Shown here in pieces: positions 1 through 64,000 of a DNA stretch of 64,000 bases. A program made the translations under genes and the position numbers. The notes under the pieces were generated by a model. That model was given only the letters and a program-made list of their open reading frames with translations, had not been told where the DNA came from and did not search any database. The stretch's first letter is position 1. Each line of letters starts with the position of its first letter. The DNA is from Pleurocapsa sp. FMAR1. GTDB lineage: Bacteria > Cyanobacteriota > Cyanobacteriia > Cyanobacteriales > Xenococcaceae. The DNA is taken from assembly GCF_963665995.1 (NCBI RefSeq), contig NZ_OY762512.1:1054001-1118000 (forward strand), read 5' to 3'.

Positions 1-120
1 ACAGATGCTGTTTCTCCTCAGATCGCTCCTTATATATCTGGGGCGGTCAACGTAGAGCAAACCACGATCCCCGTGTTGGAGTTTGAGCGCATCTTACAAG
101 CTTTAGAAACACTATTGTAA
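1..120 (+). CDS. CheW-like chemotaxis coupling protein, C-terminal end only
   Basis: Frame 1 is open from the window edge to a TAA at 118-120 and gives 39 residues ending in FERILQALETLL. The stretch reads as the last strand and helix of a CheW domain, with a 'PYISGAV' segment followed by a 'TTIPVLEFERIL' tail. CheW links receptors to the CheA kinase in the cytoplasm. The next genes downstream on the same strand are a methyl-accepting protein and a CheA hybrid, the usual CheW-MCP-CheA order of cyanobacterial pil/tax clusters that steer type IV pilus motility. Identity rests mainly on this context, because only the tail is visible. Confidence 0.6.
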   Translation, partial: TDAVSPQIAPYISGAVNVEQTTIPVLEFERILQALETLL

Positions 121-217
121 GGTGAGAAAATTTATCTTTGTAGTGCATCTATCTTAGTTTTCAATAGCTGAACCCCAGCAAAATTTCCTGCCGAATAAAT
201 ATAAATTATTTCTCATT

Positions 218-2716
218 ATGAATCAGCAATCTCCAAACTATTCTACTTCTGACCCTAGTAAACTTGAAATGCCACGAAAAGAGCAGTCAAGTTCTTTCTG
301 GCAGAAAATAACGCAAAAATGGAACAATATCCCTCTTAGAACTAAAATATCGCTTTTGTTGGTTACTGGAGCAACTATTCCTGTGGTAGCAGCAACTCAG
401 GGAATTGTTAAATTTACCCAAAATGAATTAATCAGTAACTTGCAAAATACCTTAAATACTGAGTTAACTCTAATAGAAGAAGAAATTACGCTAGAAAGAG
501 GAAAGCTAGAAGACAGCGCGCATAGTCTGGCACTAGCAGTAGAGGCTGCGGAAATTAATCTTAATAATACCGACAGCGTGCAGTCAAACAACCAAAAACT
601 AGAATCTTTCATTGTCAAGACTCAAGCTCAAGCTCCAGATGCTAATTTTTACATTATTACTGATTCTCAGGGTCGAACGGTTGCCCAGTCATTGCAACAA
701 GTAAATCATGATGGTGAAGAATATCCTTTACTTCCCGCAGAAGCAGACATGGATCGTACTGCCAGCAATACTTCGACTCAATTTAAATCAATCCAACTAA
801 ACAAGGGCATCAATCTTAAAAAACTCGGTATTATTAATGATTCTCTGCAACTATCCCGTCCCTTATCTGGTTTTGAATTATTATCTAATGACGTACTAAA
901 ATCTTTAGGACTAGCTCAACAAGCTGATATTGGCATCAGAGCGCAGAAAATAGAAGGACTAGCCGAACCAGAAAAGCCATATCCAGAGGCAGAGTTTAAG
1001 ATCGACCAGGGAAAAGCTGGTCTGGTTCTGATGGCGGTAGAAACCATTGAATTAGGCAATAATGAACTAGGTACGGCGGTAGTTGGTACTTTAATCAATC
1101 GCAACTTTGACATAGTAGACCGCCTAAAAAACATAGCCAACGTTTCTACGGCAACTATATTTGCCCAAGATTGGCGGGTCAGTTCCAACGTACCTTATAC
1201 CGACAAAAAAACTAGAGCAATTGGTACTAGAGTTTCTCGCGCTGTTGCTGATGTAGTACTCAAGCAAGGAGAAGTTTATCGAGGTAACGCCAACATCATC
1301 GGTACTGAATATCAAACGGGTTATGCCCCTATCTTTAGTTACCTGCAACAAATAGATAATGAGTCAGCCAAACCTATTGGCATTGCTTATGTTGGTGAAC
1401 CTATGACTAAAATTAATTCTAATTTGGCAAGGATTGCTTTAATTGGTTATGCAATTGGCGGAATTATTTTAATTATTGTTGTTGCTATCATCCTTTTATC
1501 TCCTTTAGTTAAGTCTATTTCTCGTCCTATTAAAGAATTAACCGAATTTGCTACCAAAATTACTAACGGAAATTCTAAAATCAGACTTGAATCAAACCCT
1601 CGTCGAGATGAAATTGGAGTTTTAGCTCAAAATCTCAATGAAATGGCGCAAAGTATTGATGCCAACTTAGATGCAAAACAAAAGGAAGCTGAAGAACAAC
1701 GCCTCGAAAAAGAAAAGTTAGAGTTAGCAATTTATACTCTGTTAGATGAAGTTTCTGAAGCCACAAACGGAGATTTGACCGTCAGGGCTAACTTAGACTC
1801 TCTAGAACTGAGTACGGTAGCCGATTTATTTAACGCCATTATTGGTAACTTACAAGACATTGCCATCGAAGCAAAACAGTCTACTGGTCAAGTAGGTTCT
1901 TCCCTCAAGCAAAACGAAGCAGAAATTCGGCTGTTAGCCGAACAAGCGATCGCCGAAGCTCAAGAAACTCGCGACACCTTGATGTCAGTCGAACAAATGT
2001 CTCAGTCGATTCAGGAGAGTTGCAGCCAATGCTAACCAAGCAGAACAAATTGCCGACGATACCTACAATACGGTGGTTAACAGTACCAATAATATGGACT
2101 TAACCGTAAGCAGTATTCTCGAACTGCGGACAACTGTTGGGGAAACAGCCAAGAAAATGAAGCGATTGGGAGAATCTTCCAGAAAATTTCTCAGGCAGTT
2201 TCGTTCATCGAAGAAATTGCCCTTAAAACCAACGTCTTGGCAATCAATGCTTCTGTTGAGGCTGGACGTGCTGGGGAGTATGGTCAAGGCTTTACTATCG
2301 TAGCAGAACAAGTGGGTGCATTAGCAGAACAATCGGCAGCAGCAACTAAAGAAATTGCTAGCATTGTGGCAGCAATTCAAGCCGAGACTCAAGAAGTAAA
2401 CGAAGCGATGGAATCGGGGACAATTCAGGTAGTAGAAACCACTCGTTTATTTGAATCTACCAAAGCAAAGCTTTGGACTGGTACTAGAAAAATCACAAAC
2501 AGATTAACCAATTGATGGAATTCTATTTCCCAAACTACCGTATCTCAAGCAACTACTTCCCAAAACGTGACTAATCTGATGCAGAAAATTGCCAACTTGT
2601 CTGAGGCTTCATCTCAATCTTCTACTAAGATTGTGCAGTCAATTTTGGAAACAGCCCTAGTTGCTCAAAAACTAGAATCGACTGTAGCCCAGTTTAAAGT
2701 CGCTGAATCAGTCTAA
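218..2716 (+). pseudogene. Methyl-accepting chemotaxis protein (PilJ/TaxD-like), reading frame broken by about five single-base shifts
   Basis: The first open frame (218-2035) has a cytoplasmic N-terminus, a membrane segment near residues 44-62, a periplasmic sensing region, a second membrane segment near 400-428 and HAMP-like sequence. It stops inside the signalling domain at TAA 2033-2035. Homologous sequence continues at once in other frames: frame 0 from about 2019, back to the first frame from about 2180 (core 'LAINASVEAGRAGEYGQGF'), shifts at about 2472-2475, 2495-2502 and 2520-2522, then a clean end at TAA 2714-2716. I infer +1, -1, +1, +1, +1, net zero modulo three. The intact product would be about 830 aa and would pass signals from the membrane to the CheA encoded 22 bp downstream. 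Several shifts sit in short homopolymers (CTTT, CAAA, GAATT), so sequencing or assembly error is as likely as real decay. Confidence 0.8.
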
Positions 2717-2738
2717 TCATTTATCATTTACAACCGAC

Positions 2739-5700
2739 ATGGATATAGAACAACAGATTCGCCTCAATTTTCTTGATGAAGCTGAAGAACATTTTAATGC
2801 AATTGAATCTAATCTTCTGGGATTAGCCGATACTGAGATCGATACCCAAAAAGTAGATATTATATTACGTGCTGCTCACTCTGTCAAAGGTGGTGCGGCG
2901 ATGATGGGTTTTGATATTCTTAGTCGAGTTGCTCACCGTTTAGAAGATTTTTTAAAAATTTTGCGGGTTCGCTATGCTGCTATTCGTATTGAGGCGGAAG
3001 TAGAAACACTATTGCTACAGAGTTCTGATTCTTTGCGTCACATTGGCGATCTTCATCGTCAGGGAAAAGAAGTTTTAGAGTCGGATATCAATCAACGCAC
3101 CCAGCCTGTTTTAGATAAATTACGAGAACACTTAGGTGATTTAGAAGTTGCCGACGAAAATGCTTTGTTGGCACAGGATGAAGATATCGATCCTGCTGTA
3201 TTAATCTTTGAAGAAGGAGTTGATGGGGTTTTAGATCGCTTTGAAACCAAATTACCAGCATTAGAAATTGATGAGTTGGCACAGGAACTATCTGCCACGG
3301 CTCAAGAATTAATTGGCTTTGGTTACATGGCAAGTCTCGATCCTTTTATCCAACTTTGTGAATCGATCCACCAACAGGCTGCAACTCTAACTTCATTAGA
3401 GATCGCTCCTTTTGCCGATCGCGCTTTAAAAACCTGGAGGCGATCGCACGCTTTAGTTTTAAGAGGCAGCATTGAAAAACTACCTTCTTATTTAGAAGGT
3501 TATGAAGATGTGGGTCAACAATCGAGTATTAGTAATGATACTGAATTTGAAATTGAACAGCTTGCTGCTGATAGTTTCTCCGAAGCAGATTTTGCTCCTG
3601 CAAGTGCTTTTGAGCTAAATGAATTGCAGTCAGCTTTTGAACCAGATACAGAAGATGAACAAGAATTTGACCCCTTAGCAGCATCTTTAGAATTAAGTGA
3701 ATTACAATCTGCTTTTGACCTAGATATATCTGAAGATTCAGAGACTTTCGATCCACTTGCAGTAGATAGTTTAAAACTTGGTGAATTACAATCTGCTTTT
3801 GACCTAGATATACCTGAAGAAATACCCGTCAAAATTCAGCCAGAAGTCCAAAATCCTTCTCCTCTGCCAAAAAACGTTTCATCTGCCGAACAAGTAGAGA
3901 AAATGGTCAGAGTTCCCGTTTCCCAACTCCAACAATTCAATACCCTTTTTGAGCAGCTAGTTTTGAACCGTAACAGTATTAATTTGCGCGTAGATCAATT
4001 GCAAATTGCCATGTCTTTGATGGGTCAAAGAATGTTGCAAATGGAACGTTCTAATACTCAATTACAACAGTGGTATGGTCGTGCTTCGGTTGAAGGGCTT
4101 TTGAGCGAGAAAGAGCAGCTAGTATCGAGTTCAGTTGATACCGTAAACCAAAAGCCGAATCGCTTTGATAGTTTAGAAATGGATCGCTACAGTGATATTC
4201 ATCTTATCTGTCAAGAACAAATAGAAACTATCGTTCAATTACAAGAGGTGGCAAGAGATATCGATCTGGGAGTACAAGAAGTTCATCAATCAGTGCGAGA
4301 TCTTCACTACACCACCAAGTCCATGCAGGGCAACGTGACTCGTACTCAAATGTTACCTTTTGCCGATGCAGTTAAACGTTTCCCTAGAGTAATTCGCGAT
4401 CTTAATCTTCAGTTCAATAAAAAAGTAGATCTCAAAATTGTTGGCGAAAGAACACTTTTGGATCGTTCTGTAATTGAGGCTTTAGGCGATCCTTTGATGC
4501 ACCTGCTGCGTAATTCCTTCGATCATGGCATCGAAGACAGCCAAACTCGTATTGCTGCTGGCAAACCAGAAGCAGGAACAATTACGATCCAGGCAAGTAA
4601 TCAAGGAACTTATAGCGTTATTACCTTAAGCGACGATGGCGGTGGAATTAAACTAGATAAAATTCGCGATCGCGTCCGTCAGATGGGCGTTTCTCAGTCT
4701 GAGATAGCGCAAATATCTGAAGCAGAGCTACTTAACTTTATCTTTGAGCCTGGATTTAGTACGGCACAAAGAGTTACAGAGCTTTCGGGCAGAGGCGTGG
4801 GTATGGACGTTGTTAAAACCAATCTCCAGGAAGTTCGCGGTGACGTTCAGGTGTCCACAGAACCAGGACAAGGAACAACTTTTACCCTGAGAATTCCTTT
4901 TACCTTATCTATTTTGCGGGTAGCAATTATTGAACAAGGAGACATAGTTTTTGCCATTCCCGCCAATAGCATTAGAGAGTTAATACCACTAGAGCTAGAA
5001 TCAATCTTAACTTCAGAAAATACTAAAAAAGTAGATTGGAATCAGTCAGAAATTCCCCTGATCGAAATAGAAAAAATACTTACATATGGTCGTTCTCATA
5101 AAGCCCTCTATCTGACAGGAGAACCCACCATTAATCGCCCGATGACTTTAGTGGTCGGGAACAAACAATCTTATGCTGCCTTGAAAATTGCTCGCTTTTG
5201 GAATGAGCAAGAATCTACCATTAGAACCATAGAAAGTCCGATTCCTTTACCTCCTGGAGTAATTAGTTCGGTAGTATTTGGTGATGGTAGAGTTATTCCT
5301 TTAATCGACCCGATGGCATTAATCGATCGAGGTCAAATTAATTCTTTTGCAGACGATCCTGATTTAGATCTGCCAGAAATTAGTAATCTACCAACCACAC
5401 CAACCATTCTGGTAGTCGATGACTCGATTAATGTACGTCGTTATCTAAGTCTGACTTTAGAAAAAGCAGGTTATCAGGTTGAGCAAGCCAAAGATGGTCA
5501 AGAGGCGGTAGATAAACTCACTGGCGGGCTTTTGGTACAGGCTGTTATCTGCGATCTCGAAATGCCAAGATTAAATGGCTATGGAGTTCTCGAAGAAATC
5601 AAAGAGCGACCTGAATTTGCCGATCTTCCTATAGCAATGCTCACCTCTCGTAGTAACGAAAAACACAAAAAACTAGCGATGAATTTAGGAGCTGCGGCTT

Positions 5701-5774
5701 ATTTTTCTAAACCATATGATGAAAAAGAATTGTTAAATAAATTAAGCGAATTATTACAATTGGCAATGGAGTGA
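2739..5774 (+). CDS. CheA-type hybrid histidine kinase/response regulator (PilL/TaxAY-like)
   Basis: This 1011-aa soluble kinase takes signals from the upstream receptor through CheW and phosphorylates its own receiver and partner regulators. The domains run in order. An Hpt domain carries the phospho-histidine in 'AAHSVKGG' (H47). A long acidic linker holds three ELQSAF repeats (about residues 290-360). Dimerisation helices start near 390. The HATPase has its N box around N592 ('LLRNSFDHGIED') plus 'DDGGGI' and 'GRGVGMDVV'. A CheW-like domain spans about 720-865. The C-terminal receiver has 'LVVDDS', phospho-acceptor D939 in 'CDLEMP', and 'SKPYD'. All catalytic motifs look intact, in contrast to the broken receptor 22 bp upstream, which lies in the same operon. 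This architecture is typical of cyanobacterial phototaxis and pilus-motility clusters; which behaviour it controls cannot be read from the sequence. Confidence 0.93.
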   Translation: MDIEQQIRLNFLDEAEEHFNAIESNLLGLADTEIDTQKVDIILRAAHSVKGGAAMMGFDILSRVAHRLEDFLKILRVRYAAIRIEAEVETLLLQSSDSLRHIGDLHRQGKEVLESDINQRTQPVLDKLREHLGDLEVADENALLAQDEDIDPAVLIFEEGVDGVLDRFETKLPALEIDELAQELSATAQELIGFGYMASLDPFIQLCESIHQQAATLTSLEIAPFADRALKTWRRSHALVLRGSIEKLPSYLEGYEDVGQQSSISNDTEFEIEQLAADSFSEADFAPASAFELNELQSAFEPDTEDEQEFDPLAASLELSELQSAFDLDISEDSETFDPLAVDSLKLGELQSAFDLDIPEEIPVKIQPEVQNPSPLPKNVSSAEQVEKMVRVPVSQLQQFNTLFEQLVLNRNSINLRVDQLQIAMSLMGQRMLQMERSNTQLQQWYGRASVEGLLSEKEQLVSSSVDTVNQKPNRFDSLEMDRYSDIHLICQEQIETIVQLQEVARDIDLGVQEVHQSVRDLHYTTKSMQGNVTRTQMLPFADAVKRFPRVIRDLNLQFNKKVDLKIVGERTLLDRSVIEALGDPLMHLLRNSFDHGIEDSQTRIAAGKPEAGTITIQASNQGTYSVITLSDDGGGIKLDKIRDRVRQMGVSQSEIAQISEAELLNFIFEPGFSTAQRVTELSGRGVGMDVVKTNLQEVRGDVQVSTEPGQGTTFTLRIPFTLSILRVAIIEQGDIVFAIPANSIRELIPLELESILTSENTKKVDWNQSEIPLIEIEKILTYGRSHKALYLTGEPTINRPMTLVVGNKQSYAALKIARFWNEQESTIRTIESPIPLPPGVISSVVFGDGRVIPLIDPMALIDRGQINSFADDPDLDLPEISNLPTTPTILVVDDSINVRRYLSLTLEKAGYQVEQAKDGQEAVDKLTGGLLVQAVICDLEMPRLNGYGVLEEIKERPEFADLPIAMLTSRSNEKHKKLAMNLGAAAYFSKPYDEKELLNKLSELLQLAME
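3612..3813 (+). repeat. Three in-gene repeats encoding ELQSAF(D/E)xD
   Basis: Within the CheA linker, three units start near 3612, 3690 and 3774, about 80 bases apart. Units two and three share an almost identical run of about 30 bases covering 'ELQSAFDLDI'. Unit one is diverged ('ELQSAFEPD'). Between units the peptide repeats an acidic 'xFDPLA' stretch. The similarity suggests duplication within the gene, with the last two copies the most recent. Confidence 0.8.
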
Positions 5775-5783
5775 TGCCATAAC

Positions 5784-6575
5784 TTAAGTAAACATAATTT
5801 TACGCATCGTAAAAGCCATCAGACTAACTGCACAGACAACGGCTAACTGTCCTGGTAGAGGATGAATTGAATAAATGGCGATCGCCTGCCATAAAGATAT
5901 ACCTTCTTTCAAACCCGTTGAATAGTAAATCGCCGTTAAATAAATCAAACCGACTAAATGAATAACCATCAATCCAGCCAAACAACTAGCAATCAGAGAA
6001 GAGAATCGCACCAAAGTTTGAAATGCTAGCCAGCCACAAAGCCAAGCACCAAGTATAAATCCCAAAAGATAGCCAAAATTTGGCTGCTGTAAATAATTCA
6101 ATCCCCCGCCTTGGTCAAATATAGGTAGTCCACTAATTCCCAACAGCACATAGGCAGTTTGCGAGATTAAAGCAGCATTTTTTCCACCTACACAGGCAAT
6201 AAATAAGGCTGCTCCAATTTGATAGCTTACTCCTAAAGTATGAACTCCAAAGGTATCACCAAACCAAGACCAAGGGGCTGCAATAGTATAGGCGGGAATA
6301 AAAGTTCCGCCTATAGTCAAAATTAGACCAACTCCTGCCCACAGGAGCATCTCAGGCACAGAAGGAATATAAGCCCGATTTGGCTTATCTAATCTAATGT
6401 CTAGCTGATCTCGCAACCACTTATTTTCTTTTTGTAGGCTCTCTAAATTTTGCTGCTTTTGTTGAGTAAGTTTTTGTAATCGCTCAATGACTTCTTTAAC
6501 TGTACGGGGAGTAATTTCCCATTCGTAATCAGTAATGTCAGCATTGGGCTTAGACGATTCTTTCAGGTTGGACAT
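5784..6575 (-). CDS. BioY-family biotin transporter with N-terminal coiled-coil extension
   Basis: The 263-aa product has about 90 hydrophilic N-terminal residues, including a predicted coiled coil (about 25-60, rich in Q, K, E and L). Five or six membrane helices follow, with the BioY-type segment around 'QGGGLNYLQQPNFGYLLGF'. BioY is the substrate-binding S component for biotin, alone or with an ECF ATPase module, in the cytoplasmic membrane. Most BioY proteins are near 190-200 aa without such an N-terminal extension. No ECF EcfA/EcfT genes lie nearby, so a solitary or shared-module transporter is likely. It converges with the CheA gene, leaving 9 bp between the stops. Confidence 0.82.
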   Translation of the reverse strand: MSNLKESSKPNADITDYEWEITPRTVKEVIERLQKLTQQKQQNLESLQKENKWLRDQLDIRLDKPNRAYIPSVPEMLLWAGVGLILTIGGTFIPAYTIAAPWSWFGDTFGVHTLGVSYQIGAALFIACVGGKNAALISQTAYVLLGISGLPIFDQGGGLNYLQQPNFGYLLGFILGAWLCGWLAFQTLVRFSSLIASCLAGLMVIHLVGLIYLTAIYYSTGLKEGISLWQAIAIYSIHPLPGQLAVVCAVSLMAFTMRKIMFT

Positions 6576-6640
6576 AGACTGAGGCTGTTGATGGCATTTC
6601 CCAGTTTAGCTTTTGATTAGTTATTTGTTGAGCAAATTGA

Positions 6641-6674
6641 ACATTAAACATTAAACATTGAGCATTAAACATTA
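6641..6674. repeat. Short direct repeats of CATTAAA
   Basis: The spacer between the BioY gene and the cyclotransferase gene carries a run of degenerate 7-9 base units (CATTAAA, CATTAAA, CATTGAG, CATTAAA, CATTAA). No coding potential is seen. It resembles the short tandem repeats common in cyanobacterial intergenic DNA. Confidence 0.6.
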
Positions 6675-6681
6675 ATACCAA

Positions 6682-7107
6682 CTAATCAAGCGCAGCGTCG
6701 CCAGTCCACCAGCCTGATATTATAATAGTTCCTCTGTGGTGTTTGACTCTATCTACAGTCATAAAATAAGCCCAGGCTTTGCCTAAAAATCGATTATCTA
6801 AACTATAAACATCAACCAACTGACGATAGTATTCGTTTAGACTTGAATCTCGCCCTGGTTGATAACCTTCTAATCGGTCTAAGCTATTTAAAACACTAGG
6901 ATCACTAAAAGTTAACAAGATTCCCCTAACTTTATTTTCTCCTGTAGTCATAGCAGGATAAGCAACGGGTAAAGCATATAAATTTCCCCAGGTATATGCA
7001 GGAATTTGTTTTTGAAGCTTTTTAAGGCAATAATAAGCAAAGTTGGCTTCTCCTGGCTTAAGAGTACCGTAAACAAAAACATTAAGAGTTAACGAGTCAG
7101 ATTTCAT
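6682..7107 (-). CDS. Gamma-glutamylcyclotransferase-like protein (AIG2/GGCT fold)
   Basis: The 141-aa product begins with the family signature 'VFVYGTLKPGEANFAYY', and the middle 'DRLEGYQPG' fits the acidic-residue region of the GGCT fold. Members cyclise gamma-glutamyl amines, or act on glutathione-derived peptides, in the cytoplasm; many bacterial members have no known substrate. The spacer to the divergent exonuclease gene is only about 40 bp, so the two share a short promoter region. The family call is safe; the exact reaction is not. Confidence 0.82.
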   Translation of the reverse strand: MKSDSLTLNVFVYGTLKPGEANFAYYCLKKLQKQIPAYTWGNLYALPVAYPAMTTGENKVRGILLTFSDPSVLNSLDRLEGYQPGRDSSLNEYYRQLVDVYSLDNRFLGKAWAYFMTVDRVKHHRGTIIISGWWTGDAALD

Positions 7108-7149
7108 TAGATAATTAATATCTGATAATTGATAATTAGGATTTAATCA

Positions 7150-7932
7150 TTGAGAGTAGCTACCTGGAACATTAACTCAATACGGACTCGCCAGCAGATT
7201 GTCATTGACTGGCTACAGCAACATCGAGTAGATGTTCTTTGTTTGCAAGAAACTAAGGTACAGGATCGTGAGTTTCCACGATCGCCTTTTGCAGATTTAG
7301 GCTACAACACCTACATCTCTGGTCAAAAATCTTACAATGGTGTCGCAATTTTTAGTCTTCAGCCTTTGAGTGAAATTAGTTGTGGCTTTAGTCCAATTGT
7401 GGGAGATGAGGCGAAAGATTTTGATGAGCAAAAGCGAGTAATAAGTGGTGTGATAAATAATATACGAATTGTTAATCTCTATGTTCCCAATGGTTCGGCG
7501 ATCGCTAGTGAGAAATATGAATATAAACTAAACTGGCTCAAGATCTTGCAGAAATACCTGCAAACACTACAGATTCAAGAACAAGAAATATGTGTCTGTG
7601 GCGATTTTAATATTGCCCTAGAAGATAAGGATATTTATACTTCCAAGGGCAGAGAACAACATATTATGTCTTCTCCTGTTGAGCGAGAAGCCTTGAAGCA
7701 AATATTGGAATTAGGCTTTCAAGATGCCTTTCGTAAATTTACCTTAGATGAAGGTCATTATAGCTGGTGGGATTACCGCGCTGCTGGCTTTAATCGCAAC
7801 CGAGGTTGGCGCATCGATCATCATTATCTCACCCCAAAACTATATCAACAGGCTACAAAATCTTGGATTGATGTTGAACCCAGAAAGCTTACCAAACCTA
7901 GCGATCATGCCCCTGCGATCGTCGAATTTTAA
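7150..7932 (+). CDS. xthA: Exodeoxyribonuclease III
   Basis: The 260-aa product has the full ExoIII/APE1 fold: 'ATWNINSIRTR' at the N-terminus (metal-binding N), 'CLQETKVQD' (catalytic E), 'VNLYVPNG', 'CGDFNIALED' (D and N of the active site), 'SWWDYRAAGFNRNRGWRIDH' (partly conserved W and D) and the terminal 'PSDHAPAIVEF' (catalytic H). It cleaves DNA 5' of abasic sites and trims 3' ends in base excision repair. The start is TTG at 7150: a stop codon lies two codons upstream (7144-7146), and the conserved N-terminal strand begins immediately, so no other start is possible. Confidence 0.95.
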   Translation: MRVATWNINSIRTRQQIVIDWLQQHRVDVLCLQETKVQDREFPRSPFADLGYNTYISGQKSYNGVAIFSLQPLSEISCGFSPIVGDEAKDFDEQKRVISGVINNIRIVNLYVPNGSAIASEKYEYKLNWLKILQKYLQTLQIQEQEICVCGDFNIALEDKDIYTSKGREQHIMSSPVEREALKQILELGFQDAFRKFTLDEGHYSWWDYRAAGFNRNRGWRIDHHYLTPKLYQQATKSWIDVEPRKLTKPSDHAPAIVEF

Positions 7933-7957
7933 TCTGCAACAGCATTACGAACCCAGG

Positions 7958-8881
7958 TCATATTTGGGCGATCCGCAAACGTTCAATATCTTGAATTGGC
8001 GGCGCACCGAACAGACGGGAATACTCGCGACTAAACTGAGAGGGGCTTTCATAACCCACCTGGTAAGCTGTACTAGCTGCATCAGCATTCTCGGCCAGCA
8101 TTAGGTAACGGGCGTTTAATAATCTTATTTGCTTTTGATATTGCAGTGGACTCATTGAGGTGACTGTTTTGAAATGGCGATGGAGTGAAGAAGAGGACAA
8201 ATTAACCTGTTCGGCTAAATCTTCAATCCGCATCGGTTTAGCGAAGTTAGTTTTGATTAGTTTAATCGCCTTGGCAATATTCTGCATATTGCTGCCAGAT
8301 GTGGCAATTTGACGAACCGCTTCGCTTTGTTCGCTGACTAAAAGGCGGTAATAAATTTCGCGTATAATTAATGGTGCCAAAAAAGGAATGTCTTGGGGTG
8401 TATCCAAAAGCTTTACCAGCTTGAGCGCACAGTCAATCAAGGGCAGCGTAGCATCGCTAACAAACCAGCCTTTAACGGATTCTTTTTTATCTGCACAGGT
8501 TGGAGTCTGAGAAATAATGTCGCAAAGCTGAACGGGGTCTAAATCAAGCTTGAGTCCCAAATACGGGCAATTTGGTGTTGCTTCTGTAACAAATCCACTA
8601 TGGGGTAAATCGACTGAGATAACTAGATACTGAGCAACTCCATAACGATAGGTTTCCTCCCCTAGCAATGCTTCTTTTTGTCCTTGAACCACAATGGCGA
8701 GAATCGGCTCGCTAACATTGTGCATAGAGGTAAAAGTATCAGACTGTCGCGTAAATTCTAAAGGTGCGATCGCTGTTCCATGGATGCCATTACCTTTGCT
8801 ATCGGTGCGCCTTGAGATTAATTGCGCTATCTCTTTACACTTGCTGATAGTCGTCTCATGTTCTAGTGCTTCAATGGTCAT
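7958..8881 (-). CDS. AraC-family transcriptional regulator
   Basis: The 307-aa protein has an N-terminal AraC_N-type cupin region (about 30-190) and a C-terminal double helix-turn-helix (about 205-300; 'RIEDLAEQVNLSSSSLHRHF' and 'AYQVGYESPSQFSREYSRLFG'). The overall layout resembles YqhC, which controls aldehyde reductase and alcohol dehydrogenase genes in enterobacteria. Here it is transcribed divergently from a zinc alcohol dehydrogenase across 174 bp, so it probably regulates that gene in response to an aldehyde or other small electrophile. The regulatory link is inference from layout. Its last codons are close to the end of the convergent xthA (25 bp). Confidence 0.9.
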   Translation of the reverse strand: MTIEALEHETTISKCKEIAQLISRRTDSKGNGIHGTAIAPLEFTRQSDTFTSMHNVSEPILAIVVQGQKEALLGEETYRYGVAQYLVISVDLPHSGFVTEATPNCPYLGLKLDLDPVQLCDIISQTPTCADKKESVKGWFVSDATLPLIDCALKLVKLLDTPQDIPFLAPLIIREIYYRLLVSEQSEAVRQIATSGSNMQNIAKAIKLIKTNFAKPMRIEDLAEQVNLSSSSLHRHFKTVTSMSPLQYQKQIRLLNARYLMLAENADAASTAYQVGYESPSQFSREYSRLFGAPPIQDIERLRIAQI

Positions 8882-9055
8882 GTTTGATTCCTCACGAGTT
8901 TGGCTATATTTACCAGCTTATTACAAAAAAAACTACTCTCGTTAATCTGGTTGTTGAGAGGATTAGGCAATCATACGGGAGATTTAGGCATTCAAGAAGC
9001 AATTATTCAAGCCTATGATGAAACTGAGATTACAGATAATTAGGAGGAAAAAATT

Positions 9056-10072
9056 ATGACTATCAAAGGTTATGGCTGTAAAGAACAAGGGGGACAATTG
9101 GAGTCCTTTGAATACGATCCAGGCGAATTAGCAGCAGATGCAGTCGAAGTTGAAGTCGAATACTGCGGTATCTGTCATAGTGATCTAGCAATGATCGATA
9201 ACGACTGGGGAATTTCCAGCTACCCTTTTATTCCTGGACATGAAGCTATTGGCAAGATTGTGGCGGTAGGGACTCAAGTATCTCAAGATCGTATCGGTCA
9301 ACGAGTTGGTGTAGGCTGGCAGTCAGCATCTTGTAATCACTGCAAAAACTGTGGCGTGGGCAAAGAATCTCTGTGTTTGAATCAAGGCGAAGTAGGTCAG
9401 ACAATTGTCGGTCGTAACGGCGCATGGGCAAATAGGGTGCGATCGCAGGCTCATTGGGCTATTCCTCTTCCTGACCAATTAGACCCTTCCTTGGCAGGAC
9501 CTTTGATGTGTGCAGGGACTACGGTTTGGTCTCCGATACGACATTATGGCGTGCGACCTGGGATGGAAACTGCGGTATTAGGAGTAGGTGGTCTGGGTCA
9601 TTTGGCTGTACAGTTCCTTGCCAAAATGGGAACTCAGGTTACGGGTCTTAGCACTACTCGTTCTAAGGAAAAAAACACCCGAAAACTGGGGGCAACTGAC
9701 TTTATTGCTACCAAGGAATCACCTGAAGATCTCGAAAAAGCTGTGGGGCGATTTGATTTTATCTTGTCAACGGTTTCAGCTAATGTAGATTGGAATGCTT
9801 ATATCAATGCTTTATCACCTGAAGGAACTCTAGTTCTTTGCGGTGTTCCTGATGGTGCGGTTGAATTTATGCCTTTTCCCATAATCTTAGGGGAAAAAAA
9901 AGTGGGTGGCGGTCGGGCTGGTTCACCTTCTGATACCAAAGAAATGTTGGAGTTTTGCGCGGTTCACAATATTGCCCCGATGTGCGAACAATTTGCCCTG
10001 AAAGATATCAATCAAGCCGTTCAATACGTTCGGGATAATAAGGCGCGTTTTCGAGCAGTGCTTGCATATTAA
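9056..10072 (+). CDS. Zinc-dependent alcohol dehydrogenase (cinnamyl-alcohol dehydrogenase/YahK type)
   Basis: The 338-aa medium-chain dehydrogenase has the catalytic zinc ligands in 'CGICHSD' and 'PGHEAIG', structural-zinc cysteines in 'CNHCKNCGVGKESLC', and a Rossmann NAD(P) site at 'GVGGLGHLAVQF'. Family members reduce a broad range of aldehydes to alcohols with NADPH. A strong ribosome site, TAGGAGG, sits 9-15 bases before the ATG. Divergent expression from an AraC regulator suggests aldehyde-inducible detoxification. Downstream on the same strand are a gene chimera and a carboxymuconolactone decarboxylase-like gene, which may be remains of a longer redox operon. Confidence 0.93.
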   Translation: MTIKGYGCKEQGGQLESFEYDPGELAADAVEVEVEYCGICHSDLAMIDNDWGISSYPFIPGHEAIGKIVAVGTQVSQDRIGQRVGVGWQSASCNHCKNCGVGKESLCLNQGEVGQTIVGRNGAWANRVRSQAHWAIPLPDQLDPSLAGPLMCAGTTVWSPIRHYGVRPGMETAVLGVGGLGHLAVQFLAKMGTQVTGLSTTRSKEKNTRKLGATDFIATKESPEDLEKAVGRFDFILSTVSANVDWNAYINALSPEGTLVLCGVPDGAVEFMPFPIILGEKKVGGGRAGSPSDTKEMLEFCAVHNIAPMCEQFALKDINQAVQYVRDNKARFRAVLAY

Positions 10073-10141
10073 GTAATCAGTCTATTTAATTCAAACTGAT
10101 TCAAACTGATTTAACCAATAAATTTAGGAGTCAAAACCATA

Positions 10142-10354
10142 ATGACGAAAAAAGTTGTTTTGATCACAGGTGCAAACAAAGGAATTGGGTACGAGGTTGC
10201 ACGACAACTTGCAGATAATGAGTTACCTTACAACAATACCTATAGCTGGTATTTCAAAATGAAGGACGGTAAAGCGATCGAAGTAATTGCCTTTTTGGAT
10301 ATGCAGAAGTTCACTGATCTGTGGACTAATGTTTCAGTTTCACCGAAAAACTAA
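10142..10354 (+). pseudogene. Deletion chimera: start of a short-chain dehydrogenase joined to the end of a SnoaL/NTF2-like protein
   Basis: The 70-codon frame starts with a textbook SDR N-terminus ('VVLITGANKGIGYEVARQLA', TGxxxGIG cofactor motif). After about residue 25 it switches to sequence typical of the last third of SnoaL-like ketosteroid-isomerase-fold proteins ('YNNTYSWYFKMKDGKAIEV' and 'FLDMQKFTDLW'). Neither half can fold into its family domain. The junction lies near 10208-10225. The simplest reading is one in-frame deletion removing most of an SDR gene and the front of a neighbouring SnoaL gene. The ribosome site (TAGGAG) of the SDR gene is retained, so a short peptide may still be made. 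Confidence 0.75.
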
Positions 10355-10444
10355 TGTCGCTGGTTATGCCAATACTCGCTCTAAAGCGACTTGAGATCGA
10401 GCAGTATGTTTCTTTAATTAAAACTAACTCAAACAGGAAAGAAA

Positions 10445-10957
10445 ATGATCATGTCAAAATTAATCGTAACAGGGATGATTTGTATATTGATGGCAACAGG
10501 GGCGATTTTCATCAGCTTACCGTTGCACGCTCAAAATTCGATTTCACCGTCTTCAAAAACGCTGACGCGACAGGAGCGTGGCGAACAAGTTTTCAACAGT
10601 CTTACTGGTAGCGAAGGACTTCCCCCGCATTTTCAGCAGCTTCAAAAAGATTTTCCAGAGCTTGCCGATCTAACGCTCAAATATGCTTTAGGAGATATTT
10701 GGGGTCGCGAGGTGTTAGACGACAAAACTCGTCAGCTAATTTCGCTAGCTGCATTCGCCGCCCAAGGCACAATGCCACAGTTCAAAGTTCATGCTCAGTA
10801 CGCTTTGAACTATGGGGTCACACCCGAAGAACTAATGGAGGTCGTATATCTTACGACAGTTACGTCTGGCTTTCCTCGCGCTTTGATTGCAGCAGGAATG
10901 CTCAAAGAGCTGTTCCAAGAAAACGACGTCCGTTTTCCAGTAGCATCGCCGAACTAA
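10445..10957 (+). CDS. Carboxymuconolactone decarboxylase-family protein with signal peptide
   Basis: The 170-aa product opens with a signal peptide (about residues 1-28, ending 'LPLHAQ'). A CMD-fold helix bundle of the gamma-carboxymuconolactone decarboxylase type follows ('LDDKTRQLISLAAFAAQGTM', 'VTPEELMEVVYLTTVTSGFP'). It lacks the CxxC pair of AhpD-type peroxidase partners, so peroxidase support is unlikely. Classical enzymes act in the cytoplasm on aromatic breakdown intermediates; a secreted version suggests another, unknown substrate. AGGAAAG lies just before the ATG at 10445. It follows the SDR/SnoaL chimera and the alcohol dehydrogenase on the same strand. Confidence 0.82.
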   Translation: MIMSKLIVTGMICILMATGAIFISLPLHAQNSISPSSKTLTRQERGEQVFNSLTGSEGLPPHFQQLQKDFPELADLTLKYALGDIWGREVLDDKTRQLISLAAFAAQGTMPQFKVHAQYALNYGVTPEELMEVVYLTTVTSGFPRALIAAGMLKELFQENDVRFPVASPN

Positions 10958-11019
10958 ATGCTTTTAAACGAGGTCATAATGCTCATTCACCAACGTCCAA
11001 GGTTTAATCAAGATAAACA

Positions 11020-11850
11020 TTAACTTAAAGACAATTCCAGCGAAGGAAGTGCTTTAGCTGAAATAAAATTTTGCTCAATTAATATCTGATAAAGATCGAC
11101 CTCGGTTTCAAGAAGGCACGCATGACCACTTTGAGGCAGTATTGCCATTTTTGCTTTGGGCATTAGGTTGACCAGCTTTTTGGCTTCTGCCACTGAAGGC
11201 AATAAACCATCGGCTGCACCAGCAAGAATTAAGCTAGGAATTTTCAAACTACGTAACTCCTCATCAGCGATTTTAAAATCTCTGAGCAGAGACAAACGCC
11301 AGCTAATTATATGAGGTGGCAAAGATTTCATGCTCTCTAGCAGATTGAGGCGATCGCATTCATTAATTCGATTTAGTTGCGCCAAGAAAGGTAGTAGCCC
11401 CGCAGCCGAGTAGCGATGTATCCAGGTAGGTAGCCAAGGAGCAATATCCGCGCCTAAACCTAACATAGGTAGCTGGTTAGAAGAAGAAGCGGGATTAACT
11501 AAAACTAGTTTTTTAATCAATGCTGGTGCAGCTAAAGCTGTTTTTAGTGCTAAACAACCACCAAAAGATTCACCACACAGATATACTTCTTTATTCGTCT
11601 TACAGTCTAATTCAGATTTAATCAGCCTTACCGTATCCCTAGCTAGATCTTGCCAGTTACTGTAGTTATCGCTGCGAATCTTAAAACAACGCAAATCAAA
11701 ACGAGTTGCTAATTTATCCGCCTGATTCTGAAATAGCTTGCCTGTACCATCCATTCCAGGAAGATAAACGAATAATGGAGCATCTCGATTAACTTTTCTT
11801 GCCTCTATAAAATCTACGCTATATTCAGAACTCATAAATAATAAATACAA
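11020..11850 (-). CDS. Alpha/beta hydrolase
   Basis: The 276-aa hydrolase has the oxyanion strand 'FVYLPGMDGTGKLF', nucleophile elbow 'GESFGG' (Ser), an acid in 'GAADGLLPS' and the histidine in 'SGHACLLE', so the triad is complete. The substrate cannot be predicted. Related cyanobacterial proteins are annotated as esterases or as companions of acyltransferases, which fits the acyltransferase gene that lies upstream on the same strand across a 160-bp spacer. An alternative start is Met6 (11835), which would remove a hydrophobic 'MYLLF' lead. Confidence 0.85.
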   Translation of the reverse strand: MYLLFMSSEYSVDFIEARKVNRDAPLFVYLPGMDGTGKLFQNQADKLATRFDLRCFKIRSDNYSNWQDLARDTVRLIKSELDCKTNKEVYLCGESFGGCLALKTALAAPALIKKLVLVNPASSSNQLPMLGLGADIAPWLPTWIHRYSAAGLLPFLAQLNRINECDRLNLLESMKSLPPHIISWRLSLLRDFKIADEELRSLKIPSLILAGAADGLLPSVAEAKKLVNLMPKAKMAILPQSGHACLLETEVDLYQILIEQNFISAKALPSLELSLS

Positions 11851-12012
11851 TCAATATGTAAATTAAGAAAATTAAAACTTAAAATTACTTCATATACACT
11901 ATTGTCGTACATTCCTCTTCAAAAATAAATTTATTTATACCTTTCTTTATATTGTGTTCACAGCAACCGATGAAGGGTTTACTTATGACATTCACTACTT
12001 TTTACTTCTTAC

Positions 12013-12741
12013 TCATCCTTTATAAGTCCCTTCTTGTAATAAATCTGTGATCTGATTCTGGCAATAGTTAGTTAAGTCTGTAGCGAGTATTTTTGCCTGT
12101 TTACCTTTATACTCCTGTTTTTGTGCCGTATTTATCAAGTAGGGACGACCGATCAATACTTTAACGCGGTGGTAAACCAACATTGGATGTAACCCCTGGT
12201 GTTCAAAAAACGGTTCATGGCGATCAAACTGCTTAAGCCAGCTAATAGGAATACTGGAATAATTTGTTTCTGAAATTGAAGCGATCGCCACTGGCAAAAC
12301 AGCTAAATTATTAACAGGAACTCTCCAGGCTAAATGAGCAAAACCACGCTGAAATTCGCCCATTTCGTTGGGTGCGGTAGGCTCAATCATTGGTTTAGTA
12401 CCTTCAGGAAACAAACCAACCCACTGTCTATAAGCAAGAAGATTGCTTGCCTGGGCAAAAAACTGCTTTTGTCTTTGATTGGCTTCAGCCAGGGGAAAGC
12501 AGCCTAAAGAATCAACAATTTCTTTGACCACTGGAATTTCTCCCATGTAATGATGACAGGCAATTCTCAAAGAATAAGGAATTGTTTTAATCAGAATTGG
12601 TGCATCTAAAAAACTACGATGGTTGCTAATAACAATAGTCGGAATATCTTGGGGAATGCGATCGCCATAAGATAGAGTTAAATTTAAATTAACTGCCGAT
12701 ATTAAAGACTGAGCGATTAAACGAGGTGGAATAAATGGCAT
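12013..12741 (-). CDS. 1-acyl-sn-glycerol-3-phosphate acyltransferase-like protein (PlsC family)
   Basis: The 242-aa product shows acyltransferase motif I 'NHRSFLDAPIL' (catalytic H and D) and motif III 'LFPEGTKP'. The family transfers fatty acyl groups to lysophosphatidate or related acceptors at the inner face of the membrane in glycerolipid synthesis. There is no obvious transmembrane helix beyond the N-terminal region, so peripheral attachment is likely. Cyanobacteria usually carry more than one PlsC homologue, so this one may prefer another acceptor. It lies upstream of the alpha/beta hydrolase on the same strand, but 160 AT-rich bases make a shared transcript uncertain. Confidence 0.85.
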   Translation of the reverse strand: MPFIPPRLIAQSLISAVNLNLTLSYGDRIPQDIPTIVISNHRSFLDAPILIKTIPYSLRIACHHYMGEIPVVKEIVDSLGCFPLAEANQRQKQFFAQASNLLAYRQWVGLFPEGTKPMIEPTAPNEMGEFQRGFAHLAWRVPVNNLAVLPVAIASISETNYSSIPISWLKQFDRHEPFFEHQGLHPMLVYHRVKVLIGRPYLINTAQKQEYKGKQAKILATDLTNYCQNQITDLLQEGTYKG

Positions 12742-13194
12742 TTAAACAGATTATTAGCTGATCTAAGGCAAGGTGAATAATACCTTAATGTTGTTGCCAG
12801 TTTAGGCTTATCTATAGTATGAAGCACAGTCCAACAATTAACAAAGGTTTTATGTTTTCTCAATTTACAAAAATTATATTGAAGCTGCAATGATTAATTA
12901 AAGTTAATACAGTTTTTTAATCACTTTGTTAACGAAGTAGAAAAATTATTAAGTATTTTCCTCAACCCCAAATTAACCACCATTTTGTAATTGATATCAT
13001 TTACATATAGTTATCATAATTTATTTAAACTAAACTAAAGCCCTTCAATCTATTAAGATAATTGTTTTAGAGAAGTTTAAAAGTTAGATTAAAGCGTATT
13101 GAACATCAATTTTATCGGCTATATTGCTCTCAAACCCAAAAGGCTATAAAACATATATCCTTTTGGTTTGGACAAAGCGATCGCTCTTTTTTAA
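12742..13194. other. Intergenic region between divergent plsC-like and metG
   Basis: These 453 AT-rich bases should hold both promoters. I see no open frame with coding character, no strong hairpin and no T-box-like leader. A HIP1 octamer lies at 13177-13184, just before the metG start. Confidence 0.6.
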
Positions 13195-14790
13195 ATGAAT
13201 AATACAGATCATCATAAATTTGCTTTAACTACTCCCCTTTATTATGTTAACGGCGTACCGCATATTGGTAGTGCCTACACTACTATGGTGGCTGATGCTG
13301 CTGCTAGATTTCAGCGTTTGCAGGGAAAATCTGTTTTATTTATTACTGGAACAGATGAACACGGACAAAAGATTCAGCGCACTGCTGTTGAACAAAACTT
13401 AGAGCCTCAAGTTTTTTGCGATCGCAATGTTGAAAGCTTTAAATCTCTGTGGTCACAATTAAACATCAAATACGATCGCTTTAGTCGTACCACTGCGCCT
13501 AATCATCAAGCAATTGTTAATGAGTTTTTTGAGCGTGTCTGGCAACAGGGTGATATCTACCTTGATCGCCAACAGGGTTGGTATTGCGTCTCTTGTGAAG
13601 AGTTCAAGGAAGAACGAGAATTAATCGATGATCGCCATTGTGCTATCCACACTAGCAAGCAAGCAGAGTGGCGGGATGAAGAAAATTATTTTTTTCGTCT
13701 TTCTAACTATCAGCAATATTTAGAAGAACTATATGAGTCCCAACCAGATTTTATCCAGCCAGCTACGCGACGCAATGAAGTTATCAACTTTGTTAAACAA
13801 GGTTTAAAAGATTTCTCTATTTCCCGCGTTAATTTAGATTGGGGTTTTCCTGTTCCTGTAGATAAAAAGCACACTATCTATGTTTGGTTTGATGCTCTTT
13901 TAGGCTATGTTACCGCTTTGCTTGAACCTAATCAAGAACCAACTTTAGATAATGCCTTGTCTCAATGGTGGCCGATTAATTTACATTTAATTGGTAAAGA
14001 TATATTACGTTTTCATGCAGTTTATTGGCCAGCTATGTTAGCTTCTGCTGGTTTGCCTTCACCAAATAAAGTGTTTGGTCATGGCTTTTTGACCAAAGAT
14101 GGACTCAAAATGGGAAAAACTTTGGGCAATACCGTCGATCCCTTTGAGCTAGTAGATAAGTATGGTGCAGACGCTGTACGCTATTACTTCCTCAAAGAAA
14201 TTGAGTTAGGTAAAGACGGCGATTTTAATGAAACTCGTTTTATTGAAGTGCTTAATAACGATTTAGCTAATGTCTTGGGCAACTCGCTTAACCGAACTCT
14301 GGGGATGTTAACCAAATATTGCCAAAGTAAAGTTCCGCAGTTAAACAGTGATGACTATGATTCAGACCATCCACTTTTTAGTATTGGCATGGATTTAGGC
14401 GATCGCGTGGCTTTAGCTTACGAAAATCTGCAATTTAGTCGAGCTTGCGAAGAAATATTAACTTTGGTGCGCTCTTGCAATAAATATATTGATGACAGTG
14501 CGCCTTGGAGTTTATTTAAGCAGCAAAAACAATCTGAGGTAGAACATATTTTATATGCCGTCTTAGAGTCTGTACGTTTGTCGGCTTACTTGTTGTCTCC
14601 TGTGATCCCCGACATCAGCAGCAAAATTTATCAACAGTTAGGGTTTGACTGGGATTTTAACAGTAGCGATCGAGTACAGACAAAGGAAGATTTTCTGATT
14701 CATTCACAGTGGGGCAAACTATCTATTAATAAAAAACTAGATAAGGCTAGTCCAGTCTTTTCTAAATTAGAATTACCGTCGAAAGATTAA
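13195..14790 (+). CDS. metG: Methionine--tRNA ligase
   Basis: The 531-aa class I synthetase charges tRNA-Met. The HIGH-type motif is 'VPHIGSAYTT' near residue 22. The connective peptide carries a C/H cluster ('YCVSC', 'HCAIH') in the zinc-knuckle region. The KMSKS loop appears as 'LKMGKTLGN' near residue 302; the serine-to-glycine change is common in bacterial MetRS of this subclass. An anticodon-binding helical domain follows. There is no C-terminal EMAP/Trbp111 extension, in line with the short cyanobacterial form. Confidence 0.96.
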   Translation: MNNTDHHKFALTTPLYYVNGVPHIGSAYTTMVADAAARFQRLQGKSVLFITGTDEHGQKIQRTAVEQNLEPQVFCDRNVESFKSLWSQLNIKYDRFSRTTAPNHQAIVNEFFERVWQQGDIYLDRQQGWYCVSCEEFKEERELIDDRHCAIHTSKQAEWRDEENYFFRLSNYQQYLEELYESQPDFIQPATRRNEVINFVKQGLKDFSISRVNLDWGFPVPVDKKHTIYVWFDALLGYVTALLEPNQEPTLDNALSQWWPINLHLIGKDILRFHAVYWPAMLASAGLPSPNKVFGHGFLTKDGLKMGKTLGNTVDPFELVDKYGADAVRYYFLKEIELGKDGDFNETRFIEVLNNDLANVLGNSLNRTLGMLTKYCQSKVPQLNSDDYDSDHPLFSIGMDLGDRVALAYENLQFSRACEEILTLVRSCNKYIDDSAPWSLFKQQKQSEVEHILYAVLESVRLSAYLLSPVIPDISSKIYQQLGFDWDFNSSDRVQTKEDFLIHSQWGKLSINKKLDKASPVFSKLELPSKD

Positions 14791-14948
14791 ATTATGACGA
14801 TTAACTTAACACAGTATATTTTTTTACTGATATAAGATTACTAGCATAAACGACAAGCCACAGTGACATTATCGTTGATATTGAAGCATATCTATACCAA
14901 TTAATTATAGATAGAAAATTGATTATTTACTTTAACAGTCAACTTTAC

Positions 14949-14963
14949 ACCGCCTTACGCGGT
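14949..14963. repeat. Solitary REP-like palindrome ACCGC-CTTAC-GCGGT
   Basis: A five-base-pair GC-rich hairpin sits in an AT-rich spacer between metG and the LabA-like gene. It is nearly the same as the left hairpin (32806-32821) of the RAYT element in the defence island, differing in the loop. It may be a dispersed partner of that transposase, but one copy is weak evidence. Confidence 0.4.
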
Positions 14964-15096
14964 CAAAATTTTAAAAGCTTGAGCTTAACTTATAAAACTA
15001 GAATACTCGGTTTGGCTGCTTGATGCGGTCAGTAATTACAGGGTTAATCCACCCAAATAGAAAAACTTTTTTGGATAAAAAACGAGGCTTAATAAA

Positions 15097-15690
15097 ATGT
15101 TGGACAACTTCGGAAGTGACCCTATCTTTACATCTGAACAGATTTTAGAAAATAGAGGACGGGTGGGAATTTTTATTGATGGTTCAAATTTATTTTACGC
15201 TGCACTACAGCTAGGTATTGAAATTGATTACAGCAAACTCTTGTACCGTCTTACGGGAGGTTCAAGATTACTCAGATCGTTTTTCTACACGGGAGTAGAT
15301 CGCACTAACGAAAAACAACAGGGCTTTTTACTGTGGATGCGCCGTAATGGTTATCGCGTCATTGCCAAAGACTTAGTACAGCTACCAGATGGCTCTAAAA
15401 AAGCCAATCTAGACGTAGAAATTGCCGTGGATATGATGGCTTTGGTATCTGCCTATGACACTGCCGTATTGGTCAGTGGCGACGGGGATCTTGCTTATGC
15501 AGTAGATGCAGTTAGTTATCGTGGTGCAAGAGTAGAAGTTGTCAGCTTGCGATCGATGACTAGCGATAGCTTAATTAATGTAGCTGATCGCTATATTGAT
15601 TTGGATCAAATAAAAGAAGACATTCAAAAAAATACCAAACATGGCGATCCCTATCGCAGTTTTTCTGGATTTGGCATCTTGGATGATTAG
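15097..15690 (+). CDS. LabA-like NYN-domain protein
   Basis: The 197-aa protein has the NYN (PIN-like) core: 'GIFIDGSNLFYAALQLG' (first acidic residue), 'KKANLDVEIAVDMM' (second acidic pair) and 'VLVSGDGDLAYAVDAV' (third cluster). The layout is that of LabA/DUF88 proteins. In Synechococcus elongatus LabA dampens KaiC-dependent circadian output; other NYN proteins act as RNases. All catalytic acids look present. The stop overlaps the start of the following LptC-like gene (ATG 15683, TAG 15688-15690), so the two are translationally coupled. Confidence 0.88.
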   Translation: MLDNFGSDPIFTSEQILENRGRVGIFIDGSNLFYAALQLGIEIDYSKLLYRLTGGSRLLRSFFYTGVDRTNEKQQGFLLWMRRNGYRVIAKDLVQLPDGSKKANLDVEIAVDMMALVSAYDTAVLVSGDGDLAYAVDAVSYRGARVEVVSLRSMTSDSLINVADRYIDLDQIKEDIQKNTKHGDPYRSFSGFGILDD

Positions 15691-16846
15691 AAAATCTCTG
15701 AGGAGGAAGGCATTGCTTTTCTCCTACAGTTTATTGTTAATGTTATTGCTGGTTATTTTTGTAGGCTGTCAAACATCGCCTCCCAATCTCAAACCTAAAC
15801 CCGAACCTAAAAGTGCAGAGAAGACTAGATTAAATACTCAGTTAGTTTTAAACAACGCTATTTTAGAGCAGTCTAATCCGCAAGATAATACAGTCTGGAA
15901 AATTAGGGCTGATACTATTACCTACAGTGAAGACAAAGAGATCGCTAATTTAAGTCAGGTTGTGGGCAATTTATTACAAGATGGCAAGATAATCTTGCAA
16001 ATTAGTGCCAACAATGGAGAAGTTCGAGATAATGGCAACGTCATAGTTTTAAAAGAAGATGTAATTGCCAGCGATCCCCGCAACCAAAGCACCATTGAAA
16101 GCAACATTGTAGAATGGCGACCTCAAGAAAATTTGTTGTCGATTGAAGACAGCTTAAAAGCTATCGGTTCTAATTTAGAAGTTACTGCCAAATCAGGCAA
16201 GTATTTTACTGACCGTGAAAGCTTAGAAATACAGGGCGATGTTATCGCTACGACGGATAAACCTGCCTTGCAGTTAAAGTGCGATCGCCTGATCTGGAAT
16301 GTTGCTCAAAACCAGATTAAAAGCCCTGGTGCGGTTGAAATAGTAGGCTTCGACCAAGCTGAAACCGTTACCGATAAATTAGTAAGCGATCGCGCTGAAG
16401 TTAATTTAACTCAAAACATTGCTACTCTACACAACAATATTGAATTTAGATCGCTTCAGCCAAAATTACAGGCGGCTACCAATTTTTTAACCTGGGATTA
16501 TCAAAAGCGGATCGGTAAAACAAATCAGCCAATTGAGATTTTAAATCGCGATCGCCAAACTAGCCTTACAGGTAACGCAGGCGAAATTAACCTTCAGCAG
16601 CAAATAGCTAAATTACAAGATGGAGTGCGGGGAATCAATCAGCAAAAGCAATCAGAATTGTATGCTCGTCAATTAACCTGGAAAATCGATACAGAAGAAA
16701 TTACAGCAACCGATAATGTAATTTACGAGCAAACAGATCCAAAAGCCAGATTAACTGGAGAAAAAGCAGTAGGTACTTTGGGCAACAACAACATCGTCGT
16801 TACTAGCAATGGCAAACAACAAGTTACTTCAGTTATCGATAACTGA
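15683..16846 (+). CDS. lptC: LptC-like LPS export lipoprotein
   Basis: The product from ATG 15683 is about 387 aa. It opens with a basic and hydrophobic signal, then a lipobox 'IFVGC', so it is a probable lipoprotein. The rest is a long beta-rich region built from repeated OstA/LptC-type strands ('VVGNLLQDGKIILQISANNG', 'IEWRP', 'LEIQGDVIATT'). LptC hands lipopolysaccharide from LptBFG to the LptA bridge. E. coli LptC is about half this length; cyanobacterial versions are longer and may also cover part of the LptA bridge. An upstream ATG at 15641 is possible but would overlap the LabA-like gene by 50 bases and spoil the signal peptide. Confidence 0.82.
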   Translation: MIRKSLRRKALLFSYSLLLMLLLVIFVGCQTSPPNLKPKPEPKSAEKTRLNTQLVLNNAILEQSNPQDNTVWKIRADTITYSEDKEIANLSQVVGNLLQDGKIILQISANNGEVRDNGNVIVLKEDVIASDPRNQSTIESNIVEWRPQENLLSIEDSLKAIGSNLEVTAKSGKYFTDRESLEIQGDVIATTDKPALQLKCDRLIWNVAQNQIKSPGAVEIVGFDQAETVTDKLVSDRAEVNLTQNIATLHNNIEFRSLQPKLQAATNFLTWDYQKRIGKTNQPIEILNRDRQTSLTGNAGEINLQQQIAKLQDGVRGINQQKQSELYARQLTWKIDTEEITATDNVIYEQTDPKARLTGEKAVGTLGNNNIVVTSNGKQQVTSVIDN

Positions 16847-16959
16847 GTCATTTTGAATTTATAGTCATTCCAATTAATTTCCTCATGATTGACTGGTTTT
16901 AAGTCAGAGGTCACAGATCGGAAGAGTTATAGCTGTTTCAAGGAAAAAGTATTTTTATC

Positions 16960-17691
16960 CTAAGCAGATTGAGCCAAAATCTTGATATATTCTTTAACCG
17001 TGGTGGCAAATCCCATTTCCAGAGCCTCCGCTGTCAAAGCATGACCGATAGATACTTCTAAAATGTTAGGAATGGTACAAAACTTGCCCAAATTGTCAAG
17101 GTTAAGATCGTGTCCTGCATTTACTCCCAAACCTAACTCTTGAGCTTTTTGTGCTGCATCGGCAAACTGTTGCCAAGTAACTTCTAAATCTTTATTTTCC
17201 CGATATGCCGTAGCGTAAGGTTCAGTATAGAGTTCAATTCGCTCTGCACCAGTAGCAGGGACAAGACTAATTTGCTCAACATCTGCATCCATGAACAAGC
17301 TAACTCGACTTCCCAGACTCTGTAACTCTTTAATGATTGGAATCAATCGCTCTTGATCTTTAGTTAGATCCCATCCGCTATCAGAAGTAAAGGTGTCAGG
17401 GGTATCAGGAACAAGAGTACATTGTGTCGGCTTTACTTGGCGGACAATTTCCATGAAAGAAACTTCCAAAGGATTCCCTTCAATATTAAATTCCACGGGA
17501 GTTACCACCTCTAGCAAATCATAAACATCCTCTGGTCGAATGTGCCTTTGATCTGGGCGAGGGTGAACCGTAATTCCTTTAGCACCAGCATCAATACATA
17601 TTTGTGCCATTTTTGTAATGCTGGGAATACCAATATTACGAGTATTTCTAATTAATGCCACTTTATTTAAATTGACGCTGAGATTTGTCAT
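16960..17691 (-). CDS. pdxJ: Pyridoxine 5'-phosphate synthase
   Basis: The 243-aa TIM-barrel enzyme joins 1-deoxyxylulose 5-phosphate with 3-amino-2-oxopropyl phosphate to form the vitamin B6 ring. The key segments are 'GAKGITVHPRPDQRHI' (loop with active-site H and R) and 'LGVNAGHDLNLDNL' (phosphate loop and second His). The first strand reads 'SVNLNKVALIRNTR' where many PdxJ have 'VNIDHVATLR', so this is a diverged subclass, and the usual 'GHGLNY' is 'GHDLNL'. The function is still the best call. Confidence 0.88.
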   Translation of the reverse strand: MTNLSVNLNKVALIRNTRNIGIPSITKMAQICIDAGAKGITVHPRPDQRHIRPEDVYDLLEVVTPVEFNIEGNPLEVSFMEIVRQVKPTQCTLVPDTPDTFTSDSGWDLTKDQERLIPIIKELQSLGSRVSLFMDADVEQISLVPATGAERIELYTEPYATAYRENKDLEVTWQQFADAAQKAQELGLGVNAGHDLNLDNLGKFCTIPNILEVSIGHALTAEALEMGFATTVKEYIKILAQSA

Positions 17692-18189
17692 TTGCTAATT
17701 ATGTTAATTGCTAATTTAGGCTTTTTTACCCTTCATTAAATATTAAACAACGAATTAACTGACAAATGCAGTGCGCGGAGTGCGATCTCGCGTCAAGAGT
17801 AATAAACGAAGGCAGAACAATCATGAAGCGATGAAGTATACGACATAAGCGCCCTCTGCACGTCGCGCCTCTGCCTTCAAGGGCGAAGCCCGATAACCTT
17901 TACAGATTCAATCTTATAAACTCAGCCTTGACCAAAACATCTATAAAAAGTAAACCAGTGGAGTCGAGAAATACTCAATAAACTAGCTCTTAAGTCATAC
18001 AATAGAACAATTGTTTCATAACGATATCAACGCTTAATAGACTAGATGCGGTAAGCGTTGTAATTACCAGCAAACTCAGATTAATTTTTAAGAGTTTAAC
18101 ATTCTGCGTCTTGAGGTAAGTTGTTCATCATCCTACCTGATGCCTAGAATTTAAATAATGATATTCAGTCATTGTCAATTGTTAATTCT
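17692..18189. other. Intergenic region with GC-rich repeat debris
   Basis: About 500 bases separate the divergent pdxJ and UPF0182 genes. Positions 17760-17900 are much richer in G and C than their surroundings and hold short inverted bits (e.g. 'AAGGGCGAAGCCC' near 17879), like the interspersed repeats seen at 21.2, 24.8 and 46.6 kb. The rest is AT-rich and presumably carries the promoters. No coding signal was seen. Confidence 0.5.
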
Positions 18190-21186
18190 ATGAAACGGCT
18201 TTATAAATCAGTATTAGGCGCGATCGCAATTATTGTAGGCTTGTGGCTGATATTTGAGTTTTCGGCACGGTTGTTTGCAGAAATTCTTTGGTTTAAGGAA
18301 GTAGATTACCTGGCAACTTTTCTAATTCGTCGGCTGAGTCAATATCTACTTTGCTTTGTAGTCACTAGTATTTCTATACTATATTTATGGCTAAATCTCA
18401 GGCAGACAAAGCGTTGGCAGTGGCAATGGTTACCAAAAGACGATTGGTATGATGCGGGTATTCCCTATACTCCTCAACAAAAATTAGCTTTGCCAAAGGC
18501 GGATAAAGTTACCTGGGGCAAACAAATACCTAAAAGACGTTATCCAGACAAAAAGACTTATTCTCCTCGTTTAAAATTACCTTTATTATTATTTGCAGCG
18601 ATCGCTCTTGCTGTTGGCATTACCTGCATTATTTTAAACTATGCTCAATCTGCTTTGACTATATGGCAGACCAGTTACCAGCTACCGCAAATTGCTGCCA
18701 CCTTAAAACCGCCTTTAGATGCCTTTAATTTGGCTAATGTTACGGGCTTTCTTTTAAGTTATCTACGGCAGTTAGCAATAGTTGTTATCTTTGTCGGTTT
18801 GCTGTTGTGGAAACCTCAAGTTAGTTTAAGAGCGATCGCCATTTTAATTAGTCTGATTTTTGGCTTGATTGCTGCGGGCAAGTGGACAATATTTTTGCGT
18901 TTTTTAAATCTATCTAACTTTGATTTTATCGACCCACAATTTAATCAGGATATTGGTTTTTATATCTTTCGCTTACCTTTGTGGCAGTTAGTAGAATCTT
19001 GGTTAACTGGCTTATCCTGCTTTGCTTTGATATCTTGTGCCTTATTTTATCTACTATCGGGCAATAGTTTATCTGAGGGTCGCTTTCCTGGTTTTGCCAA
19101 AATTCAACTGCGTCATCTGTCTTTTTTAGGTGGAGTAGTAATGATTGCCTTGGCTTTGCAACACTGGCTTAATCGCTATGATTTACTCTATAGCTCTCGT
19201 GGAGTAGTTTATGGTGCAGGATATACCAATATCAAAGTTCAGCTACCTATTGAAATATGTTTAACTGCTGTATCTCTTATTGCTGCTGTTTGGTTGTTTT
19301 ATAAAAGCTGGACTGGCTATCAAAATCTCCAGATCCAACAGCGCAAATTTAAACGAATTGTTTTTCTGGTTTTACCTTTTGCAGCTTATCTATTGATTTT
19401 TTCTCTTAGCAGTGTTTTGAGTTCCACAGTGCAGCGTTTAGTAGTTCAACCTAACGAGTTAGTCAAAGAACGACCTTATATTCAGCGTAGTATTAAGATG
19501 ACCCGCAGGGCTTTTAATTTAGATAATATTGAGGCACAGACATTTAACCCTCAAGGTCAATTAACTGCTCAAGATATACGAGATAACGATTCGACGATTA
19601 AAAATATTCGTCTTTGGGATACTCGCCCCATCCTGCAAACTAACCGTCAACTCCAGCAAATTCGTCCTTACTATCAATTTTATAATGCGGACATCGATCG
19701 TTATTTACTAGGTAAAGATGCAGCAGCCTACAAACAGCAGGTAATTATTGCCGCTAGAGAGTTAGATTATCGTCAAGTTTTAGATATCGCCAAAACCTGG
19801 GTTAATGAGCATCTAATTTACACTCATGGCTATGGTTTTACTTTGTCTCCCGTTAATCGCGTAGCAGCAGGAGGTTTGCCCTACTACTACGTTAAAGATA
19901 TTGGTACAGGTAGCCAAGAATCAGGCACTTTAACAATATCTGATGAGGTAATTCGTCAAAGTATACCTATCGGTAAACCCCGCATTTATTACGGTGAATT
20001 GACCAATCCTTATGTTATGACCTCTACTAAGGTTCGGGAATTAGATTTTCCTAGTGGTGAAGAAAATGTTTATACAGTTTATGAGGGTACAGGAGGAATT
20101 AAAATTGGCAACTATTTCCAACGGGTATTGTTTGCCCAATACCTTAAAGATTGGCAGATGCTGTTTGCCCAAAACTTTACTGCTGATACCAAGCTACTAT
20201 TTCGACGCAGTATCAAACAACGGGTAAAAGAAATCGCCCCATTTCTCAATTATGACCAAGATCCTTATTTAGTCGCTGCCAAACCCGATAATCAAACTAA
20301 TAATCGGGATTATCTTTACTGGATCATTGATGCTTATACTACCAGCGATCGCTATCCTTATTCCGATCCAGGCAAAAATAGTTTTAATTATCTTCGCAAC
20401 TCCGTTAAAGTTGTTGTGGATGCTTACAATGGCAAGACAGATTTCTATATTGCTGACCCTACAGATCCTATAATTCAAACCTGGGACAAGGTTTTTCCTC
20501 AGCTATTTAAACCTCTTTCGGCGATGCCTTTAGAATTGCGTCAACACATCCGCTACCCCGAAGATTTATTTAGTATCCAGTCAGAAAGGCTACTTACTTA
20601 TCACATGACAGATCCCCAGGTATTTTACAACCGAGAGGATCAGTGGCAAATTCCTAAAGAAATTTATGGCACAAAATCCCAGGCGGTAGCACCCTATTAC
20701 CTAATCATGAAGCTACCTACCGCTACCAAAGAAGAATTTATTTTACTGCATCCTTACACTCCTACTAGTCGTCCTAATCTAATTGCTTGGTTAGCAGCCA
20801 GATCCGACGGCGCAGAATACGGCAAACTCTTACTCTACAAATTTCCTAAGCAAAAGCTAATTTACGGACCAAATCAAATAGAGGCTTTAATCAACCAAGA
20901 TCCCGTAATTTCTCAACAAATATCTCTCTGGAATCGACAAGGATCGAGAGCAATCCAAGGAAATCTTTTAATTATTCCCATCGATCAGTCCTTGCTGTAC
21001 GTCGAGCCTTTATATATTGAGGCAGAAGAAAATAGTTTACCTACTTTGGCGAGAGTAATTGTCGTTTACGATAATCAAATCGTGATGGCAGAGACTTTGG
21101 ATAAAGCTATTGAGACAATCTTTAATGGCAAAAGCGATCCTAAAGCTATTATCCGACCTTTAGAGAATGTAAACACTAATCAGTAA
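18190..21186 (+). CDS. UPF0182 family large membrane protein (COG1615)
   Basis: The roughly 998-aa protein has seven or so membrane helices in the first 430 residues, including a 'LWFKEVDYLATF' segment after helix 1. A large soluble domain follows, carrying the conserved 'VNEHLIYTHGYG' and 'VNEHL..V' features and the run 'NYLRNSVKVVVDAYNG'. The family is widespread in cyanobacteria and actinobacteria and has no assigned function. I place the start at ATG 18190 rather than TTG 18172, because the family N-terminus begins with 'MKRLYKS' followed directly by helix 1. Confidence 0.9.
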   Translation: MKRLYKSVLGAIAIIVGLWLIFEFSARLFAEILWFKEVDYLATFLIRRLSQYLLCFVVTSISILYLWLNLRQTKRWQWQWLPKDDWYDAGIPYTPQQKLALPKADKVTWGKQIPKRRYPDKKTYSPRLKLPLLLFAAIALAVGITCIILNYAQSALTIWQTSYQLPQIAATLKPPLDAFNLANVTGFLLSYLRQLAIVVIFVGLLLWKPQVSLRAIAILISLIFGLIAAGKWTIFLRFLNLSNFDFIDPQFNQDIGFYIFRLPLWQLVESWLTGLSCFALISCALFYLLSGNSLSEGRFPGFAKIQLRHLSFLGGVVMIALALQHWLNRYDLLYSSRGVVYGAGYTNIKVQLPIEICLTAVSLIAAVWLFYKSWTGYQNLQIQQRKFKRIVFLVLPFAAYLLIFSLSSVLSSTVQRLVVQPNELVKERPYIQRSIKMTRRAFNLDNIEAQTFNPQGQLTAQDIRDNDSTIKNIRLWDTRPILQTNRQLQQIRPYYQFYNADIDRYLLGKDAAAYKQQVIIAARELDYRQVLDIAKTWVNEHLIYTHGYGFTLSPVNRVAAGGLPYYYVKDIGTGSQESGTLTISDEVIRQSIPIGKPRIYYGELTNPYVMTSTKVRELDFPSGEENVYTVYEGTGGIKIGNYFQRVLFAQYLKDWQMLFAQNFTADTKLLFRRSIKQRVKEIAPFLNYDQDPYLVAAKPDNQTNNRDYLYWIIDAYTTSDRYPYSDPGKNSFNYLRNSVKVVVDAYNGKTDFYIADPTDPIIQTWDKVFPQLFKPLSAMPLELRQHIRYPEDLFSIQSERLLTYHMTDPQVFYNREDQWQIPKEIYGTKSQAVAPYYLIMKLPTATKEEFILLHPYTPTSRPNLIAWLAARSDGAEYGKLLLYKFPKQKLIYGPNQIEALINQDPVISQQISLWNRQGSRAIQGNLLIIPIDQSLLYVEPLYIEAEENSLPTLARVIVVYDNQIVMAETLDKAIETIFNGKSDPKAIIRPLENVNTNQ

Positions 21187-21198
21187 AGCCAGAGGTCA

Positions 21199-21349
21199 GT
21201 AGGGGCGAACGGCCCTTCGGGTTCGACATCGCAAAGCATTCCCTTGCTAGCGGGTGTGGAACATGGCTCCTGGACGGAGCCGTTTCCACCCGCTCTGACG
21301 GCGACGCGGGGTCTCGACCCACCGCAACTGTCTCACCGTTCGTCCCTAC
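21199..21349. repeat. Nested GC-rich MITE-like element with 14-base inverted ends
   Basis: The ends are GTAGGGGCGAACGG (21199-21212) and CCGTTCGTCCCTAC (21336-21349), inverted with 13 of 14 matching. Inside are GCATTCCCTTGC (21236-21247), a long GC hairpin (about 21249-21270 against 21277-21295) and CGGCGACGCGGGGTCTCGA (21299-21317). The first and last inner blocks recur at 24775-24811 without the hairpin between them, and the outer arms recur joined head to head at 38119-38138. This indicates repeats inserted inside repeats. Confidence 0.75.
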
Positions 21350-21404
21350 AATAATCTTTATTTTTTACAAATCTCATATTCCCCTAATTTAGATTTGCTA
21401 TTAA

Positions 21405-21875
21405 TACAACAAAAAGCGGTTATGGAATAAACGCCAATTTACCTTAGCAGGATCGGCAAAAACTCTTGATAATATTGAGCATGATACTTTGCGTCAAAAT
21501 TTTAATGAACCTCGGATTCATGTAGCTTTAGTTTGTGCAGCTATTAGCTGTCCTCCTTTGCTTAATAAACCCTATTTTCCAGAAGAACTGGATACTCAGT
21601 TAAATAATCAGACCGCCAAATTTGCCTCTAGTCCTCATGGTTTGCGTATCAATAAAACCAATAATAAGGTTTATTTATCTTCTATCTTTAAGTGGTATGG
21701 CAAAGACTTTATCAAAACCTACGGTGTTGAAGATCAATTTGCTGGCAACGAACAACAAAGAGCAGTTTTAAATTATTTTAGTACTAAATTAAATTCTGTA
21801 GATCGCCAATACATAGAACAAAATGACTATCAAGTAAAGTATTTAGATTATGATTGGTCATTAAATAAGCAATAA
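21405..21875 (+). pseudogene. DUF547 family protein, N-terminal half missing
   Basis: The frame is open from 21405 (after TAA 21402-21404) to 21875, but there is no ATG near the front. The visible part matches the back half of DUF547 domains: 'NIEHDTLRQNFNEPRIHVAL', then 'CAAISCPPLLNKPYF', then 'FKWYGKDF'. Homology already begins at 21423 ('WNKRQFTLAGSAKTLDNIEH'), upstream of the only possible start (TTG 21489). Intact members are about twice as long. The missing front would lie where the GC-rich element (21199-21349) now sits, so an insertion with deletion is the likely cause. Confidence 0.75.
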
Positions 21876-22483
21876 CAAATGCAAAATTTTATTTTACATC
21901 ACAAATATTGGTCTAAAATTTTATTTTCTAAAAAAATAGTTGCATAGTGTTGCCTACTATATATTACTTAGCTAAATTTGTAGACTATTAACTTATGGTC
22001 TTATAAAAGACCATCATGTCTGAAGAAATACTTGCTAAATTTAGTTAGTAGGTGCATCAAAAATTGCGACAAACTGTGACGAAAATGTCAATGTATTTGC
22101 TGCTTTTAGTTTTTTAAATTAAATACCTAATATTACTAAGTACTTTTAATTTTTCTCTGCATCTAATACAAGGTATGTATTTAAGTAGCTTTTTGTATGT
22201 CAATTGTTTTGAAATGTTTTTGTAAATTTAGAAACTAAAATTTACGACTCATAATCAATGTGTTGAAATTCATTCAATTTACCTGCTGCAAATTGAATTT
22301 TTGGTAACCGCACGCTTTTAAGATTTAGTTAATTAAATTCAGCTAACGCTCAAACTATAAAAAGTAAAAAACCAGATAAAGTGAGCAACAGCTACCCTTG
22401 ATAAAATTGTATATTAACGAGAAATTTACATATCCTTTGTTAAGCTGTGGCTACTTGAATAGGTATAAAAACTCTGATAAATA
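21876..22483. other. Long AT-rich leader region before the cellulose-synthase-like gene
   Basis: These 608 bases carry no frame with coding character. A hairpin TGGTCTT-AT-AAAAGACCA lies near 21996-22013. It could be a processing or attenuation structure, though it has no clear U-run. The length suggests a regulated promoter for the glycosyltransferase gene. Confidence 0.5.
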
Positions 22484-24706
22484 ATGCAAACCATCAAGCC
22501 AGTCTCAGGAGCGAAAAGAAGAGTTTACGTTGCTAGGAAGTCATTGAGAAGATTCCCTTTGCGTATCCCTACTTTGCTGATTTTATCTGTGTCGGGTTGC
22601 CTAGGAGCGATCGCAATTTCTTGGTTACTAGGTAATAGTCATGTAACTGAGCTATTTATTCAATTACACTTAATTGAACAAAATTCTCCTAGTTGGTTAA
22701 ACCCTCCTCAAGTAAGCAATAAGTACTATTTATTAGTGCCTACCCTAGTTTTATTTCTCCTGGCACAAGTTGTAATTAAGTTATCTCCTCAGCCTAAACC
22801 TTGGTCAAGACGCTTAGTAGCGACTATTCTGCTGGCATTATTTATCCGCTACTTTTTGTGGCGATCGCTTTCTACTCTCAATCTAGCCGATCCAGTAGAC
22901 GGCATCTTTAGCATTTTGTTATTAGGGATGGAACTACTAGCTATGACTGGTAGCGCATTGCAAGCATTACTGTTTTTTACCGTCAAAAATAGAGAAGGAG
23001 AAGCAAACAAGTATAGCGTGGCTGTTAAAGAAAATAGATACAGTCCCAGCGTGGATATCTTGATTCCTACCTATAATGAGCCAGACTTTATTCTTAAACG
23101 AACCATTATCGGCTGTCAGGCAATAGACTACTCTAATAAAAAAATTTATGTTCTCGACGACACTAATAGACAAAGCATTAGGCATTTAGCTCAAGAGTTG
23201 GGTTGTCACTACATCACCAGATCTGTCAATTCCCATGCTAAAGCGGGTAATTTAAATAATGCCTTGAGGAAAACCAATGGCGAATTAGTAGTGGTTTTTG
23301 ATGCTGATTTTGTACCTACAACTAATTTTTTAGAACGTACCGTTGGTTTTTTCCAGCAAGACAAGGTTGCTTTAGTCCAAACTCCCCAAAGCTTTTATAA
23401 CTACGATCCTATTGCTCATAATCTTGGGTTGCAAAAGGTTCTAACTTCCGAAGAAGAGCTTTTTTATCGTCATTTACAGCCCATCAAAGACGGTGCTGGT
23501 AGCGTTGTCTGTGCAGGTACATCCTTTGTTGCCAGAAGAAAAGCCTTAGAAGAAATTGGTTACTTTGTTACCGAATCATTGTGTGAAGATTACTTTACGG
23601 GTATAAAATTATCTGCTAAAGGTTACGACTTAGTTTATCTAGATGAAAAACTGAGTGCTGGTTTGTCAGCCGAAAGTATTGGCGCACATATCGAACAGCG
23701 TCTACGCTGGGTGAGAGGAACTTTACAGGCTTTCTTTATCAAATCCAACCCTCTAACTATTCGCGGTTTGAATTTGTGGCAAAGATTAGGGCATTTTGAC
23801 GGCATATTTCACTGGTTTACCTGCATTCCCCGCGTTTTCTTTTTGATTTTTCCTTTAGTCTGTATTTTTATTCGAGTTAATCCTGTTTTAGCCAGCTTAT
23901 CAGAACTTGTTTATATCTTCTTGCCTTATTACGTAATGCAGCTAACTGTGTTTGCTTGGATGAACAAGCGATCGCGCTCTATTTTACTATCTGATGTGTA
24001 TTCACTAGTTCAGGCTATCCCCGTTACCATTACCGTATTCAAGGTAATGTTTAGTCCCTTTGGCAAAGGATTTAAAGTGACCCCTAAAGGTATGGCTAGA
24101 AACAGATTTAACTACAATTGGTCATTGGCTTTACCCATGACTATTTTGTTTGTTGCCACTGTCATTAGCTTTAGCATGAGTATTCTTAATCCTCCTGATG
24201 CTAGTTTCAATCTGGCTTTGTATTGGAGTAGCTATAATTTGCTAACCATTACCGTTGCCATGATGACGTTGTTAGATTTACCCAAGCCAAGTTTTTATGA
24301 ATGGTTTGACCGAAAAAAAGAAGTCAATATCTATAGTGGTAACTTTGCCTACTCAGGAATTACTCAAAAAGTATCAGAAGAGGGAGTAGAAATATTCTTA
24401 GAACAGACAACCAACTTAGCCACAGATGTAGTAGTTGAACTAATACCAGAAATATTATTCCTCTCAGGAAAAATAACCCGCAGCTATACCCAAGATGGTT
24501 CTTTACGAGCGGTTATTAAGTTCCAGAATCTCAACATTGAGCAGCAGCGAGAATTAGTTCAGATGTTGTATTGCCGTCCTGGTCAATGGCTGATACGAAA
24601 CACTCCTAATGAATTACAGTCCGTATTGATTTTATTCAAGCTTTTACTAAGACCTTTGATGTTTTTGAACTCCAAGAAAGTTAATCAGCTAAAAATACAG
24701 TATTAA
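22484..24706 (+). CDS. Cellulose synthase-like processive glycosyltransferase (BcsA type, GT2)
   Basis: The 740-aa membrane enzyme has N-terminal helices (about 30-165) and then the GT2 core: 'DILIPTYNEPDF', 'VLDDTNR' (first Asp), 'VVVFDADFVP' (DxD), 'ESLCEDYFTGIKL' (catalytic base, TED-type) and 'QRLRWVRG' (QxxRW). Further membrane helices and a soluble tail follow. The tail (about 610-700) looks like a PilZ-type barrel ('VSEEGVEIFL'), but I do not see the RxxxR c-di-GMP arginine motif, so nucleotide control may be lost or indirect. The enzyme would polymerise a beta-glucan through the inner membrane. No bcsB, bcsC or endoglucanase genes lie next to it, as is usual for solitary cyanobacterial synthases. 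Confidence 0.88.
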   Translation: MQTIKPVSGAKRRVYVARKSLRRFPLRIPTLLILSVSGCLGAIAISWLLGNSHVTELFIQLHLIEQNSPSWLNPPQVSNKYYLLVPTLVLFLLAQVVIKLSPQPKPWSRRLVATILLALFIRYFLWRSLSTLNLADPVDGIFSILLLGMELLAMTGSALQALLFFTVKNREGEANKYSVAVKENRYSPSVDILIPTYNEPDFILKRTIIGCQAIDYSNKKIYVLDDTNRQSIRHLAQELGCHYITRSVNSHAKAGNLNNALRKTNGELVVVFDADFVPTTNFLERTVGFFQQDKVALVQTPQSFYNYDPIAHNLGLQKVLTSEEELFYRHLQPIKDGAGSVVCAGTSFVARRKALEEIGYFVTESLCEDYFTGIKLSAKGYDLVYLDEKLSAGLSAESIGAHIEQRLRWVRGTLQAFFIKSNPLTIRGLNLWQRLGHFDGIFHWFTCIPRVFFLIFPLVCIFIRVNPVLASLSELVYIFLPYYVMQLTVFAWMNKRSRSILLSDVYSLVQAIPVTITVFKVMFSPFGKGFKVTPKGMARNRFNYNWSLALPMTILFVATVISFSMSILNPPDASFNLALYWSSYNLLTITVAMMTLLDLPKPSFYEWFDRKKEVNIYSGNFAYSGITQKVSEEGVEIFLEQTTNLATDVVVELIPEILFLSGKITRSYTQDGSLRAVIKFQNLNIEQQRELVQMLYCRPGQWLIRNTPNELQSVLILFKLLLRPLMFLNSKKVNQLKIQY

Positions 24707-24710
24707 CTAA

Positions 24711-24906
24711 TAGACTTCTTGCACAAATCACTATGAACTGCTTATTTAAGAGGGAAAAGGGGAAAGTAATTCGAGCATTCCCTTGCGCCTAACGGCGACG
24801 CGGGGTCTCGAATTTAAAGGGAAAAAGCGCACCGCCCCGCTTGAGGAAACCTCAAGCATAGGGACGGAGCAAGAATGATTAATCTTCTATTCATGCAAGA
24901 GGTTTA
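24711..24906. mobile_element. MITE-like element with 18-base imperfect inverted ends
   Basis: The left end TAGACTTCTTGCACAAAT (24711-24728) pairs with the right end ATTCATGCAAGAGGTTTA (24889-24906); 14 of 18 positions match. The 196-base unit has no gene. Its interior carries the GC-rich block shared with 21236-21317 and the inverted pair 'TTGAGG'/'CCTCAA'. It looks like a non-autonomous element mobilised by a transposase from elsewhere in the genome. No clear target duplication was found. Confidence 0.6.
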
Positions 24907-25069
24907 ATGGTTGACGATTACCAAGAAAAGCTATAGACTCTCAACTTTAAGCTTTAAGCCTTTTGATTGGCTATCTACATAGTAGCTTTATTAAAGAAGT
25001 CACGTCTTTGGAGGAAACTTCCAAAGCGCGTGATGAGGGTGTTGTTGGGTTTTAACGCCCCTTCCAAAT

Positions 25070-26029
25070 TTATGTATGATCCCAGTCAGGCTTGATTGTT
25101 TTGCGATGGTTTAGATAGCGATCAATAGCCATAGCAGCAATACACCCATCTCCCGCAGCTACCACAGCTTGCTTATAGGGAGTATTGCGTATATCTCCAA
25201 TTGCCCAAACCCCAGGAACGCTAGTAGACATATCATCATCCACCTTCACACCACCGTCAGGATTAATTTCTACCTGATCGCCAATAAAGTCTGTAATCGG
25301 CTTAGAGCCGTTTTGATAGACAAAGACCCCCTCTACTTCTAGGGGTAATGGTTCTTCTTCACCTTTTGTTTTTACTTTAACTCCTGTTACCCCAGAATCA
25401 TTACCCTCAATAGACGCTAAACGGGTACGTCGCCAATGTTTGACATTAGCCATAGCCAATAGATCGTGGGCATGATGGTCTTCTTCTTTGGGATCTTTAA
25501 AAGTAATCCAGTGAACTTTAGAAGCAAACTTAGTCAAAAACTGCGCCTCTTCAACAGCCTCCTGGTTTAAGCCGACTACAGCCACTTCGCGATCGCGATA
25601 AAATGCTCCATCACAGGTAGCACAATAGCTAACGCCACGACCTAAAAACTCTGACTCTCCTTCAAAAGATGCTCCACTGCGACCCATTGCCCCTGTAGCT
25701 AGTACTAGAGATCTACCGACAAAAGTGCCTTCTGGCGTGTAGACTTTTTTCATCTCGCCACTAACGTCAATACCAAAAACTTGAGCGCGCTGATAGACAG
25801 TACCATATTCAACTGCCTGTTCTCTCATGCTTTTAAGCAATTCATCCCCACTCATTTCGCCAGATACCCCAGGGTAATTAGCAATTTTGTGGGTAATAGC
25901 CAATGCGCCAACCGCAGGATTCTTGTCTATAATAACCGTTTTGAGGCTGGCTCTTGAGGTATACAGCGCACAGGTACAGCCCGCAGGACCGCCTCCAATA
26001 ATGACAACATCATATTCGTGTGTATCCAA
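25070..26029 (-). CDS. Thioredoxin-reductase-like flavoprotein lacking the NADPH-site signature (DDOR/FFTR type)
   Basis: The 319-aa protein has the FAD-binding 'VVIIGGGPAGCTCALY' at the N-terminus, the redox pair C136-A-T-C139 and the second FAD motif 'VPGVWAIGDIRNTPYKQ'. In NADPH thioredoxin reductases the middle domain carries GGGDSAxE and HRRxxxR. Here the equivalent stretches read 'VVGLNQEAVEEAQ' and 'VHWITFKDPK', so the glycine run and the arginines are absent. That pattern fits the cyanobacterial diflavin-linked disulfide oxidoreductase or ferredoxin-linked relatives, which do not use NADPH directly. The in vivo electron donor cannot be told from the sequence. Confidence 0.85.
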   Translation of the reverse strand: MDTHEYDVVIIGGGPAGCTCALYTSRASLKTVIIDKNPAVGALAITHKIANYPGVSGEMSGDELLKSMREQAVEYGTVYQRAQVFGIDVSGEMKKVYTPEGTFVGRSLVLATGAMGRSGASFEGESEFLGRGVSYCATCDGAFYRDREVAVVGLNQEAVEEAQFLTKFASKVHWITFKDPKEEDHHAHDLLAMANVKHWRRTRLASIEGNDSGVTGVKVKTKGEEEPLPLEVEGVFVYQNGSKPITDFIGDQVEINPDGGVKVDDDMSTSVPGVWAIGDIRNTPYKQAVVAAGDGCIAAMAIDRYLNHRKTIKPDWDHT

Positions 26030-26377
26030 AATGCCAATCCTCAGTTAATAGTTAATCTATATTTATTATATTTATTCAGGATACATCTGAGATGGATCTG
26101 GTTACAAATATTCTGATTGAATTTGCGTACTTTTGTGACAAAATAACTCTAGGTTAGCTTTCCTGTCAAAAATTTTCTCAAAAGGCGATCGTAATTCAAT
26201 TTCAAGTTATCGTTAGGAATAATAAATCTCAAGATAGTCAAAACTTCTTAGCATTTAATTGAGCTTACAAGATATAAGTATTCAAGATCATTATCGAAGC
26301 GATCGCTACAAAGATATGATACTTCATTTGCATATTTTTACTTAATTAAACAAAGTGGTATATTTTAAATTAATTTT
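26030..26377. other. Intergenic region at the left edge of the defence island
   Basis: These 348 AT-rich bases separate the divergent flavoprotein and helicase genes. I see no frame for a dndB-like gene, no integrase, no direct repeat and no tRNA end. The promoter of the island must lie here. AAAGGGG at about 26415-26420 lies inside the first gene's longest frame and suggests its true start is TTG 26426. Confidence 0.5.
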
Positions 26378-28405
26378 TTGGGAAAATTAGATATTAAGAG
26401 TAATTTTTCTATTAAAGGGGTTAATTTGAGCTTAAATGAGCTAACTATTCAAGATGAATATCGTAGCAGTGACTGTTCGATAGTACAGGACTTTTATATT
26501 CCCTGTTTAGAAAAATCGATAGTTTATAAAAGAGCAGTCGGTTTTTTTTCTAGCACTTCAATGGCTATTGCTGCCAAAGGTTTGAAAGCTTTAATTCATG
26601 CAGGTGGAAAAATGCAGTTGATTGCATCACCCAAATTATCTGACGAAGACGTTGAAGCGATTATCAAAGGACTTAAACAAAGAGAAGAAATAATTGCTGA
26701 AGTTACTAAAAAAGAGTTAGAGCAAGAATTTAGTGAAGTAGTTAAAGATCGTTTAGCTTGTCTGGCTTGGTTATTAAGTCAGCAACTACTTGATATCAAA
26801 CTTGCCATTCCTAAAAATATTCGACACAGAGGAATCTATCATGAAAAACTTGGTATTTTTGAAGATACTAGGGGGAACATCATTGCGTTTACAGGTTCAG
26901 CTAATGAAAGTGCAACTGCTCTAATTAACAATTTTGAATGTATTGATGTTTTTTGTTCTTGGCAAACAGCAATTAAAGATAGAACGTTACGCAAAGCAGA
27001 TAACTTTAACAAGTTATGGGATAATCAAACGAATAATTTGGATGTAATTGAATTACCTGAAGCAGCTAAAAAATCTTTGCTTCAATTATGTCCAAATGAA
27101 AAACCAGAATTAGAACTAAATTTTGTCTCTCAATCTAATTTTAAATCTAAATCGGTATCAGAAAATAGAGATCGAGGATATCAAATTGAAACTCAAGCAA
27201 AAAATCGTTGGCAACATCAAATAGAAGCAAAAAATGCTTTTCTCAAATATCGTTGCGGAATTTTGGAAATGGCGACAGGCACGGGTAAAACTCATACCGC
27301 AATTTCTATTTTGCAGCATTTGGTGAATGTCAGAGAGATTAATACTATTATTATCACTACCACTGGCACGGATTTATTAAATCAGTGGGTAGAGCAGTTA
27401 TACACAGTTGCTAGTAATCTAAATCCTCAGTTTAGAGTTTTAAGACATTATGACAAATTTTATGAAAAGGATGAATACGAGCTAGAGTCAGAGAATAGCA
27501 TTTTGGTTATATCTTCTAAGTCTTTACGTAATGTTTTAAGAACGCTCACTTATTCTACTAGAAAGAACTTATTAGTTATTTATGATGAAGTTCATGGATT
27601 TGGCAGTCCACAAATGATTGAAGATTTAACAGGACTTTCAGATGGAATTGGTTATCGATTGGGATTGAGTGCTACACCAGAACGTGAATACGATTCGGAA
27701 GGGACAGAATTTATCGAGGAGCATATTGGCTCTGTAATCTATCAATTTGGTATTGAAGAAGCTATTCGTCGCGGTATTCTTTGTGAGCTTGATTATTATC
27801 CAATAGAGTACGAACCTTCTGATGAAGACAAAGGTAAAATACAGTCTCTTTACAGAAGTCAGTCAGCCAAGAAAAGAGCGGGTAATCCCATGTCTAAAAA
27901 AGATTTTTGGACTGCTTTAGCCAGAGTTCATAAAGTCTCGATTGCTAAATTGCCATATTTTGAACAATTTATTGTCAATAATTTAGAGATACTAAAGCAA
28001 TGTATTATATTCGTTGAAGAACGTCAGTACGGAGACCAAGTTATTGATATTATTCATAAGCATATTCACAATTTTCATACTTATTATGCTGAAGATAATC
28101 AACAAAACCTAATAGATTTTGCCGATGGCAAAATTTCTTGCTTAGTTACCTGTCATAAAATTTCTCAAGGTATTGATATTCAATCTTTACGCTCAGTAAT
28201 TTTATTTTCATCATCTAAAGCTAAATTGGAAACAATACAAAGAATAGGGCGTTGCTTACGTAAAGATCGTAAAAATCCTAATAAGAAAGCTATTATTGTC
28301 GATTTAGTTAGAAATCAAGATGAAAACAAGACAGAATTGAATAGCGACCAGCTTCGCAAAGAATGGCTAACTGACTTATTGAAAATTCGTTGTGAAATTA
28401 TTTAA
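26378..28405 (+). CDS. PLD-nuclease/DEAH helicase restriction protein of a phosphorothioation system
   Basis: The 675-aa protein joins an N-terminal phospholipase-D-type nuclease to a superfamily 2 helicase. The nuclease motif is H155-x-K157 in 'YHEKLGIFED', followed by 'FTGSANES'. The helicase has Walker A 'MATGTGKTHT' (K304), DEVH (403-406), 'LGLSATPERE' and 'QRIGRCLRKDRKNPNK'. Proteins of this build cluster with dnd genes and are described as restriction enzymes that act on DNA lacking phosphorothioate marks. The longest frame starts at TTG 26378. TTG 26426 (residue 17) has a much better ribosome site (AAAGGGG) and the conserved part begins just after it. It is the first gene of a one-strand run to 35308. 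Confidence 0.85.
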   Translation: MGKLDIKSNFSIKGVNLSLNELTIQDEYRSSDCSIVQDFYIPCLEKSIVYKRAVGFFSSTSMAIAAKGLKALIHAGGKMQLIASPKLSDEDVEAIIKGLKQREEIIAEVTKKELEQEFSEVVKDRLACLAWLLSQQLLDIKLAIPKNIRHRGIYHEKLGIFEDTRGNIIAFTGSANESATALINNFECIDVFCSWQTAIKDRTLRKADNFNKLWDNQTNNLDVIELPEAAKKSLLQLCPNEKPELELNFVSQSNFKSKSVSENRDRGYQIETQAKNRWQHQIEAKNAFLKYRCGILEMATGTGKTHTAISILQHLVNVREINTIIITTTGTDLLNQWVEQLYTVASNLNPQFRVLRHYDKFYEKDEYELESENSILVISSKSLRNVLRTLTYSTRKNLLVIYDEVHGFGSPQMIEDLTGLSDGIGYRLGLSATPEREYDSEGTEFIEEHIGSVIYQFGIEEAIRRGILCELDYYPIEYEPSDEDKGKIQSLYRSQSAKKRAGNPMSKKDFWTALARVHKVSIAKLPYFEQFIVNNLEILKQCIIFVEERQYGDQVIDIIHKHIHNFHTYYAEDNQQNLIDFADGKISCLVTCHKISQGIDIQSLRSVILFSSSKAKLETIQRIGRCLRKDRKNPNKKAIIVDLVRNQDENKTELNSDQLRKEWLTDLLKIRCEII

Positions 28406-28407
28406 TT

Positions 28408-28605
28408 ATGGCTATAGATATAAAAGTTAGAGAATCAGTTCTAGAAGCAGTACACAATAGCAATCAATCAGATAAAGTTGCTCAAAAAATAGTTAATCTA
28501 CTTGAAGAATTATCTAACGGCACTTTCGATTTAAACAATCGAGAAGAAATTCAAATTTATTTGAACACTATCTTAGAAGCGATCAATATTAATATTACTA
28601 AATAG
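28408..28605 (+). CDS. Small protein of the phosphorothioation island, function unknown
   Basis: The 65-aa helical, acidic protein starts two bases after the helicase stop and ends two bases before the next start, so it is cotranscribed and probably translationally coupled. It has no cysteine, signal or membrane segment. The pattern of two amphipathic helices ('VLEAVHNSNQSDKVAQKIV', 'NREEIQIYLNTILEAI') suggests a binding subunit or regulator of the flanking ATPases. I do not recognise a family; short proteins at this place are known in DNA-modification clusters. Confidence 0.7.
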   Translation: MAIDIKVRESVLEAVHNSNQSDKVAQKIVNLLEELSNGTFDLNNREEIQIYLNTILEAININITK

Positions 28606-28607
28606 CA

Positions 28608-30587
28608 ATGAGTTTAAAACTTAGTATACTGGGGTGGTCGGCTTTAAATTTACGCTGTCCAGACCATCAAATATCTTTATGTCCCGAAAATAGTCAAACT
28701 CCTTACAAAGTTACTCTCATCCAAATGCCCAATGGCACTGGGAAAACAACCACTCTCGATCTTTTAAGAGCTACTTTATCAGGTTCGGCAAAGCAATGGA
28801 CACCAGAGCATATAACAGAATTTCGCAATAATAATAATTCTGCTCCATCGGGTTCATTTATTGTCAAATTGTCACTCGACGATAAGCTGCTCACGTTTGA
28901 GCTAAATTTCGATTTTAATCGAGAAAAAGCAAGTTACAGAACTACTTATGGTTCTGCTGGAATTAAAGATGGATTTTTACCACCACCAAGTATTAAAAAA
29001 TTTTTGAATCCAGAATTTGTCAGTCTGTTTGTTTTTAATGGAGAACTAGCTCGTAATTTACTAGATTCCAAACAAACACGCGCCCGTGATGCTATAGATT
29101 CTTTGTTTCAATTGTCTTTACTTGAAGACATTTCTAACGAATTTCAACAAAATTGGGAAAACCATACAAAAAATGCTGGATTTAAAACAGAACAAGCATT
29201 AAAACAGAGGAATAATAAATTAAAAGATTTAAAAGAAAGGAAGAAAGCAATAGAAGCCAAAAAAAAGGAACTGCATTCACAAAAATCGTATCTAAGCACA
29301 GAAATTCAGAGAGCAGAACAAGAATACAATATTGCTTTCAATAAAGATAAAGATTTGGGGGCGCAGTTAAAAAAGCTACAGCATGATTTTACACGCGCAG
29401 AAAAAACTGTAAGCTTAGAGCTTCAGCAAACTATTGAACAGATGCGTAGTCCACAAAAACTATTTGCAGATTTTGGTATATCTCTTCTCAATTTTAAAGA
29501 TAATTTGGATAGTCTGAAATTACCTAGTTCAACATCACAAGAATTTTTTAAAGAATTATCAAGAGCAAACAAATGTGTATGTAATCGCCATATTGATGAA
29601 AAAGCGAGTAAGGCTATTTTAGAGCGTGCCAGTCAATATCTAGGAGAAGATGAAGTTGGGGTTCTAAATAGTATTAAATCAGATATTGCTAATTATTGCG
29701 ATCGCAATACAATAAAATCTTATCAAGAACTCGAAAAAAATTTAGAACAATTAAGAGATTCTATTAGACTAAGAGACAATCTTAATACAGAAATTTATGC
29801 CACAGAAAAGCAGCGTTTCGAGCAAGGCGATTCAGAATTAGAAAGCAAGCAACAGCGTCTTAATAAATTTAAACATCAACTTGAAACTTGCGAGGCAGAA
29901 CTGAAAAAAATAGAGAGATATCCACTAAGCAATCCTAGTGATGACACGAAATGTTTAAAAGAATTAATAAATTTGATTAAAAAAGCTGAATATGATGTTG
30001 CTGAAGCAACAAATACTATCGCATTAAAAAAGAAAACAGAAATTATTCGAGACATACTAACCTTATCTCGTAAACAAGCTAGGGAGAAACTGAGAAAATT
30101 TGTTATTGATGAAACCAATCAGCGCATCTCTCAATTACTAACCCGCAATCCAGTTATTTTGGAAGATATTCAAGATTTTCTTCAGTTAAAAAATCGCAGA
30201 GGAGCTAGCGAAGGTCAAACGCTATCTGTTAGTTACGCTTTCTTAGCAACTCTTTTTAACCAAAGCACCTATCAACTGCCCTTTATTGTTGATAGTCCTG
30301 CTATTTCCCTTGACCTTAATGTTAGAACAGAAGTAGCAGGTCTTGTTCCTTCTCTTTCAGAACAATTTTTGGCTTTTACTATTTCTAGTGAAAGACAAGG
30401 TTTTATAAGTACACTGTATCAAGCAGCAAACCAAGAAGTTAAATATTTGACCTTATTTCGTCAAACATTGGAAATGGAAGATATTTGGCAAGGCCTAGAT
30501 ACCAGAATTGTTACAGAAACAACTGATGGAGTATTAGTAGAAGGGAAAGAATTTTTTGAGCAATTCGATTTAGATGATGAGGTTTAA
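28608..30587 (+). CDS. SMC/DndD-like ATPase with a CxC element in its coiled coil
   Basis: The 659-aa protein has the head-coil-head build of Rad50/SMC ATPases. Walker A is 'MPNGTGKTTT' (K46). Coiled coil runs over about 200-260 and 380-470. The sequence 'NKCVCNRHID' (C323, C325) lies between the coils, where Rad50 has its zinc hook. The C-terminal half-site has 'GASEGQTLSVSYAF' in place of the LSGGE signature and 'LPFIVDSPAISLDL' as Walker B/D-loop. It is clearly distinct from the true DndD at 33314, so the island codes for two SMC-type ATPases. It probably couples ATP use to DNA loading of the upstream nuclease-helicase or of the sulfur-modification proteins; this is inference. Confidence 0.82.
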   Translation: MSLKLSILGWSALNLRCPDHQISLCPENSQTPYKVTLIQMPNGTGKTTTLDLLRATLSGSAKQWTPEHITEFRNNNNSAPSGSFIVKLSLDDKLLTFELNFDFNREKASYRTTYGSAGIKDGFLPPPSIKKFLNPEFVSLFVFNGELARNLLDSKQTRARDAIDSLFQLSLLEDISNEFQQNWENHTKNAGFKTEQALKQRNNKLKDLKERKKAIEAKKKELHSQKSYLSTEIQRAEQEYNIAFNKDKDLGAQLKKLQHDFTRAEKTVSLELQQTIEQMRSPQKLFADFGISLLNFKDNLDSLKLPSSTSQEFFKELSRANKCVCNRHIDEKASKAILERASQYLGEDEVGVLNSIKSDIANYCDRNTIKSYQELEKNLEQLRDSIRLRDNLNTEIYATEKQRFEQGDSELESKQQRLNKFKHQLETCEAELKKIERYPLSNPSDDTKCLKELINLIKKAEYDVAEATNTIALKKKTEIIRDILTLSRKQAREKLRKFVIDETNQRISQLLTRNPVILEDIQDFLQLKNRRGASEGQTLSVSYAFLATLFNQSTYQLPFIVDSPAISLDLNVRTEVAGLVPSLSEQFLAFTISSERQGFISTLYQAANQEVKYLTLFRQTLEMEDIWQGLDTRIVTETTDGVLVEGKEFFEQFDLDDEV

Positions 30588-30592
30588 AAAAA

Positions 30593-31060
30593 TTGGGCTT
30601 TGAATTACGTCAAGATGCTAGGAAGTGGTTCAGAGATATAGAGAACAATTATCCTGATTTATTCGATCTTTATTATCTGTGTGTAATACCTGGTTTTATT
30701 ACAAGACGCAGAAACACAGAAGTGAATTTAGATAATGTCAAGGAAATAACTAGATATTTTCCTGGTGCTTTTCGTTCTCGTGGAAAATTGTTAGTAGGTC
30801 TTTTAATTGAAACAGAGCTTTCTCGCTTAGGTATAGATTTGCAAGAGCGTACATCTGTCTATAGTAGAATCTCAGAATTAGTTGTAACGACTCCACCATA
30901 TCTATCTGATACAGGTATCAAGCTAATGAATCAATATGCTCATGGAGGTTTTGATATCTTGTGTGAGAACATTGATGAGCGACCTAGATCAATCGAAACT
31001 TTTGTTAGAAAGTATTATTCTTTGATTCAAAACTTAAAACAAGATTCGTACAATAATTAA
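30593..31060 (+). CDS. 155-aa protein of the phosphorothioation island, function unknown
   Basis: The only reasonable start is TTG at 30593, five bases after the stop of the SMC-like gene. The sequence is compact and mixed alpha/beta without membrane segments, rich in aromatic residues ('YPDLFDLYYLCVIPGF') and with a basic cluster 'FITRRRNTE'. Small accessory proteins of this size are listed as dnd-associated in cyanobacteria, and the position between the SMC-like gene and dndC supports that, but I cannot name the family from the sequence alone. The short gap suggests translation depends on the upstream gene. Confidence 0.7.
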   Translation: MGFELRQDARKWFRDIENNYPDLFDLYYLCVIPGFITRRRNTEVNLDNVKEITRYFPGAFRSRGKLLVGLLIETELSRLGIDLQERTSVYSRISELVVTTPPYLSDTGIKLMNQYAHGGFDILCENIDERPRSIETFVRKYYSLIQNLKQDSYNN

Positions 31061-31150
31061 TTTTGCACAATTTATTAAAAAAACTAAGCATTTTCCTGTT
31101 ATCGTCAAATTGAGTTGTTTAATAGTTTTGATAAATACTGGTTAGATAAC

Positions 31151-32767
31151 ATGGCACAGAAACAAACCTCATTGCCAGCTTCACGTAATGTACCTGAATT
31201 GTTTACTCACATTGACAAATTAATTCAGGAAATACAAGCATTATATTGTCTTGATGCTGTGCCTTGGGTCATTGGTTATTCAGGTGGTAAAGATTCTACA
31301 GTTACCTTGCAGCTTATTTGGAATGCTTTATTCGCTTTACCCAAAGAAAAAAGAACTAAAAAAGTTTATGTCATAACTACAGATACTCTTGTAGAAAACC
31401 CCATTGTGTCCCATTGGGTGAGTAAATCTTTAGAACAGATGAAGACTGCTGCCCAAGAGCAAAACTTACCCATAGAACCTCATTTGCTTGCCCCTGATGT
31501 TAAAGATACGTTCTGGGTAAATTTAATGGGAAAAGGTTATCCTGCGCCTCGTCATGGATTTCGTTGGTGTACTGAGAGATTAAAAATTCATCCCACAAAT
31601 CACTTTATTCGTAATGTAATTAGGATTAGTGGCGAAGCTGTTTTGGTTTTGGGAACTCGTAAAGCTGAGAGTACAAATCGGGCAGCAACAATGGCTAAAT
31701 ATGAAATAGGCGAGGTCAGCGAGTTACTACAGTCTGATTCTAATTTATCTAATTCATTGCGCTACAGTGATACGTTACCTAATGCCGTGATTTACAGTCC
31801 GATTCAAGAATGGCGAGATGATGAGGTTTGGATGTACCTTATGCAGTGCCAGAATCCTTGGGGAAAAAGTAACCAAGATTTATTTAGTATGTATCGTGGT
31901 GCGACTGAAGATAATGAGTGTCCTCTGGTCGTTGATACTTCGACACCCAGTTGCGGAGATTCAAGATTTGGCTGTTGGGTCTGTACTCTAGTAAATAAAG
32001 ACAGGTCAATGGAAGCTATGATTCAAAACGATGAAGAGAAAGAGTGGCTGCAACCTTTATTAGATATACGTAATGAACTGGATATTCATCAAGACCGCCA
32101 TCGGCGAGATTTTCGTCGTCTTCGTGGTAAGGTACAACTTTTTGAACGTGAACAAAGAGGAAAAACAACTATTAAAAATATTCCTGGTCCATATGTTAGA
32201 AAGTGGCGAGAGATTTGGCTGAAAAAAGTATTAGAAGCACAAGTAGAAGTTAGACAAAATGCGCCAGAAGAATTTAAAGATATTAGTTTAATTACTGATG
32301 AAGAATTAAGCGAGATCAGAAGGATTTGGCTGGAAGAAAAACATGAATTTGATGATAGTCTGCCTCGCATATATAAAGAAGTAACAGGAGAAGAGTTCAA
32401 AGATATTAGAATTGGTGCGGATGAGAAGCTATTGGGTAATGATGAGTGGGAAACTTTAGAGGAAATATGTGATGATGAGATGCAGTTGGAATTGATGTCA
32501 AAGCTGTTAGATACAGAAAGGCAATTTCATACTAAGAATCGTCGTCTGGGTATCTATGAAAGCTTAGAAAAGTGCTTTGATACTAGTTCTAGAAGTCAAG
32601 AAGATGCGATCGCAAATGCTCATCAAAAATATAACTTAAAAACTGCTGCTGAACAAGGTGATATTCAAGCGGTAAGAGAAAAAGTAGAACAGTTAAATAA
32701 ACCAAGCAATGATTTAGAAGAAGATAAAATTGGTTGGGGAAGTATCAAATTTGCTCCCAAATCTTAA
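31151..32767 (+). CDS. dndC: DNA phosphorothioation sulfurtransferase DndC
   Basis: DndC is a PAPS-reductase-like ATP pyrophosphatase that activates DNA with ATP and passes sulfur to the backbone. The PP-loop is 'GYSGGKDSTVTLQ' (S44 counted from ATG 31151). Iron-sulfur cysteines are visible in 'RWCTERLKIHP', 'CPLVVD', 'PSCGDSRFGCWVC'. The frame is open to TTG 31115, but ATG 31151 gives the usual N-terminus. The product is about 538 aa; the last 130 residues are acidic and poorly conserved. No cysteine desulfurase gene (dndA) lies in the window, so sulfur would come from a housekeeping IscS/SufS. Confidence 0.93.
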   Translation: MAQKQTSLPASRNVPELFTHIDKLIQEIQALYCLDAVPWVIGYSGGKDSTVTLQLIWNALFALPKEKRTKKVYVITTDTLVENPIVSHWVSKSLEQMKTAAQEQNLPIEPHLLAPDVKDTFWVNLMGKGYPAPRHGFRWCTERLKIHPTNHFIRNVIRISGEAVLVLGTRKAESTNRAATMAKYEIGEVSELLQSDSNLSNSLRYSDTLPNAVIYSPIQEWRDDEVWMYLMQCQNPWGKSNQDLFSMYRGATEDNECPLVVDTSTPSCGDSRFGCWVCTLVNKDRSMEAMIQNDEEKEWLQPLLDIRNELDIHQDRHRRDFRRLRGKVQLFEREQRGKTTIKNIPGPYVRKWREIWLKKVLEAQVEVRQNAPEEFKDISLITDEELSEIRRIWLEEKHEFDDSLPRIYKEVTGEEFKDIRIGADEKLLGNDEWETLEEICDDEMQLELMSKLLDTERQFHTKNRRLGIYESLEKCFDTSSRSQEDAIANAHQKYNLKTAAEQGDIQAVREKVEQLNKPSNDLEEDKIGWGSIKFAPKS

Positions 32768-32805
32768 TAGTTATGGCGATTGTAAATCACTCTTACACGG
32801 ACAAT

Positions 32806-33254
32806 AACCGCCTGCGCGGTTTTAAATTTAGTAAATGAGAAATAACTATACGCAAATGTATATCCACTGCGTTTGGGCAACTTGGGACAGATTACCTTTA
32901 GTTACTGCTGATATTAAGCAGCAGATTTATGCTGTAATCATCAATGAATGTAAAAAAATGAAATGTACCGCAATTGCTATAGGTGGAATTGAAGATCATG
33001 TTCATCTATTAGCGGGATTTCCCACAACAATTACTATTGCCAGTTTGGCCAAGCAAGTTAAGGGTAGTTCATCTCATTGTGTCAACCATGTTATTAGACC
33101 AAATCAATTCTTTAAATGGCAAGGAAGTTATGGTGCATTTACCGTGAGTCATAGCGGAATCAATCGCGTTGCTAACTATATCCGAAATCAAGAAGATCAT
33201 CACAAGCAAAAGTCTTTTATTAGTCATTGGGAAATATAGTCCGCGCAGGCGGAC
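32806..33254 (+). mobile_element. IS200-type/RAYT element with REP-like hairpins at both ends
   Basis: The tnpA gene (32835-33239) is bracketed by AACCGC-CTGC-GCGGTT (32806-32821) and GTCCGC-GCAG-GCGGAC (33239-33254). The two hairpins share a CCGC/GCGG stem core, and their loops are reverse complements. Such flanking foldbacks are the single-strand recognition sites of Y1 HUH transposases. No accessory tnpB is present. The element splits the dnd operon between dndC and dndD. Confidence 0.8.
32835..33239 (+). CDS. tnpA: IS200/IS605-like transposase TnpA (Y1 HUH, RAYT type)
   Basis: The 134-aa Y1 transposase has the HUH metal motif 'DHVHLL' (H55, H57) and the catalytic tyrosine Y115 in 'VANYIRNQEDHHK'. 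It cuts and rejoins single-stranded DNA at hairpins, often at replication forks. The frame is complete and carries no stop or shift, so the enzyme is probably active. It may have placed a REP-like copy at 14949-14963. Insertion between dndC and dndD on the same strand may allow readthrough into dndD. Confidence 0.9.
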   Translation: MRNNYTQMYIHCVWATWDRLPLVTADIKQQIYAVIINECKKMKCTAIAIGGIEDHVHLLAGFPTTITIASLAKQVKGSSSHCVNHVIRPNQFFKWQGSYGAFTVSHSGINRVANYIRNQEDHHKQKSFISHWEI

Positions 33255-33313
33255 ATTGTATGTATAGCTGCAAATTCTATTTGCCTATTTACGGAAATAT
33301 ATTTTAATTAAAT

Positions 33314-35308
33314 ATGATTTTTACCGAATTAGTTATTGAGAATTTTGGTGCCTATGTAGGAAAGCAGACGATCAATTTGCGTCCAGAAAACGATGGCAGT
33401 ATTCGTCCTATTGTTCTAATAGGAGGGATGAATGGTGGCGGTAAGACTACCTTGATGGATGCAATTCGTTTAGCTTTATACGGACAAAGGGCTAAATGTT
33501 CTACTAGGGGTAATTTAGGCTATAGTGAGTTTTTATTTCAGTCGGTAAATAGTCAGGCTACTTTAGCAGATATAACTAAAATTGAGTTATCTTTTGAAGA
33601 TATTTTTGAAGGACATTGGCAACAGTTTAAAATTATTCGTGCTTGGAATAAAGAGCTTAAAGACGGCAAGGATAGTCTTAGTATTGAGAGAGAAGATAGG
33701 TTTGATAGCAACCTAGAAGATAACTGGGATGAATATATCGAAAATATTCTACCTTTAGGTATTTCTAATTTGTTTTTGTTTGATGGAGAACAAGTTAAAG
33801 AGTTAGCTGAATTAGATACTCCTCCTCCTGCCGTAGTTGAAGCAATTAATAATTTATTAGGCTTAGAATTGGCAGAGAGGCTATCTGTCGATCTGTCAGT
33901 TTTGGTTAATCGAAAACGCAAAGCAGTAGCTAATAAAGCACAGTTGTTAACTATAGAAGAAATTGAGCAGAAGCTAGTAGTTAAAAAGGAGAATAGGCAG
34001 CAGTTACAAAAAGATTTTGCTGAGATCGAAAAAAAATTAAAGCAGGCACATAAACAACGCGATCGCGCTCAAAGCAAATTTAATCAGCAAGGTGGTAAAA
34101 TTGCAGCGACTAGAGAAGTAATTGAAGCTAAAATTCAAGATTTCAATAGTCAATTGGAACAGAAAAGACTGGAATTGATTAAAGTAGCTGAAAGTAGTCT
34201 ACCTTTGGGGTTAATTACACCTTTATTAGCTGATGCAAGGAAGCAGGGAGAACAAGAAGTTAAATCGCAGCAGTTTAAGCAAGCACAAGTTGTTTTAGAG
34301 GCTAGAGATCAAAGGTTATTGAATTATTTAAGTGATATTTCTTTATCGTCAGAATCAATTAATAAAATAGAATTTTTTATCGAAACGGAAAATAAAACTA
34401 TTGCAGATTCTATTAAAGCTACAGCAGATAATTATCTGGATTTAACGGAAAAACAATTACAGCAGTTAATTAGTATTCCTCAAGATCGTTTGGCAATAGA
34501 AACTAAGCTATCTCAGAATATTATCAAGGAAATTGAACAGCTAAAAACTAAGATAAATATTACTGAAACTCAATTAGCAAGTGCTGCATCCCCAGAAGAT
34601 TATCAAAAATTGGTTGATGCAGTAGAAGATGGAAAAGCAGCAGTGAGTAGGTATAAAATCTTATACGATTTAGCTCAAGAGAAACTACAAAACATAGATA
34701 AAGAAATCGATCGCATTCAACAAGAATTAAACCGCAAGCTCAAAAACTATAGTGAAGAAGCTATTGATAAAATTGGCGATGAACATATTATAAAGTCGGC
34801 AACTAAGGTACAAGAAACCCTCAAGCTGTTCAAAGAAAAACTTACCCTCAAAAAACTTAATAAGCTTGAAACTGAAGTCAAGGACTGTTTTCTATATCTG
34901 CTGCATAAATCTAATTTAATTAACCGCGTGACAATTGATAGCGATCGCTTTAAACTAGAGCTATACGATCACAATGGTCAACTGTTTCCTAAGCAACGAT
35001 TATCGGCAGGGGAAAAACAACTACTGGCAATAGCCTTTTTATGGGGTTTGGCTAGAGTCTCAGGACGTAATTTACCGATTGCGATCGATACTCCTTTAGG
35101 CAGATTAGACTCCTCTCACCGTCATAACTTAGTCGAGCGATATTTTCCTACCGCATCACATCAGGTAATTCTGCTGTCCACCGATACAGAAATAAGCGAA
35201 AAGGAAGTAACCATGTTACGTGAACAAGAAGCTATTTCCCAAGAATATTTACTTAAATATAATCCTGATAGCCGTCAAACCATTGCAGAGAAAGGATACT
35301 TTTGGTAA
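33314..35308 (+). CDS. dndD: DNA sulfur modification protein DndD
   Basis: The 664-aa SMC-like ATPase has N-terminal 'IENFGAYVGKQTI', Walker A 'GGMNGGGKTTLMDA' (K44), two coiled-coil arms (about 205-280 and 390-480), the ABC signature 'LSAGEKQLLAIAF' and Walker B 'LPIAIDTPLGRLD'. DndD hydrolyses ATP and is thought to open or shape DNA for the DndC/DndE modification step. In canonical operons dndE follows at once; here the strand is followed by a convergent DUF2294 gene and nothing DndE-like. The start ATG 33314 lies 60 bases after the RAYT hairpin, so expression may depend on readthrough or on a promoter inside the element. Confidence 0.92.
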   Translation: MIFTELVIENFGAYVGKQTINLRPENDGSIRPIVLIGGMNGGGKTTLMDAIRLALYGQRAKCSTRGNLGYSEFLFQSVNSQATLADITKIELSFEDIFEGHWQQFKIIRAWNKELKDGKDSLSIEREDRFDSNLEDNWDEYIENILPLGISNLFLFDGEQVKELAELDTPPPAVVEAINNLLGLELAERLSVDLSVLVNRKRKAVANKAQLLTIEEIEQKLVVKKENRQQLQKDFAEIEKKLKQAHKQRDRAQSKFNQQGGKIAATREVIEAKIQDFNSQLEQKRLELIKVAESSLPLGLITPLLADARKQGEQEVKSQQFKQAQVVLEARDQRLLNYLSDISLSSESINKIEFFIETENKTIADSIKATADNYLDLTEKQLQQLISIPQDRLAIETKLSQNIIKEIEQLKTKINITETQLASAASPEDYQKLVDAVEDGKAAVSRYKILYDLAQEKLQNIDKEIDRIQQELNRKLKNYSEEAIDKIGDEHIIKSATKVQETLKLFKEKLTLKKLNKLETEVKDCFLYLLHKSNLINRVTIDSDRFKLELYDHNGQLFPKQRLSAGEKQLLAIAFLWGLARVSGRNLPIAIDTPLGRLDSSHRHNLVERYFPTASHQVILLSTDTEISEKEVTMLREQEAISQEYLLKYNPDSRQTIAEKGYFW

Positions 35309-35353
35309 AGCTTTCCTGTGGCAATGCTGATTATAAAGTTATTAAATAAAGGT

Positions 35354-35743
35354 CTATTTAATTTTAGGTATACCGTTTAAACTACGAATCTCTGGCATAT
35401 CGCTTAAAACAACAATAATTCCTGTTCGACCAGTATTTAAAGTAGCATCACTTAATATATCAGCAACTTTTTCTGCGGTTATTTCTTCAATTAATTCTTT
35501 TAGTTTTGGTTGAATAGCCTCATCTAGATTGAAGCGCACTTTTTTGGCTAGCTCATTTTTCCCTTCATCAATTAAAATTAGTTCGGCATTAGTGATTGAA
35601 TTTTCAAGAATTAAGGCAATTTTGTTACTAAAAATTTGACAAGTTACTTTGGAAGGTTGATGTCCTAGATAGCAACGGTAAAATGCTTGGATCTCTTGAG
35701 ATATTTTTCTCTCTAGTTGTCCGCGAGTTGGCAAACCACCCAT
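35354..35743 (-). CDS. DUF2294 domain protein
   Basis: The 129-aa protein matches the DUF2294 pattern: N-terminal 'TRGQLERKISQEIQAFYRCY', a middle 'GHQPSKVTCQIFSNKIALIL', and the end 'LKELIEEITAEKVADILSD' followed by a 'TGRTGIIVVLSD' strand. The family is common near sodium- and stress-related genes in bacteria and has no proven role. It converges on dndD with a 45-bp gap and is most likely outside the defence operon. It is not DndE, which is a basic, single-domain DNA-binding protein. Confidence 0.85.
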   Translation of the reverse strand: MGGLPTRGQLERKISQEIQAFYRCYLGHQPSKVTCQIFSNKIALILENSITNAELILIDEGKNELAKKVRFNLDEAIQPKLKELIEEITAEKVADILSDATLNTGRTGIIVVLSDMPEIRSLNGIPKIK

Positions 35744-36738
35744 TTTATTTTTTTCCTAAACAAAAATTATTATTCGCAAGTTAATTTAGTTAGTCACGAA
35801 AAATAATGTAAATATGTAATAAATATACATAGAAAATATTTTAAGCAATTTATTATTGGCTTTTTTTGTAATTCTATCTATATGAGAAAGCGGTATATAT
35901 AACCTACTAGTTCTAATTAATAATTGTTATCTATCTTTGGACATAACTAGCTTTAAGGCATTTTACACACTGCTTACATTTAACGCTGGTTAACTTTTCT
36001 TTACTTAATTTTTGAGGGCTGAAAATTATAAAATTGTATTGGATTTATGGTACATATTTAGTTACCTGAATATCAAAATCATGATTTAAGTCATACATAA
36101 TATCGTTTATAAGATGAATTTGGTTGCATTTTTTCGCCAATGTTGTTTTAATGGGATATCGTTTATTACGAAACTGTTGGCTTTTAGCTATCATCTACTA
36201 GCAACTGCAAAAGAGAACTTTGTTCTTGGTCGCAGGAAAAACCTCGAATCAAGAAGCTTTAGGACGCAAAAACCTATTTTTGCCTTTAGTACTTAAGATT
36301 ACGATAGGAAGCTAGAACCCGCAAAGCGATTTACGCAGGTCTTGCTGGTTTGTGATTGAAATCTAAGAACAGTGATTTAAAAGCTCTTACTACCTGAGTT
36401 TTGCTGCTATGTTCAGCAATGCTCGAACTTAAATGCACAATAATTAAACTAAACCAGACGATATGCACATTACTCCATCACTACTTATTCCTTTCCTTAG
36501 TGGAATCTATCTTTTAAGCGTTCACATTTTACTTAAATTTTGTCAGCTAAGTAGTTCTGAGAAACTGTTTAATTATTTTTTGGATAATTAACGATAAGCC
36601 AAGATTTAAAAGAGAATATCAGCATCAAGCTGGTTATGCTCTTAGACAGAGACTATTAAAGAGTCTAGACCTACAAAGTCTCGATAAAATAAGAGTTTAA
36701 GTTAAATTCTTTTAGTCTGGCTCAAAATTTAGTATCTA
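35744..36738. other. One-kilobase AT-rich region without a credible gene
   Basis: Reading both strands I find only short frames (the longest, 36114-36296, has no family features, no ribosome site and odd composition). There is no tRNA, no clear hairpin with a U-run and no remnant of dndE. It may be a scar of past insertions at the right edge of the defence island, or the long promoter region of the channel gene that follows. Confidence 0.5.
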
Positions 36739-38088
36739 ATGTCATATTCATTTTCTATTTTTAAAGGATTAAATATTCGTGCCAAGCGATCGCATTTTGC
36801 TCTAATAGCAATGGCGATCGCTTTTTCAGTTTTTTTTGCACCTATCGCTCTAACTCAAGAAGAAGAAAGCATTCCTACGCCAACTGAGCCTGCCCCAATA
36901 GCTATCCCTAGCGACGGGCTTTATTTTGCCGATATTTTAGTCAGAAACCGCCCTGTGTTTCAAATTGGTAGCTTACCTCAAATTGATGCTAGTGCTAGAG
37001 CAGAAATTATTAATCGCCGTATAGCCAGTCTTTTAGCACAAAACGAAACCCCAGACAAAATAGAAATTACCCCTGACAATCCTCGTAAAATTGCCACCCT
37101 GAGAATTAAAAACCGCATTTTGATGACCGTTACCCAGCAAGATGCGGAGGATTTCGGCTTAAGCACTGAAGCCTTGGCTAAAAGATGGTCGCAGCAGCTA
37201 GATACGGCTTTTGATAAACCACCCCTGGCGATCGACGTTACTCAGCGTTTATATACAACTACCAGGGAATTGCTGCGAAATATCGTCAGCAATTTACCTT
37301 CATTGGTAGGTGCAATTATTGTAATTGGCATCACCTGGGTTGCTGCCAAAATATTACGCTATCTTGCTTATACCTGGGCAAAGCAAACCGAGGGAGATTC
37401 AAATACTGAACTTTTGATCGGCAAACTTAGTTATGGTGCAGTCTGGGCAATTGGTTTTATAGTTGCTCTAGGTGTTATGGGACTAGACTTTGGGGCGTTG
37501 TTGGGTGCCTTAGGACTTACAAGTGTGGCAATTGGTTTTAGCCTCAAGGATGTATTAAGTAACTATATTTCTGGAGTTATTTTGCTAGCTGCTCGTCCGT
37601 TTCGGATTAACGATCAGGTTGTTATCGGCGAGTACGAAGGCACAATCACTCAGGTTCAACTAAGAGCAACAACTATGAAGACTTATGATGGTCGGCTAGT
37701 TTATATTCCTAATCAAGAAGTGTTTCAGGCAAGCATTATTAATAATACTGCTTCTCCTCGCCGTCGTAGTTCGGTAATGGTAGGAATTGACTATGGAGAA
37801 GATCTTAGTGACGCGATCGCGGTAATTAGCCAGGTATTAGAAAACTTTCAAGAAGTAGAAACAAATCCTGCACCAGATGTATTAGTTAGTGAACTTGCTG
37901 CTAGTACGGTTAATTTAGAAATCCGCTTTTGGGTAGACTCCCGCAGATCTGGTTTTTTGGCAACCACTTCTAAAGTTGCTCAGAGGGTTAAAGAAGCTTT
38001 AGAAGCAGCAGATATTGATATGCCTACAGATATTTACACTTTAATTTTGCGTGAGCTACCTGGGCAAATTCAGTTGAAAGAGAAATAG
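36739..38088 (+). CDS. MscS-family mechanosensitive channel, long form with signal/leader helix
   Basis: The 449-aa channel has a cleavable-looking N-terminal segment (residues 18-40), about 140 periplasmic residues, and then membrane helices from about 188. The pore helix is 'LGALLGALGLTSVAIGFSL', followed by the MscS beta domain ('FRINDQVVIGEYEGTITQVQLRATTMKTYDGR', 'IPNQEV') and an alpha/beta vestibule. The channel opens on membrane tension to release ions in hypo-osmotic shock. The extra N-terminal region is typical of plant/cyanobacterial-type MscS homologues. It is one of three MscS genes within 5.3 kb. Confidence 0.92.
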   Translation: MSYSFSIFKGLNIRAKRSHFALIAMAIAFSVFFAPIALTQEEESIPTPTEPAPIAIPSDGLYFADILVRNRPVFQIGSLPQIDASARAEIINRRIASLLAQNETPDKIEITPDNPRKIATLRIKNRILMTVTQQDAEDFGLSTEALAKRWSQQLDTAFDKPPLAIDVTQRLYTTTRELLRNIVSNLPSLVGAIIVIGITWVAAKILRYLAYTWAKQTEGDSNTELLIGKLSYGAVWAIGFIVALGVMGLDFGALLGALGLTSVAIGFSLKDVLSNYISGVILLAARPFRINDQVVIGEYEGTITQVQLRATTMKTYDGRLVYIPNQEVFQASIINNTASPRRRSSVMVGIDYGEDLSDAIAVISQVLENFQEVETNPAPDVLVSELAASTVNLEIRFWVDSRRSGFLATTSKVAQRVKEALEAADIDMPTDIYTLILRELPGQIQLKEK

Positions 38089-38118
38089 ATTAGTTAGTAG
38101 TTAGTAGTTAGTAGTTAG

Positions 38119-38138
38119 GGGCGAACGGCCGTTCGCCC
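38119..38138. repeat. Perfect 20-base palindrome GGGCGAACGGCCGTTCGCCC
   Basis: The palindrome lies just after a TAGT/TAGTTAG tandem run (about 38091-38117). Its two arms are the same sequence that forms the inverted ends of the element at 21199-21349. It therefore looks like the collapsed or founder form of that repeat. It could also act as a terminator hairpin for the channel gene ending at 38088, although no U-run follows. Confidence 0.8.
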
Positions 38139-38411
38139 GTACAGTAGTTATACCATTTCTCAAAAGTAGTAAGAGAGATGCAATAGTTTTGAATCACTAA
38201 TAAAAAAAACGAAAAGCTACAGGGAATCGCTTTCCCCAATCCCCAGTCCCCAATCACAGTAATCATCGAAGTCTTTCGTTACTAAAGATAAATGGTATTA
38301 GTAGTTACTGCCAAGAGTATCAGGACTTAGCTGTATCTCGAAAGATATATATCGCGATCGAGATGTTCATGAGCTGATGATAAGCTATCGTTGACTTATT
38401 ATAGTTAATCA

Positions 38412-38807
38412 GTGACAAAGTTTGTGTGTAGATCTATTTTGGTGGTGGAAGATAATGATGATATTTCGTTGTTGTTGATTTTGGTTTTAGAATCAGCAGG
38501 ATATCAGGTAAAAGCCATAAGCAACGGTAAAAATGCCCTGGAAACTGTTGCTCAAATCCAGCCAAACCTAATACTAATGGATATCATGATGCCAGAAGTT
38601 AGTGGCTTAGAGGTTTCTCGTGAAATAAAGACCAAGCCTAACTATCAATCTCTGCCTATTTTGCTTGTCTCTGCTGTTGATCGCCTTCAAGAAAAGCAGT
38701 TTGATGATAGCAAAGCAGACGGCATAATTTATAAGCCATTTGATTTAAACTACTTAGTTTCTAGAGTTGATGAATTGACAAACGTTCGTCAAGCAGTAGC
38801 TAGTTAA
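38412..38807 (+). CDS. Single-domain response regulator (receiver only)
   Basis: The 131-aa CheY-like protein starts at GTG 38412. It has the acidic pair in 'LVVEDNDD', phospho-acceptor Asp in 'LILMDIMMP', the conserved Ser in 'ILLVSAVD' and Lys in 'YKPFD', so all phosphorylation residues are present and there is no output domain. The partner kinase is not adjacent. It sits between two MscS genes, converging with the second (16 bp between stops). Confidence 0.9.
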   Translation: MTKFVCRSILVVEDNDDISLLLILVLESAGYQVKAISNGKNALETVAQIQPNLILMDIMMPEVSGLEVSREIKTKPNYQSLPILLVSAVDRLQEKQFDDSKADGIIYKPFDLNYLVSRVDELTNVRQAVAS

Positions 38808-38823
38808 AGCAAATATCCACGAT

Positions 38824-39699
38824 TTACTTAGCTTTAAGTTCTTCAACGTCTAAAAGATGAGGATAAGCAAGATGATGTTTTGCAAAAGCCTTTTTTGCTC
38901 TGGCGATCAGATCGGTTTTGTAAGTGAACTCATCTCGTGCATCAAGGGGATAAGATTTGAGCTTGAACAAACTCCCCCAAGATTTTTCTTCCATAACCAC
39001 AACAATAGGCAGCTTGAGATGAGTATATTTGCTCGTTTGAGCTACTCGGTATAGAATTTTTTTGACTGTATTAATATCGATTTCGTGGGCAAAGTAAAAC
39101 TTAGTCACTACCTGAGCTTCTAACGCTCCTGCATTAGCGTTGGATATTGATTCTGTCCAAATTTTACTATGGGGAATAGTAACAGTATTATCATCTGGAG
39201 TTTGAATCTTGATGGAGCGTACACCGTAACTTACTACCTCTCCATAGTAGTCTCCAATTTCAATGCGATCGCCTACTCGATAGGGAGATTCAAATAAGCC
39301 GACTATTCCCGCAATAATTGAACTTGCAAAATCCTTAAACGCAAATCCTAACGCTACGGCTACCGTCCCAGTTACTGCTAGGATATTACTCCTAGACAAA
39401 TTAAGAAATAAATTCATCAGAAATACGGTGACAAAGACAAGCAACAGCATTCTTAACAAAGGTAAAAACTGCTTGACTCGGAGTCGCCACTCTTTGGCAA
39501 TTCTTTCTGAAAGCCAATTAACCAGCCAATCTAATAGCTTTAAAATTACGTAAGTGGCTATTAAGACCAAAACTGCTTGGGCTATTTTTCCTGTAGTGAT
39601 TTTGGCAACGAGATCCTTGGTTTGCTCGGCTGTTTCATTGGCAGCATCTCCAGCAGATTGAGCCAACCAATAAAAATTTATTTTAGTAAAATGATTCAT
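38824..39699 (-). CDS. MscS-family mechanosensitive channel, short form
   Basis: The 291-aa channel has an N-terminal helix, two further membrane helices (about 40-62 and 80-103), the pore helix 'ILAVTGTVAVALGFAFKDF', the beta domain ('YRVGDRIEIGDYYGEVVSYGVRSIKIQTPDDN', 'IPHSKIW') and a C-terminal alpha/beta region. It matches the small, E. coli MscS-like form. Its partners may be the two other MscS genes nearby, giving channels with different tension thresholds. Confidence 0.9.
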   Translation of the reverse strand: MNHFTKINFYWLAQSAGDAANETAEQTKDLVAKITTGKIAQAVLVLIATYVILKLLDWLVNWLSERIAKEWRLRVKQFLPLLRMLLLVFVTVFLMNLFLNLSRSNILAVTGTVAVALGFAFKDFASSIIAGIVGLFESPYRVGDRIEIGDYYGEVVSYGVRSIKIQTPDDNTVTIPHSKIWTESISNANAGALEAQVVTKFYFAHEIDINTVKKILYRVAQTSKYTHLKLPIVVVMEEKSWGSLFKLKSYPLDARDEFTYKTDLIARAKKAFAKHHLAYPHLLDVEELKAK

Positions 39700-39828
39700 T
39701 TAGTTGTTGATTATTAGTTATTGCCTGTATCTTTTCTGTACAGGGTATACGTCAGACGATAAGAAGCTTAACTGTGAAACAGCTAGTAAAAGTAAAATAC
39801 TGTTTCACCTATTTAATTAGCAGCATCT

Positions 39829-41031
39829 TTAGTCCCTGTTAATGACAAAGTTATTTTGAGCTAATTCTCGTTTAATCTTGGGATAGTGAATGGGATTTAT
39901 CTTGATAACTTTTTCCTGTTGTTCTACTACACCCTTATTACGCAGCACTTGGACTCGGTTTTGTACTTGGGATTGCTCGTCTCCCAGACTTTCAGCTAAG
40001 GCAGATATGGTTATGTCTCCATGAAGCAAAAGAGAGTACAAAAGATATTGGTCTGCTGACTCTAGATCGGCTAAATCGGGTAGGTGAGGAGTTTGAGCCA
40101 CTACAACTTTTTCAGATAGCTTGTGTTCTACATCTGTTTCAATGTCTTTTAGAAAATCCTCAACTTCATCTATTTCTTTATGGTGAATTGATTTTAAAAA
40201 AGCCTGGACGGCTACAGTGCTAATTCCTTCTGAAATATCGGCTAGGCGATTGAAATAATTGGTTTTATTTGACTTGTCGCCTTCTAAAAGCCGTTTATCA
40301 ATGCCTGGCTTATCAAAAGTAATATCTAAATTCTTAATAATAGGTTCGAGCCAGTCTTGAAATTCTTCAGGCTCAATTTCAGGTAACGTCATCACTTTTC
40401 CGCAATATGCCTCTAAATTGCAGACTGAGTTTAAATATTCCCATCCTACTTCACCCCCGCCAATAATCCAGAAGCGATTTTTAGAGCCATCACACAATAA
40501 TGACTGTAGATATTCAATTCCTTCTAAACCTTCAAGCGATCGCAAAAAACACCAGCTAAGGTTAGGAATTGCTATTACCTCTGACTGTTCTTCTGGTTCA
40601 TCATCTTCAGGCTGTTGTTGCTTGAGATAATGCTCTAATTTAGATTTAATCTTCTCCGCAGCAACTGGTCTGGCTTGCAGGGGCAAAAGCTTCATCGGTA
40701 TTTGCTTCTGTTTTGTCCAGTCTTCTAAAGTCTCTGATAATATACGGGACACCGCAGCCACAGGACTACTAAGAATTACAATTGAATTATTATTATTATT
40801 GGGATTAGCCTGCCAACGTTCAAAAGCTTCATCCAAGGCATCGACAATCGCCTTTTTATCAGCAGGGTTGCTAGATAGATTTTCAGTGTCCTCCACCAGC
40901 TTTTTTCTGACTTCTGGTGACAATTCAATTAGCGATTTTTCAGGCTCTTGGGTTTTTTCCGAGTCTTTAGTGTACCGAGAAAATACAAAATTACGATTAT
41001 CAGCTAGCCAACTTTTAAATCCCTTGAACAT
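39829..41031 (-). CDS. Putative degenerate P-loop ATPase with C-terminal winged helix, paired with MscS
   Basis: The 400-aa soluble protein starts two bases after the MscS stop (41034), so it is translationally coupled to it. The middle resembles an AAA/STAND ATPase fold ('SIVILSSPVAAVSRIL', 'VIAIPNLSWCFLRSLEG', 'RFWIIGGGEVGW'), but the first motif lacks the GxxxxGK(S/T) loop and the second has N/S in place of Walker B acids, so nucleotide hydrolysis is unlikely. A poly-Asn run (NNNNN) precedes it. The last 75 residues form a winged helix ('ISALAESLGDEQSQVQNRVQ' then 'GVVEQQEKVIKIN'). A role as a cytosolic sensor or regulator linked to the channel is inference from the pairing. Confidence 0.7.
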   Translation of the reverse strand: MFKGFKSWLADNRNFVFSRYTKDSEKTQEPEKSLIELSPEVRKKLVEDTENLSSNPADKKAIVDALDEAFERWQANPNNNNNSIVILSSPVAAVSRILSETLEDWTKQKQIPMKLLPLQARPVAAEKIKSKLEHYLKQQQPEDDEPEEQSEVIAIPNLSWCFLRSLEGLEGIEYLQSLLCDGSKNRFWIIGGGEVGWEYLNSVCNLEAYCGKVMTLPEIEPEEFQDWLEPIIKNLDITFDKPGIDKRLLEGDKSNKTNYFNRLADISEGISTVAVQAFLKSIHHKEIDEVEDFLKDIETDVEHKLSEKVVVAQTPHLPDLADLESADQYLLYSLLLHGDITISALAESLGDEQSQVQNRVQVLRNKGVVEQQEKVIKINPIHYPKIKRELAQNNFVINRD

Positions 41032-41033
41032 AA

Positions 41034-42044
41034 TTAGCCGTGTCGCACACTGTCATTATTATTCTTGTCATTTTCTTTATTGTTACGTATCTGAGCTAGT
41101 TGTCGCAGAGAATCGCTAATATCCCTAGCTTTGGGATTGTTACCTTTAACCGAGGGCCAGCCTTCTCTTTGACGAGCGCGATCGCCATCTGTCTCTTCTG
41201 TTTGATCGTGGAACAAGATTTGCTGAGTGGGGAAAGGTAAATCTATACCAGCAGCTACTAGTCTATTACACAACTCGGTTAATACCATATCTTGAGAGTC
41301 TATGGCTTCGGCACGACCAGGAGGACTAATCCACCAGCGAGCGCGAATATTGACGGTGCTATCGGCTAACTCTACTACCAATGCTTCAGGAGGCGGATCT
41401 GATATAGCTTGAGGATCGTCGTGGAGTACATCTAAGATGATTTTCTTGGCTTCGGCAATATTGTCACCATAGCCAATGCCGATATCATACTGTAAACGAC
41501 GTTTTTCAAAGGCTGTATTCACTTTGACTGAGTTGGTAAATAGCTCGGCATTGGGAATTACAATTCTAGTCCCGTCATAAGTTCTAATCATAGTAGCACG
41601 GGTCTGAATGTCTTCTACCGTACCTTCAAAGTCATTAAATACTATCTGATCGCTAATGACAAAAGGTTCAGTAATTAAAATTAAAATACCTGCCAAAAAA
41701 TTTTGCAAAATATCGCGGAAAGCAAAACCGACGGCAACCCCACTAACTCCTAATAGCTGTACTAAATCTCCTGGCTTGAAAGAAGGAATAATAATTGCCA
41801 AGGCAATAAAAGCACCTACTAAGATAATAAATCCCTGGGAAAGCCTAGCTAAAACCAGACCTAGGTTACGGGACTTTTTACGCTTGGTAAAATTTTTAAT
41901 TAACCTGCGGGAAAATCTGGCAATAAACCAAAAAATAATAAAGACAACAACTGCGATTAGTATATTCGGCAACAACTGTATAGTGCTTTTGACCATTGAG
42001 GTCAACTGTTGCGTCGCGGTTTGTATAGGTGTAAAAGAATCCAT
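41034..42044 (-). CDS. MscS-family mechanosensitive channel, third copy
   Basis: The 336-aa channel has helices at about 24-44, 66-90 and the pore helix 'LLGVSGVAVGFAFRDI', then the beta domain ('FVISDQIVFNDFEGTVEDIQTRATMIRTYDGT', 'IPNAEL') and a C-terminal domain. A charged tail of about 60 residues ('RARQREGWPSVKG', poly-Asn near the end) is unusual for MscS and may contact the protein made from the next gene. It heads a two-gene operon with the winged-helix protein at 39829-41031. Confidence 0.92.
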   Translation of the reverse strand: MDSFTPIQTATQQLTSMVKSTIQLLPNILIAVVVFIIFWFIARFSRRLIKNFTKRKKSRNLGLVLARLSQGFIILVGAFIALAIIIPSFKPGDLVQLLGVSGVAVGFAFRDILQNFLAGILILITEPFVISDQIVFNDFEGTVEDIQTRATMIRTYDGTRIVIPNAELFTNSVKVNTAFEKRRLQYDIGIGYGDNIAEAKKIILDVLHDDPQAISDPPPEALVVELADSTVNIRARWWISPPGRAEAIDSQDMVLTELCNRLVAAGIDLPFPTQQILFHDQTEETDGDRARQREGWPSVKGNNPKARDISDSLRQLAQIRNNKENDKNNNDSVRHG

Positions 42045-42249
42045 AAATATATCTTCGGTTATCTTGCCACCGAGTATAGCAATAACTTCAATAAATATGT
42101 AGATATGTCTATTTAAGATAGGAAAAACTTATTTTTGTTAGCATTAATTATTCATTGATAATACATTTACTACCAAAGAGGGATGCGGTAGCAAATTAAT
42201 TTGCTGCACGATTGTTGACAAGCAGATTAGTAATCAAGTTGATTAATAA

Positions 42250-43059
42250 ATGAAGGGTATTAAAGGCAAGAACGTTTTAGTTACAGGGGCAACTTCGGGT
42301 ATTGGAGAGGCGATCGCAGCTTACTATATTACAGAAGGTGCCAATGTAGCCCTCAACTATCGCAACGACCCTGAAAAGCTTGACTCCACCAAAGAATTGA
42401 TCGCTCAGATGTGTTCTAAAACTGAAGGCTGTAGTGGCAAGAGTATAGCTGTGGAAGGAGATGTATCGGTTGAAGCAGATATTGTGCGGATGTGTGATCA
42501 GGTAGTCAATCAATTAGGTAGCCTAGATATTCTGATTAATAATGCGGGTATTCAAACTGCTGCACCTTCCCATGAACTAAAAACTGAAGATTTTGACAAA
42601 GTAATTCAGGTTAATCTGCGAGGTGCTTATCTTTGCGCTAGAGAAGCTATCAAACACTTTTTAAAACGCGGCAGTAAGGGGATTATAATTAATGTTTCTA
42701 GCGTCCATGAAATTATTCCTCGTCCTACCTACGTCAGCTACTCAATTAGCAAAGGTGGCATGGAAAATATGACCAAAACTCTGGCTTTAGAATATGCACC
42801 TTACGGTATTAGGGTAAATGCGATCGCGCCTGGTGCTACCGCTACACCAATCAATAGCTGGACTGAAGATCCTCAAAAATTAAAAGAAGTAGAAAGTCAT
42901 ATTCCCATGGGTAGAGTCGGAACTTCTGAAGAAATGGCAGCTATTACAGCTTTTTTGACATCTGATGACGCAGCCTATATTACTGGTCAAACTCTATTTG
43001 TAGACGGCGGTTTAACTTTATATCCTGATTTTCTCCAACCCTGGTCTGCGGGAGAATAA
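42250..43059 (+). CDS. Short-chain dehydrogenase/reductase (glucose 1-dehydrogenase-like)
   Basis: The 269-aa SDR is complete: cofactor loop 'TGATSGIGEAIA', 'NNAGIQ', catalytic Ser in 'NVSSVHEIIP', 'YSISKGG' (Tyr and Lys) and the 'VNAIAPGATATPIN' segment. The basic residue after the second strand ('LNYRNDP') fits NADP or dual use. Closest in style to glucose 1-dehydrogenases of the stress-induced type. It shares the 205-bp divergent spacer with the third MscS gene. Confidence 0.9.
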   Translation: MKGIKGKNVLVTGATSGIGEAIAAYYITEGANVALNYRNDPEKLDSTKELIAQMCSKTEGCSGKSIAVEGDVSVEADIVRMCDQVVNQLGSLDILINNAGIQTAAPSHELKTEDFDKVIQVNLRGAYLCAREAIKHFLKRGSKGIIINVSSVHEIIPRPTYVSYSISKGGMENMTKTLALEYAPYGIRVNAIAPGATATPINSWTEDPQKLKEVESHIPMGRVGTSEEMAAITAFLTSDDAAYITGQTLFVDGGLTLYPDFLQPWSAGE

Positions 43060-43212
43060 ATTTTAATAGCCTAAATCTAGTTAATTTGAATGAGATTGTA
43101 TATCTCATAGCCTACTCAGAAAATAAGCTTTATAACTAGCGGATGATTACGAATAACGATCATTATTGAAATAATTAGGTGTAGTTTAAAAAACCTTTAG
43201 CGTTTTTTTCTG

Positions 43213-43488
43213 GTGAGATTACTCCAGATCGGCAACTTTTCAATGATGACTAAAGTATTTCTGCCAAACGATTCTAGTCTTGATTCTCAAAAGACGTGTT
43301 GTTACAAAAACAATACGGACGGGATCGCCATTGCCCGTATTCGCGGACTAATTGAACAACATTGTGAGCGAGTTATTTTCCCTGGCGAAATGTTTTTATT
43401 TGAAGCAAACGATGATTGCGAACTAGAAATTTCTCAGCAAACAAGTGTCGGAGTAATTACAGACGTTACTTCTCGTTTGGGAATTTAG
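43213..43488 (+). CDS. DUF1830 family protein
   Basis: The short protein has the DUF1830 pattern seen in cyanobacteria: a cysteine/asparagine start 'CCYKNNTDGIAIARI', then 'ERVIFPGEMFLFEA' and 'CELEISQQ'. The longest frame begins at GTG 43213; ATG 43243 or 43246 would give an 80-81-aa product closer to the usual length. No function is known for the family. It lies 85 bp before the sigma factor gene on the same strand and may be cotranscribed with it. Confidence 0.78.
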   Translation: MRLLQIGNFSMMTKVFLPNDSSLDSQKTCCYKNNTDGIAIARIRGLIEQHCERVIFPGEMFLFEANDDCELEISQQTSVGVITDVTSRLGI

Positions 43489-43572
43489 AAGTTATAGGTA
43501 TTGTCTTTTGTCACCATTTTCATACCCATAACGAACCAGACAAACAAATATACTAAGTAAATTGAGTTAATC

Positions 43573-44460
43573 ATGGCAACTACCTCTAATAACAGCATAG
43601 CTAACTATTTAAAAGAAATTGGTCGTACTCCTCTATTAAGTTCAGAGGAGGAAGTCACGCTTGCTAACCAAATTCAAGCAATGCTGCCTTTAAATGAGAA
43701 AGAAGACCTGACCCCAGAAGAAACAAGAATTGTGCAACAGGGTCAGTTAGCTAAAAAGAAAATGACTCAGGCAAATTTACGTTTGGTAGTTTCAGTAGCT
43801 AAAAAATATCAAAATCGTGGTTTATCTATATTGGATTTGATCCAAGAAGGTAGTATTGGTCTAATGAGAGCCGCCGAGAAGTTCGATCCTAGTAAAGGTT
43901 ATAAATTTTCTACCTATAGCTACTGGTGGATTAGGCAAGCAATGACCAGAGCGATCGCTAATTCTGCTCGTACTATTCGCTTACCAATTCATATTACTCA
44001 AGATTTAAATAAAGTAAAAAAAATCACTCGCCAACTTTCACAAACTCTAGGACGCAAACCCACCGATAGCGAAATAGCGACGAAGTTGGATATGGACGTT
44101 GATAAATTGAGAGCTTTAGCTCAAACTGCACGGATTACCAAACCGAAAAGCTTAAACGCCACCATTGATGAGAATAAAACTGAATTAGGACAAATTTTGG
44201 CAGACGATTCTGATTCTCCCGCAGATTTTGTATCCGAAAAAGAAATTATTGATAAGATTGAAAATTTGCTACATACCCTATCCCCTAAGCAGCGAGACGT
44301 AATTATCTTACGTTATGGTTTGAAAGACGGCAAAATTATGACTTACGAACAAATTGGCGAGGTGTGTGGTATTAGCAGAGAAAGAGTCAGACAGATTAAA
44401 AATAAAGCTATGAAACTGCTGCAAAAAAGAGCAATCAATTTATCAACTATGGCAGGGTAA
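43573..44460 (+). CDS. Group 2 RNA polymerase sigma factor (sigma-70 family)
   Basis: The 295-aa sigma factor lacks region 1.1 and begins with region 1.2 ('[20 protein letters not shown]'). It has region 2 ('[20 protein letters not shown]', '[19 protein letters not shown]'), region 3 ('[16 protein letters not shown]') and region 4 ('[15 protein letters not shown]', '[19 protein letters not shown]'). This is the non-essential SigB/C/D/E class that remodels transcription under high light, heat, salt or nitrogen stress in cyanobacteria. Which paralogue it is cannot be settled without a tree. It stands at the head of a run of stress-type genes, so it may control some of them. Confidence 0.93.
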
Positions 44461-44514
44461 ATTTGAATTGCGATCGCCTTTACGCCCTACAAATATATCT
44501 TCAAAAAATAATCT

Positions 44515-44934
44515 CTAAATTGCAGCCAGCTTATTTTCCAGGTGAGATGCGATCGCTGTTTGTAATTCTTCTAGAGCATAAGGTTTGCAAACATAATCGT
44601 CAAAACCTGTTGCAAAGATCAGGTCTTTTTCTTGCTTACTAGATAATCCAGTAACCGCAATTAAAGGTATGCTGCGAGTTTTACGATCTGCCTTAAGCAT
44701 CATTGCTATCTGTAATCCGCTTATGTCTGGTAAAACAATGTCTAGTAAAATTAAATCTGGCTGATGTTTTTTAGCCATGCTGATTGCTTCTAAAGCATTG
44801 GCTGCGAATATGGATCTCCAACCATAAATGTCAATTATATATTTGAGTAGTAGCTGGTTATCTAGGTCGTCTTCCACCGATAAAATTAGAGGAATTAGCT
44901 CAACTTCTGATTCTGTATCTAATAGCTTTTTCAT
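44515..44934 (-). CDS. Single-domain response regulator (receiver only)
   Basis: The 139-aa receiver has the acidic pair 'SVEDDLDN', phospho-acceptor Asp in 'LILLDIVLPDI', Thr in 'LIAVTGLSS' and Lys in 'VCKPYA'. There is no output domain, so it acts by binding a partner. It converges with the sigma factor gene, with 54 bp between stops. A cysteine directly before the conserved Lys ('DDYVCKPY') is uncommon. Confidence 0.9.
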   Translation of the reverse strand: MKKLLDTESEVELIPLILSVEDDLDNQLLLKYIIDIYGWRSIFAANALEAISMAKKHQPDLILLDIVLPDISGLQIAMMLKADRKTRSIPLIAVTGLSSKQEKDLIFATGFDDYVCKPYALEELQTAIASHLENKLAAI

Positions 44935-45084
44935 AGTCCATTTTTGATTTCCCTTAATTAAGAAACGACCGACGCTTAACTACAATGAAACAATAAAATT
45001 ATTAATTTCGCTAATTAATTAAATAATGGGTTGTAATTTATTAAATATGTTTTATTAAATTAAAGTAGAGATGATTTCTTCTTA

Positions 45085-45126
45085 CAAAGTTTCCTCAACG
45101 CGCAAAACCCGCGCAACGGAACTTTG
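45085..45126. repeat. GC-rich inverted repeat CAAAGTTTCC ... GGAACTTTG
   Basis: In the 367-base spacer between the receiver gene and the terminator of the YsnF gene, CAAAGTTTCC (45085-45094) pairs with GGAACTTTG (45118-45126) around a GC-rich centre with CGCGC and GCGC. It resembles a REP-type foldback. The remainder of the spacer is AT-rich with no gene. Confidence 0.55.
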
Positions 45127-45301
45127 CGCTTCAACCAGCTTGGCGATCGTCTTTAAATTATCTTATAGAAATTTTCATTTTTATTATTAATTATTATTAT
45201 GTATCTACTTTTTTTTGTCAAGATCATAATCACTATTATTTATGACTATTCGCAAAACTTTAAGCTCAATCATCAACTAACAGATGAAATTAAAACCACA
45301 G

Positions 45302-45342
45302 ACAAAAAAAATGCAGGTGGGTATTAAATCCCACCTGCATTT
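45302..45342 (-). terminator. Rho-independent terminator of the PRC-barrel/YsnF gene
   Basis: The 12-base-pair stem AATGCAGGTGGG/CCCACCTGCATT with an 8-base loop is followed, read on the minus strand, by a run of T residues (AAAAAAA at 45303-45310 on the plus strand). It lies about 30 bases after the stop of the minus-strand gene. Confidence 0.85.
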
Positions 45343-45370
45343 ACTATGAAGAGATTAGATAATACTTGAT

Positions 45371-46333
45371 TTAAATGTTGTCTCTTCTGTCTCTGTTAAT
45401 ATCATTAATATCTCTGTTTCTGTTAATATCTTCGTCTCTGTCCATGCTTTTGTTGACAACGGCATCACCATCTGTTTGCACGTCTAGTTCTTCACGACGA
45501 ATAGTTTCATTAGCAGATACAATATCTTTCTCTACTTCTTTACGAACGCTTACTTCTTCTCTAACAAATGCTTGCTTTTGAATATCAGCAGTCTCTTCGT
45601 ATAGTTCTACACGAGCAACTTCGCCTCCACCAAAAGCAGCTTCTCCAGGTGCAACCACATTAGTATCAGTAGGTGTGGTACGCTCAATTACGATCCTTTC
45701 TTTTTCTACAGGGACAGATACACTTGCTGTCTCAGTCTCAACTCTTTTTCCTACGGTTACCGAACCTGCACGGAAACGATGTTTATTGGCTACCAAACGC
45801 TCTTCATAAAGTTTTAGGCTTTGGCGACCATCTACATCTGCTTCTTGGTGATCGTATAGACTTGGTTCGCGATCGTAAGTGTAGTTATCGGCAGTATAAT
45901 CACTAGCGTTGTTGTAAGCACCTCTATCGTATTCTTGCGCTACTCCATCGCCAACTGTACTTGTGTCGTTGTATCCTACACCGCGATATACCCCTCTGAC
46001 TCTTTCTTCGTAATCATGATCGACGGTCATATCATCGCTATATTCAGGCAAGCTTTCTGCTTGGTCTTTAGTTAAGCCTTTAGCATATACTCGGTGTTGA
46101 CTATAATCAACATTTGCTTTACCTACTGGTAACAAAACCTTTTTACCAAAAATCCAAAATCCAGTATCAAGAACTAGGTAACGAAAACGACCAGTTTCAT
46201 CAACAATGATGTCGTAGACTGAACCTACCTTGTCGTTGTTGAGATCATATACTGAAAAATCTTTAATATCTTCGCCGCCGAAAATATCCTCTTTATAATT
46301 AGGATATAAATCTGCAATTTTTGCTAATGCCAT
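45371..46333 (-). CDS. PRC-barrel and YsnF (DUF2382) domain stress protein
   Basis: The 320-aa acidic protein has a PRC-barrel at the N-terminus ('DFSVYDLNNDKVGSVYDIIV', 'RFRYLVLDTGFWIFGKKVLL') and a disordered Tyr/Asp-rich linker (about 95-165). A DUF2382/YsnF domain (about 168-285) follows with 'SLKLYEERLVANKHRFRAGS', 'TETASVSVPVEKERIVIE' and 'ELYEETADIQKQAFVREEV'. The tail is a run of N/R/D repeats ('DINRNRDINDINRDRRDNI'). Such proteins are induced by general stress in bacteria. The Asn-Arg-Asp tail is low-complexity and probably variable between strains. Confidence 0.88.
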   Translation of the reverse strand: MALAKIADLYPNYKEDIFGGEDIKDFSVYDLNNDKVGSVYDIIVDETGRFRYLVLDTGFWIFGKKVLLPVGKANVDYSQHRVYAKGLTKDQAESLPEYSDDMTVDHDYEERVRGVYRGVGYNDTSTVGDGVAQEYDRGAYNNASDYTADNYTYDREPSLYDHQEADVDGRQSLKLYEERLVANKHRFRAGSVTVGKRVETETASVSVPVEKERIVIERTTPTDTNVVAPGEAAFGGGEVARVELYEETADIQKQAFVREEVSVRKEVEKDIVSANETIRREELDVQTDGDAVVNKSMDRDEDINRNRDINDINRDRRDNI

Positions 46334-46544
46334 AATTGTTTTTTCTCAAACATAATTAGATAATTTCAACCCCATAATATTATTAATGGAAATTACTTAC
46401 ATCTAACCAATGAGATATCTATTTTTTCAATAGCTTATGTCTATAGATATAGTTTTTTGTACTCAAGAACTTTTGTATTAAAAACTGTTGGTAAAAAAAA
46501 TGTCTAAAAAGTATGTTTTGGGCGATCAATTACGACCGCGTGAA

Positions 46545-46860
46545 ATAGCGGTGAGAAAGGGATTCCCCCCGTTGCGAGACAAAGCGGTCTTGAGGGTTTC
46601 CCTCATAGAGCTATTGCCGAGGGCGAGGCTATTGAGTAAGAAAGGGGTACTAGATGCGGACAAGCGCGAAAAGCGAAGCGAGGCGGTCTTGGGGGTTTCC
46701 CCGCAGGGCTGGGTACAGCCCAGAGCGTCGCTGGACGCGACTCAACGCTTCGCGTTGTGCAGCCATCGCTTCAAGAAGCCGTTGCGGGGGTTTCCCCCGT
46801 TGAGGCTATTGAGTAAGAAGTCCTTTCTCGCATTTAGTCCTTTCTGTCGGTGAAACCGCC
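46545..46860. repeat. GC-rich mosaic of interspersed repeats
   Basis: Composition jumps from AT-rich to GC-rich for about 300 bases. The same blocks recur: GAGGCTATTGAGTAAGAA at 46625-46642 and 46802-46819; GGGTTTCCC-type arms several times; GGGCTGGGTACAGCCC near 46707-46722; and the CGCTTCGCG and GAAGCGA families. A 121-codon frame (46488-46853) runs through it, but its peptide simply follows the repeats and is not a gene. Similar debris occurs at 17.8, 21.2 and 24.8 kb. Confidence 0.75.
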
Positions 46861-47018
46861 CACTAAACATTCTTGCTTTCGCTATCCAGTATTGTCTCTA
46901 ACATAGGTGCGTACAAGTTTATCTTCTTATGTGTCATCTCTATCCCAAGATAGTTTTGGTGATTGAAAAAAACTCAAATACTGTTAATAGCTAACAATAA
47001 TGTAAATAGGTAAAAATT

Positions 47019-47219
47019 ATGGCAGATCCAAAAGAAAAAGAAACAGATAAAGAAACAGAAACTCCTGCTGCGGATGGTGGATTCCAAACTCCTGTAGATC
47101 CAGAACAGCGTTTAACAGGACAAGGCGTAAAGCAAGAAACTAAAAATGCAGCACCTGAAGCTCCTGGTGCTAGATCCGAAACTCCAGGTGCTCCTAACCA
47201 AGGTACAGAAGCTCGTTAA
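47019..47219 (+). CDS. Small disordered acidic protein
   Basis: The 66-aa product is hydrophilic and lacks Cys, Trp, Tyr, Leu-rich helices or a signal ('MADPKEKETDKETETPAADG'). It is rich in Pro, Glu, Thr and Ala and is likely unstructured. A rho-independent terminator lies 30 bases after the stop, which supports a real transcription unit. Small proteins of this composition occur in stress gene clusters of cyanobacteria; the function is unknown. Confidence 0.65.
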   Translation: MADPKEKETDKETETPAADGGFQTPVDPEQRLTGQGVKQETKNAAPEAPGARSETPGAPNQGTEAR

Positions 47220-47248
47220 TCAATAAGCTTGGTTAACGTCGATCTAGA

Positions 47249-47293
47249 AGATCGGTAATTTATTATAAAATACGATCATTTACCGATCTTTTT
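47249..47293 (+). terminator. Rho-independent terminator after the 66-aa gene
   Basis: The 10-base stem AGATCGGTAA (47249-47258) and TTACCGATCT (47280-47289) is followed by TTTT to 47293. Confidence 0.85.
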
Positions 47294-47316
47294 GCTGGCA
47301 AAAAAATATATAGTAT

Positions 47317-48219
47317 GTGAAAAAAAAAAGCAAAAATCGCTATAAAGCTCTTAGAGGCGATAATTGGCGAGATGAAATAAAAGAAATTGTTAGCGGAGCA
47401 TCTGGAGGCTTTCTTTTTGGGATTCCTCTTCTGTATACAATGGAAGTATGGTTTATTGGCTCATATGTTCAACCAGCAATATTACTAGGCATATTAGCAG
47501 TTACCCTGATCATTGTTTTCTTGTTTAACCGCATCGAAGGATTTCGTCCTCAAGAAACTGATACTTTATTAGGTGCGATCGCCGAAACGATAGAGACTTT
47601 AGCAATAGGTATTACCTGCGCTACTTTGATGCTAGTTATTTTACAGCGCATTGATTTACATACATCTTTGAGCCAAGCATTAGGCAAAATAGTATTTGAA
47701 GGCGTACCTTTTTCTTTGGGGGTTACTTTTTCGCGATCGCTTTTGGGCGGTGAATCTGAGGTTAATTTAGATGGACGTAAGCCAAATAAACCTCAGGTCA
47801 ACGATGCTAATCAAATGGTTTGGCAAGATGCTATAGCCGACTTTAGTGCCACCTTAACTGGAGCCTTATTTATTGCTTTTAGTATTGCACCTACAGATGA
47901 AGTAACTGTATTGGCAGCTTCGTCTTCTCCTTTTTGGCTATTACTTATTGTGGCAGCTTCTTTACTAATTTCTTATGGTATTGTTTTCGCTTCCAATCTT
48001 ACCAATTCTAAGCAACGTCGTCAGCAGCAAGGACTCTTTCAATCTCCCCAAAGTGAAACGGTTGTATCATACTTAATATCGTTGCTAACAGGAATGTTAA
48101 TGCTGTGGTTTTTTCAAAAATTAGCTTTTAGCGATCCTTGGTTTATCTGGCTACGCTACAGCATTATTCTAGGTTTACCAGCAACAGTTGGCGGTGCAGC
48201 AGGACGATTGGCAGTCTGA
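47317..48219 (+). CDS. TIGR02587-like integral membrane protein
   Basis: The 300-aa protein starts at GTG 47317 with a basic leader 'KKKSKNRYKALRGDNWRDE' and has about eight hydrophobic segments. The run 'VSGASGGFLFGIPLLYTMEVW' in the first helix and 'SLGVTFSRSLLGGESE' in the middle resemble the TIGR02587 family of unknown function. It is followed 26 bases later by a TIGR02588-like gene; these two families are regularly adjacent, so they probably form one complex in the membrane. Confidence 0.8.
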   Translation: MKKKSKNRYKALRGDNWRDEIKEIVSGASGGFLFGIPLLYTMEVWFIGSYVQPAILLGILAVTLIIVFLFNRIEGFRPQETDTLLGAIAETIETLAIGITCATLMLVILQRIDLHTSLSQALGKIVFEGVPFSLGVTFSRSLLGGESEVNLDGRKPNKPQVNDANQMVWQDAIADFSATLTGALFIAFSIAPTDEVTVLAASSSPFWLLLIVAASLLISYGIVFASNLTNSKQRRQQQGLFQSPQSETVVSYLISLLTGMLMLWFFQKLAFSDPWFIWLRYSIILGLPATVGGAAGRLAV

Positions 48220-48245
48220 AATAGTATTTTTTATAGAATTAAGCA

Positions 48246-48662
48246 ATGCAGGAAAAATCGATAAGGCGATCGCGAAGAGGTTGGCAAGGTAAATCAATGG
48301 CTGAAAGAGTCAGCTTTGGTGTTTCTCTTTCAATCGTCGGTATTGTTGTCGCCTTAATCTGTTTTGCTTGGATTACGGGAGATAATAACCCGCCAATTCT
48401 GGCGATCGCTACCGAGTCTAAAATCAGAGAAATTAATCAACAGTACTACGTACCTTTTACGGTCAGCAATTCTGGAGGAGAAACAGCAGAGTCGGTAGAA
48501 GTTACGGCTAGTTTGTTGTTGGATAATAAAATAGCCGAGACTGGTAGACAAGAAATCGATTTTTTATCTCGCCAAGAAAAAAGATCTGGTGAATTTATTT
48601 TTACTCGCGATCCACAGCAAGGAGAATTAATAATTCGGGTAGCTAGCTATAAATCACCTTGA
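48246..48662 (+). CDS. TIGR02588-like membrane-anchored protein
   Basis: The 138-aa protein has a basic N-terminus, one membrane helix (about 25-47) and an extracytoplasmic beta-rich domain ('QQYYVPFTVSNSGGETAESV', 'EITASLLLD'-like strands). This is the TIGR02588 layout. Cotranscription with the upstream TIGR02587-like gene is likely (26-bp gap). The function is unknown; the fold suggests an Ig-like or CARDB-like interaction domain. Confidence 0.78.
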   Translation: MQEKSIRRSRRGWQGKSMAERVSFGVSLSIVGIVVALICFAWITGDNNPPILAIATESKIREINQQYYVPFTVSNSGGETAESVEVTASLLLDNKIAETGRQEIDFLSRQEKRSGEFIFTRDPQQGELIIRVASYKSP

Positions 48663-48681
48663 TGTTCACTGACTTCTCTTC

Positions 48682-49503
48682 TTAGCTGGTTTTGATTCGA
48701 CGATAACGAGCCTGTAAAAAAAGATAGACTGCATAGGCAATTAAACCTGCTGCAACTAAAGCCAGAAAAACCTTACCAAAAGGCTGTCGAGCAAAGGTAA
48801 GTAAAATGCCGTCTAGTCCTCGTACTTTTTGAGAATCATACTGATAAGCAGCCTGTAAGATAAAAAAGCCTAAAGCGACAAACACTACTCCTCTAGCAGC
48901 AATACCAAAACGACTAATATTTACTAACCATTTTTGCTGCTGAAAATTCAATTCACTAAGGTTTAGTTTTTTGCGAAACTTAATTTTGTATGCTTGGTAA
49001 AGTCGCCAAAAACCAATGCCGATGGTTATTGCGCCTGCTATGCCAACTAACCATCTTCCTAACGGTTGCTGCATTACTATCGATGTCCAGTCTTGTTTAG
49101 ATTTGCCACCGCCACCATTGCCAGAGCCAATAGCTAACGAGGCTGCATTAGCTGCAACACCTGCATAAGCAATCCCGCTCAAAATGTAGCCGAGTCGAGT
49201 AAATATGCCTTTCAGATCGGAGCCTTTATTTCGAGGGTCTTTGATAGCCTGGATAAACCGCCAGATAACATATCCTACTAAACCAATGGCAATCAACCCT
49301 AATAAAATTTGACCAAAAGGCTGTTGGGCGATCGCCTGTAAAGCCCCAGTAGTACCAGTGGTATCACCTCCACCAATATCAAAAGCTGCCATCAACGCTA
49401 GAATACCGATTGCTCCATAGACAAATCCTTTCGCTGCATAACCAAAGCGTGCAAATGTTTCCATAACTTTATTAAATATAGGTGTTTTATCAATTACAAA
49501 CAT
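48682..49503 (-). CDS. DUF1206 membrane protein with three internal repeats
   Basis: The 273-aa protein is built from three DUF1206 units, each a pair of helices opened by an FGYxxxG-type motif: 'FARFGYAAKGFVYGAIG', 'FTRLGYILSGIAYAGVA' and 'ISRFGIAARGVVFVALG'. Each is followed by 'QPFGQ/QPLGR/QPFGK'. The role is unknown; relatives sit in stress clusters. The annotated start (49503) overlaps, on the other strand, the start of the hli pseudogene (CATG at 49501-49504). Met14 (49464, 'METFARFGY') is a credible alternative that would free that overlap. Confidence 0.85.
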   Translation of the reverse strand: MFVIDKTPIFNKVMETFARFGYAAKGFVYGAIGILALMAAFDIGGGDTTGTTGALQAIAQQPFGQILLGLIAIGLVGYVIWRFIQAIKDPRNKGSDLKGIFTRLGYILSGIAYAGVAANAASLAIGSGNGGGGKSKQDWTSIVMQQPLGRWLVGIAGAITIGIGFWRLYQAYKIKFRKKLNLSELNFQQQKWLVNISRFGIAARGVVFVALGFFILQAAYQYDSQKVRGLDGILLTFARQPFGKVFLALVAAGLIAYAVYLFLQARYRRIKTS

Positions 49504-49681
49504 GGAAAGTAATACACCAGATCCACATTATGATTTTCAATCAGAACGCAAGTATGACGAATTCGCTACTAAGTTCCAATTCGGTTCTAATCCCAGCGCA
49601 GAGATCTGGAATGGTAGATTAGCCATGCTCTGATTTTTGGGAGCATTAGTAGTGGAATTATCTACTGGTCAGGGTTTTTTA
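49502..49681 (+). pseudogene. High-light-inducible (CAB-like) protein gene with an in-frame TGA
   Basis: From ATG 49502 the frame reads 43 codons ending 'AEIWNGRLAML', then TGA at 49631-49633, then 'FLGALVVELSTGQGFL' in the same frame. This is the single CAB helix of Hli/Scp proteins: ExxNxR chlorophyll-binding motif in 'EIWNGR' and the closing 'ELSTGQG'. The TGA replaces the invariant glycine of 'AMxGF', a single G-to-T change from GGA. The truncated peptide would lack half the membrane helix. Normal length is 45-70 aa. The frame also runs on after 'GQGFL' without the usual stop, so the 3' end is diverged too. Confidence 0.75.
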
Positions 49682-49702
49682 TTAATAATTAATAAAAACA
49701 TG

Positions 49703-49726
49703 AAAAAAGGACGAGTTTTCTCATCC
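49703..49726 (-). terminator. Terminator of the WGxxGxxG-type gene
   Basis: Read on the minus strand, GGATGAG-AAAA-CTCGTCC (one G-T pair) is followed by TTTTTT. It lies about 70 bases after the stop of the gene at 49794-50168. Confidence 0.65.
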
Positions 49727-49793
49727 TCAATATATTTGCTAAGACTCAAAGGCAATAGCTAATAGTCTTTGAGCCGAATGGTATAATAAGTAA

Positions 49794-50168
49794 TTAGCGG
49801 TTATAGGTAGTAGGGCGATCGCTCAATCCTAAATCATCGCGACGCTCAACTACAGTGGTTTTCTTGCCACCAGCTAAACCAAATAAACCAATCAGACCAA
49901 GTAAACCTAACCAGCCCCAGTTAGATTTTTCTTCAATGGCGTTTCCAGCATTTTCTAAACCTTGTCCTGCTGCTTGACCAGTATTTTTGACACCTTTGCC
50001 CAAAGCACCGCCTGCATCTTTAAGATTTTCGCCAGCATTATCGACGTTTTGTCCAGCTTGGTTTAGGTTCTGGTTAGCAGTTCCATTTTCTTGAGCTAAT
50101 GCTACTCCAGTAGGCAAAGCGAGACTAAGACTTATAATAGTAGCAGTGGCTAATTTTGTTAAATTCAT
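49794..50168 (-). CDS. Secreted WGxxGxxG-type small protein
   Basis: The 124-aa protein has a signal peptide (residues 1-25, 'LPTGVALAQE'), a repetitive Asn/Gly/Ala/Gln middle ('NLNQAGQNVDNAGENLKDAG'), then a hydrophobic 'WGWLGLLGLIGLFGLAGGKK' segment with a basic end. That tail is the WGxxGxxG motif, which resembles protein-sorting tails. The mature protein is probably anchored at the cell surface. No enzyme motif is present. Confidence 0.78.
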   Translation of the reverse strand: MNLTKLATATIISLSLALPTGVALAQENGTANQNLNQAGQNVDNAGENLKDAGGALGKGVKNTGQAAGQGLENAGNAIEEKSNWGWLGLLGLIGLFGLAGGKKTTVVERRDDLGLSDRPTTYNR

Positions 50169-50384
50169 AAAAACTCCTAGTTAATATTTATTGAAAATTT
50201 ATCGGTAATATGACTCTTGAAGAATTAAATCAGTTTGATTCTGTACTTTAATATACCAAAAAATATTCAATGATTTGGTATGCTTACACTAACTTTATAC
50301 GTGCTACGCAAAAACTACATCTTTCTGGGGATATATATTTTTAGTGAACATTACACTGTCGTCTTTCAAGATGAGTTTGAGAAT

Positions 50385-50416
50385 AAAAAAGCTGTACTTT
50401 CTATAGAAAGTACAGC
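50385..50416 (-). terminator. Terminator of the 96-aa gene
   Basis: The perfect 11-base stem GCTGTACTTTC/GAAAGTACAGC (50391-50401 and 50406-50416) with loop TATA is followed on the minus strand by TTTTTT (AAAAAA at 50385-50390). It lies about 75 bases after the stop of the minus-strand gene at 50490. Confidence 0.85.
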
Positions 50417-50489
50417 AGATGTAATTAAGAATTTATACTCAAAGTTTACTATCCCTTAAGCTCAATCTAAGTCGAAAGGTTCAAATCTA

Positions 50490-50780
50490 TTACCATTTGC
50501 GATCGCCATCTTCATCAACTCTAGCTTGGCGAATTACATCGGAAATATCTTCAGCATCTCTAACGTGATGTAGTGCTTCTTCTTCTCCTTCTTCGTTTTC
50601 CACAGGAAAATAAGTAGGGACTTTAACATGACCAGCAACATCCCAAGTATCTACAGCAACCTGATCCTTTTTTTCTTCTATAGATTTAGATTCATCAACC
50701 ACATCTCCTTTATTGGCGGTACGACGACCCTCTTCGCTATTACTTTGACGATATACTTTTTCGTGTTCTTGATTACTCAT
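50490..50780 (-). CDS. Small acidic hydrophilic protein, unknown function
   Basis: The 96-aa protein is almost all charged and polar residues ('HEKVYRQSNSEEGRRTANKG', 'ENEEGEEEALHHVRDAEDIS'), with no signal or membrane segment and no cysteine. A perfect terminator follows. It resembles the other small hydrophilic proteins in this region (47019, 55203) in composition only. I do not recognise a family. Confidence 0.65.
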   Translation of the reverse strand: MSNQEHEKVYRQSNSEEGRRTANKGDVVDESKSIEEKKDQVAVDTWDVAGHVKVPTYFPVENEEGEEEALHHVRDAEDISDVIRQARVDEDGDRKW

Positions 50781-50864
50781 AGTTTTTTAAAATTAAATTC
50801 TTACCAATATTAAAAACCATTTAGAGACAAATACGCTCTAGCTATTGATAGATTTTTGCTCAAG

Positions 50865-51794
50865 CTACATCAAAGATAAAAGGTTGTTTTGGTATTCGGT
50901 TTTATCTTGACCTTTATTACCAACGGCTTGATCGACTTTGATTTTTTCCCTGATAGCCTCAATGCGATGTTTGCTACTAGGATGGGTGCGTAAAAATTCA
51001 GGTGTACCACCTCCACCATTCAACTTATCCAAAAACTCAGCGAAAGCTTCTGCTGGATAACTAGCCTGTTGCAATCTTGTTAAACCGTAGCTGTCTGCTT
51101 CGTATTCAAATGAACGACTCTGGGGTAAGTCTATCGCCACCTGATAAGCAATTTGAGCTAGAGCTTTGCTATCTACTCCTGCTGCGGTAGCGATACCTTT
51201 AGCAGCAACTGCCTGTTTTAAGCCTTTAATGCCGTGTCTTTGATTAACGTGAGCAATTTCGTGAGACATTACCGATGCTAGCTGCGCTCTATCTTCGGCT
51301 GTTTTCAGTAAGCCAGTAGTAACATATACGTATCCTCCAGGTATGGCAAAAGCGTTTACCTCATCACTAGACACTACTTGAAAATTAAAGGGAATATTTC
51401 TACTTTGACTGCTGCTTACTAACTCTTGACCTAAATTGCCAACATACTGTTGAACTTGAGAATTGTTGTATAACTGGTATTGGCTTAACACCTGAGCGTT
51501 AGTCTGTTTGCCAATTTCGATTTCTTGCTCATCTGAAATATTGGCTACCTGAATATATTCAACCGCACCCTTAAAAATATTGAGAAAATCGATCGCGACA
51601 GTGATTGGTTGCTTTTCAAGATTTGGTTGCTTTTCAAGATTACGGTCAGGATAAGCCCAAAGAGGCGATCCTGCCAAATTAATTATAAATAAAGCGCAGA
51701 AAACTGATAAGACTGTATATACCCAAAGCGATCGCTTGGTTGAGCTTCGCTTACGCCATACCTTAAGATGTTTGAATAAGGATTTATCAGACAT
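50865..51794 (-). CDS. M48-family zinc metalloprotease, secreted or periplasmic
   Basis: The 309-aa protein has an N-terminal signal/membrane helix (about 22-44, ending 'AGSPLWAYP'), then an M48 domain with 'VMSHEIAHVNQRHG' (HExxH) and the third zinc ligand in 'RSFEYEADSYGL'. Relatives such as BepA act in outer-membrane protein quality control. It lies nine bases after the stop of the NblA-like gene, so the two form an operon. Direct cooperation in phycobilisome breakdown is not expected, because NblA works in the cytoplasm. Confidence 0.9.
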   Translation of the reverse strand: MSDKSLFKHLKVWRKRSSTKRSLWVYTVLSVFCALFIINLAGSPLWAYPDRNLEKQPNLEKQPITVAIDFLNIFKGAVEYIQVANISDEQEIEIGKQTNAQVLSQYQLYNNSQVQQYVGNLGQELVSSSQSRNIPFNFQVVSSDEVNAFAIPGGYVYVTTGLLKTAEDRAQLASVMSHEIAHVNQRHGIKGLKQAVAAKGIATAAGVDSKALAQIAYQVAIDLPQSRSFEYEADSYGLTRLQQASYPAEAFAEFLDKLNGGGGTPEFLRTHPSSKHRIEAIREKIKVDQAVGNKGQDKTEYQNNLLSLM

Positions 51795-51803
51795 ATAGTT
51801 TAG

Positions 51804-52007
51804 TTATTCAATAATATTTTGTTTCATTAATCCTCTTATAATATTATCCTTAACCATCAGCAGTTGAGAAGCACCTAATAACAAAGTGCGAGCATCTTCA
51901 GAATTCATAGTTTTAACTGACTCTTGAAAAATCCGCATCTTAAATTTTTGTTCGATACTTAACTCTAGATTGAGTTGAAAGTTCGGTATGTTTGCATCCA
52001 CGATCAA
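51804..52007 (-). CDS. nblA: NblA-family phycobilisome degradation protein
   Basis: The 67-aa protein follows the NblA pattern: 'LELSIEQKFKMRIFQESVKTM' as the first long helix, then 'SEDARTLLLGASQLLMVKDN' and 'IIRGLMKQ'. NblA dimers bind phycobiliproteins and bring them to Clp protease under nitrogen or sulfur starvation or high light. The start is non-ATG: TTG 52007 with GGAG five bases before, or GTG two codons later. A weak start suits a protein made only on demand. The following M48 protease gene is only nine bases away. Confidence 0.85.
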   Translation of the reverse strand: MIVDANIPNFQLNLELSIEQKFKMRIFQESVKTMNSEDARTLLLGASQLLMVKDNIIRGLMKQNIIE

Positions 52008-52404
52008 AAGTCTCCAGGAAGAATAACAGTCTATTTAGTTGGCTAAAAAAATATCTCGAAAATTTCGATTGCTCTACCTATATGCAGTTAAAGTTAGCTC
52101 TCCAAAATTTATGTTTCTTCTGTCAAAAGATGTAATATTTTAAGTTTCTTTACAACATCTTTGATTTGAAGCTGATATTGTGCAATTAAAATATAAATCG
52201 AATGAAGGTCTGTCTTTGGATAGACCTTTAACCTGCTAAAAATAACGTCTATATAATAATAAATGATTGTTAATTATTTATTATTCATGTATATCTATAG
52301 CTTTTCTCCGTATATGAGTAAATATATATGTCTTAAGTCAGATGTGATTGGATTCTGCTAATTGCTATTAATGTTAGGTAATAAAAAATTATTGAGGAAA
52401 ACTT
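52008..52404. other. Divergent regulatory region between nblA and the secreted 113-aa protein
   Basis: These 397 bases must hold the nblA promoter. A hairpin AAGGTCTGTC-TTTG-GATAGACCTT is seen at about 52205-52229; on neither strand is it followed by a clear T-run, so it is more likely a leader structure than a terminator. No other gene is seen. Confidence 0.5.
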
Positions 52405-52746
52405 ATGTTATTTAATAAGTTGAACAACTGGTTAAAAACTTCTATTCGTTTGGTATTGACAGCTGTAGTTTGTGGAATGCTGTTTATTTCTAGCGCTTAT
52501 CCTGCTAATGCAGCAACTAGCAAGACTACCGATGGAGAAGCTAAGTTAAATGAAATCCAAAAAGAAACTGAGGATGTAGCTCGTTCTGGTCCTAGAGGAA
52601 TTAACGAAATAACTGAAAAAGCGCAGCAGGGAACAAATGCCGTCCAGGGTGCAGCAGATGCTGATAAAATGAACAATCCTGGTAATCCTGATGCAGAGAC
52701 AGTAAAAGAAAAGGCAGCTAACTTCTTAGATAACTTGACTAACTAA
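52405..52746 (+). CDS. Secreted low-temperature-induced-protein-like small protein
   Basis: The 113-aa protein has a clear signal peptide (residues 1-36, cleavage after 'YPANA'). The mature part is polar: 'TDGEAKLNEIQKETEDVARS', then 'GINEITEKAQQGTNAVQGAA' and 'ADKMNNPGNPDAETVKEKAA'. The order of these blocks resembles the proteins called low temperature-induced in filamentous cyanobacteria. The match is by eye and not certain. A rho-independent terminator follows at 52851-52896. Confidence 0.7.
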   Translation: MLFNKLNNWLKTSIRLVLTAVVCGMLFISSAYPANAATSKTTDGEAKLNEIQKETEDVARSGPRGINEITEKAQQGTNAVQGAADADKMNNPGNPDAETVKEKAANFLDNLTN

Positions 52747-52850
52747 TATTTTTTAGCTGTTAGCTTTTAGCTTCTAGCTTTTAAAAACTGCAAGCAAAGA
52801 TCGATCATTTTTTAATTCACATTAAAACGTGTATTAGACTAATAAATTAT

Positions 52851-52896
52851 TTCCTGACTTTCCTAAACTCTATCAAAGGTTCAGTCAGGAATTTTT
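52851..52896 (+). terminator. Rho-independent terminator of the secreted 113-aa protein gene
   Basis: TTCCTGACT (52851-52859) pairs with AGTCAGGAA (52883-52891), followed by TTTTT. The loop is long (23 bases). Confidence 0.65.
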
Positions 52897-52941
52897 AGTA
52901 TTTACATTAGTATTTATATTAGACACATTACGATCATTACC

Positions 52942-53964
52942 ATGTCAAAACCAACTCCACCTGAAAACTTTATTAGCGAAGCAGTTAACAATCTAGGCGA
53001 TTTAACTGCAACCATTACTACCGAAGCTCAAAAACTATTAGAGCAAACTACCCACTCTACAGGCGAGACTTTAGAGTGGATTGCCTCTAATCCTATTTTA
53101 AAGTCAGCAGATAAGATCATCGGTTTAGGTTGGTTAAAGACTTTTTTAGGCAAGGTTGACACTACTAAAATACAGGCTACCGTAGATAAAATGCGATCGC
53201 AATATCCTAATGATACTCCTAATGAAATTGCTCATCGCTTAATTGTGGAAAAAACTTGGGAAGGCGGACGTTTAGGACTACTTACCAATATCATTCCGCC
53301 TATTGCAGCATTATTTTTGGGGATAGAATTAATCGCCACCACTAAGCTGCAAACCGAAATGGTGTATGAAATTGCAGCAGCCTACGGCTTAGATTTAGAA
53401 GATTCTGCAAGACGAGGAGAAGCTTTAGCTATCTTTGGCTTATCATTAGGTGCAGACGTAATGAAAACAGGTTTGACCGTTGTGGAAATCATTCCAGGTA
53501 TTGGTGCGGCAGTAGGTGCGTCTACTAATGCAGCTATGCTTTATGTATTGGGTCAAACAGCCTGTCGTTTTTATCAAGGAAAGATCGATCGTACAGAGGT
53601 TGCATCTATGCAGCAAAAAACCGATGCTGATTGGCGAATTGCTTTAGAACAGTCTAAAATTATGGACTGCATTTTGGCGCAGATGATCGCAGTTAGTTAT
53701 CCAAACCAAAATTGGTCAGAAACTCTAAAGGTAATTGAAGACATTTCTTCTTCTTCGGTGAAAAACATTGCTGAAAGTCTAGAACATCCTCAAGATTTGT
53801 CTAAGTTACTGGATCAACTGTTACCAGAATTTGCACCTTTAACCTTAGAAAGATGCTACAGAATTGCTAAGTCTAATGGCGAAGTCACTTTAAAAGAACA
53901 GGAAATACTAAGCCAAATTGCCATCAAATTTGATTTAGATATGTCTGGACTAAGTGAAAATTAA
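52942..53964 (+). CDS. EcsC-like membrane-associated protein with TerB-like tail
   Basis: The 340-aa protein has a central region with two hydrophobic stretches ('LLTNIIPPIAALFLGIEL' and 'VEIIPGIGAAVGASTNAAML') and a helical 'KLQTEMVYEIAAAYGLDLED' segment, like EcsC/DUF697-type proteins. The C-terminus, 'YRIAKSNGEVTLKEQEILSQ', has the look of a short TerB-type repeat. EcsC-like proteins are tied to membrane stress in some bacteria, but the function is unproven. The gene stands alone, bounded by terminators. Confidence 0.65.
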   Translation: MSKPTPPENFISEAVNNLGDLTATITTEAQKLLEQTTHSTGETLEWIASNPILKSADKIIGLGWLKTFLGKVDTTKIQATVDKMRSQYPNDTPNEIAHRLIVEKTWEGGRLGLLTNIIPPIAALFLGIELIATTKLQTEMVYEIAAAYGLDLEDSARRGEALAIFGLSLGADVMKTGLTVVEIIPGIGAAVGASTNAAMLYVLGQTACRFYQGKIDRTEVASMQQKTDADWRIALEQSKIMDCILAQMIAVSYPNQNWSETLKVIEDISSSSVKNIAESLEHPQDLSKLLDQLLPEFAPLTLERCYRIAKSNGEVTLKEQEILSQIAIKFDLDMSGLSEN

Positions 53965-54010
53965 TCTATTGCTAAAAGCTAATCTGTGTAATGCTATAAA
54001 ACGAACAGCC

Positions 54011-54049
54011 ACAAAAATAAGGACGTGAGGTAAAACAAAACGTCCTTAT
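54011..54049 (-). terminator. Terminator between convergent genes
   Basis: ATAAGGACGT (54017-54026) and ACGTCCTTAT (54040-54049) form a 10-base stem. On the minus strand it is followed by TTTTTG, so it suits the gene at 54084-54593; on the plus strand the T-run is poor. Confidence 0.75.
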
Positions 54050-54083
54050 AATATTGCTTTGAAAGATTAGCAGGTTATTTGGG

Positions 54084-54593
54084 TTAGCGATGTAACCATT
54101 TAGCTGCCACTGCACCTAAAGCTGCACCAACTAAGGGATTGCTTAGGAATTTTAACAGTGCGGGTTGATCTGCCATTACTTCTTGAAAGATATCAGGATG
54201 AGAATGATAGCTAAAACTTGCCAGTTTGCTAACATCGTCAGCATTCATGCGACTGGCGTGATGGGTAGACAAACCAAGCTGTTTTTCTAGATCTTTTTCC
54301 TTTAGACCTCTTTTCTCTAGATGCTTAATAAACTCTTTGGCTACATCATCTCGTTCATTGGGCTTAATCTGAGCGATCGCTTTTTGCAACTCAGGTTCCA
54401 TCTGTTGTGGAGAAACGTTATCATGATGAAAAGCTTTTTGAAACAAACCGTGTCTTTCTTCTTTGGTGCTACGTTGAGCAAAATCATCAAAGTTGTCGTA
54501 ATTTTCGCTCACAGAAGTGCCATCGAGAGATTCGACGTTACCACCTGCTAGGTCGTTCATTATTTGCTTTTTATACTTGTCACTGCTGGACAT
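54084..54593 (-). CDS. Conserved hypothetical protein with C-terminal hydrophobic helix
   Basis: From ATG 54593 the product is 169 aa. TAGGAG lies just before this ATG, whereas the longer frame (54632) adds 13 residues with no ribosome site. The protein is helical and charged ('HGLFQKAFHHDNVSPQQMEP', 'EFIKHLEKRGLKEKDLEKQL') and ends with a glycine/alanine-rich hydrophobic segment 'NPLVGAALGAVAAKWLHR' that could sit at a membrane. I do not recognise a family. The next gene on the same strand upstream is a lipoprotein 53 bp away. Confidence 0.65.
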   Translation of the reverse strand: MSSSDKYKKQIMNDLAGGNVESLDGTSVSENYDNFDDFAQRSTKEERHGLFQKAFHHDNVSPQQMEPELQKAIAQIKPNERDDVAKEFIKHLEKRGLKEKDLEKQLGLSTHHASRMNADDVSKLASFSYHSHPDIFQEVMADQPALLKFLSNPLVGAALGAVAAKWLHR

Positions 54594-54646
54594 ATTCTTG
54601 CTCCTAAAATTAGTAATACGGTTAAACTGCATCGAGATAATTACAA

Positions 54647-55081
54647 TTATCCTTGGTACTCAATGTTGTTAGACTGCACATCATATTTAGCAGTCAAAAT
54701 TCTTTCTTTATCTGGCGCATACATCAAAATAGTCAAATCTTGATCGGGAAAATTCTGATGGAAACCCATTGCCAACGCTTTAGCTAATGTTTTTACTTCT
54801 TCGGGCTTAACTTTGTCCGAAATAACTACACCGAGCTTATTATTGTCACGTACAAAAGAATCTTTGACTAATCCTTGACTAGTGCTAACTACCCAATCAC
54901 CAAATTTTTGTCCTGCAACACTGTCTCCTCTTTCTAATTGAGTATAGGCATTAGATCTACTGTCTAAAGTTGGATTAGGAAGAGTGGCAGTACTACTTGA
55001 AGAACAGGCGGTAGCCGTAACTGTGATCATCAATGCTAGTAAAGTAGCCGTTAAAATACGGCGAATTTTGTTCAACTTCAT
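54647..55081 (-). CDS. Putative lipoprotein, function unknown
   Basis: The 144-aa protein has a basic start, a hydrophobic core and lipobox 'VTATAC', followed by a Ser/Thr linker. The mature domain (about 50-144) is alpha/beta with 'GQKFGDWVVSTSQGLVKDSF', 'VVISDKVKPEEVKTLAKALA' and 'DLTILMYAPDKERILTAKYD', which suggests a small ligand- or protein-binding fold. It may form an operon with the hypothetical gene downstream (54084-54593). Confidence 0.7.
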   Translation of the reverse strand: MKLNKIRRILTATLLALMITVTATACSSSSTATLPNPTLDSRSNAYTQLERGDSVAGQKFGDWVVSTSQGLVKDSFVRDNNKLGVVISDKVKPEEVKTLAKALAMGFHQNFPDQDLTILMYAPDKERILTAKYDVQSNNIEYQG

Positions 55082-55135
55082 TTTTGTAAATGAAACTCCA
55101 AATGTTATTTAACAAGGCGATATTTAAACAAAAGA

Positions 55136-55160
55136 GAGAAGGAAAATTTTGTTTCCTTCT
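55136..55160 (-). terminator. Terminator after the CsbD-like gene
   Basis: GAGAAGGAAA (55136-55145) pairs with TTTCCTTCTC (55151-55160). On the minus strand it is followed by TTTTG. It lies about 40 bases after the stop of csbD. Confidence 0.75.
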
Positions 55161-55202
55161 CAATTTTTAATGGATTAAACTACTATCGAATTGATTATTT
55201 GA

Positions 55203-55385
55203 TTAGTCAACTGCATCTTTGACTGCATCTTTGCCATCTTCAACAGCGTTTTGAGCAGATGCTTCACCTTGTTTGGCTTTACCTTCTGCTTCAGTGCCTT
55301 CGTCTCCAGTAACTTTACCCATTGCTTCTTTGGCTTTACCTTCTACATTCTTAGCTGCAGCTTTAGCTTTATCTTCAAGACTCAT
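55203..55385 (-). CDS. CsbD-family stress protein
   Basis: The 60-aa protein is the typical charged, Ala/Lys/Glu/Gly-rich CsbD chain: 'LEDKAKAAAKNVEGKAKEAM' then 'GKVTGDEGTEAEGKAKQGEA'. In Bacillus csbD is part of the general stress regulon. A good ribosome site (AAGGAGATAATATT) precedes the ATG. It forms its own transcription unit ending at the hairpin 55136-55160. Confidence 0.85.
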   Translation of the reverse strand: MSLEDKAKAAAKNVEGKAKEAMGKVTGDEGTEAEGKAKQGEASAQNAVEDGKDAVKDAVD

Positions 55386-55798
55386 AATATTATCTCCTTT
55401 GAGATTTCTGTATTTATTGTTACTACTTAGAATAATTTGAATTTTTTAATAATCAATCTACCAAAAGGAGTAGTTTTGTTTTTTCAAATATAAATGTGAC
55501 TAAATGTAATTTATAGATTTACTAAGATTTTTTAAAAGATAATTAAAATTTACTTATTATCTTTAATATATAAATAATATTTTGATACTATAACTCTGGT
55601 GTATGACTTGAGGAGATGCAGTTTTTAAACTAAATATTCCTATCTAAAGAAAGATGATGCTCGGGTAAAAATTTGGTAACCTAATTCCAAATCAAAGGCA
55701 CAATTTTTGGAAAATTATTCAAGAATTTACTCTACCTATTTACTTCTCATTTGTTAATAGGTTTTTTCAAGAAGATTAATTATTAAAGGGAAGAAGTC
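55386..55798. other. AT-rich intergenic region, divergent promoters
   Basis: These 413 bases between csbD and the 1053-aa gene hold no frame with coding character and no stable GC hairpin. The promoters of both genes must lie here; AAAGGGAAG before GTG 55799 is the ribosome site of the second. Confidence 0.5.
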
Positions 55799-58700
55799 GT
55801 GTTTTTTACAAAAGTATTGCTCCAGGCACCTGTCATAGTGCAACCAGAGCCGAGTTTAGAAGCAGTTCAAGATGCCTCCTATGTATTCAATGGTCCCCAG
55901 TTTTTTGCAGCTTTGATTGCAGGAATAGTTTTGGCTTTTGCTTTCCAGCTACTATTTACCAATTTGGGAGTTGCTGCTGGTATTTCTATGGCTGGGGGCA
56001 GTTCTAGTAGATCTTCTACACCTGATACACAAAATCTACAGGATTTAGAAGGGAGGACTGTATATGACCTAGCAGACGATAGTTCTCACAGTTCTAGTGG
56101 CTTGGGCAGCACAATTAAAAAAATTGGTCTTGCTGTCGGTTTGGGTACGCTAATCAGCGTTAGTCTGTCTCTATTTATTGCTAGCTTTCTAGCCGTTAAG
56201 CTAGGCTTATTTGTAGCTCCTCTTTCAGGGGCAATTGTTGGCTTGGTTATTTGGGCAGCCTTTTTTGCTCTGATGGTAACCTTTAGTTCTAGGGCAATTG
56301 GTTCACTGTTAGGATCGGTTGTTAGTACTGCCACATCTGGAATGCAGTCAATTTTGGGTACTGCCACCGCTGCCATAGGTGCAGGTGCAGCTAGTAAACA
56401 GGTAATAAATACAGCAGAAGCTGCTGCGGCTGCGGTGAGAAAAGAGTTAGGAATGGCAATCGACCCTGTTTCGATGAGGGAAAACGTCGAGGACTTTTTG
56501 CATTCTCTCAAACCAGCAGGGCTAGATATTGACAAGATTGCCCAAGATTTTGAACGGCTATTAGATGACGAAAATCTGCATACTATTTTAGATAGCGACA
56601 GTATTCGCAGCGTTGATCGCAACACCTTCGTCCAGTTGATTAGCGATCGCAGTGACATCTCGAAAAAAGACGCAGATCGTATTGCTGGCAAGCTAGAGTC
56701 GGTTTGGCGTAAAACCCATAGTAAGGTTGCTCCCTCTGGCAATCCTCTTAATGATTTCACGAGCTATCTCAAGTCGGCAACTAGAGAGCAGCTTACAGGT
56801 ACAGATTTTGGAGATAAGATAGATTCTTTGATTGGCGAAATAGGCAAAAATCGTCGCGCTCAATCTTCTAGTCCTCTAACCCAAGCAGCCAGCATGAGCG
56901 TGAATAGCTTAATGGGTATGGTGATGGGACGTAGCGATCTTACAAATATAGACGTTGATAAAATTACCGAGCAGTTACAAAATTTGGGAGGACACTTAGG
57001 CGAACAAACCAATAAGGCTGCATCTCAGTTGGGACTTGCCAGTACTCCTGAAACTACAGTTAAAAAGGACATCAAAAACTATTTGCTCAATGCCTATCCT
57101 TGGCAGCTAAAGCAAGCTAACCTAGATCGAGAATTTCGCGATTTGATTTACGATCCTGCTGCCGATCCTTTAGCAGTAGCTTCAGATTTAAGACAAATTA
57201 GTCGTCCTGATTTTGTTGAAATCCTTAAGCAGAAAGGATTATTGTCTCAAGCTCAAATTCGCAGCACGGCAAACTTACTGGATGCAATTCGTTTAGAAGT
57301 AATTGCTACGGCTGAGGCAGCCCATGCACGACAAAGAAGTATTGAACTGATGGTGGAAGTAGAACAATATTTAACTACCACCCCCAAAGAAAATCTCACT
57401 CCTGAGAAAATTCAAATGGAGTTTAAGCTAATACTCGAAGACTTTGACGCTAGCTATGAAGAGTTGAGTACTCGTTTAGCTGTGTTAGATCGTCCTACTT
57501 TAGAAAGAATGCTTGAGTTACGGACTGATACAGAGGCAATTGAGGCATCAGCCATTGCAGGGGAGTTAGAAATAGCGCGCGATCGCGTTTTGGCAGATTC
57601 TCAGAAAAACCTTGGTCAAGCAAAAACCGTTGCCGATAGACAGTGGCTACAGGTTCAGTCTTATTTAAGGGACACTGGAAGAGGCGAATTAAATCCAGAT
57701 GGCATCAAGCGAGATTTACAGCTAATGCTTAATAATCCACAAGCAGGAAGTTCGGCATTAAGATCCAGATTATCCAGCTTTGATCGCGATACTCTAACTC
57801 AGCTACTGGCTCAACGTCAGGATTTAAGCGAAGAGCAAATAGAAGATGTACTCGATAGCGTTGAAGGTACATGGATGCGAATTGCTAATGCACCAGGGCA
57901 ACTAGTAGGAAAAGCTCAAGAGCAATACGATCAGGCTACTTCAGTGGTTGCTGATTATCTGCGCCAAACTGGCAAGCCAGAACTTAACCCTAAAGGTATT
58001 GAACGGGATCTGACTTTATTATTCAACAATCCCAAACTCGGATCTAGAGCTATTCGTCAACGTATAGCAGCTATGGATCGCGATACTTTGGTACAGCTAT
58101 TGGCACAGCGTCGAGACTTAAGCGAAGCTGATGTCAATCGCGTGATCGATGATATTCAATCTACTCTACGCAGTATTGCCAAAGCACCTCGTCGTGCAGC
58201 TATTCGTACTCAGGAGAAGGTTCAAGATTTCCAAAGTGCGATCGCAGATTATTTACGCTCTACCGATAAAGCGGAATTGAGTCCTACGGGTATTAAGCGC
58301 GATGTAGAACTATTGCTTAACGATCCTCGTGCGGGTGCAGAAAGTCTTAAAGACAGATTGTCACACTTTGACCGCTCGACTTTAGTTGCATTATTGACTC
58401 AAAGAGAAGATATCTCTGAAGAAGATGTCAACCAAGTAGTCGATCAGGTGTTAGCAGTCAGAGATAATGCCATGGCACAGCTACAGAAGATACAAGATCA
58501 AATCAAGTCTGTACTTGACAGTATTCTGGCAAAAATCAAAGCTTACCTTGACGGTTTAGATCGTCCTGAACTAGCTTATGAAGGTATTAGACGAGATATA
58601 AACGTGATGTTTGACGATCCTCAAGCTGGCTTTACTGCCCTCAAAGATCGCTTTTCTAGCGTCGATCGAGATACTTTAGTTGCCGTTATGAGTTCTCGCG

Positions 58701-58960
58701 ATGATATCTCTCAAGCCGATGCCAATCGCCTTGTTAGCCAGATAGAACGAACCCGCGATCGCGCCTTACAGCGTGCAGAACGTATCCAAACCGACGCAGC
58801 AATGCGTATAGAGTCAGCCAAAAAACAGGCTGCAAAACAGGTAGAAGATACTCGTAAAGCTGCTGCAATTGCTTCGTGGTGGTTATTCTTTACCGCTTTA
58901 ATATCAGCGATTGCTGCTGCTGTTGCAGGTGCATTAGCTGTGTTGCCTGTTGCTGGTTAA
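55799..58960 (+). CDS. 1053-aa membrane protein with about eight ~100-residue repeats
   Basis: Start GTG 55799 with AAAGGGAAG before it. Membrane segments lie at about 33-60, 105-135 and 140-165, and one closes the C-terminus ('WWLFFTALISAIAAAVAGAL'). Between them are units opening at about residues 231, 320, 426, 521, 616, 718, 816 and 915 (period about 98). The last four are clear: 'YLRxTGKxELxPxGIKRD', a short loop with 'NNPxxG', then 'DRDTLVQLLAQRxDLSExD'. Helical, charged linkers join them. The first four are diverged. I do not recognise the repeat as a described domain; similar cyanobacterial proteins are seen without function. A both-ends membrane-anchored scaffold is the most sensible idea. 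It lies in the stress region. Confidence 0.75.
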   Translation: MFFTKVLLQAPVIVQPEPSLEAVQDASYVFNGPQFFAALIAGIVLAFAFQLLFTNLGVAAGISMAGGSSSRSSTPDTQNLQDLEGRTVYDLADDSSHSSSGLGSTIKKIGLAVGLGTLISVSLSLFIASFLAVKLGLFVAPLSGAIVGLVIWAAFFALMVTFSSRAIGSLLGSVVSTATSGMQSILGTATAAIGAGAASKQVINTAEAAAAAVRKELGMAIDPVSMRENVEDFLHSLKPAGLDIDKIAQDFERLLDDENLHTILDSDSIRSVDRNTFVQLISDRSDISKKDADRIAGKLESVWRKTHSKVAPSGNPLNDFTSYLKSATREQLTGTDFGDKIDSLIGEIGKNRRAQSSSPLTQAASMSVNSLMGMVMGRSDLTNIDVDKITEQLQNLGGHLGEQTNKAASQLGLASTPETTVKKDIKNYLLNAYPWQLKQANLDREFRDLIYDPAADPLAVASDLRQISRPDFVEILKQKGLLSQAQIRSTANLLDAIRLEVIATAEAAHARQRSIELMVEVEQYLTTTPKENLTPEKIQMEFKLILEDFDASYEELSTRLAVLDRPTLERMLELRTDTEAIEASAIAGELEIARDRVLADSQKNLGQAKTVADRQWLQVQSYLRDTGRGELNPDGIKRDLQLMLNNPQAGSSALRSRLSSFDRDTLTQLLAQRQDLSEEQIEDVLDSVEGTWMRIANAPGQLVGKAQEQYDQATSVVADYLRQTGKPELNPKGIERDLTLLFNNPKLGSRAIRQRIAAMDRDTLVQLLAQRRDLSEADVNRVIDDIQSTLRSIAKAPRRAAIRTQEKVQDFQSAIADYLRSTDKAELSPTGIKRDVELLLNDPRAGAESLKDRLSHFDRSTLVALLTQREDISEEDVNQVVDQVLAVRDNAMAQLQKIQDQIKSVLDSILAKIKAYLDGLDRPELAYEGIRRDINVMFDDPQAGFTALKDRFSSVDRDTLVAVMSSRDDISQADANRLVSQIERTRDRALQRAERIQTDAAMRIESAKKQAAKQVEDTRKAAAIASWWLFFTALISAIAAAVAGALAVLPVAG

Positions 58961-59169
58961 TTGATTAACAATAATTTAGTTTTAAGGGCGTGGTTGTAAA
59001 GCTGCGTCTTTTTCTATATTGCGATCGCATTTCAGCTATGTTAAGGAATAATTAAACCTTGACGATCGCCTGTTTCTCTCGATAGATAGAAGCAGTTTAA
59101 TTTGAATTAGCTTAAAGTACAGATATAATTGCTTATTATTTTAAACTTTAAACTTAGGATGTCCATCCC

Positions 59170-59757
59170 ATGGTTTTCCCTTCTAATAAATTACCTTCTA
59201 TCGTTCCCCCATCAGTCAAATCAGTTTATATCGATGGAGAAAAGTATCCTTTGTCTGAACAGGTAGTAAAAAACATCGAAGCAATTATTGGCTTTCAGGC
59301 AAAACAAAAACAAAAGTTGCCCTGGCGCGATCGCATCATTGACAAGATAGCTGCTTTTTTTGGCAAGTCGGATTTTTTATATCTGCAATTATTATTTTTT
59401 GCCAGTTGGGCAATATGTTCCCGTCTAGCACCACAAATATTACCCTTTGGTTTGCCTCTGTTTGATGTCCAAGAAATGGGAATTGATGTTTCTGCCTTAC
59501 TAATAACTACTGGGGTATTAATACAGCAAACTCGCCAAGATAAACTGGCTGAACAGCGATCGCATTTAATTTTACAGATCAATTTATTAACAGAACAGAA
59601 GATTGCCAAATTAATTAAACTAATGGAAGAATTACGAGAAGACCTTCCTGATATACGCAATCGCAGTGATTTTGAGGCACAAATTATGCAGCAAGCAACC
59701 GATCCCCAGGCTGTTTTAGATATTTTGCGAGAAAATTTAGATTCGAGTGAATCATAA
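59170..59757 (+). CDS. DUF1003-like membrane protein
   Basis: The 195-aa protein has an N-terminal cytosolic part, two membrane helices (about 70-90 and 100-122, 'LQLLFFASWAICSRL' and 'VSALLITTGVLIQQTRQDKL') and a C-terminal coiled coil ('RSHLILQINLLTEQKIAKLI'). DUF1003 proteins have the same pair of helices followed by 'QNRQ..RD...AE' and a helix with 'LxxEx'. Function unknown; associated with stress genes. Confidence 0.75.
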   Translation: MVFPSNKLPSIVPPSVKSVYIDGEKYPLSEQVVKNIEAIIGFQAKQKQKLPWRDRIIDKIAAFFGKSDFLYLQLLFFASWAICSRLAPQILPFGLPLFDVQEMGIDVSALLITTGVLIQQTRQDKLAEQRSHLILQINLLTEQKIAKLIKLMEELREDLPDIRNRSDFEAQIMQQATDPQAVLDILRENLDSSES

Positions 59758-59894
59758 TTGTTTTAATTTGGTACTATGCTTATTTTGTATATATCTTGAG
59801 AATGATTCTGATAATGATTATTTAGCTAATGATGGAGTTAACTTTAATAAATGCTAAATTTTATTAAGCACTTTCACTTTATATTTACTACTAT

Positions 59895-60971
59895 ATGACA
59901 GTTATTCTGACCTATAATCCTCGATATCTTACTCGCATCAGATATTTTCTACGTAAAGTAAATCGTAAATTTCATCTCAAACGACTTTGGGAACAGGATA
60001 ATGGCAATTGGCTTTGGTTGAGAGAAAAGGCGACCCCTATTGCTAGCTTAAACCGAAGTATCTGGCGATTATCAGTTCCCTCATTTAGCTTTCACTTTAT
60101 GCTGGGTTTATCGGCAATTATTGCTACTTTGGGGCTGCTGGCTAATAGTGCTGCGGTGATTATTGGGGCGATGATTGTTGCACCTTTGATGGGTCCAATT
60201 GTCGGCATGGCTTATTCTACGGCAATGGGCAATCGTAGACTGCTGCGTCGCTCTAGTTTTACGCTACTCAAAGGAATCTTGCTAACAATTGGTGTTTCTT
60301 GGCTTGCTACTTCAATCATTGGTCTAGATACCGTAGATTCAGAAATCATGTCTCGCGTCAAGCCGACTTTAATTGACTTTGGTATTGCCATGGCAGCAGG
60401 GGCAGCAGGAGCTTTTGCCAATACTCGTCGGAGTATTTCTACTGCTATGCCTGGGGTAGCGATCGCCGTGGCTTTAGTTCCACCTCTTAGCGTAGTCGGT
60501 ATTGGTATGGCACAGGGAGAAGCTGATATTGCCTTTGGTGCGCTGCTGTTATTTTTAACCAACCTAATTTGCATTATCTTTTTTGGCAGCTTAGTATTTT
60601 TATTTCAGTCCTATGGCAATCTTGGGCGAGCGAAAAAAGGACTAGCAATGTCTACGGCAGTAATGTTTTTGTTGGGTATTCCCCTAACTCTTTCGATGCG
60701 TGAGTTGATTGTAACCAAGAATGTTCGCCAACAAATTGAATACTTTATTTTCAATGAGACAGAAACTTTTGCTAATGCCGATATCAACTCAATTGTAGTT
60801 ACGCCGAAAAAAGGCTATTTGAGAGTAGATTTAGATATAGCAGCACCACTTAATTCAATTTCTAAAGAGCAAATCGAGCGGGCAAAATCTGCTCTCGCTC
60901 AAAAAATTGGTCAAGAAATTTATCTTGATGTGGAAATGGTTCCTCTAAAACGTATAACAATCCCCAACTGA
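59895..60971 (+). CDS. DUF389 (TIGR00341-like) membrane protein
   Basis: The 358-aa protein has about six or seven membrane helices. The DUF389 core is 'LGLLANSAAVIIGAMIVAPLM', with the paired glycine-rich 'GIAMAAGAAGAFANTR' and 'AIAVALVPPLSVVGIGMA'. A short cytosolic C-terminal domain follows ('FADINSIVVTPKKGYLRVDL' region). Function unknown in bacteria; found near other stress or transport genes. Confidence 0.87.
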   Translation: MTVILTYNPRYLTRIRYFLRKVNRKFHLKRLWEQDNGNWLWLREKATPIASLNRSIWRLSVPSFSFHFMLGLSAIIATLGLLANSAAVIIGAMIVAPLMGPIVGMAYSTAMGNRRLLRRSSFTLLKGILLTIGVSWLATSIIGLDTVDSEIMSRVKPTLIDFGIAMAAGAAGAFANTRRSISTAMPGVAIAVALVPPLSVVGIGMAQGEADIAFGALLLFLTNLICIIFFGSLVFLFQSYGNLGRAKKGLAMSTAVMFLLGIPLTLSMRELIVTKNVRQQIEYFIFNETETFANADINSIVVTPKKGYLRVDLDIAAPLNSISKEQIERAKSALAQKIGQEIYLDVEMVPLKRITIPN

Positions 60972-61251
60972 TTAGGGAGATAGGGAAATCAAAAAATACT
61001 AATAATTCAACTCTTTGTGTAATTTGGCTTTATTCAAATAATTATTGTAAGTTGCGATCGCCACAAAAGATTTTGCCAAAAACGCAATCTATCTTAAGGA
61101 TGATTTAGATTCTCAACTGGTAGCGTAATATTACTTAACAATCAACAAGAAACTAAACGATACTAATAAAATTTTTGTAACCTAATTGTTGCAAAAAAAA
61201 TTCAATTAACTAATATATAACTATTTATCTGCCCTTGGAGGGAGTTTCAAT

Positions 61252-62748
61252 ATGTCCGAGTTTAACGGTGTGATGATGCAGTATTTCCACTGGTACAACG
61301 AGCCTGATGGTAGCCTGTGGAATCAGTTGACAGAAAATGCTGCACATTTAGCAAAAGTTGGTATTACCTCTGTTTGGCTACCTCCCGCATATAAAGGTAC
61401 TGGAGGTGGCTATGATGTGGGTTACGGCGTTTACGACATATTTGACCTAGGGGAGTTCGACCAAAAAGGCTCAGTTAGAACTAAATACGGTACGAAAGAA
61501 GAATACATCAAGGCAATTAAAGCAGCCAAAGAAGCTGGCATACGCACCTATGCAGACGTAGTGTTAAATCATATGCTTGGTGCTGACAAGGAAGAAGAGA
61601 CAGAAGCAACGCCAATGGATCCTGATAATCGTCATGAAGCTATAGGCGATTTACAGAAGGTAAAAACCTGGACACATTTTACCTTTCCTGGGCGTAAGGG
61701 CAAATACTCTAGCTTAGAGTGGCACTGGTGGCATTTTGACGCGGTTGATTATAATGCTTATGACGGCGATGCTAATGCTATTTATTTATTTAGAGATAAG
61801 CAATTTGACGAGCAGGTAGATTTGGAAAAAGGTACGTTTGCCTATCTTATGGGTTGCGACCTGGATATGGAACAAGAAGAAGTTCGAGGCGAACTTATGT
61901 ATTGGGGTGAATGGTATATTGACACCACTGATGTCGATGGTTTTCGCTTCGATGCCGTTAAACATATCAAGGCTGGATTTTTTCCTGATTGGTTAAATCA
62001 CGTCAGAAAATACTCAGGCAAACCTTTATTTGCTGTCGGGGAATACTGGTCAGATAATATTGAAGCCTTGCAACACTTTATTGATACTACAGGTGGAGAC
62101 GTGGCTTTGTTTGATGCACCTTTGCACTATAACTTTACTGAAGCTGGTAAAGCAGGCAACAATTTCGATATGCGTCAAATATTTGATGGCACATTAGTTG
62201 AATATCAGCCTACTTTGGCAGTAACTTTAGTCGAAAATCATGATTCTCAACCTTTGCAGTCTTTAGAATCTGTAGTGGAATCTTGGTTTAAACCCTTGGC
62301 TTATGCCTTAATTCTGTTAAGGAGAGATGGCTATCCCTGTGTTTTTTATGCTGACTACTATGGCGCACATTACAAAGACACTGGCAGAGATGGACAAGAG
62401 TATGAAATCTTTATGGAATCCCATCAATGGCTGATTGATAAATTTCTTCAGACACGCCAAGAGTATGCTTACGGTGAGCAGTACGATTACTTCGATCATG
62501 CCAACTGTATTGGCTGGACAAGACTGGGTGATGAAGAACATCCAGGAGGAATAGCAGTGGTTTTGAGCAATGGTGGAGACGGTACTAAATGGATGGAAGT
62601 TGGTGAACCTAATCACACCTACGTTGACCTAACCGAACACATAGAAGAACCAGTTACTACCAATGAAGAAGGCTGGGCTGATTTTCATTGTCTAGCGGGT
62701 TCGGTTTCTGTTTGGATTCCCAAATCATCCGATTTACTAGATTCTTAG
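61252..62748 (+). CDS. Cytosolic alpha-amylase (GH13)
   Basis: The 498-aa enzyme has no signal peptide and starts directly with 'NGVMMQYFHWYNEPDGSLWN', the mark of the liquefying cytosolic amylases (GH13_5). Conserved regions: 'DVVLNHM' (I), 'DGFRFDAVKHI' (II, nucleophile Asp), 'FAVGEYW' (III, acid Glu) and 'FVENHDSQP'-type 'LVENHDSQP' (IV, Asp). It hydrolyses alpha-1,4 links in glycogen or imported maltodextrins. A strong ribosome site (GGAGGGA) lies nine bases before the ATG. A terminator follows. Confidence 0.95.
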   Translation: MSEFNGVMMQYFHWYNEPDGSLWNQLTENAAHLAKVGITSVWLPPAYKGTGGGYDVGYGVYDIFDLGEFDQKGSVRTKYGTKEEYIKAIKAAKEAGIRTYADVVLNHMLGADKEEETEATPMDPDNRHEAIGDLQKVKTWTHFTFPGRKGKYSSLEWHWWHFDAVDYNAYDGDANAIYLFRDKQFDEQVDLEKGTFAYLMGCDLDMEQEEVRGELMYWGEWYIDTTDVDGFRFDAVKHIKAGFFPDWLNHVRKYSGKPLFAVGEYWSDNIEALQHFIDTTGGDVALFDAPLHYNFTEAGKAGNNFDMRQIFDGTLVEYQPTLAVTLVENHDSQPLQSLESVVESWFKPLAYALILLRRDGYPCVFYADYYGAHYKDTGRDGQEYEIFMESHQWLIDKFLQTRQEYAYGEQYDYFDHANCIGWTRLGDEEHPGGIAVVLSNGGDGTKWMEVGEPNHTYVDLTEHIEEPVTTNEEGWADFHCLAGSVSVWIPKSSDLLDS

Positions 62749-62766
62749 ATCTCTAAAATTGCGATC

Positions 62767-62808
62767 GCCCATCTTCTTTACTAAAGTATTCAAGAAGTGG
62801 GCATTTTG
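62767..62808 (+). terminator. Probable terminator of the alpha-amylase gene
   Basis: GCCCA-T-CTTC pairs with GAAG-TGGGC (62794-62802; one bulged T), followed by ATTTTG. The loop is 17 bases. Confidence 0.6.
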
Positions 62809-62921
62809 CTTTGTTTGATTACAGCGAATTTCAGTTGAGTAGAATTTATAATCTATAATTTATAACCTATAACCCATTGGTAACTGCTGTAAACAAAGCA
62901 AAGATAATTTAAGGTTTGTGA

Positions 62922-63251
62922 TTAATTATCTACACCATCAATCGATGGAGTCTTAATTTCATTTAAATTAAGTTTTTCGGCGACGCTTTCTGAGTTAGTT
63001 TTGGCTTCGGCTTCAGCTTCAGCCTGTTGTGATAATTCTGCCTGTAATCGATTGCGGTTTGCTTTTGCTGATTCATACTCAGTACCGCTTAGAGGTTTCT
63101 CTTCTGGTATGCCTACCGTATCCCTTTCTAAAACTTCGGCAAAAGCGGTATTTTGGCGCTCAACTGCGCTCGCTGAACCAAGAAATAAAACAAGCGAAAT
63201 TAAGCATACAGCCAAAAGACGGCGAAAATCAACTTTCGATAAGATAAACAT
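62922..63251 (-). CDS. Secreted small protein, function unknown
   Basis: The 109-aa protein has a signal peptide (residues 1-29, 'LISLVLFLGSASA'), then a polar region with 'LERDTVGIPEEKPLSGTEYE' and an alanine/glutamate helix 'AELSQQAEAEAEAKTNSE'. I do not recognise a family with certainty; secreted proteins with the 'IPEEKPLSGTEYE' type stretch recur in cyanobacteria. It is divergent from the antiporter gene. Confidence 0.65.
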   Translation of the reverse strand: MFILSKVDFRRLLAVCLISLVLFLGSASAVERQNTAFAEVLERDTVGIPEEKPLSGTEYESAKANRNRLQAELSQQAEAEAEAKTNSESVAEKLNLNEIKTPSIDGVDN

Positions 63252-63451
63252 TTTTTGTTTAAGGCGATTTAATTATATTTCAAGTATCTATTAACTCAGT
63301 ATCTTGTGCTAATTAGTATCCTTCGCAAGATTGACTTTTACAAAATTATACTTTCAAATCACCAACACCTAATTTGGATATCTAGCCATCGATTGATTTA
63401 ATCGTTTTTAAGATTAAGTTAGGTTGAGGCTGCTTTAACAAAACGATAATA

Positions 63452-64000
63452 ATGGACACTTATATTCTCAGCCTATTAGTAATAGGATTGCTGTTATTGG
63501 CAGTAACCCTTGGTTCTGGCTGGATCAAAAGACTACCTCTTTCTTATGCCTTAATTTATTTAGTAGTCGGTATTTCACTTGGTTCTTATGGGTTTGGATT
63601 AATCAAAGTTAAACCAGATACGCAATTTTTAGAAAGATTAACCGAATTTGTTGTTATTGTCTCTGTATTTGGCTGTGGACTTAAAATTAATCGTCCCCTT
63701 AAATTTTGGGCATGGCAATCGACGATTAGATTAATTGGGTTATTAATGCCGATCTCTATTTTAGCCCTAACGCTGGCTGCTCATTATATTTTAGGCATGA
63801 ATTGGGGGGCTGCGGTACTGTTGGGGGCAATACTAGCACCTACCGACCCTGTATTAGCTTCAGAGGTACAGCTTGCCCACGTAGAAGATAAGGACGAGTT
63901 GCGCTTTGCCTTGACTTCTGAAGGAGGTTTAAATGATTCTTTGGCGTTTCCCTTTGTTTATTTTGGCATTTATGGGTTCAAAGATTCTAACTGGGACAAC
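63452..64000 (+). CDS. Na+/H+ antiporter, CPA1/NhaP type (N-terminal part)
   Basis: The frame is open from ATG 63452 to the window edge (183 codons). It shows six hydrophobic segments with the CPA1 pattern: 'LPLSYALIYLVVGISLG', 'LTEFVVIVSVFGCGLKINRP' and the ion-site stretch 'GAILAPTDPVLASEVQ' (TDP), then 'SEGGLNDSLAFPFVYF' (ND). It exchanges Na+ or K+ for H+ at the cytoplasmic membrane. The C-terminal half is outside the window. Confidence 0.93.
   Translation, partial: MDTYILSLLVIGLLLLAVTLGSGWIKRLPLSYALIYLVVGISLGSYGFGLIKVKPDTQFLERLTEFVVIVSVFGCGLKINRPLKFWAWQSTIRLIGLLMPISILALTLAAHYILGMNWGAAVLLGAILAPTDPVLASEVQLAHVEDKDELRFALTSEGGLNDSLAFPFVYFGIYGFKDSNWDN

What the first reader, a model, noticed from the sequence alone, without database searches (positions are those of the whole stretch)
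26378..35308. Non-canonical phosphorothioation defence island: PLD-helicase, two SMC-type ATPases, DndC and DndD, but no dndB or dndE
Seen: a one-strand run coding for a PLD-type nuclease fused to a DEAH helicase, a 65-aa protein, an SMC-like ATPase with CxC, a 155-aa protein, DndC (PP-loop and Fe-S cysteines intact) and DndD. Known: DndC and DndD belong to DNA sulfur modification, and canonical operons need DndE and often have DndB; restriction partners are usually DndFGH. Inference: the first four genes form the restriction arm, and modification either works without DndE, uses a distant DndE, or has been replaced by another chemistry.
Basis: partly seen in the sequence, partly recalled or inferred. 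Interest (0 to 1): 0.8.

Follow-up and report, generated by a model that had tools for sequence, protein, structure and literature searches.

The report
PbeABCD defence cassette on split dnd genes
A cyanobacterium carries a known four-gene antiviral cassette joined to two genes that add sulfur to DNA; the supposedly missing third gene is present, but sits about 200,000 bases away on the same chromosome.

Summary
The genes are real but the reading changes. The first four are the known PbeABCD cassette (PbeA 881 bits; same gene order as Halorubrum trapanicum), joined to DndC and DndD. A clear DndE (143 bits) lies 201 kb from dndD in the same one-contig genome. DndB was not found.

Split dnd genes recur. 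In 69 well-assembled genomes of the order (hand-picked, carriers favoured), DndD and DndE go together: 60 have both, 9 neither intact. Yet in 24 of the 60, across 8 families, they lie over 200 kb apart. One review says the pair is always linked; dispersed dnd genes in Microcoleus were already reported.

The locus is also a mosaic. The first two thirds of dndC group with another genus, whose pbeABCD is also the closest found; the rest of dndC, and dndD, group with the window's own genus. So a restriction cassette was probably recombined onto resident dndCD, with dndE serving from its own site. Two other genomes show similar conflicts within dndC.

New variant of a known kind; function untested.

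The parts
26378..28405 (+). pbeA: single-HKD (PLD-type) nuclease domain fused to an SF2 helicase, 675 aa
   Evidence: PADLOC PbeA 880.9 bits over residues 20-655; 37% identity over 673 aligned columns to Halorubrum trapanicum PbeA; motifs
28408..28605 (+). pbeB: 65-aa CxC-system small protein (Sp-CxC)
   Evidence: PF20304 23.9 bits, E 4e-5, below its cut-off of 27.5; 9 of 10 aligned members match PF20304
28608..30587 (+). pbeC: CxC-type ABC ATPase, 659 aa
   Evidence: PADLOC PbeC only 58.5 bits, DndD 48.9; 28% identity, E 6e-72 to Halorubrum PbeC; CVC hook at 323
30593..31060 (+). pbeD: 155-aa small helical protein
   Evidence: no family hit; 27-35% identity to the fourth pbe gene of Halorubrum, Rhizobium, Priestia and Shinella plasmids
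31115..32767 (+). dndC (likely start ATG 31151); mosaic, breakpoint near codons 350-376 (about 32165-32240)
   Evidence: TIGR03183 694.6 bits; trees and tests
32808..33252 (+). IS200-family Y1 transposase gene (32835-33239) with flanking 12-base inverted repeats; the only copy in the genome
33314..35308 (+). dndD: ABC ATPase without CxC hook, of the window genus's own type
   Evidence: TIGR03185 634 bits over its cut-off of 245.85; best PADLOC model is named PbeC at 888 bits, DndD 758; tree

Best explanation
This is a DndCD(E)-PbeABCD phosphorothioation defence system with its genes split over the chromosome. A pbeABCD cassette, carrying the 5' two thirds of dndC, was recombined onto a resident dndCD pair; the resident dndE stayed at its own site 201 kb away. 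Likely mechanism: DndC, with sulfur from a housekeeping cysteine desulfurase, works with DndD and the distant DndE to put sulfur into the DNA backbone; PbeABCD blocks replication of incoming DNA that lacks the mark. Shown here: gene identities, the distant DndE, joint presence of DndD and DndE, and the tree conflict inside dndC. Inferred: that the DndE works with this DndCD, the direction of the recombination, the sulfur donor, and all activity.
For: PbeA 881 bits. Same A-B-C-D order, next to complete dnd genes, in Halorubrum trapanicum and two Rhizobium plasmids. DndE 143 bits at 1.29 Mb. DndD and DndE present together in 60 and both not intact in 9 of 69 genomes, with 24 of the 60 more than 200 kb apart. 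DndC residues 1-350 group with G244 (100/99) and reject WIN+G120+G162 (p 4e-6); residues 376-550 fall within five same-genus rows (97/95). DndD: same-genus clade 100/100, WIN+G244 rejected (p 4e-12). Same-genus G162 has dndC-dndD 22 bases apart with no pbe gene in the stretch. DndE sits beside the same 373-aa neighbour in same-genus G198.
Against: No expression or chemistry data. The C-part test against WIN+G244 is weak (p 0.027), and breakpoint and clades were chosen after seeing the data. pbeABCD itself has no tree, only best matches. The 69 genomes were picked by hand from visible rows, so non-carriers are under-counted. In the wider set DndC and DndE disagree in 30 of 291 genomes: 19 DndE only, 11 DndC only (rows), some of them nearly complete. 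The transposase could cut transcription between dndC and dndD. DndA was not searched.
Confidence: 0.8

Rival explanations
1. The distant DndE has another job and the local DndCD works without it, with PbeD or another protein as the DNA-binding partner.
For: PMC10853773 (passages) proposes that PbeD is itself a DndE relative; 19 of 291 genomes have DndE without a DndC hit (rows).
Against: DndD and DndE co-occur without exception in 69 genomes. Profile comparison of PbeD with DndE gave probability 0.1 twice. Deletion of dndE abolishes the modification in Salmonella (PMC9239217, passages).
Confidence: 0.1
2. The modification side is decaying: the transposase gene between dndC and dndD breaks the operon, and the cluster is inactive.
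For: Transposase gene with flanking hairpins; the left one scored terminator-like. PbeC is reduced to fragments in same-genus G135 and to a 388-aa frame in G021.
Against: All seven frames are open; the transposase lies between genes and reads the same way; dndC and dndD are split altogether in other genomes (17 of 59 more than 25 kb apart) while both stay intact. Terminator-like sites: 8 found against 4.5 (sd 2.5) in shuffles.
Confidence: 0.15
3. No recombination inside dndC; uneven rates along the gene mimic it.
For: C-part signal is short (180 columns) and the test against WIN+G244 gives p 0.027.
Against: Identity flips along the gene. Two further genomes show conflicting placements in the two parts: G086 (N: G086+G068 rejected p 6e-4; C: G086+G217+G120 rejected p 2e-50) and G120 (N: G120+G162 rejected p 0.02; C: G120+G217 rejected p 0.002).
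Confidence: 0.1

Closest known systems
DndCDEA-PbeABCD of haloarchaea (Halorubrum trapanicum CBA1232 plasmid; Haloterrigena jeotgali A29 studied in PMC6459918)
   Same: The four pbe genes in the same order, sizes alike (PMC6459918: PbeB 66 aa, PbeD 152 aa; here 65 and 155), next to dndC and dndD
   Different: pbe lies upstream of dndCD here and downstream there; dndE and a cysteine desulfurase gene are adjacent there, dndE is 201 kb away here
dndBCDE with convergent pbeABCD on Rhizobium plasmids (NZ_CP007048, NZ_CP021031)
   Same: pbeABCD cassette beside Dnd genes
   Different: Complete linked dndBCDE and cysteine desulfurase there
Cyanobacterial pbeABCD-dndB-dndC-dndD-dndE locus of G021
   Same: pbe genes upstream of dndC and dndD
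   Different: G021 also has linked dndB, an HNH endonuclease, dndE and TIGR04096, but its PbeC frame is short (388 aa)
Dispersed dnd genes in Microcoleus (PMC8546630, passages)
   Same: dnd genes of one genome apart from each other in a cyanobacterium
   Different: Seen there on contigs of drafts (dndBC apart from dndDE by at least 40 kb; dndD and dndE on different contigs in one figure); here on a single complete chromosome with PbeABCD

Membership tests
PbeABCD | four genes in order A-B-C-D on one strand | tested here: met
PbeABCD | PbeA: HKD nuclease fused to SF2 helicase | tested here: met
   880.9 bits; motifs
PbeABCD | PbeC: ABC ATPase with CxC hook | tested here: met
   CVC at 323; 28% to Halorubrum PbeC, E 6e-72; PADLOC score weak, 58.5 bits
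PbeABCD | PbeB: CxC-system small protein | tested here: inconclusive
   PF20304 23.9 bits, cut-off 27.5; 9 of 10 aligned members match
PbeABCD | PbeD homologous to known fourth gene | tested here: met
   27% to Halorubrum, 32-35% to Rhizobium, Priestia, Shinella
PbeABCD | PbeD is a clade-2 DndE (claim of PMC10853773) | tested here: inconclusive
   hhalign probability 0.1; single-sequence model pLDDT 50.6
PbeABCD | phosphorothioation-dependent block of viral replication | not testable with these tools
   needs phage assay
Dnd modification system | DndC | tested here: met
   694.6 bits
Dnd modification system | DndD | tested here: met
   634 bits
Dnd modification system | DndE | tested here: met
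   143.1 bits, at a distant site
Dnd modification system | DndD and DndE linked | tested here: not met
   201 kb apart
Dnd modification system | DndB (optional regulator) | tested here: not met
   TIGR03187 below cut-off; DndB-specific models not run genome-wide
Dnd modification system | DndA or other cysteine desulfurase | not tested
Dnd modification system | d(NpsN) in genomic DNA | not testable with these tools
   needs mass spectrometry
DndFGH | DndF, DndG, DndH | not tested
   no DndFGH model was among the PADLOC hits listed for these eight proteins; rest of genome not searched

The most novel reading that the evidence does not exclude
In this cyanobacterial order, phosphorothioation is a resident machinery whose parts are often scattered over the chromosome and work in trans, with DndD and DndE kept together by function rather than by linkage; restriction cassettes of at least two PbeA types are swapped onto it by recombination inside dndC, so that the 5' part of DndC follows the cassette and the 3' part follows DndD.
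Probability: 0.4. Interest if true: 0.6.

Novelty: new variant of a known kind. Interest (0 to 1): 0.4.

Why it matters
A review treats DndD-DndE as an obligate, always linked pair. If the two genes are retained together although far apart in 24 genomes of 8 families, the partnership can be tested in trans, and surveys that require linked dndCDE under-count the system in cyanobacteria. The breakpoint inside dndC would suggest how restriction cassettes are exchanged without rebuilding the modification enzyme.

Tried and rejected
Rejected: 'no DndE, new chemistry' (DndE found). Rejected: the IS200 element as the mosaic junction; my first idea, but identities put the change inside dndC. Rejected: the 313-326-aa gene between dndC and dndD in G244, G086 and G068 as a hidden dnd part: no family above cut-off; it looks like an exported protein (my reading).

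Led nowhere: structure of PbeD from one sequence (pLDDT 50.6), so no fold search was run; profile comparisons of PbeD with DndE and with solved structures (weak, unrelated hits); search for an empty site (the MscS neighbour of the cluster has different neighbours in G217 and G019, and G103 and G254 showed no match to the left flank); literature searches 'dndE unlinked' and 'elsewhere in the genome' gave no report of a split DndE. Flank genes of the window found no counterpart beside dndC/dndD in the relatives compared. One scan of genome contigs with PbeA returned 10 loci at about 40% identity (one partial at 64%), nine of them Pseudanabaena or Phormidium and one an unnamed cyanobacterium.

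Not done: DndA, DndFGH and DndB-specific models on the whole genome; DndD in the 291-genome set; a tree of pbeABCD; correction of the joint-presence count for relatedness.
Full report
WHERE IT IS. The window is G000:C1:1054001-1118000 of a 5.43 Mb genome held as one contig, 99.88% complete.

THE GENES. On the + strand between 26378 and 35308 lie seven open frames. PbeA: PADLOC 880.9 bits, with HKD at 155, GTGKT at 301, DEVH at 403 and QRIGR at 621. PbeB: 65 aa, Pfam Sp-CxC at 23.9 bits, below the cut-off of 27.5, but 9 of 10 aligned members match that family. PbeC: ABC ATPase with CVC at 323; its PADLOC score is weak (58.5 bits), its identity to Halorubrum PbeC is 28% with E 6e-72. PbeD: 155 aa, no family hit, 27-35% identity to the fourth gene of five pbe loci outside cyanobacteria. 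DndC: 694.6 bits. Transposase: IS200 family, 65.6 bits. DndD: TIGR03185 634 bits; PADLOC's top model for it is named PbeC (888 bits, DndD 758), so I rest the name on NCBIfam and on the missing CxC.

A KNOWN CASSETTE. Halorubrum trapanicum CBA1232 has dndC-dndD-dndE-cysteine desulfurase followed by the same four genes; this strain is named among PbeAC carriers in PMC6459918 (passages). Identities of the window proteins to it are 37% (PbeA), 28% (PbeC), 44% (DndC) and 29% (DndD). Two Rhizobium plasmids carry the four genes converging with dndBCDE and a cysteine desulfurase, and a Priestia plasmid carries dndCDE, an aminotransferase and the four genes. PbeA matches 34 plasmid records in all, 18 over at least 80% of its length. 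PMC10853773 (passages) equates PbeA with the HKD-helicase, PbeB with the small protein, PbeC with the CxC ATPase and PbeD with a DndE. My profile tests do not support that last point, but the alignments are shallow.

DNDE IS PRESENT. PF08870 finds one match in the genome, 143.1 bits, 201 kb from dndD on the other strand. By sequence it also matches the solved archaeal DndE 7x4e (E 1.7e-4). In same-genus G198 the DndE neighbours a 373-aa protein that also neighbours it here.

HOW COMMON IS THE SPLIT. Of 291 genomes of the order, 240 have DndE and 232 DndC, 226 over the cut-off. By the listed rows 221 have both, 19 DndE only, 11 DndC only and 40 neither. Among the disagreeing genomes some are nearly complete (for example G004 with DndC only, G161 with DndE only). 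DndD was not run on this set. I then took 69 genomes with at most 10 contigs, picked by hand from the visible rows; lists of genomes without a match were cut, so non-carriers are under-counted (G142, one contig, was left out). All three families were run on these 69. DndC, DndD and DndE: 59; DndD and DndE without DndC: 1; DndC alone: 2; none intact: 7. DndD and DndE thus agree in 69 of 69, if the two short DndE fragments in G103 and G174 are counted as not intact. DndD and DndE lie within 25 kb in 36 of 60 and more than 200 kb apart in 24 of 60 (8 families, 14 genera). DndC and DndD are within 25 kb in 42 of 59. The Fisher value printed ignores relatedness and should not be used. Co-loss where the genes are unlinked rests on one genome, G103. 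That fragment resembles the second, divergent DndE of G198 rather than the main one.

MOSAIC. On best matches, pbeABCD of the window is closest to G244, another genus of the family (PbeA 1234 bits, next 986), where the order is pbeABCD-dndC-313 aa-dndD. Whole DndC groups with G244 (100/99), while DndD groups with same-genus rows (100/100); each rejects the other's grouping (p 1e-46 and 8e-7). Along DndC, residues up to about 350 favour G244 and those from about 376 favour same-genus rows. Tree of residues 1-350: WIN+G244 100/99, WIN+G120+G162 rejected (p 4e-6). Tree of residues 376-550: WIN within five same-genus rows, 97/95; WIN+G244 rejected only at p 0.027. With more rows, DndD puts WIN beside same-genus G135, 100/99. 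G086 and G120, which carry a different PbeA type upstream of dndC, show similar conflicts. Breakpoint and clades were chosen after looking, so the p values are optimistic. Same-genus G162 has dndC and dndD 22 bases apart and no pbe gene in the 12-kb stretch, a candidate for the resident state. G+C is 28-34% in the pbe genes, 37% in dndC, 35% in dndD, 39% in dndE and 38% in the window.

HOW IT PROBABLY WORKS. From PMC6459918 (passages): the archaeal system marks DNA with phosphorothioate through DndCDEA, and PbeABCD then blocks replication of viral DNA without visible cleavage; the protection needs the mark. PMC10853773 (passages) argues that the HKD domain should cleave DNA. The HKD motif is intact here. 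I infer the same division of labour, with DndE made from its own site.

WHAT IS NEW AND WHAT IS NOT. Not new: PbeABCD with Dnd; varied and disordered dnd operons in cyanobacteria (PMC8569181, section 6 and passages); dnd genes on separate contigs in Microcoleus (PMC8546630, passages). PMC8569181 also says phosphorothioate restriction systems are absent in cyanobacteria; its text does not hold the word pbe, and pbeABCD is present here. [quoted passage not shown] and the breakpoint inside dndC.

VERDICT. A member of a known defence type in an unusual layout.

Noticed in passing
window 32808-33252: IS200-family transposase gene between dndC and dndD, the only copy in the genome, flanked by inverted 12-base repeats that can form hairpins.
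   Followed up: partly
G000:C1:4692578-4693900 (L115): A TIGR04095 'DNA phosphorothioation system restriction enzyme' over its cut-off (634 bits), far from the window; in G168 a weak PbeA match of the same type precedes the dndC-dndD-dndE locus (L102).
   Followed up: partly
G000:C1:1803161-1805110 (L095 7162-9225): A second DndD-like ATPase (140 bits, below cut-off); 55 of the 69 genomes listed have at least one such sub-cut-off DndD-like match; its partner genes have no family name.
   Followed up: partly
G198:C2:50101-50421 (L097): A second, divergent DndE (94 bits) on a 162-kb contig with no DndD match in the 16-kb stretch read.
   Followed up: partly
L079 (G135) 12044-14958: A pbeABCD remnant in a same-genus genome: PbeA frame whole, PbeC reduced to two short fragments.
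   Followed up: partly
L080, L085, L087: A 313-326-aa, probably exported protein without a family above cut-off is encoded between dndC and dndD in three genomes of the family.
   Followed up: partly
window 36739-42044: Three MscS-type mechanosensitive channel genes close together downstream of the cluster; neighbours of the first are rearranged in relatives.
   Followed up: partly
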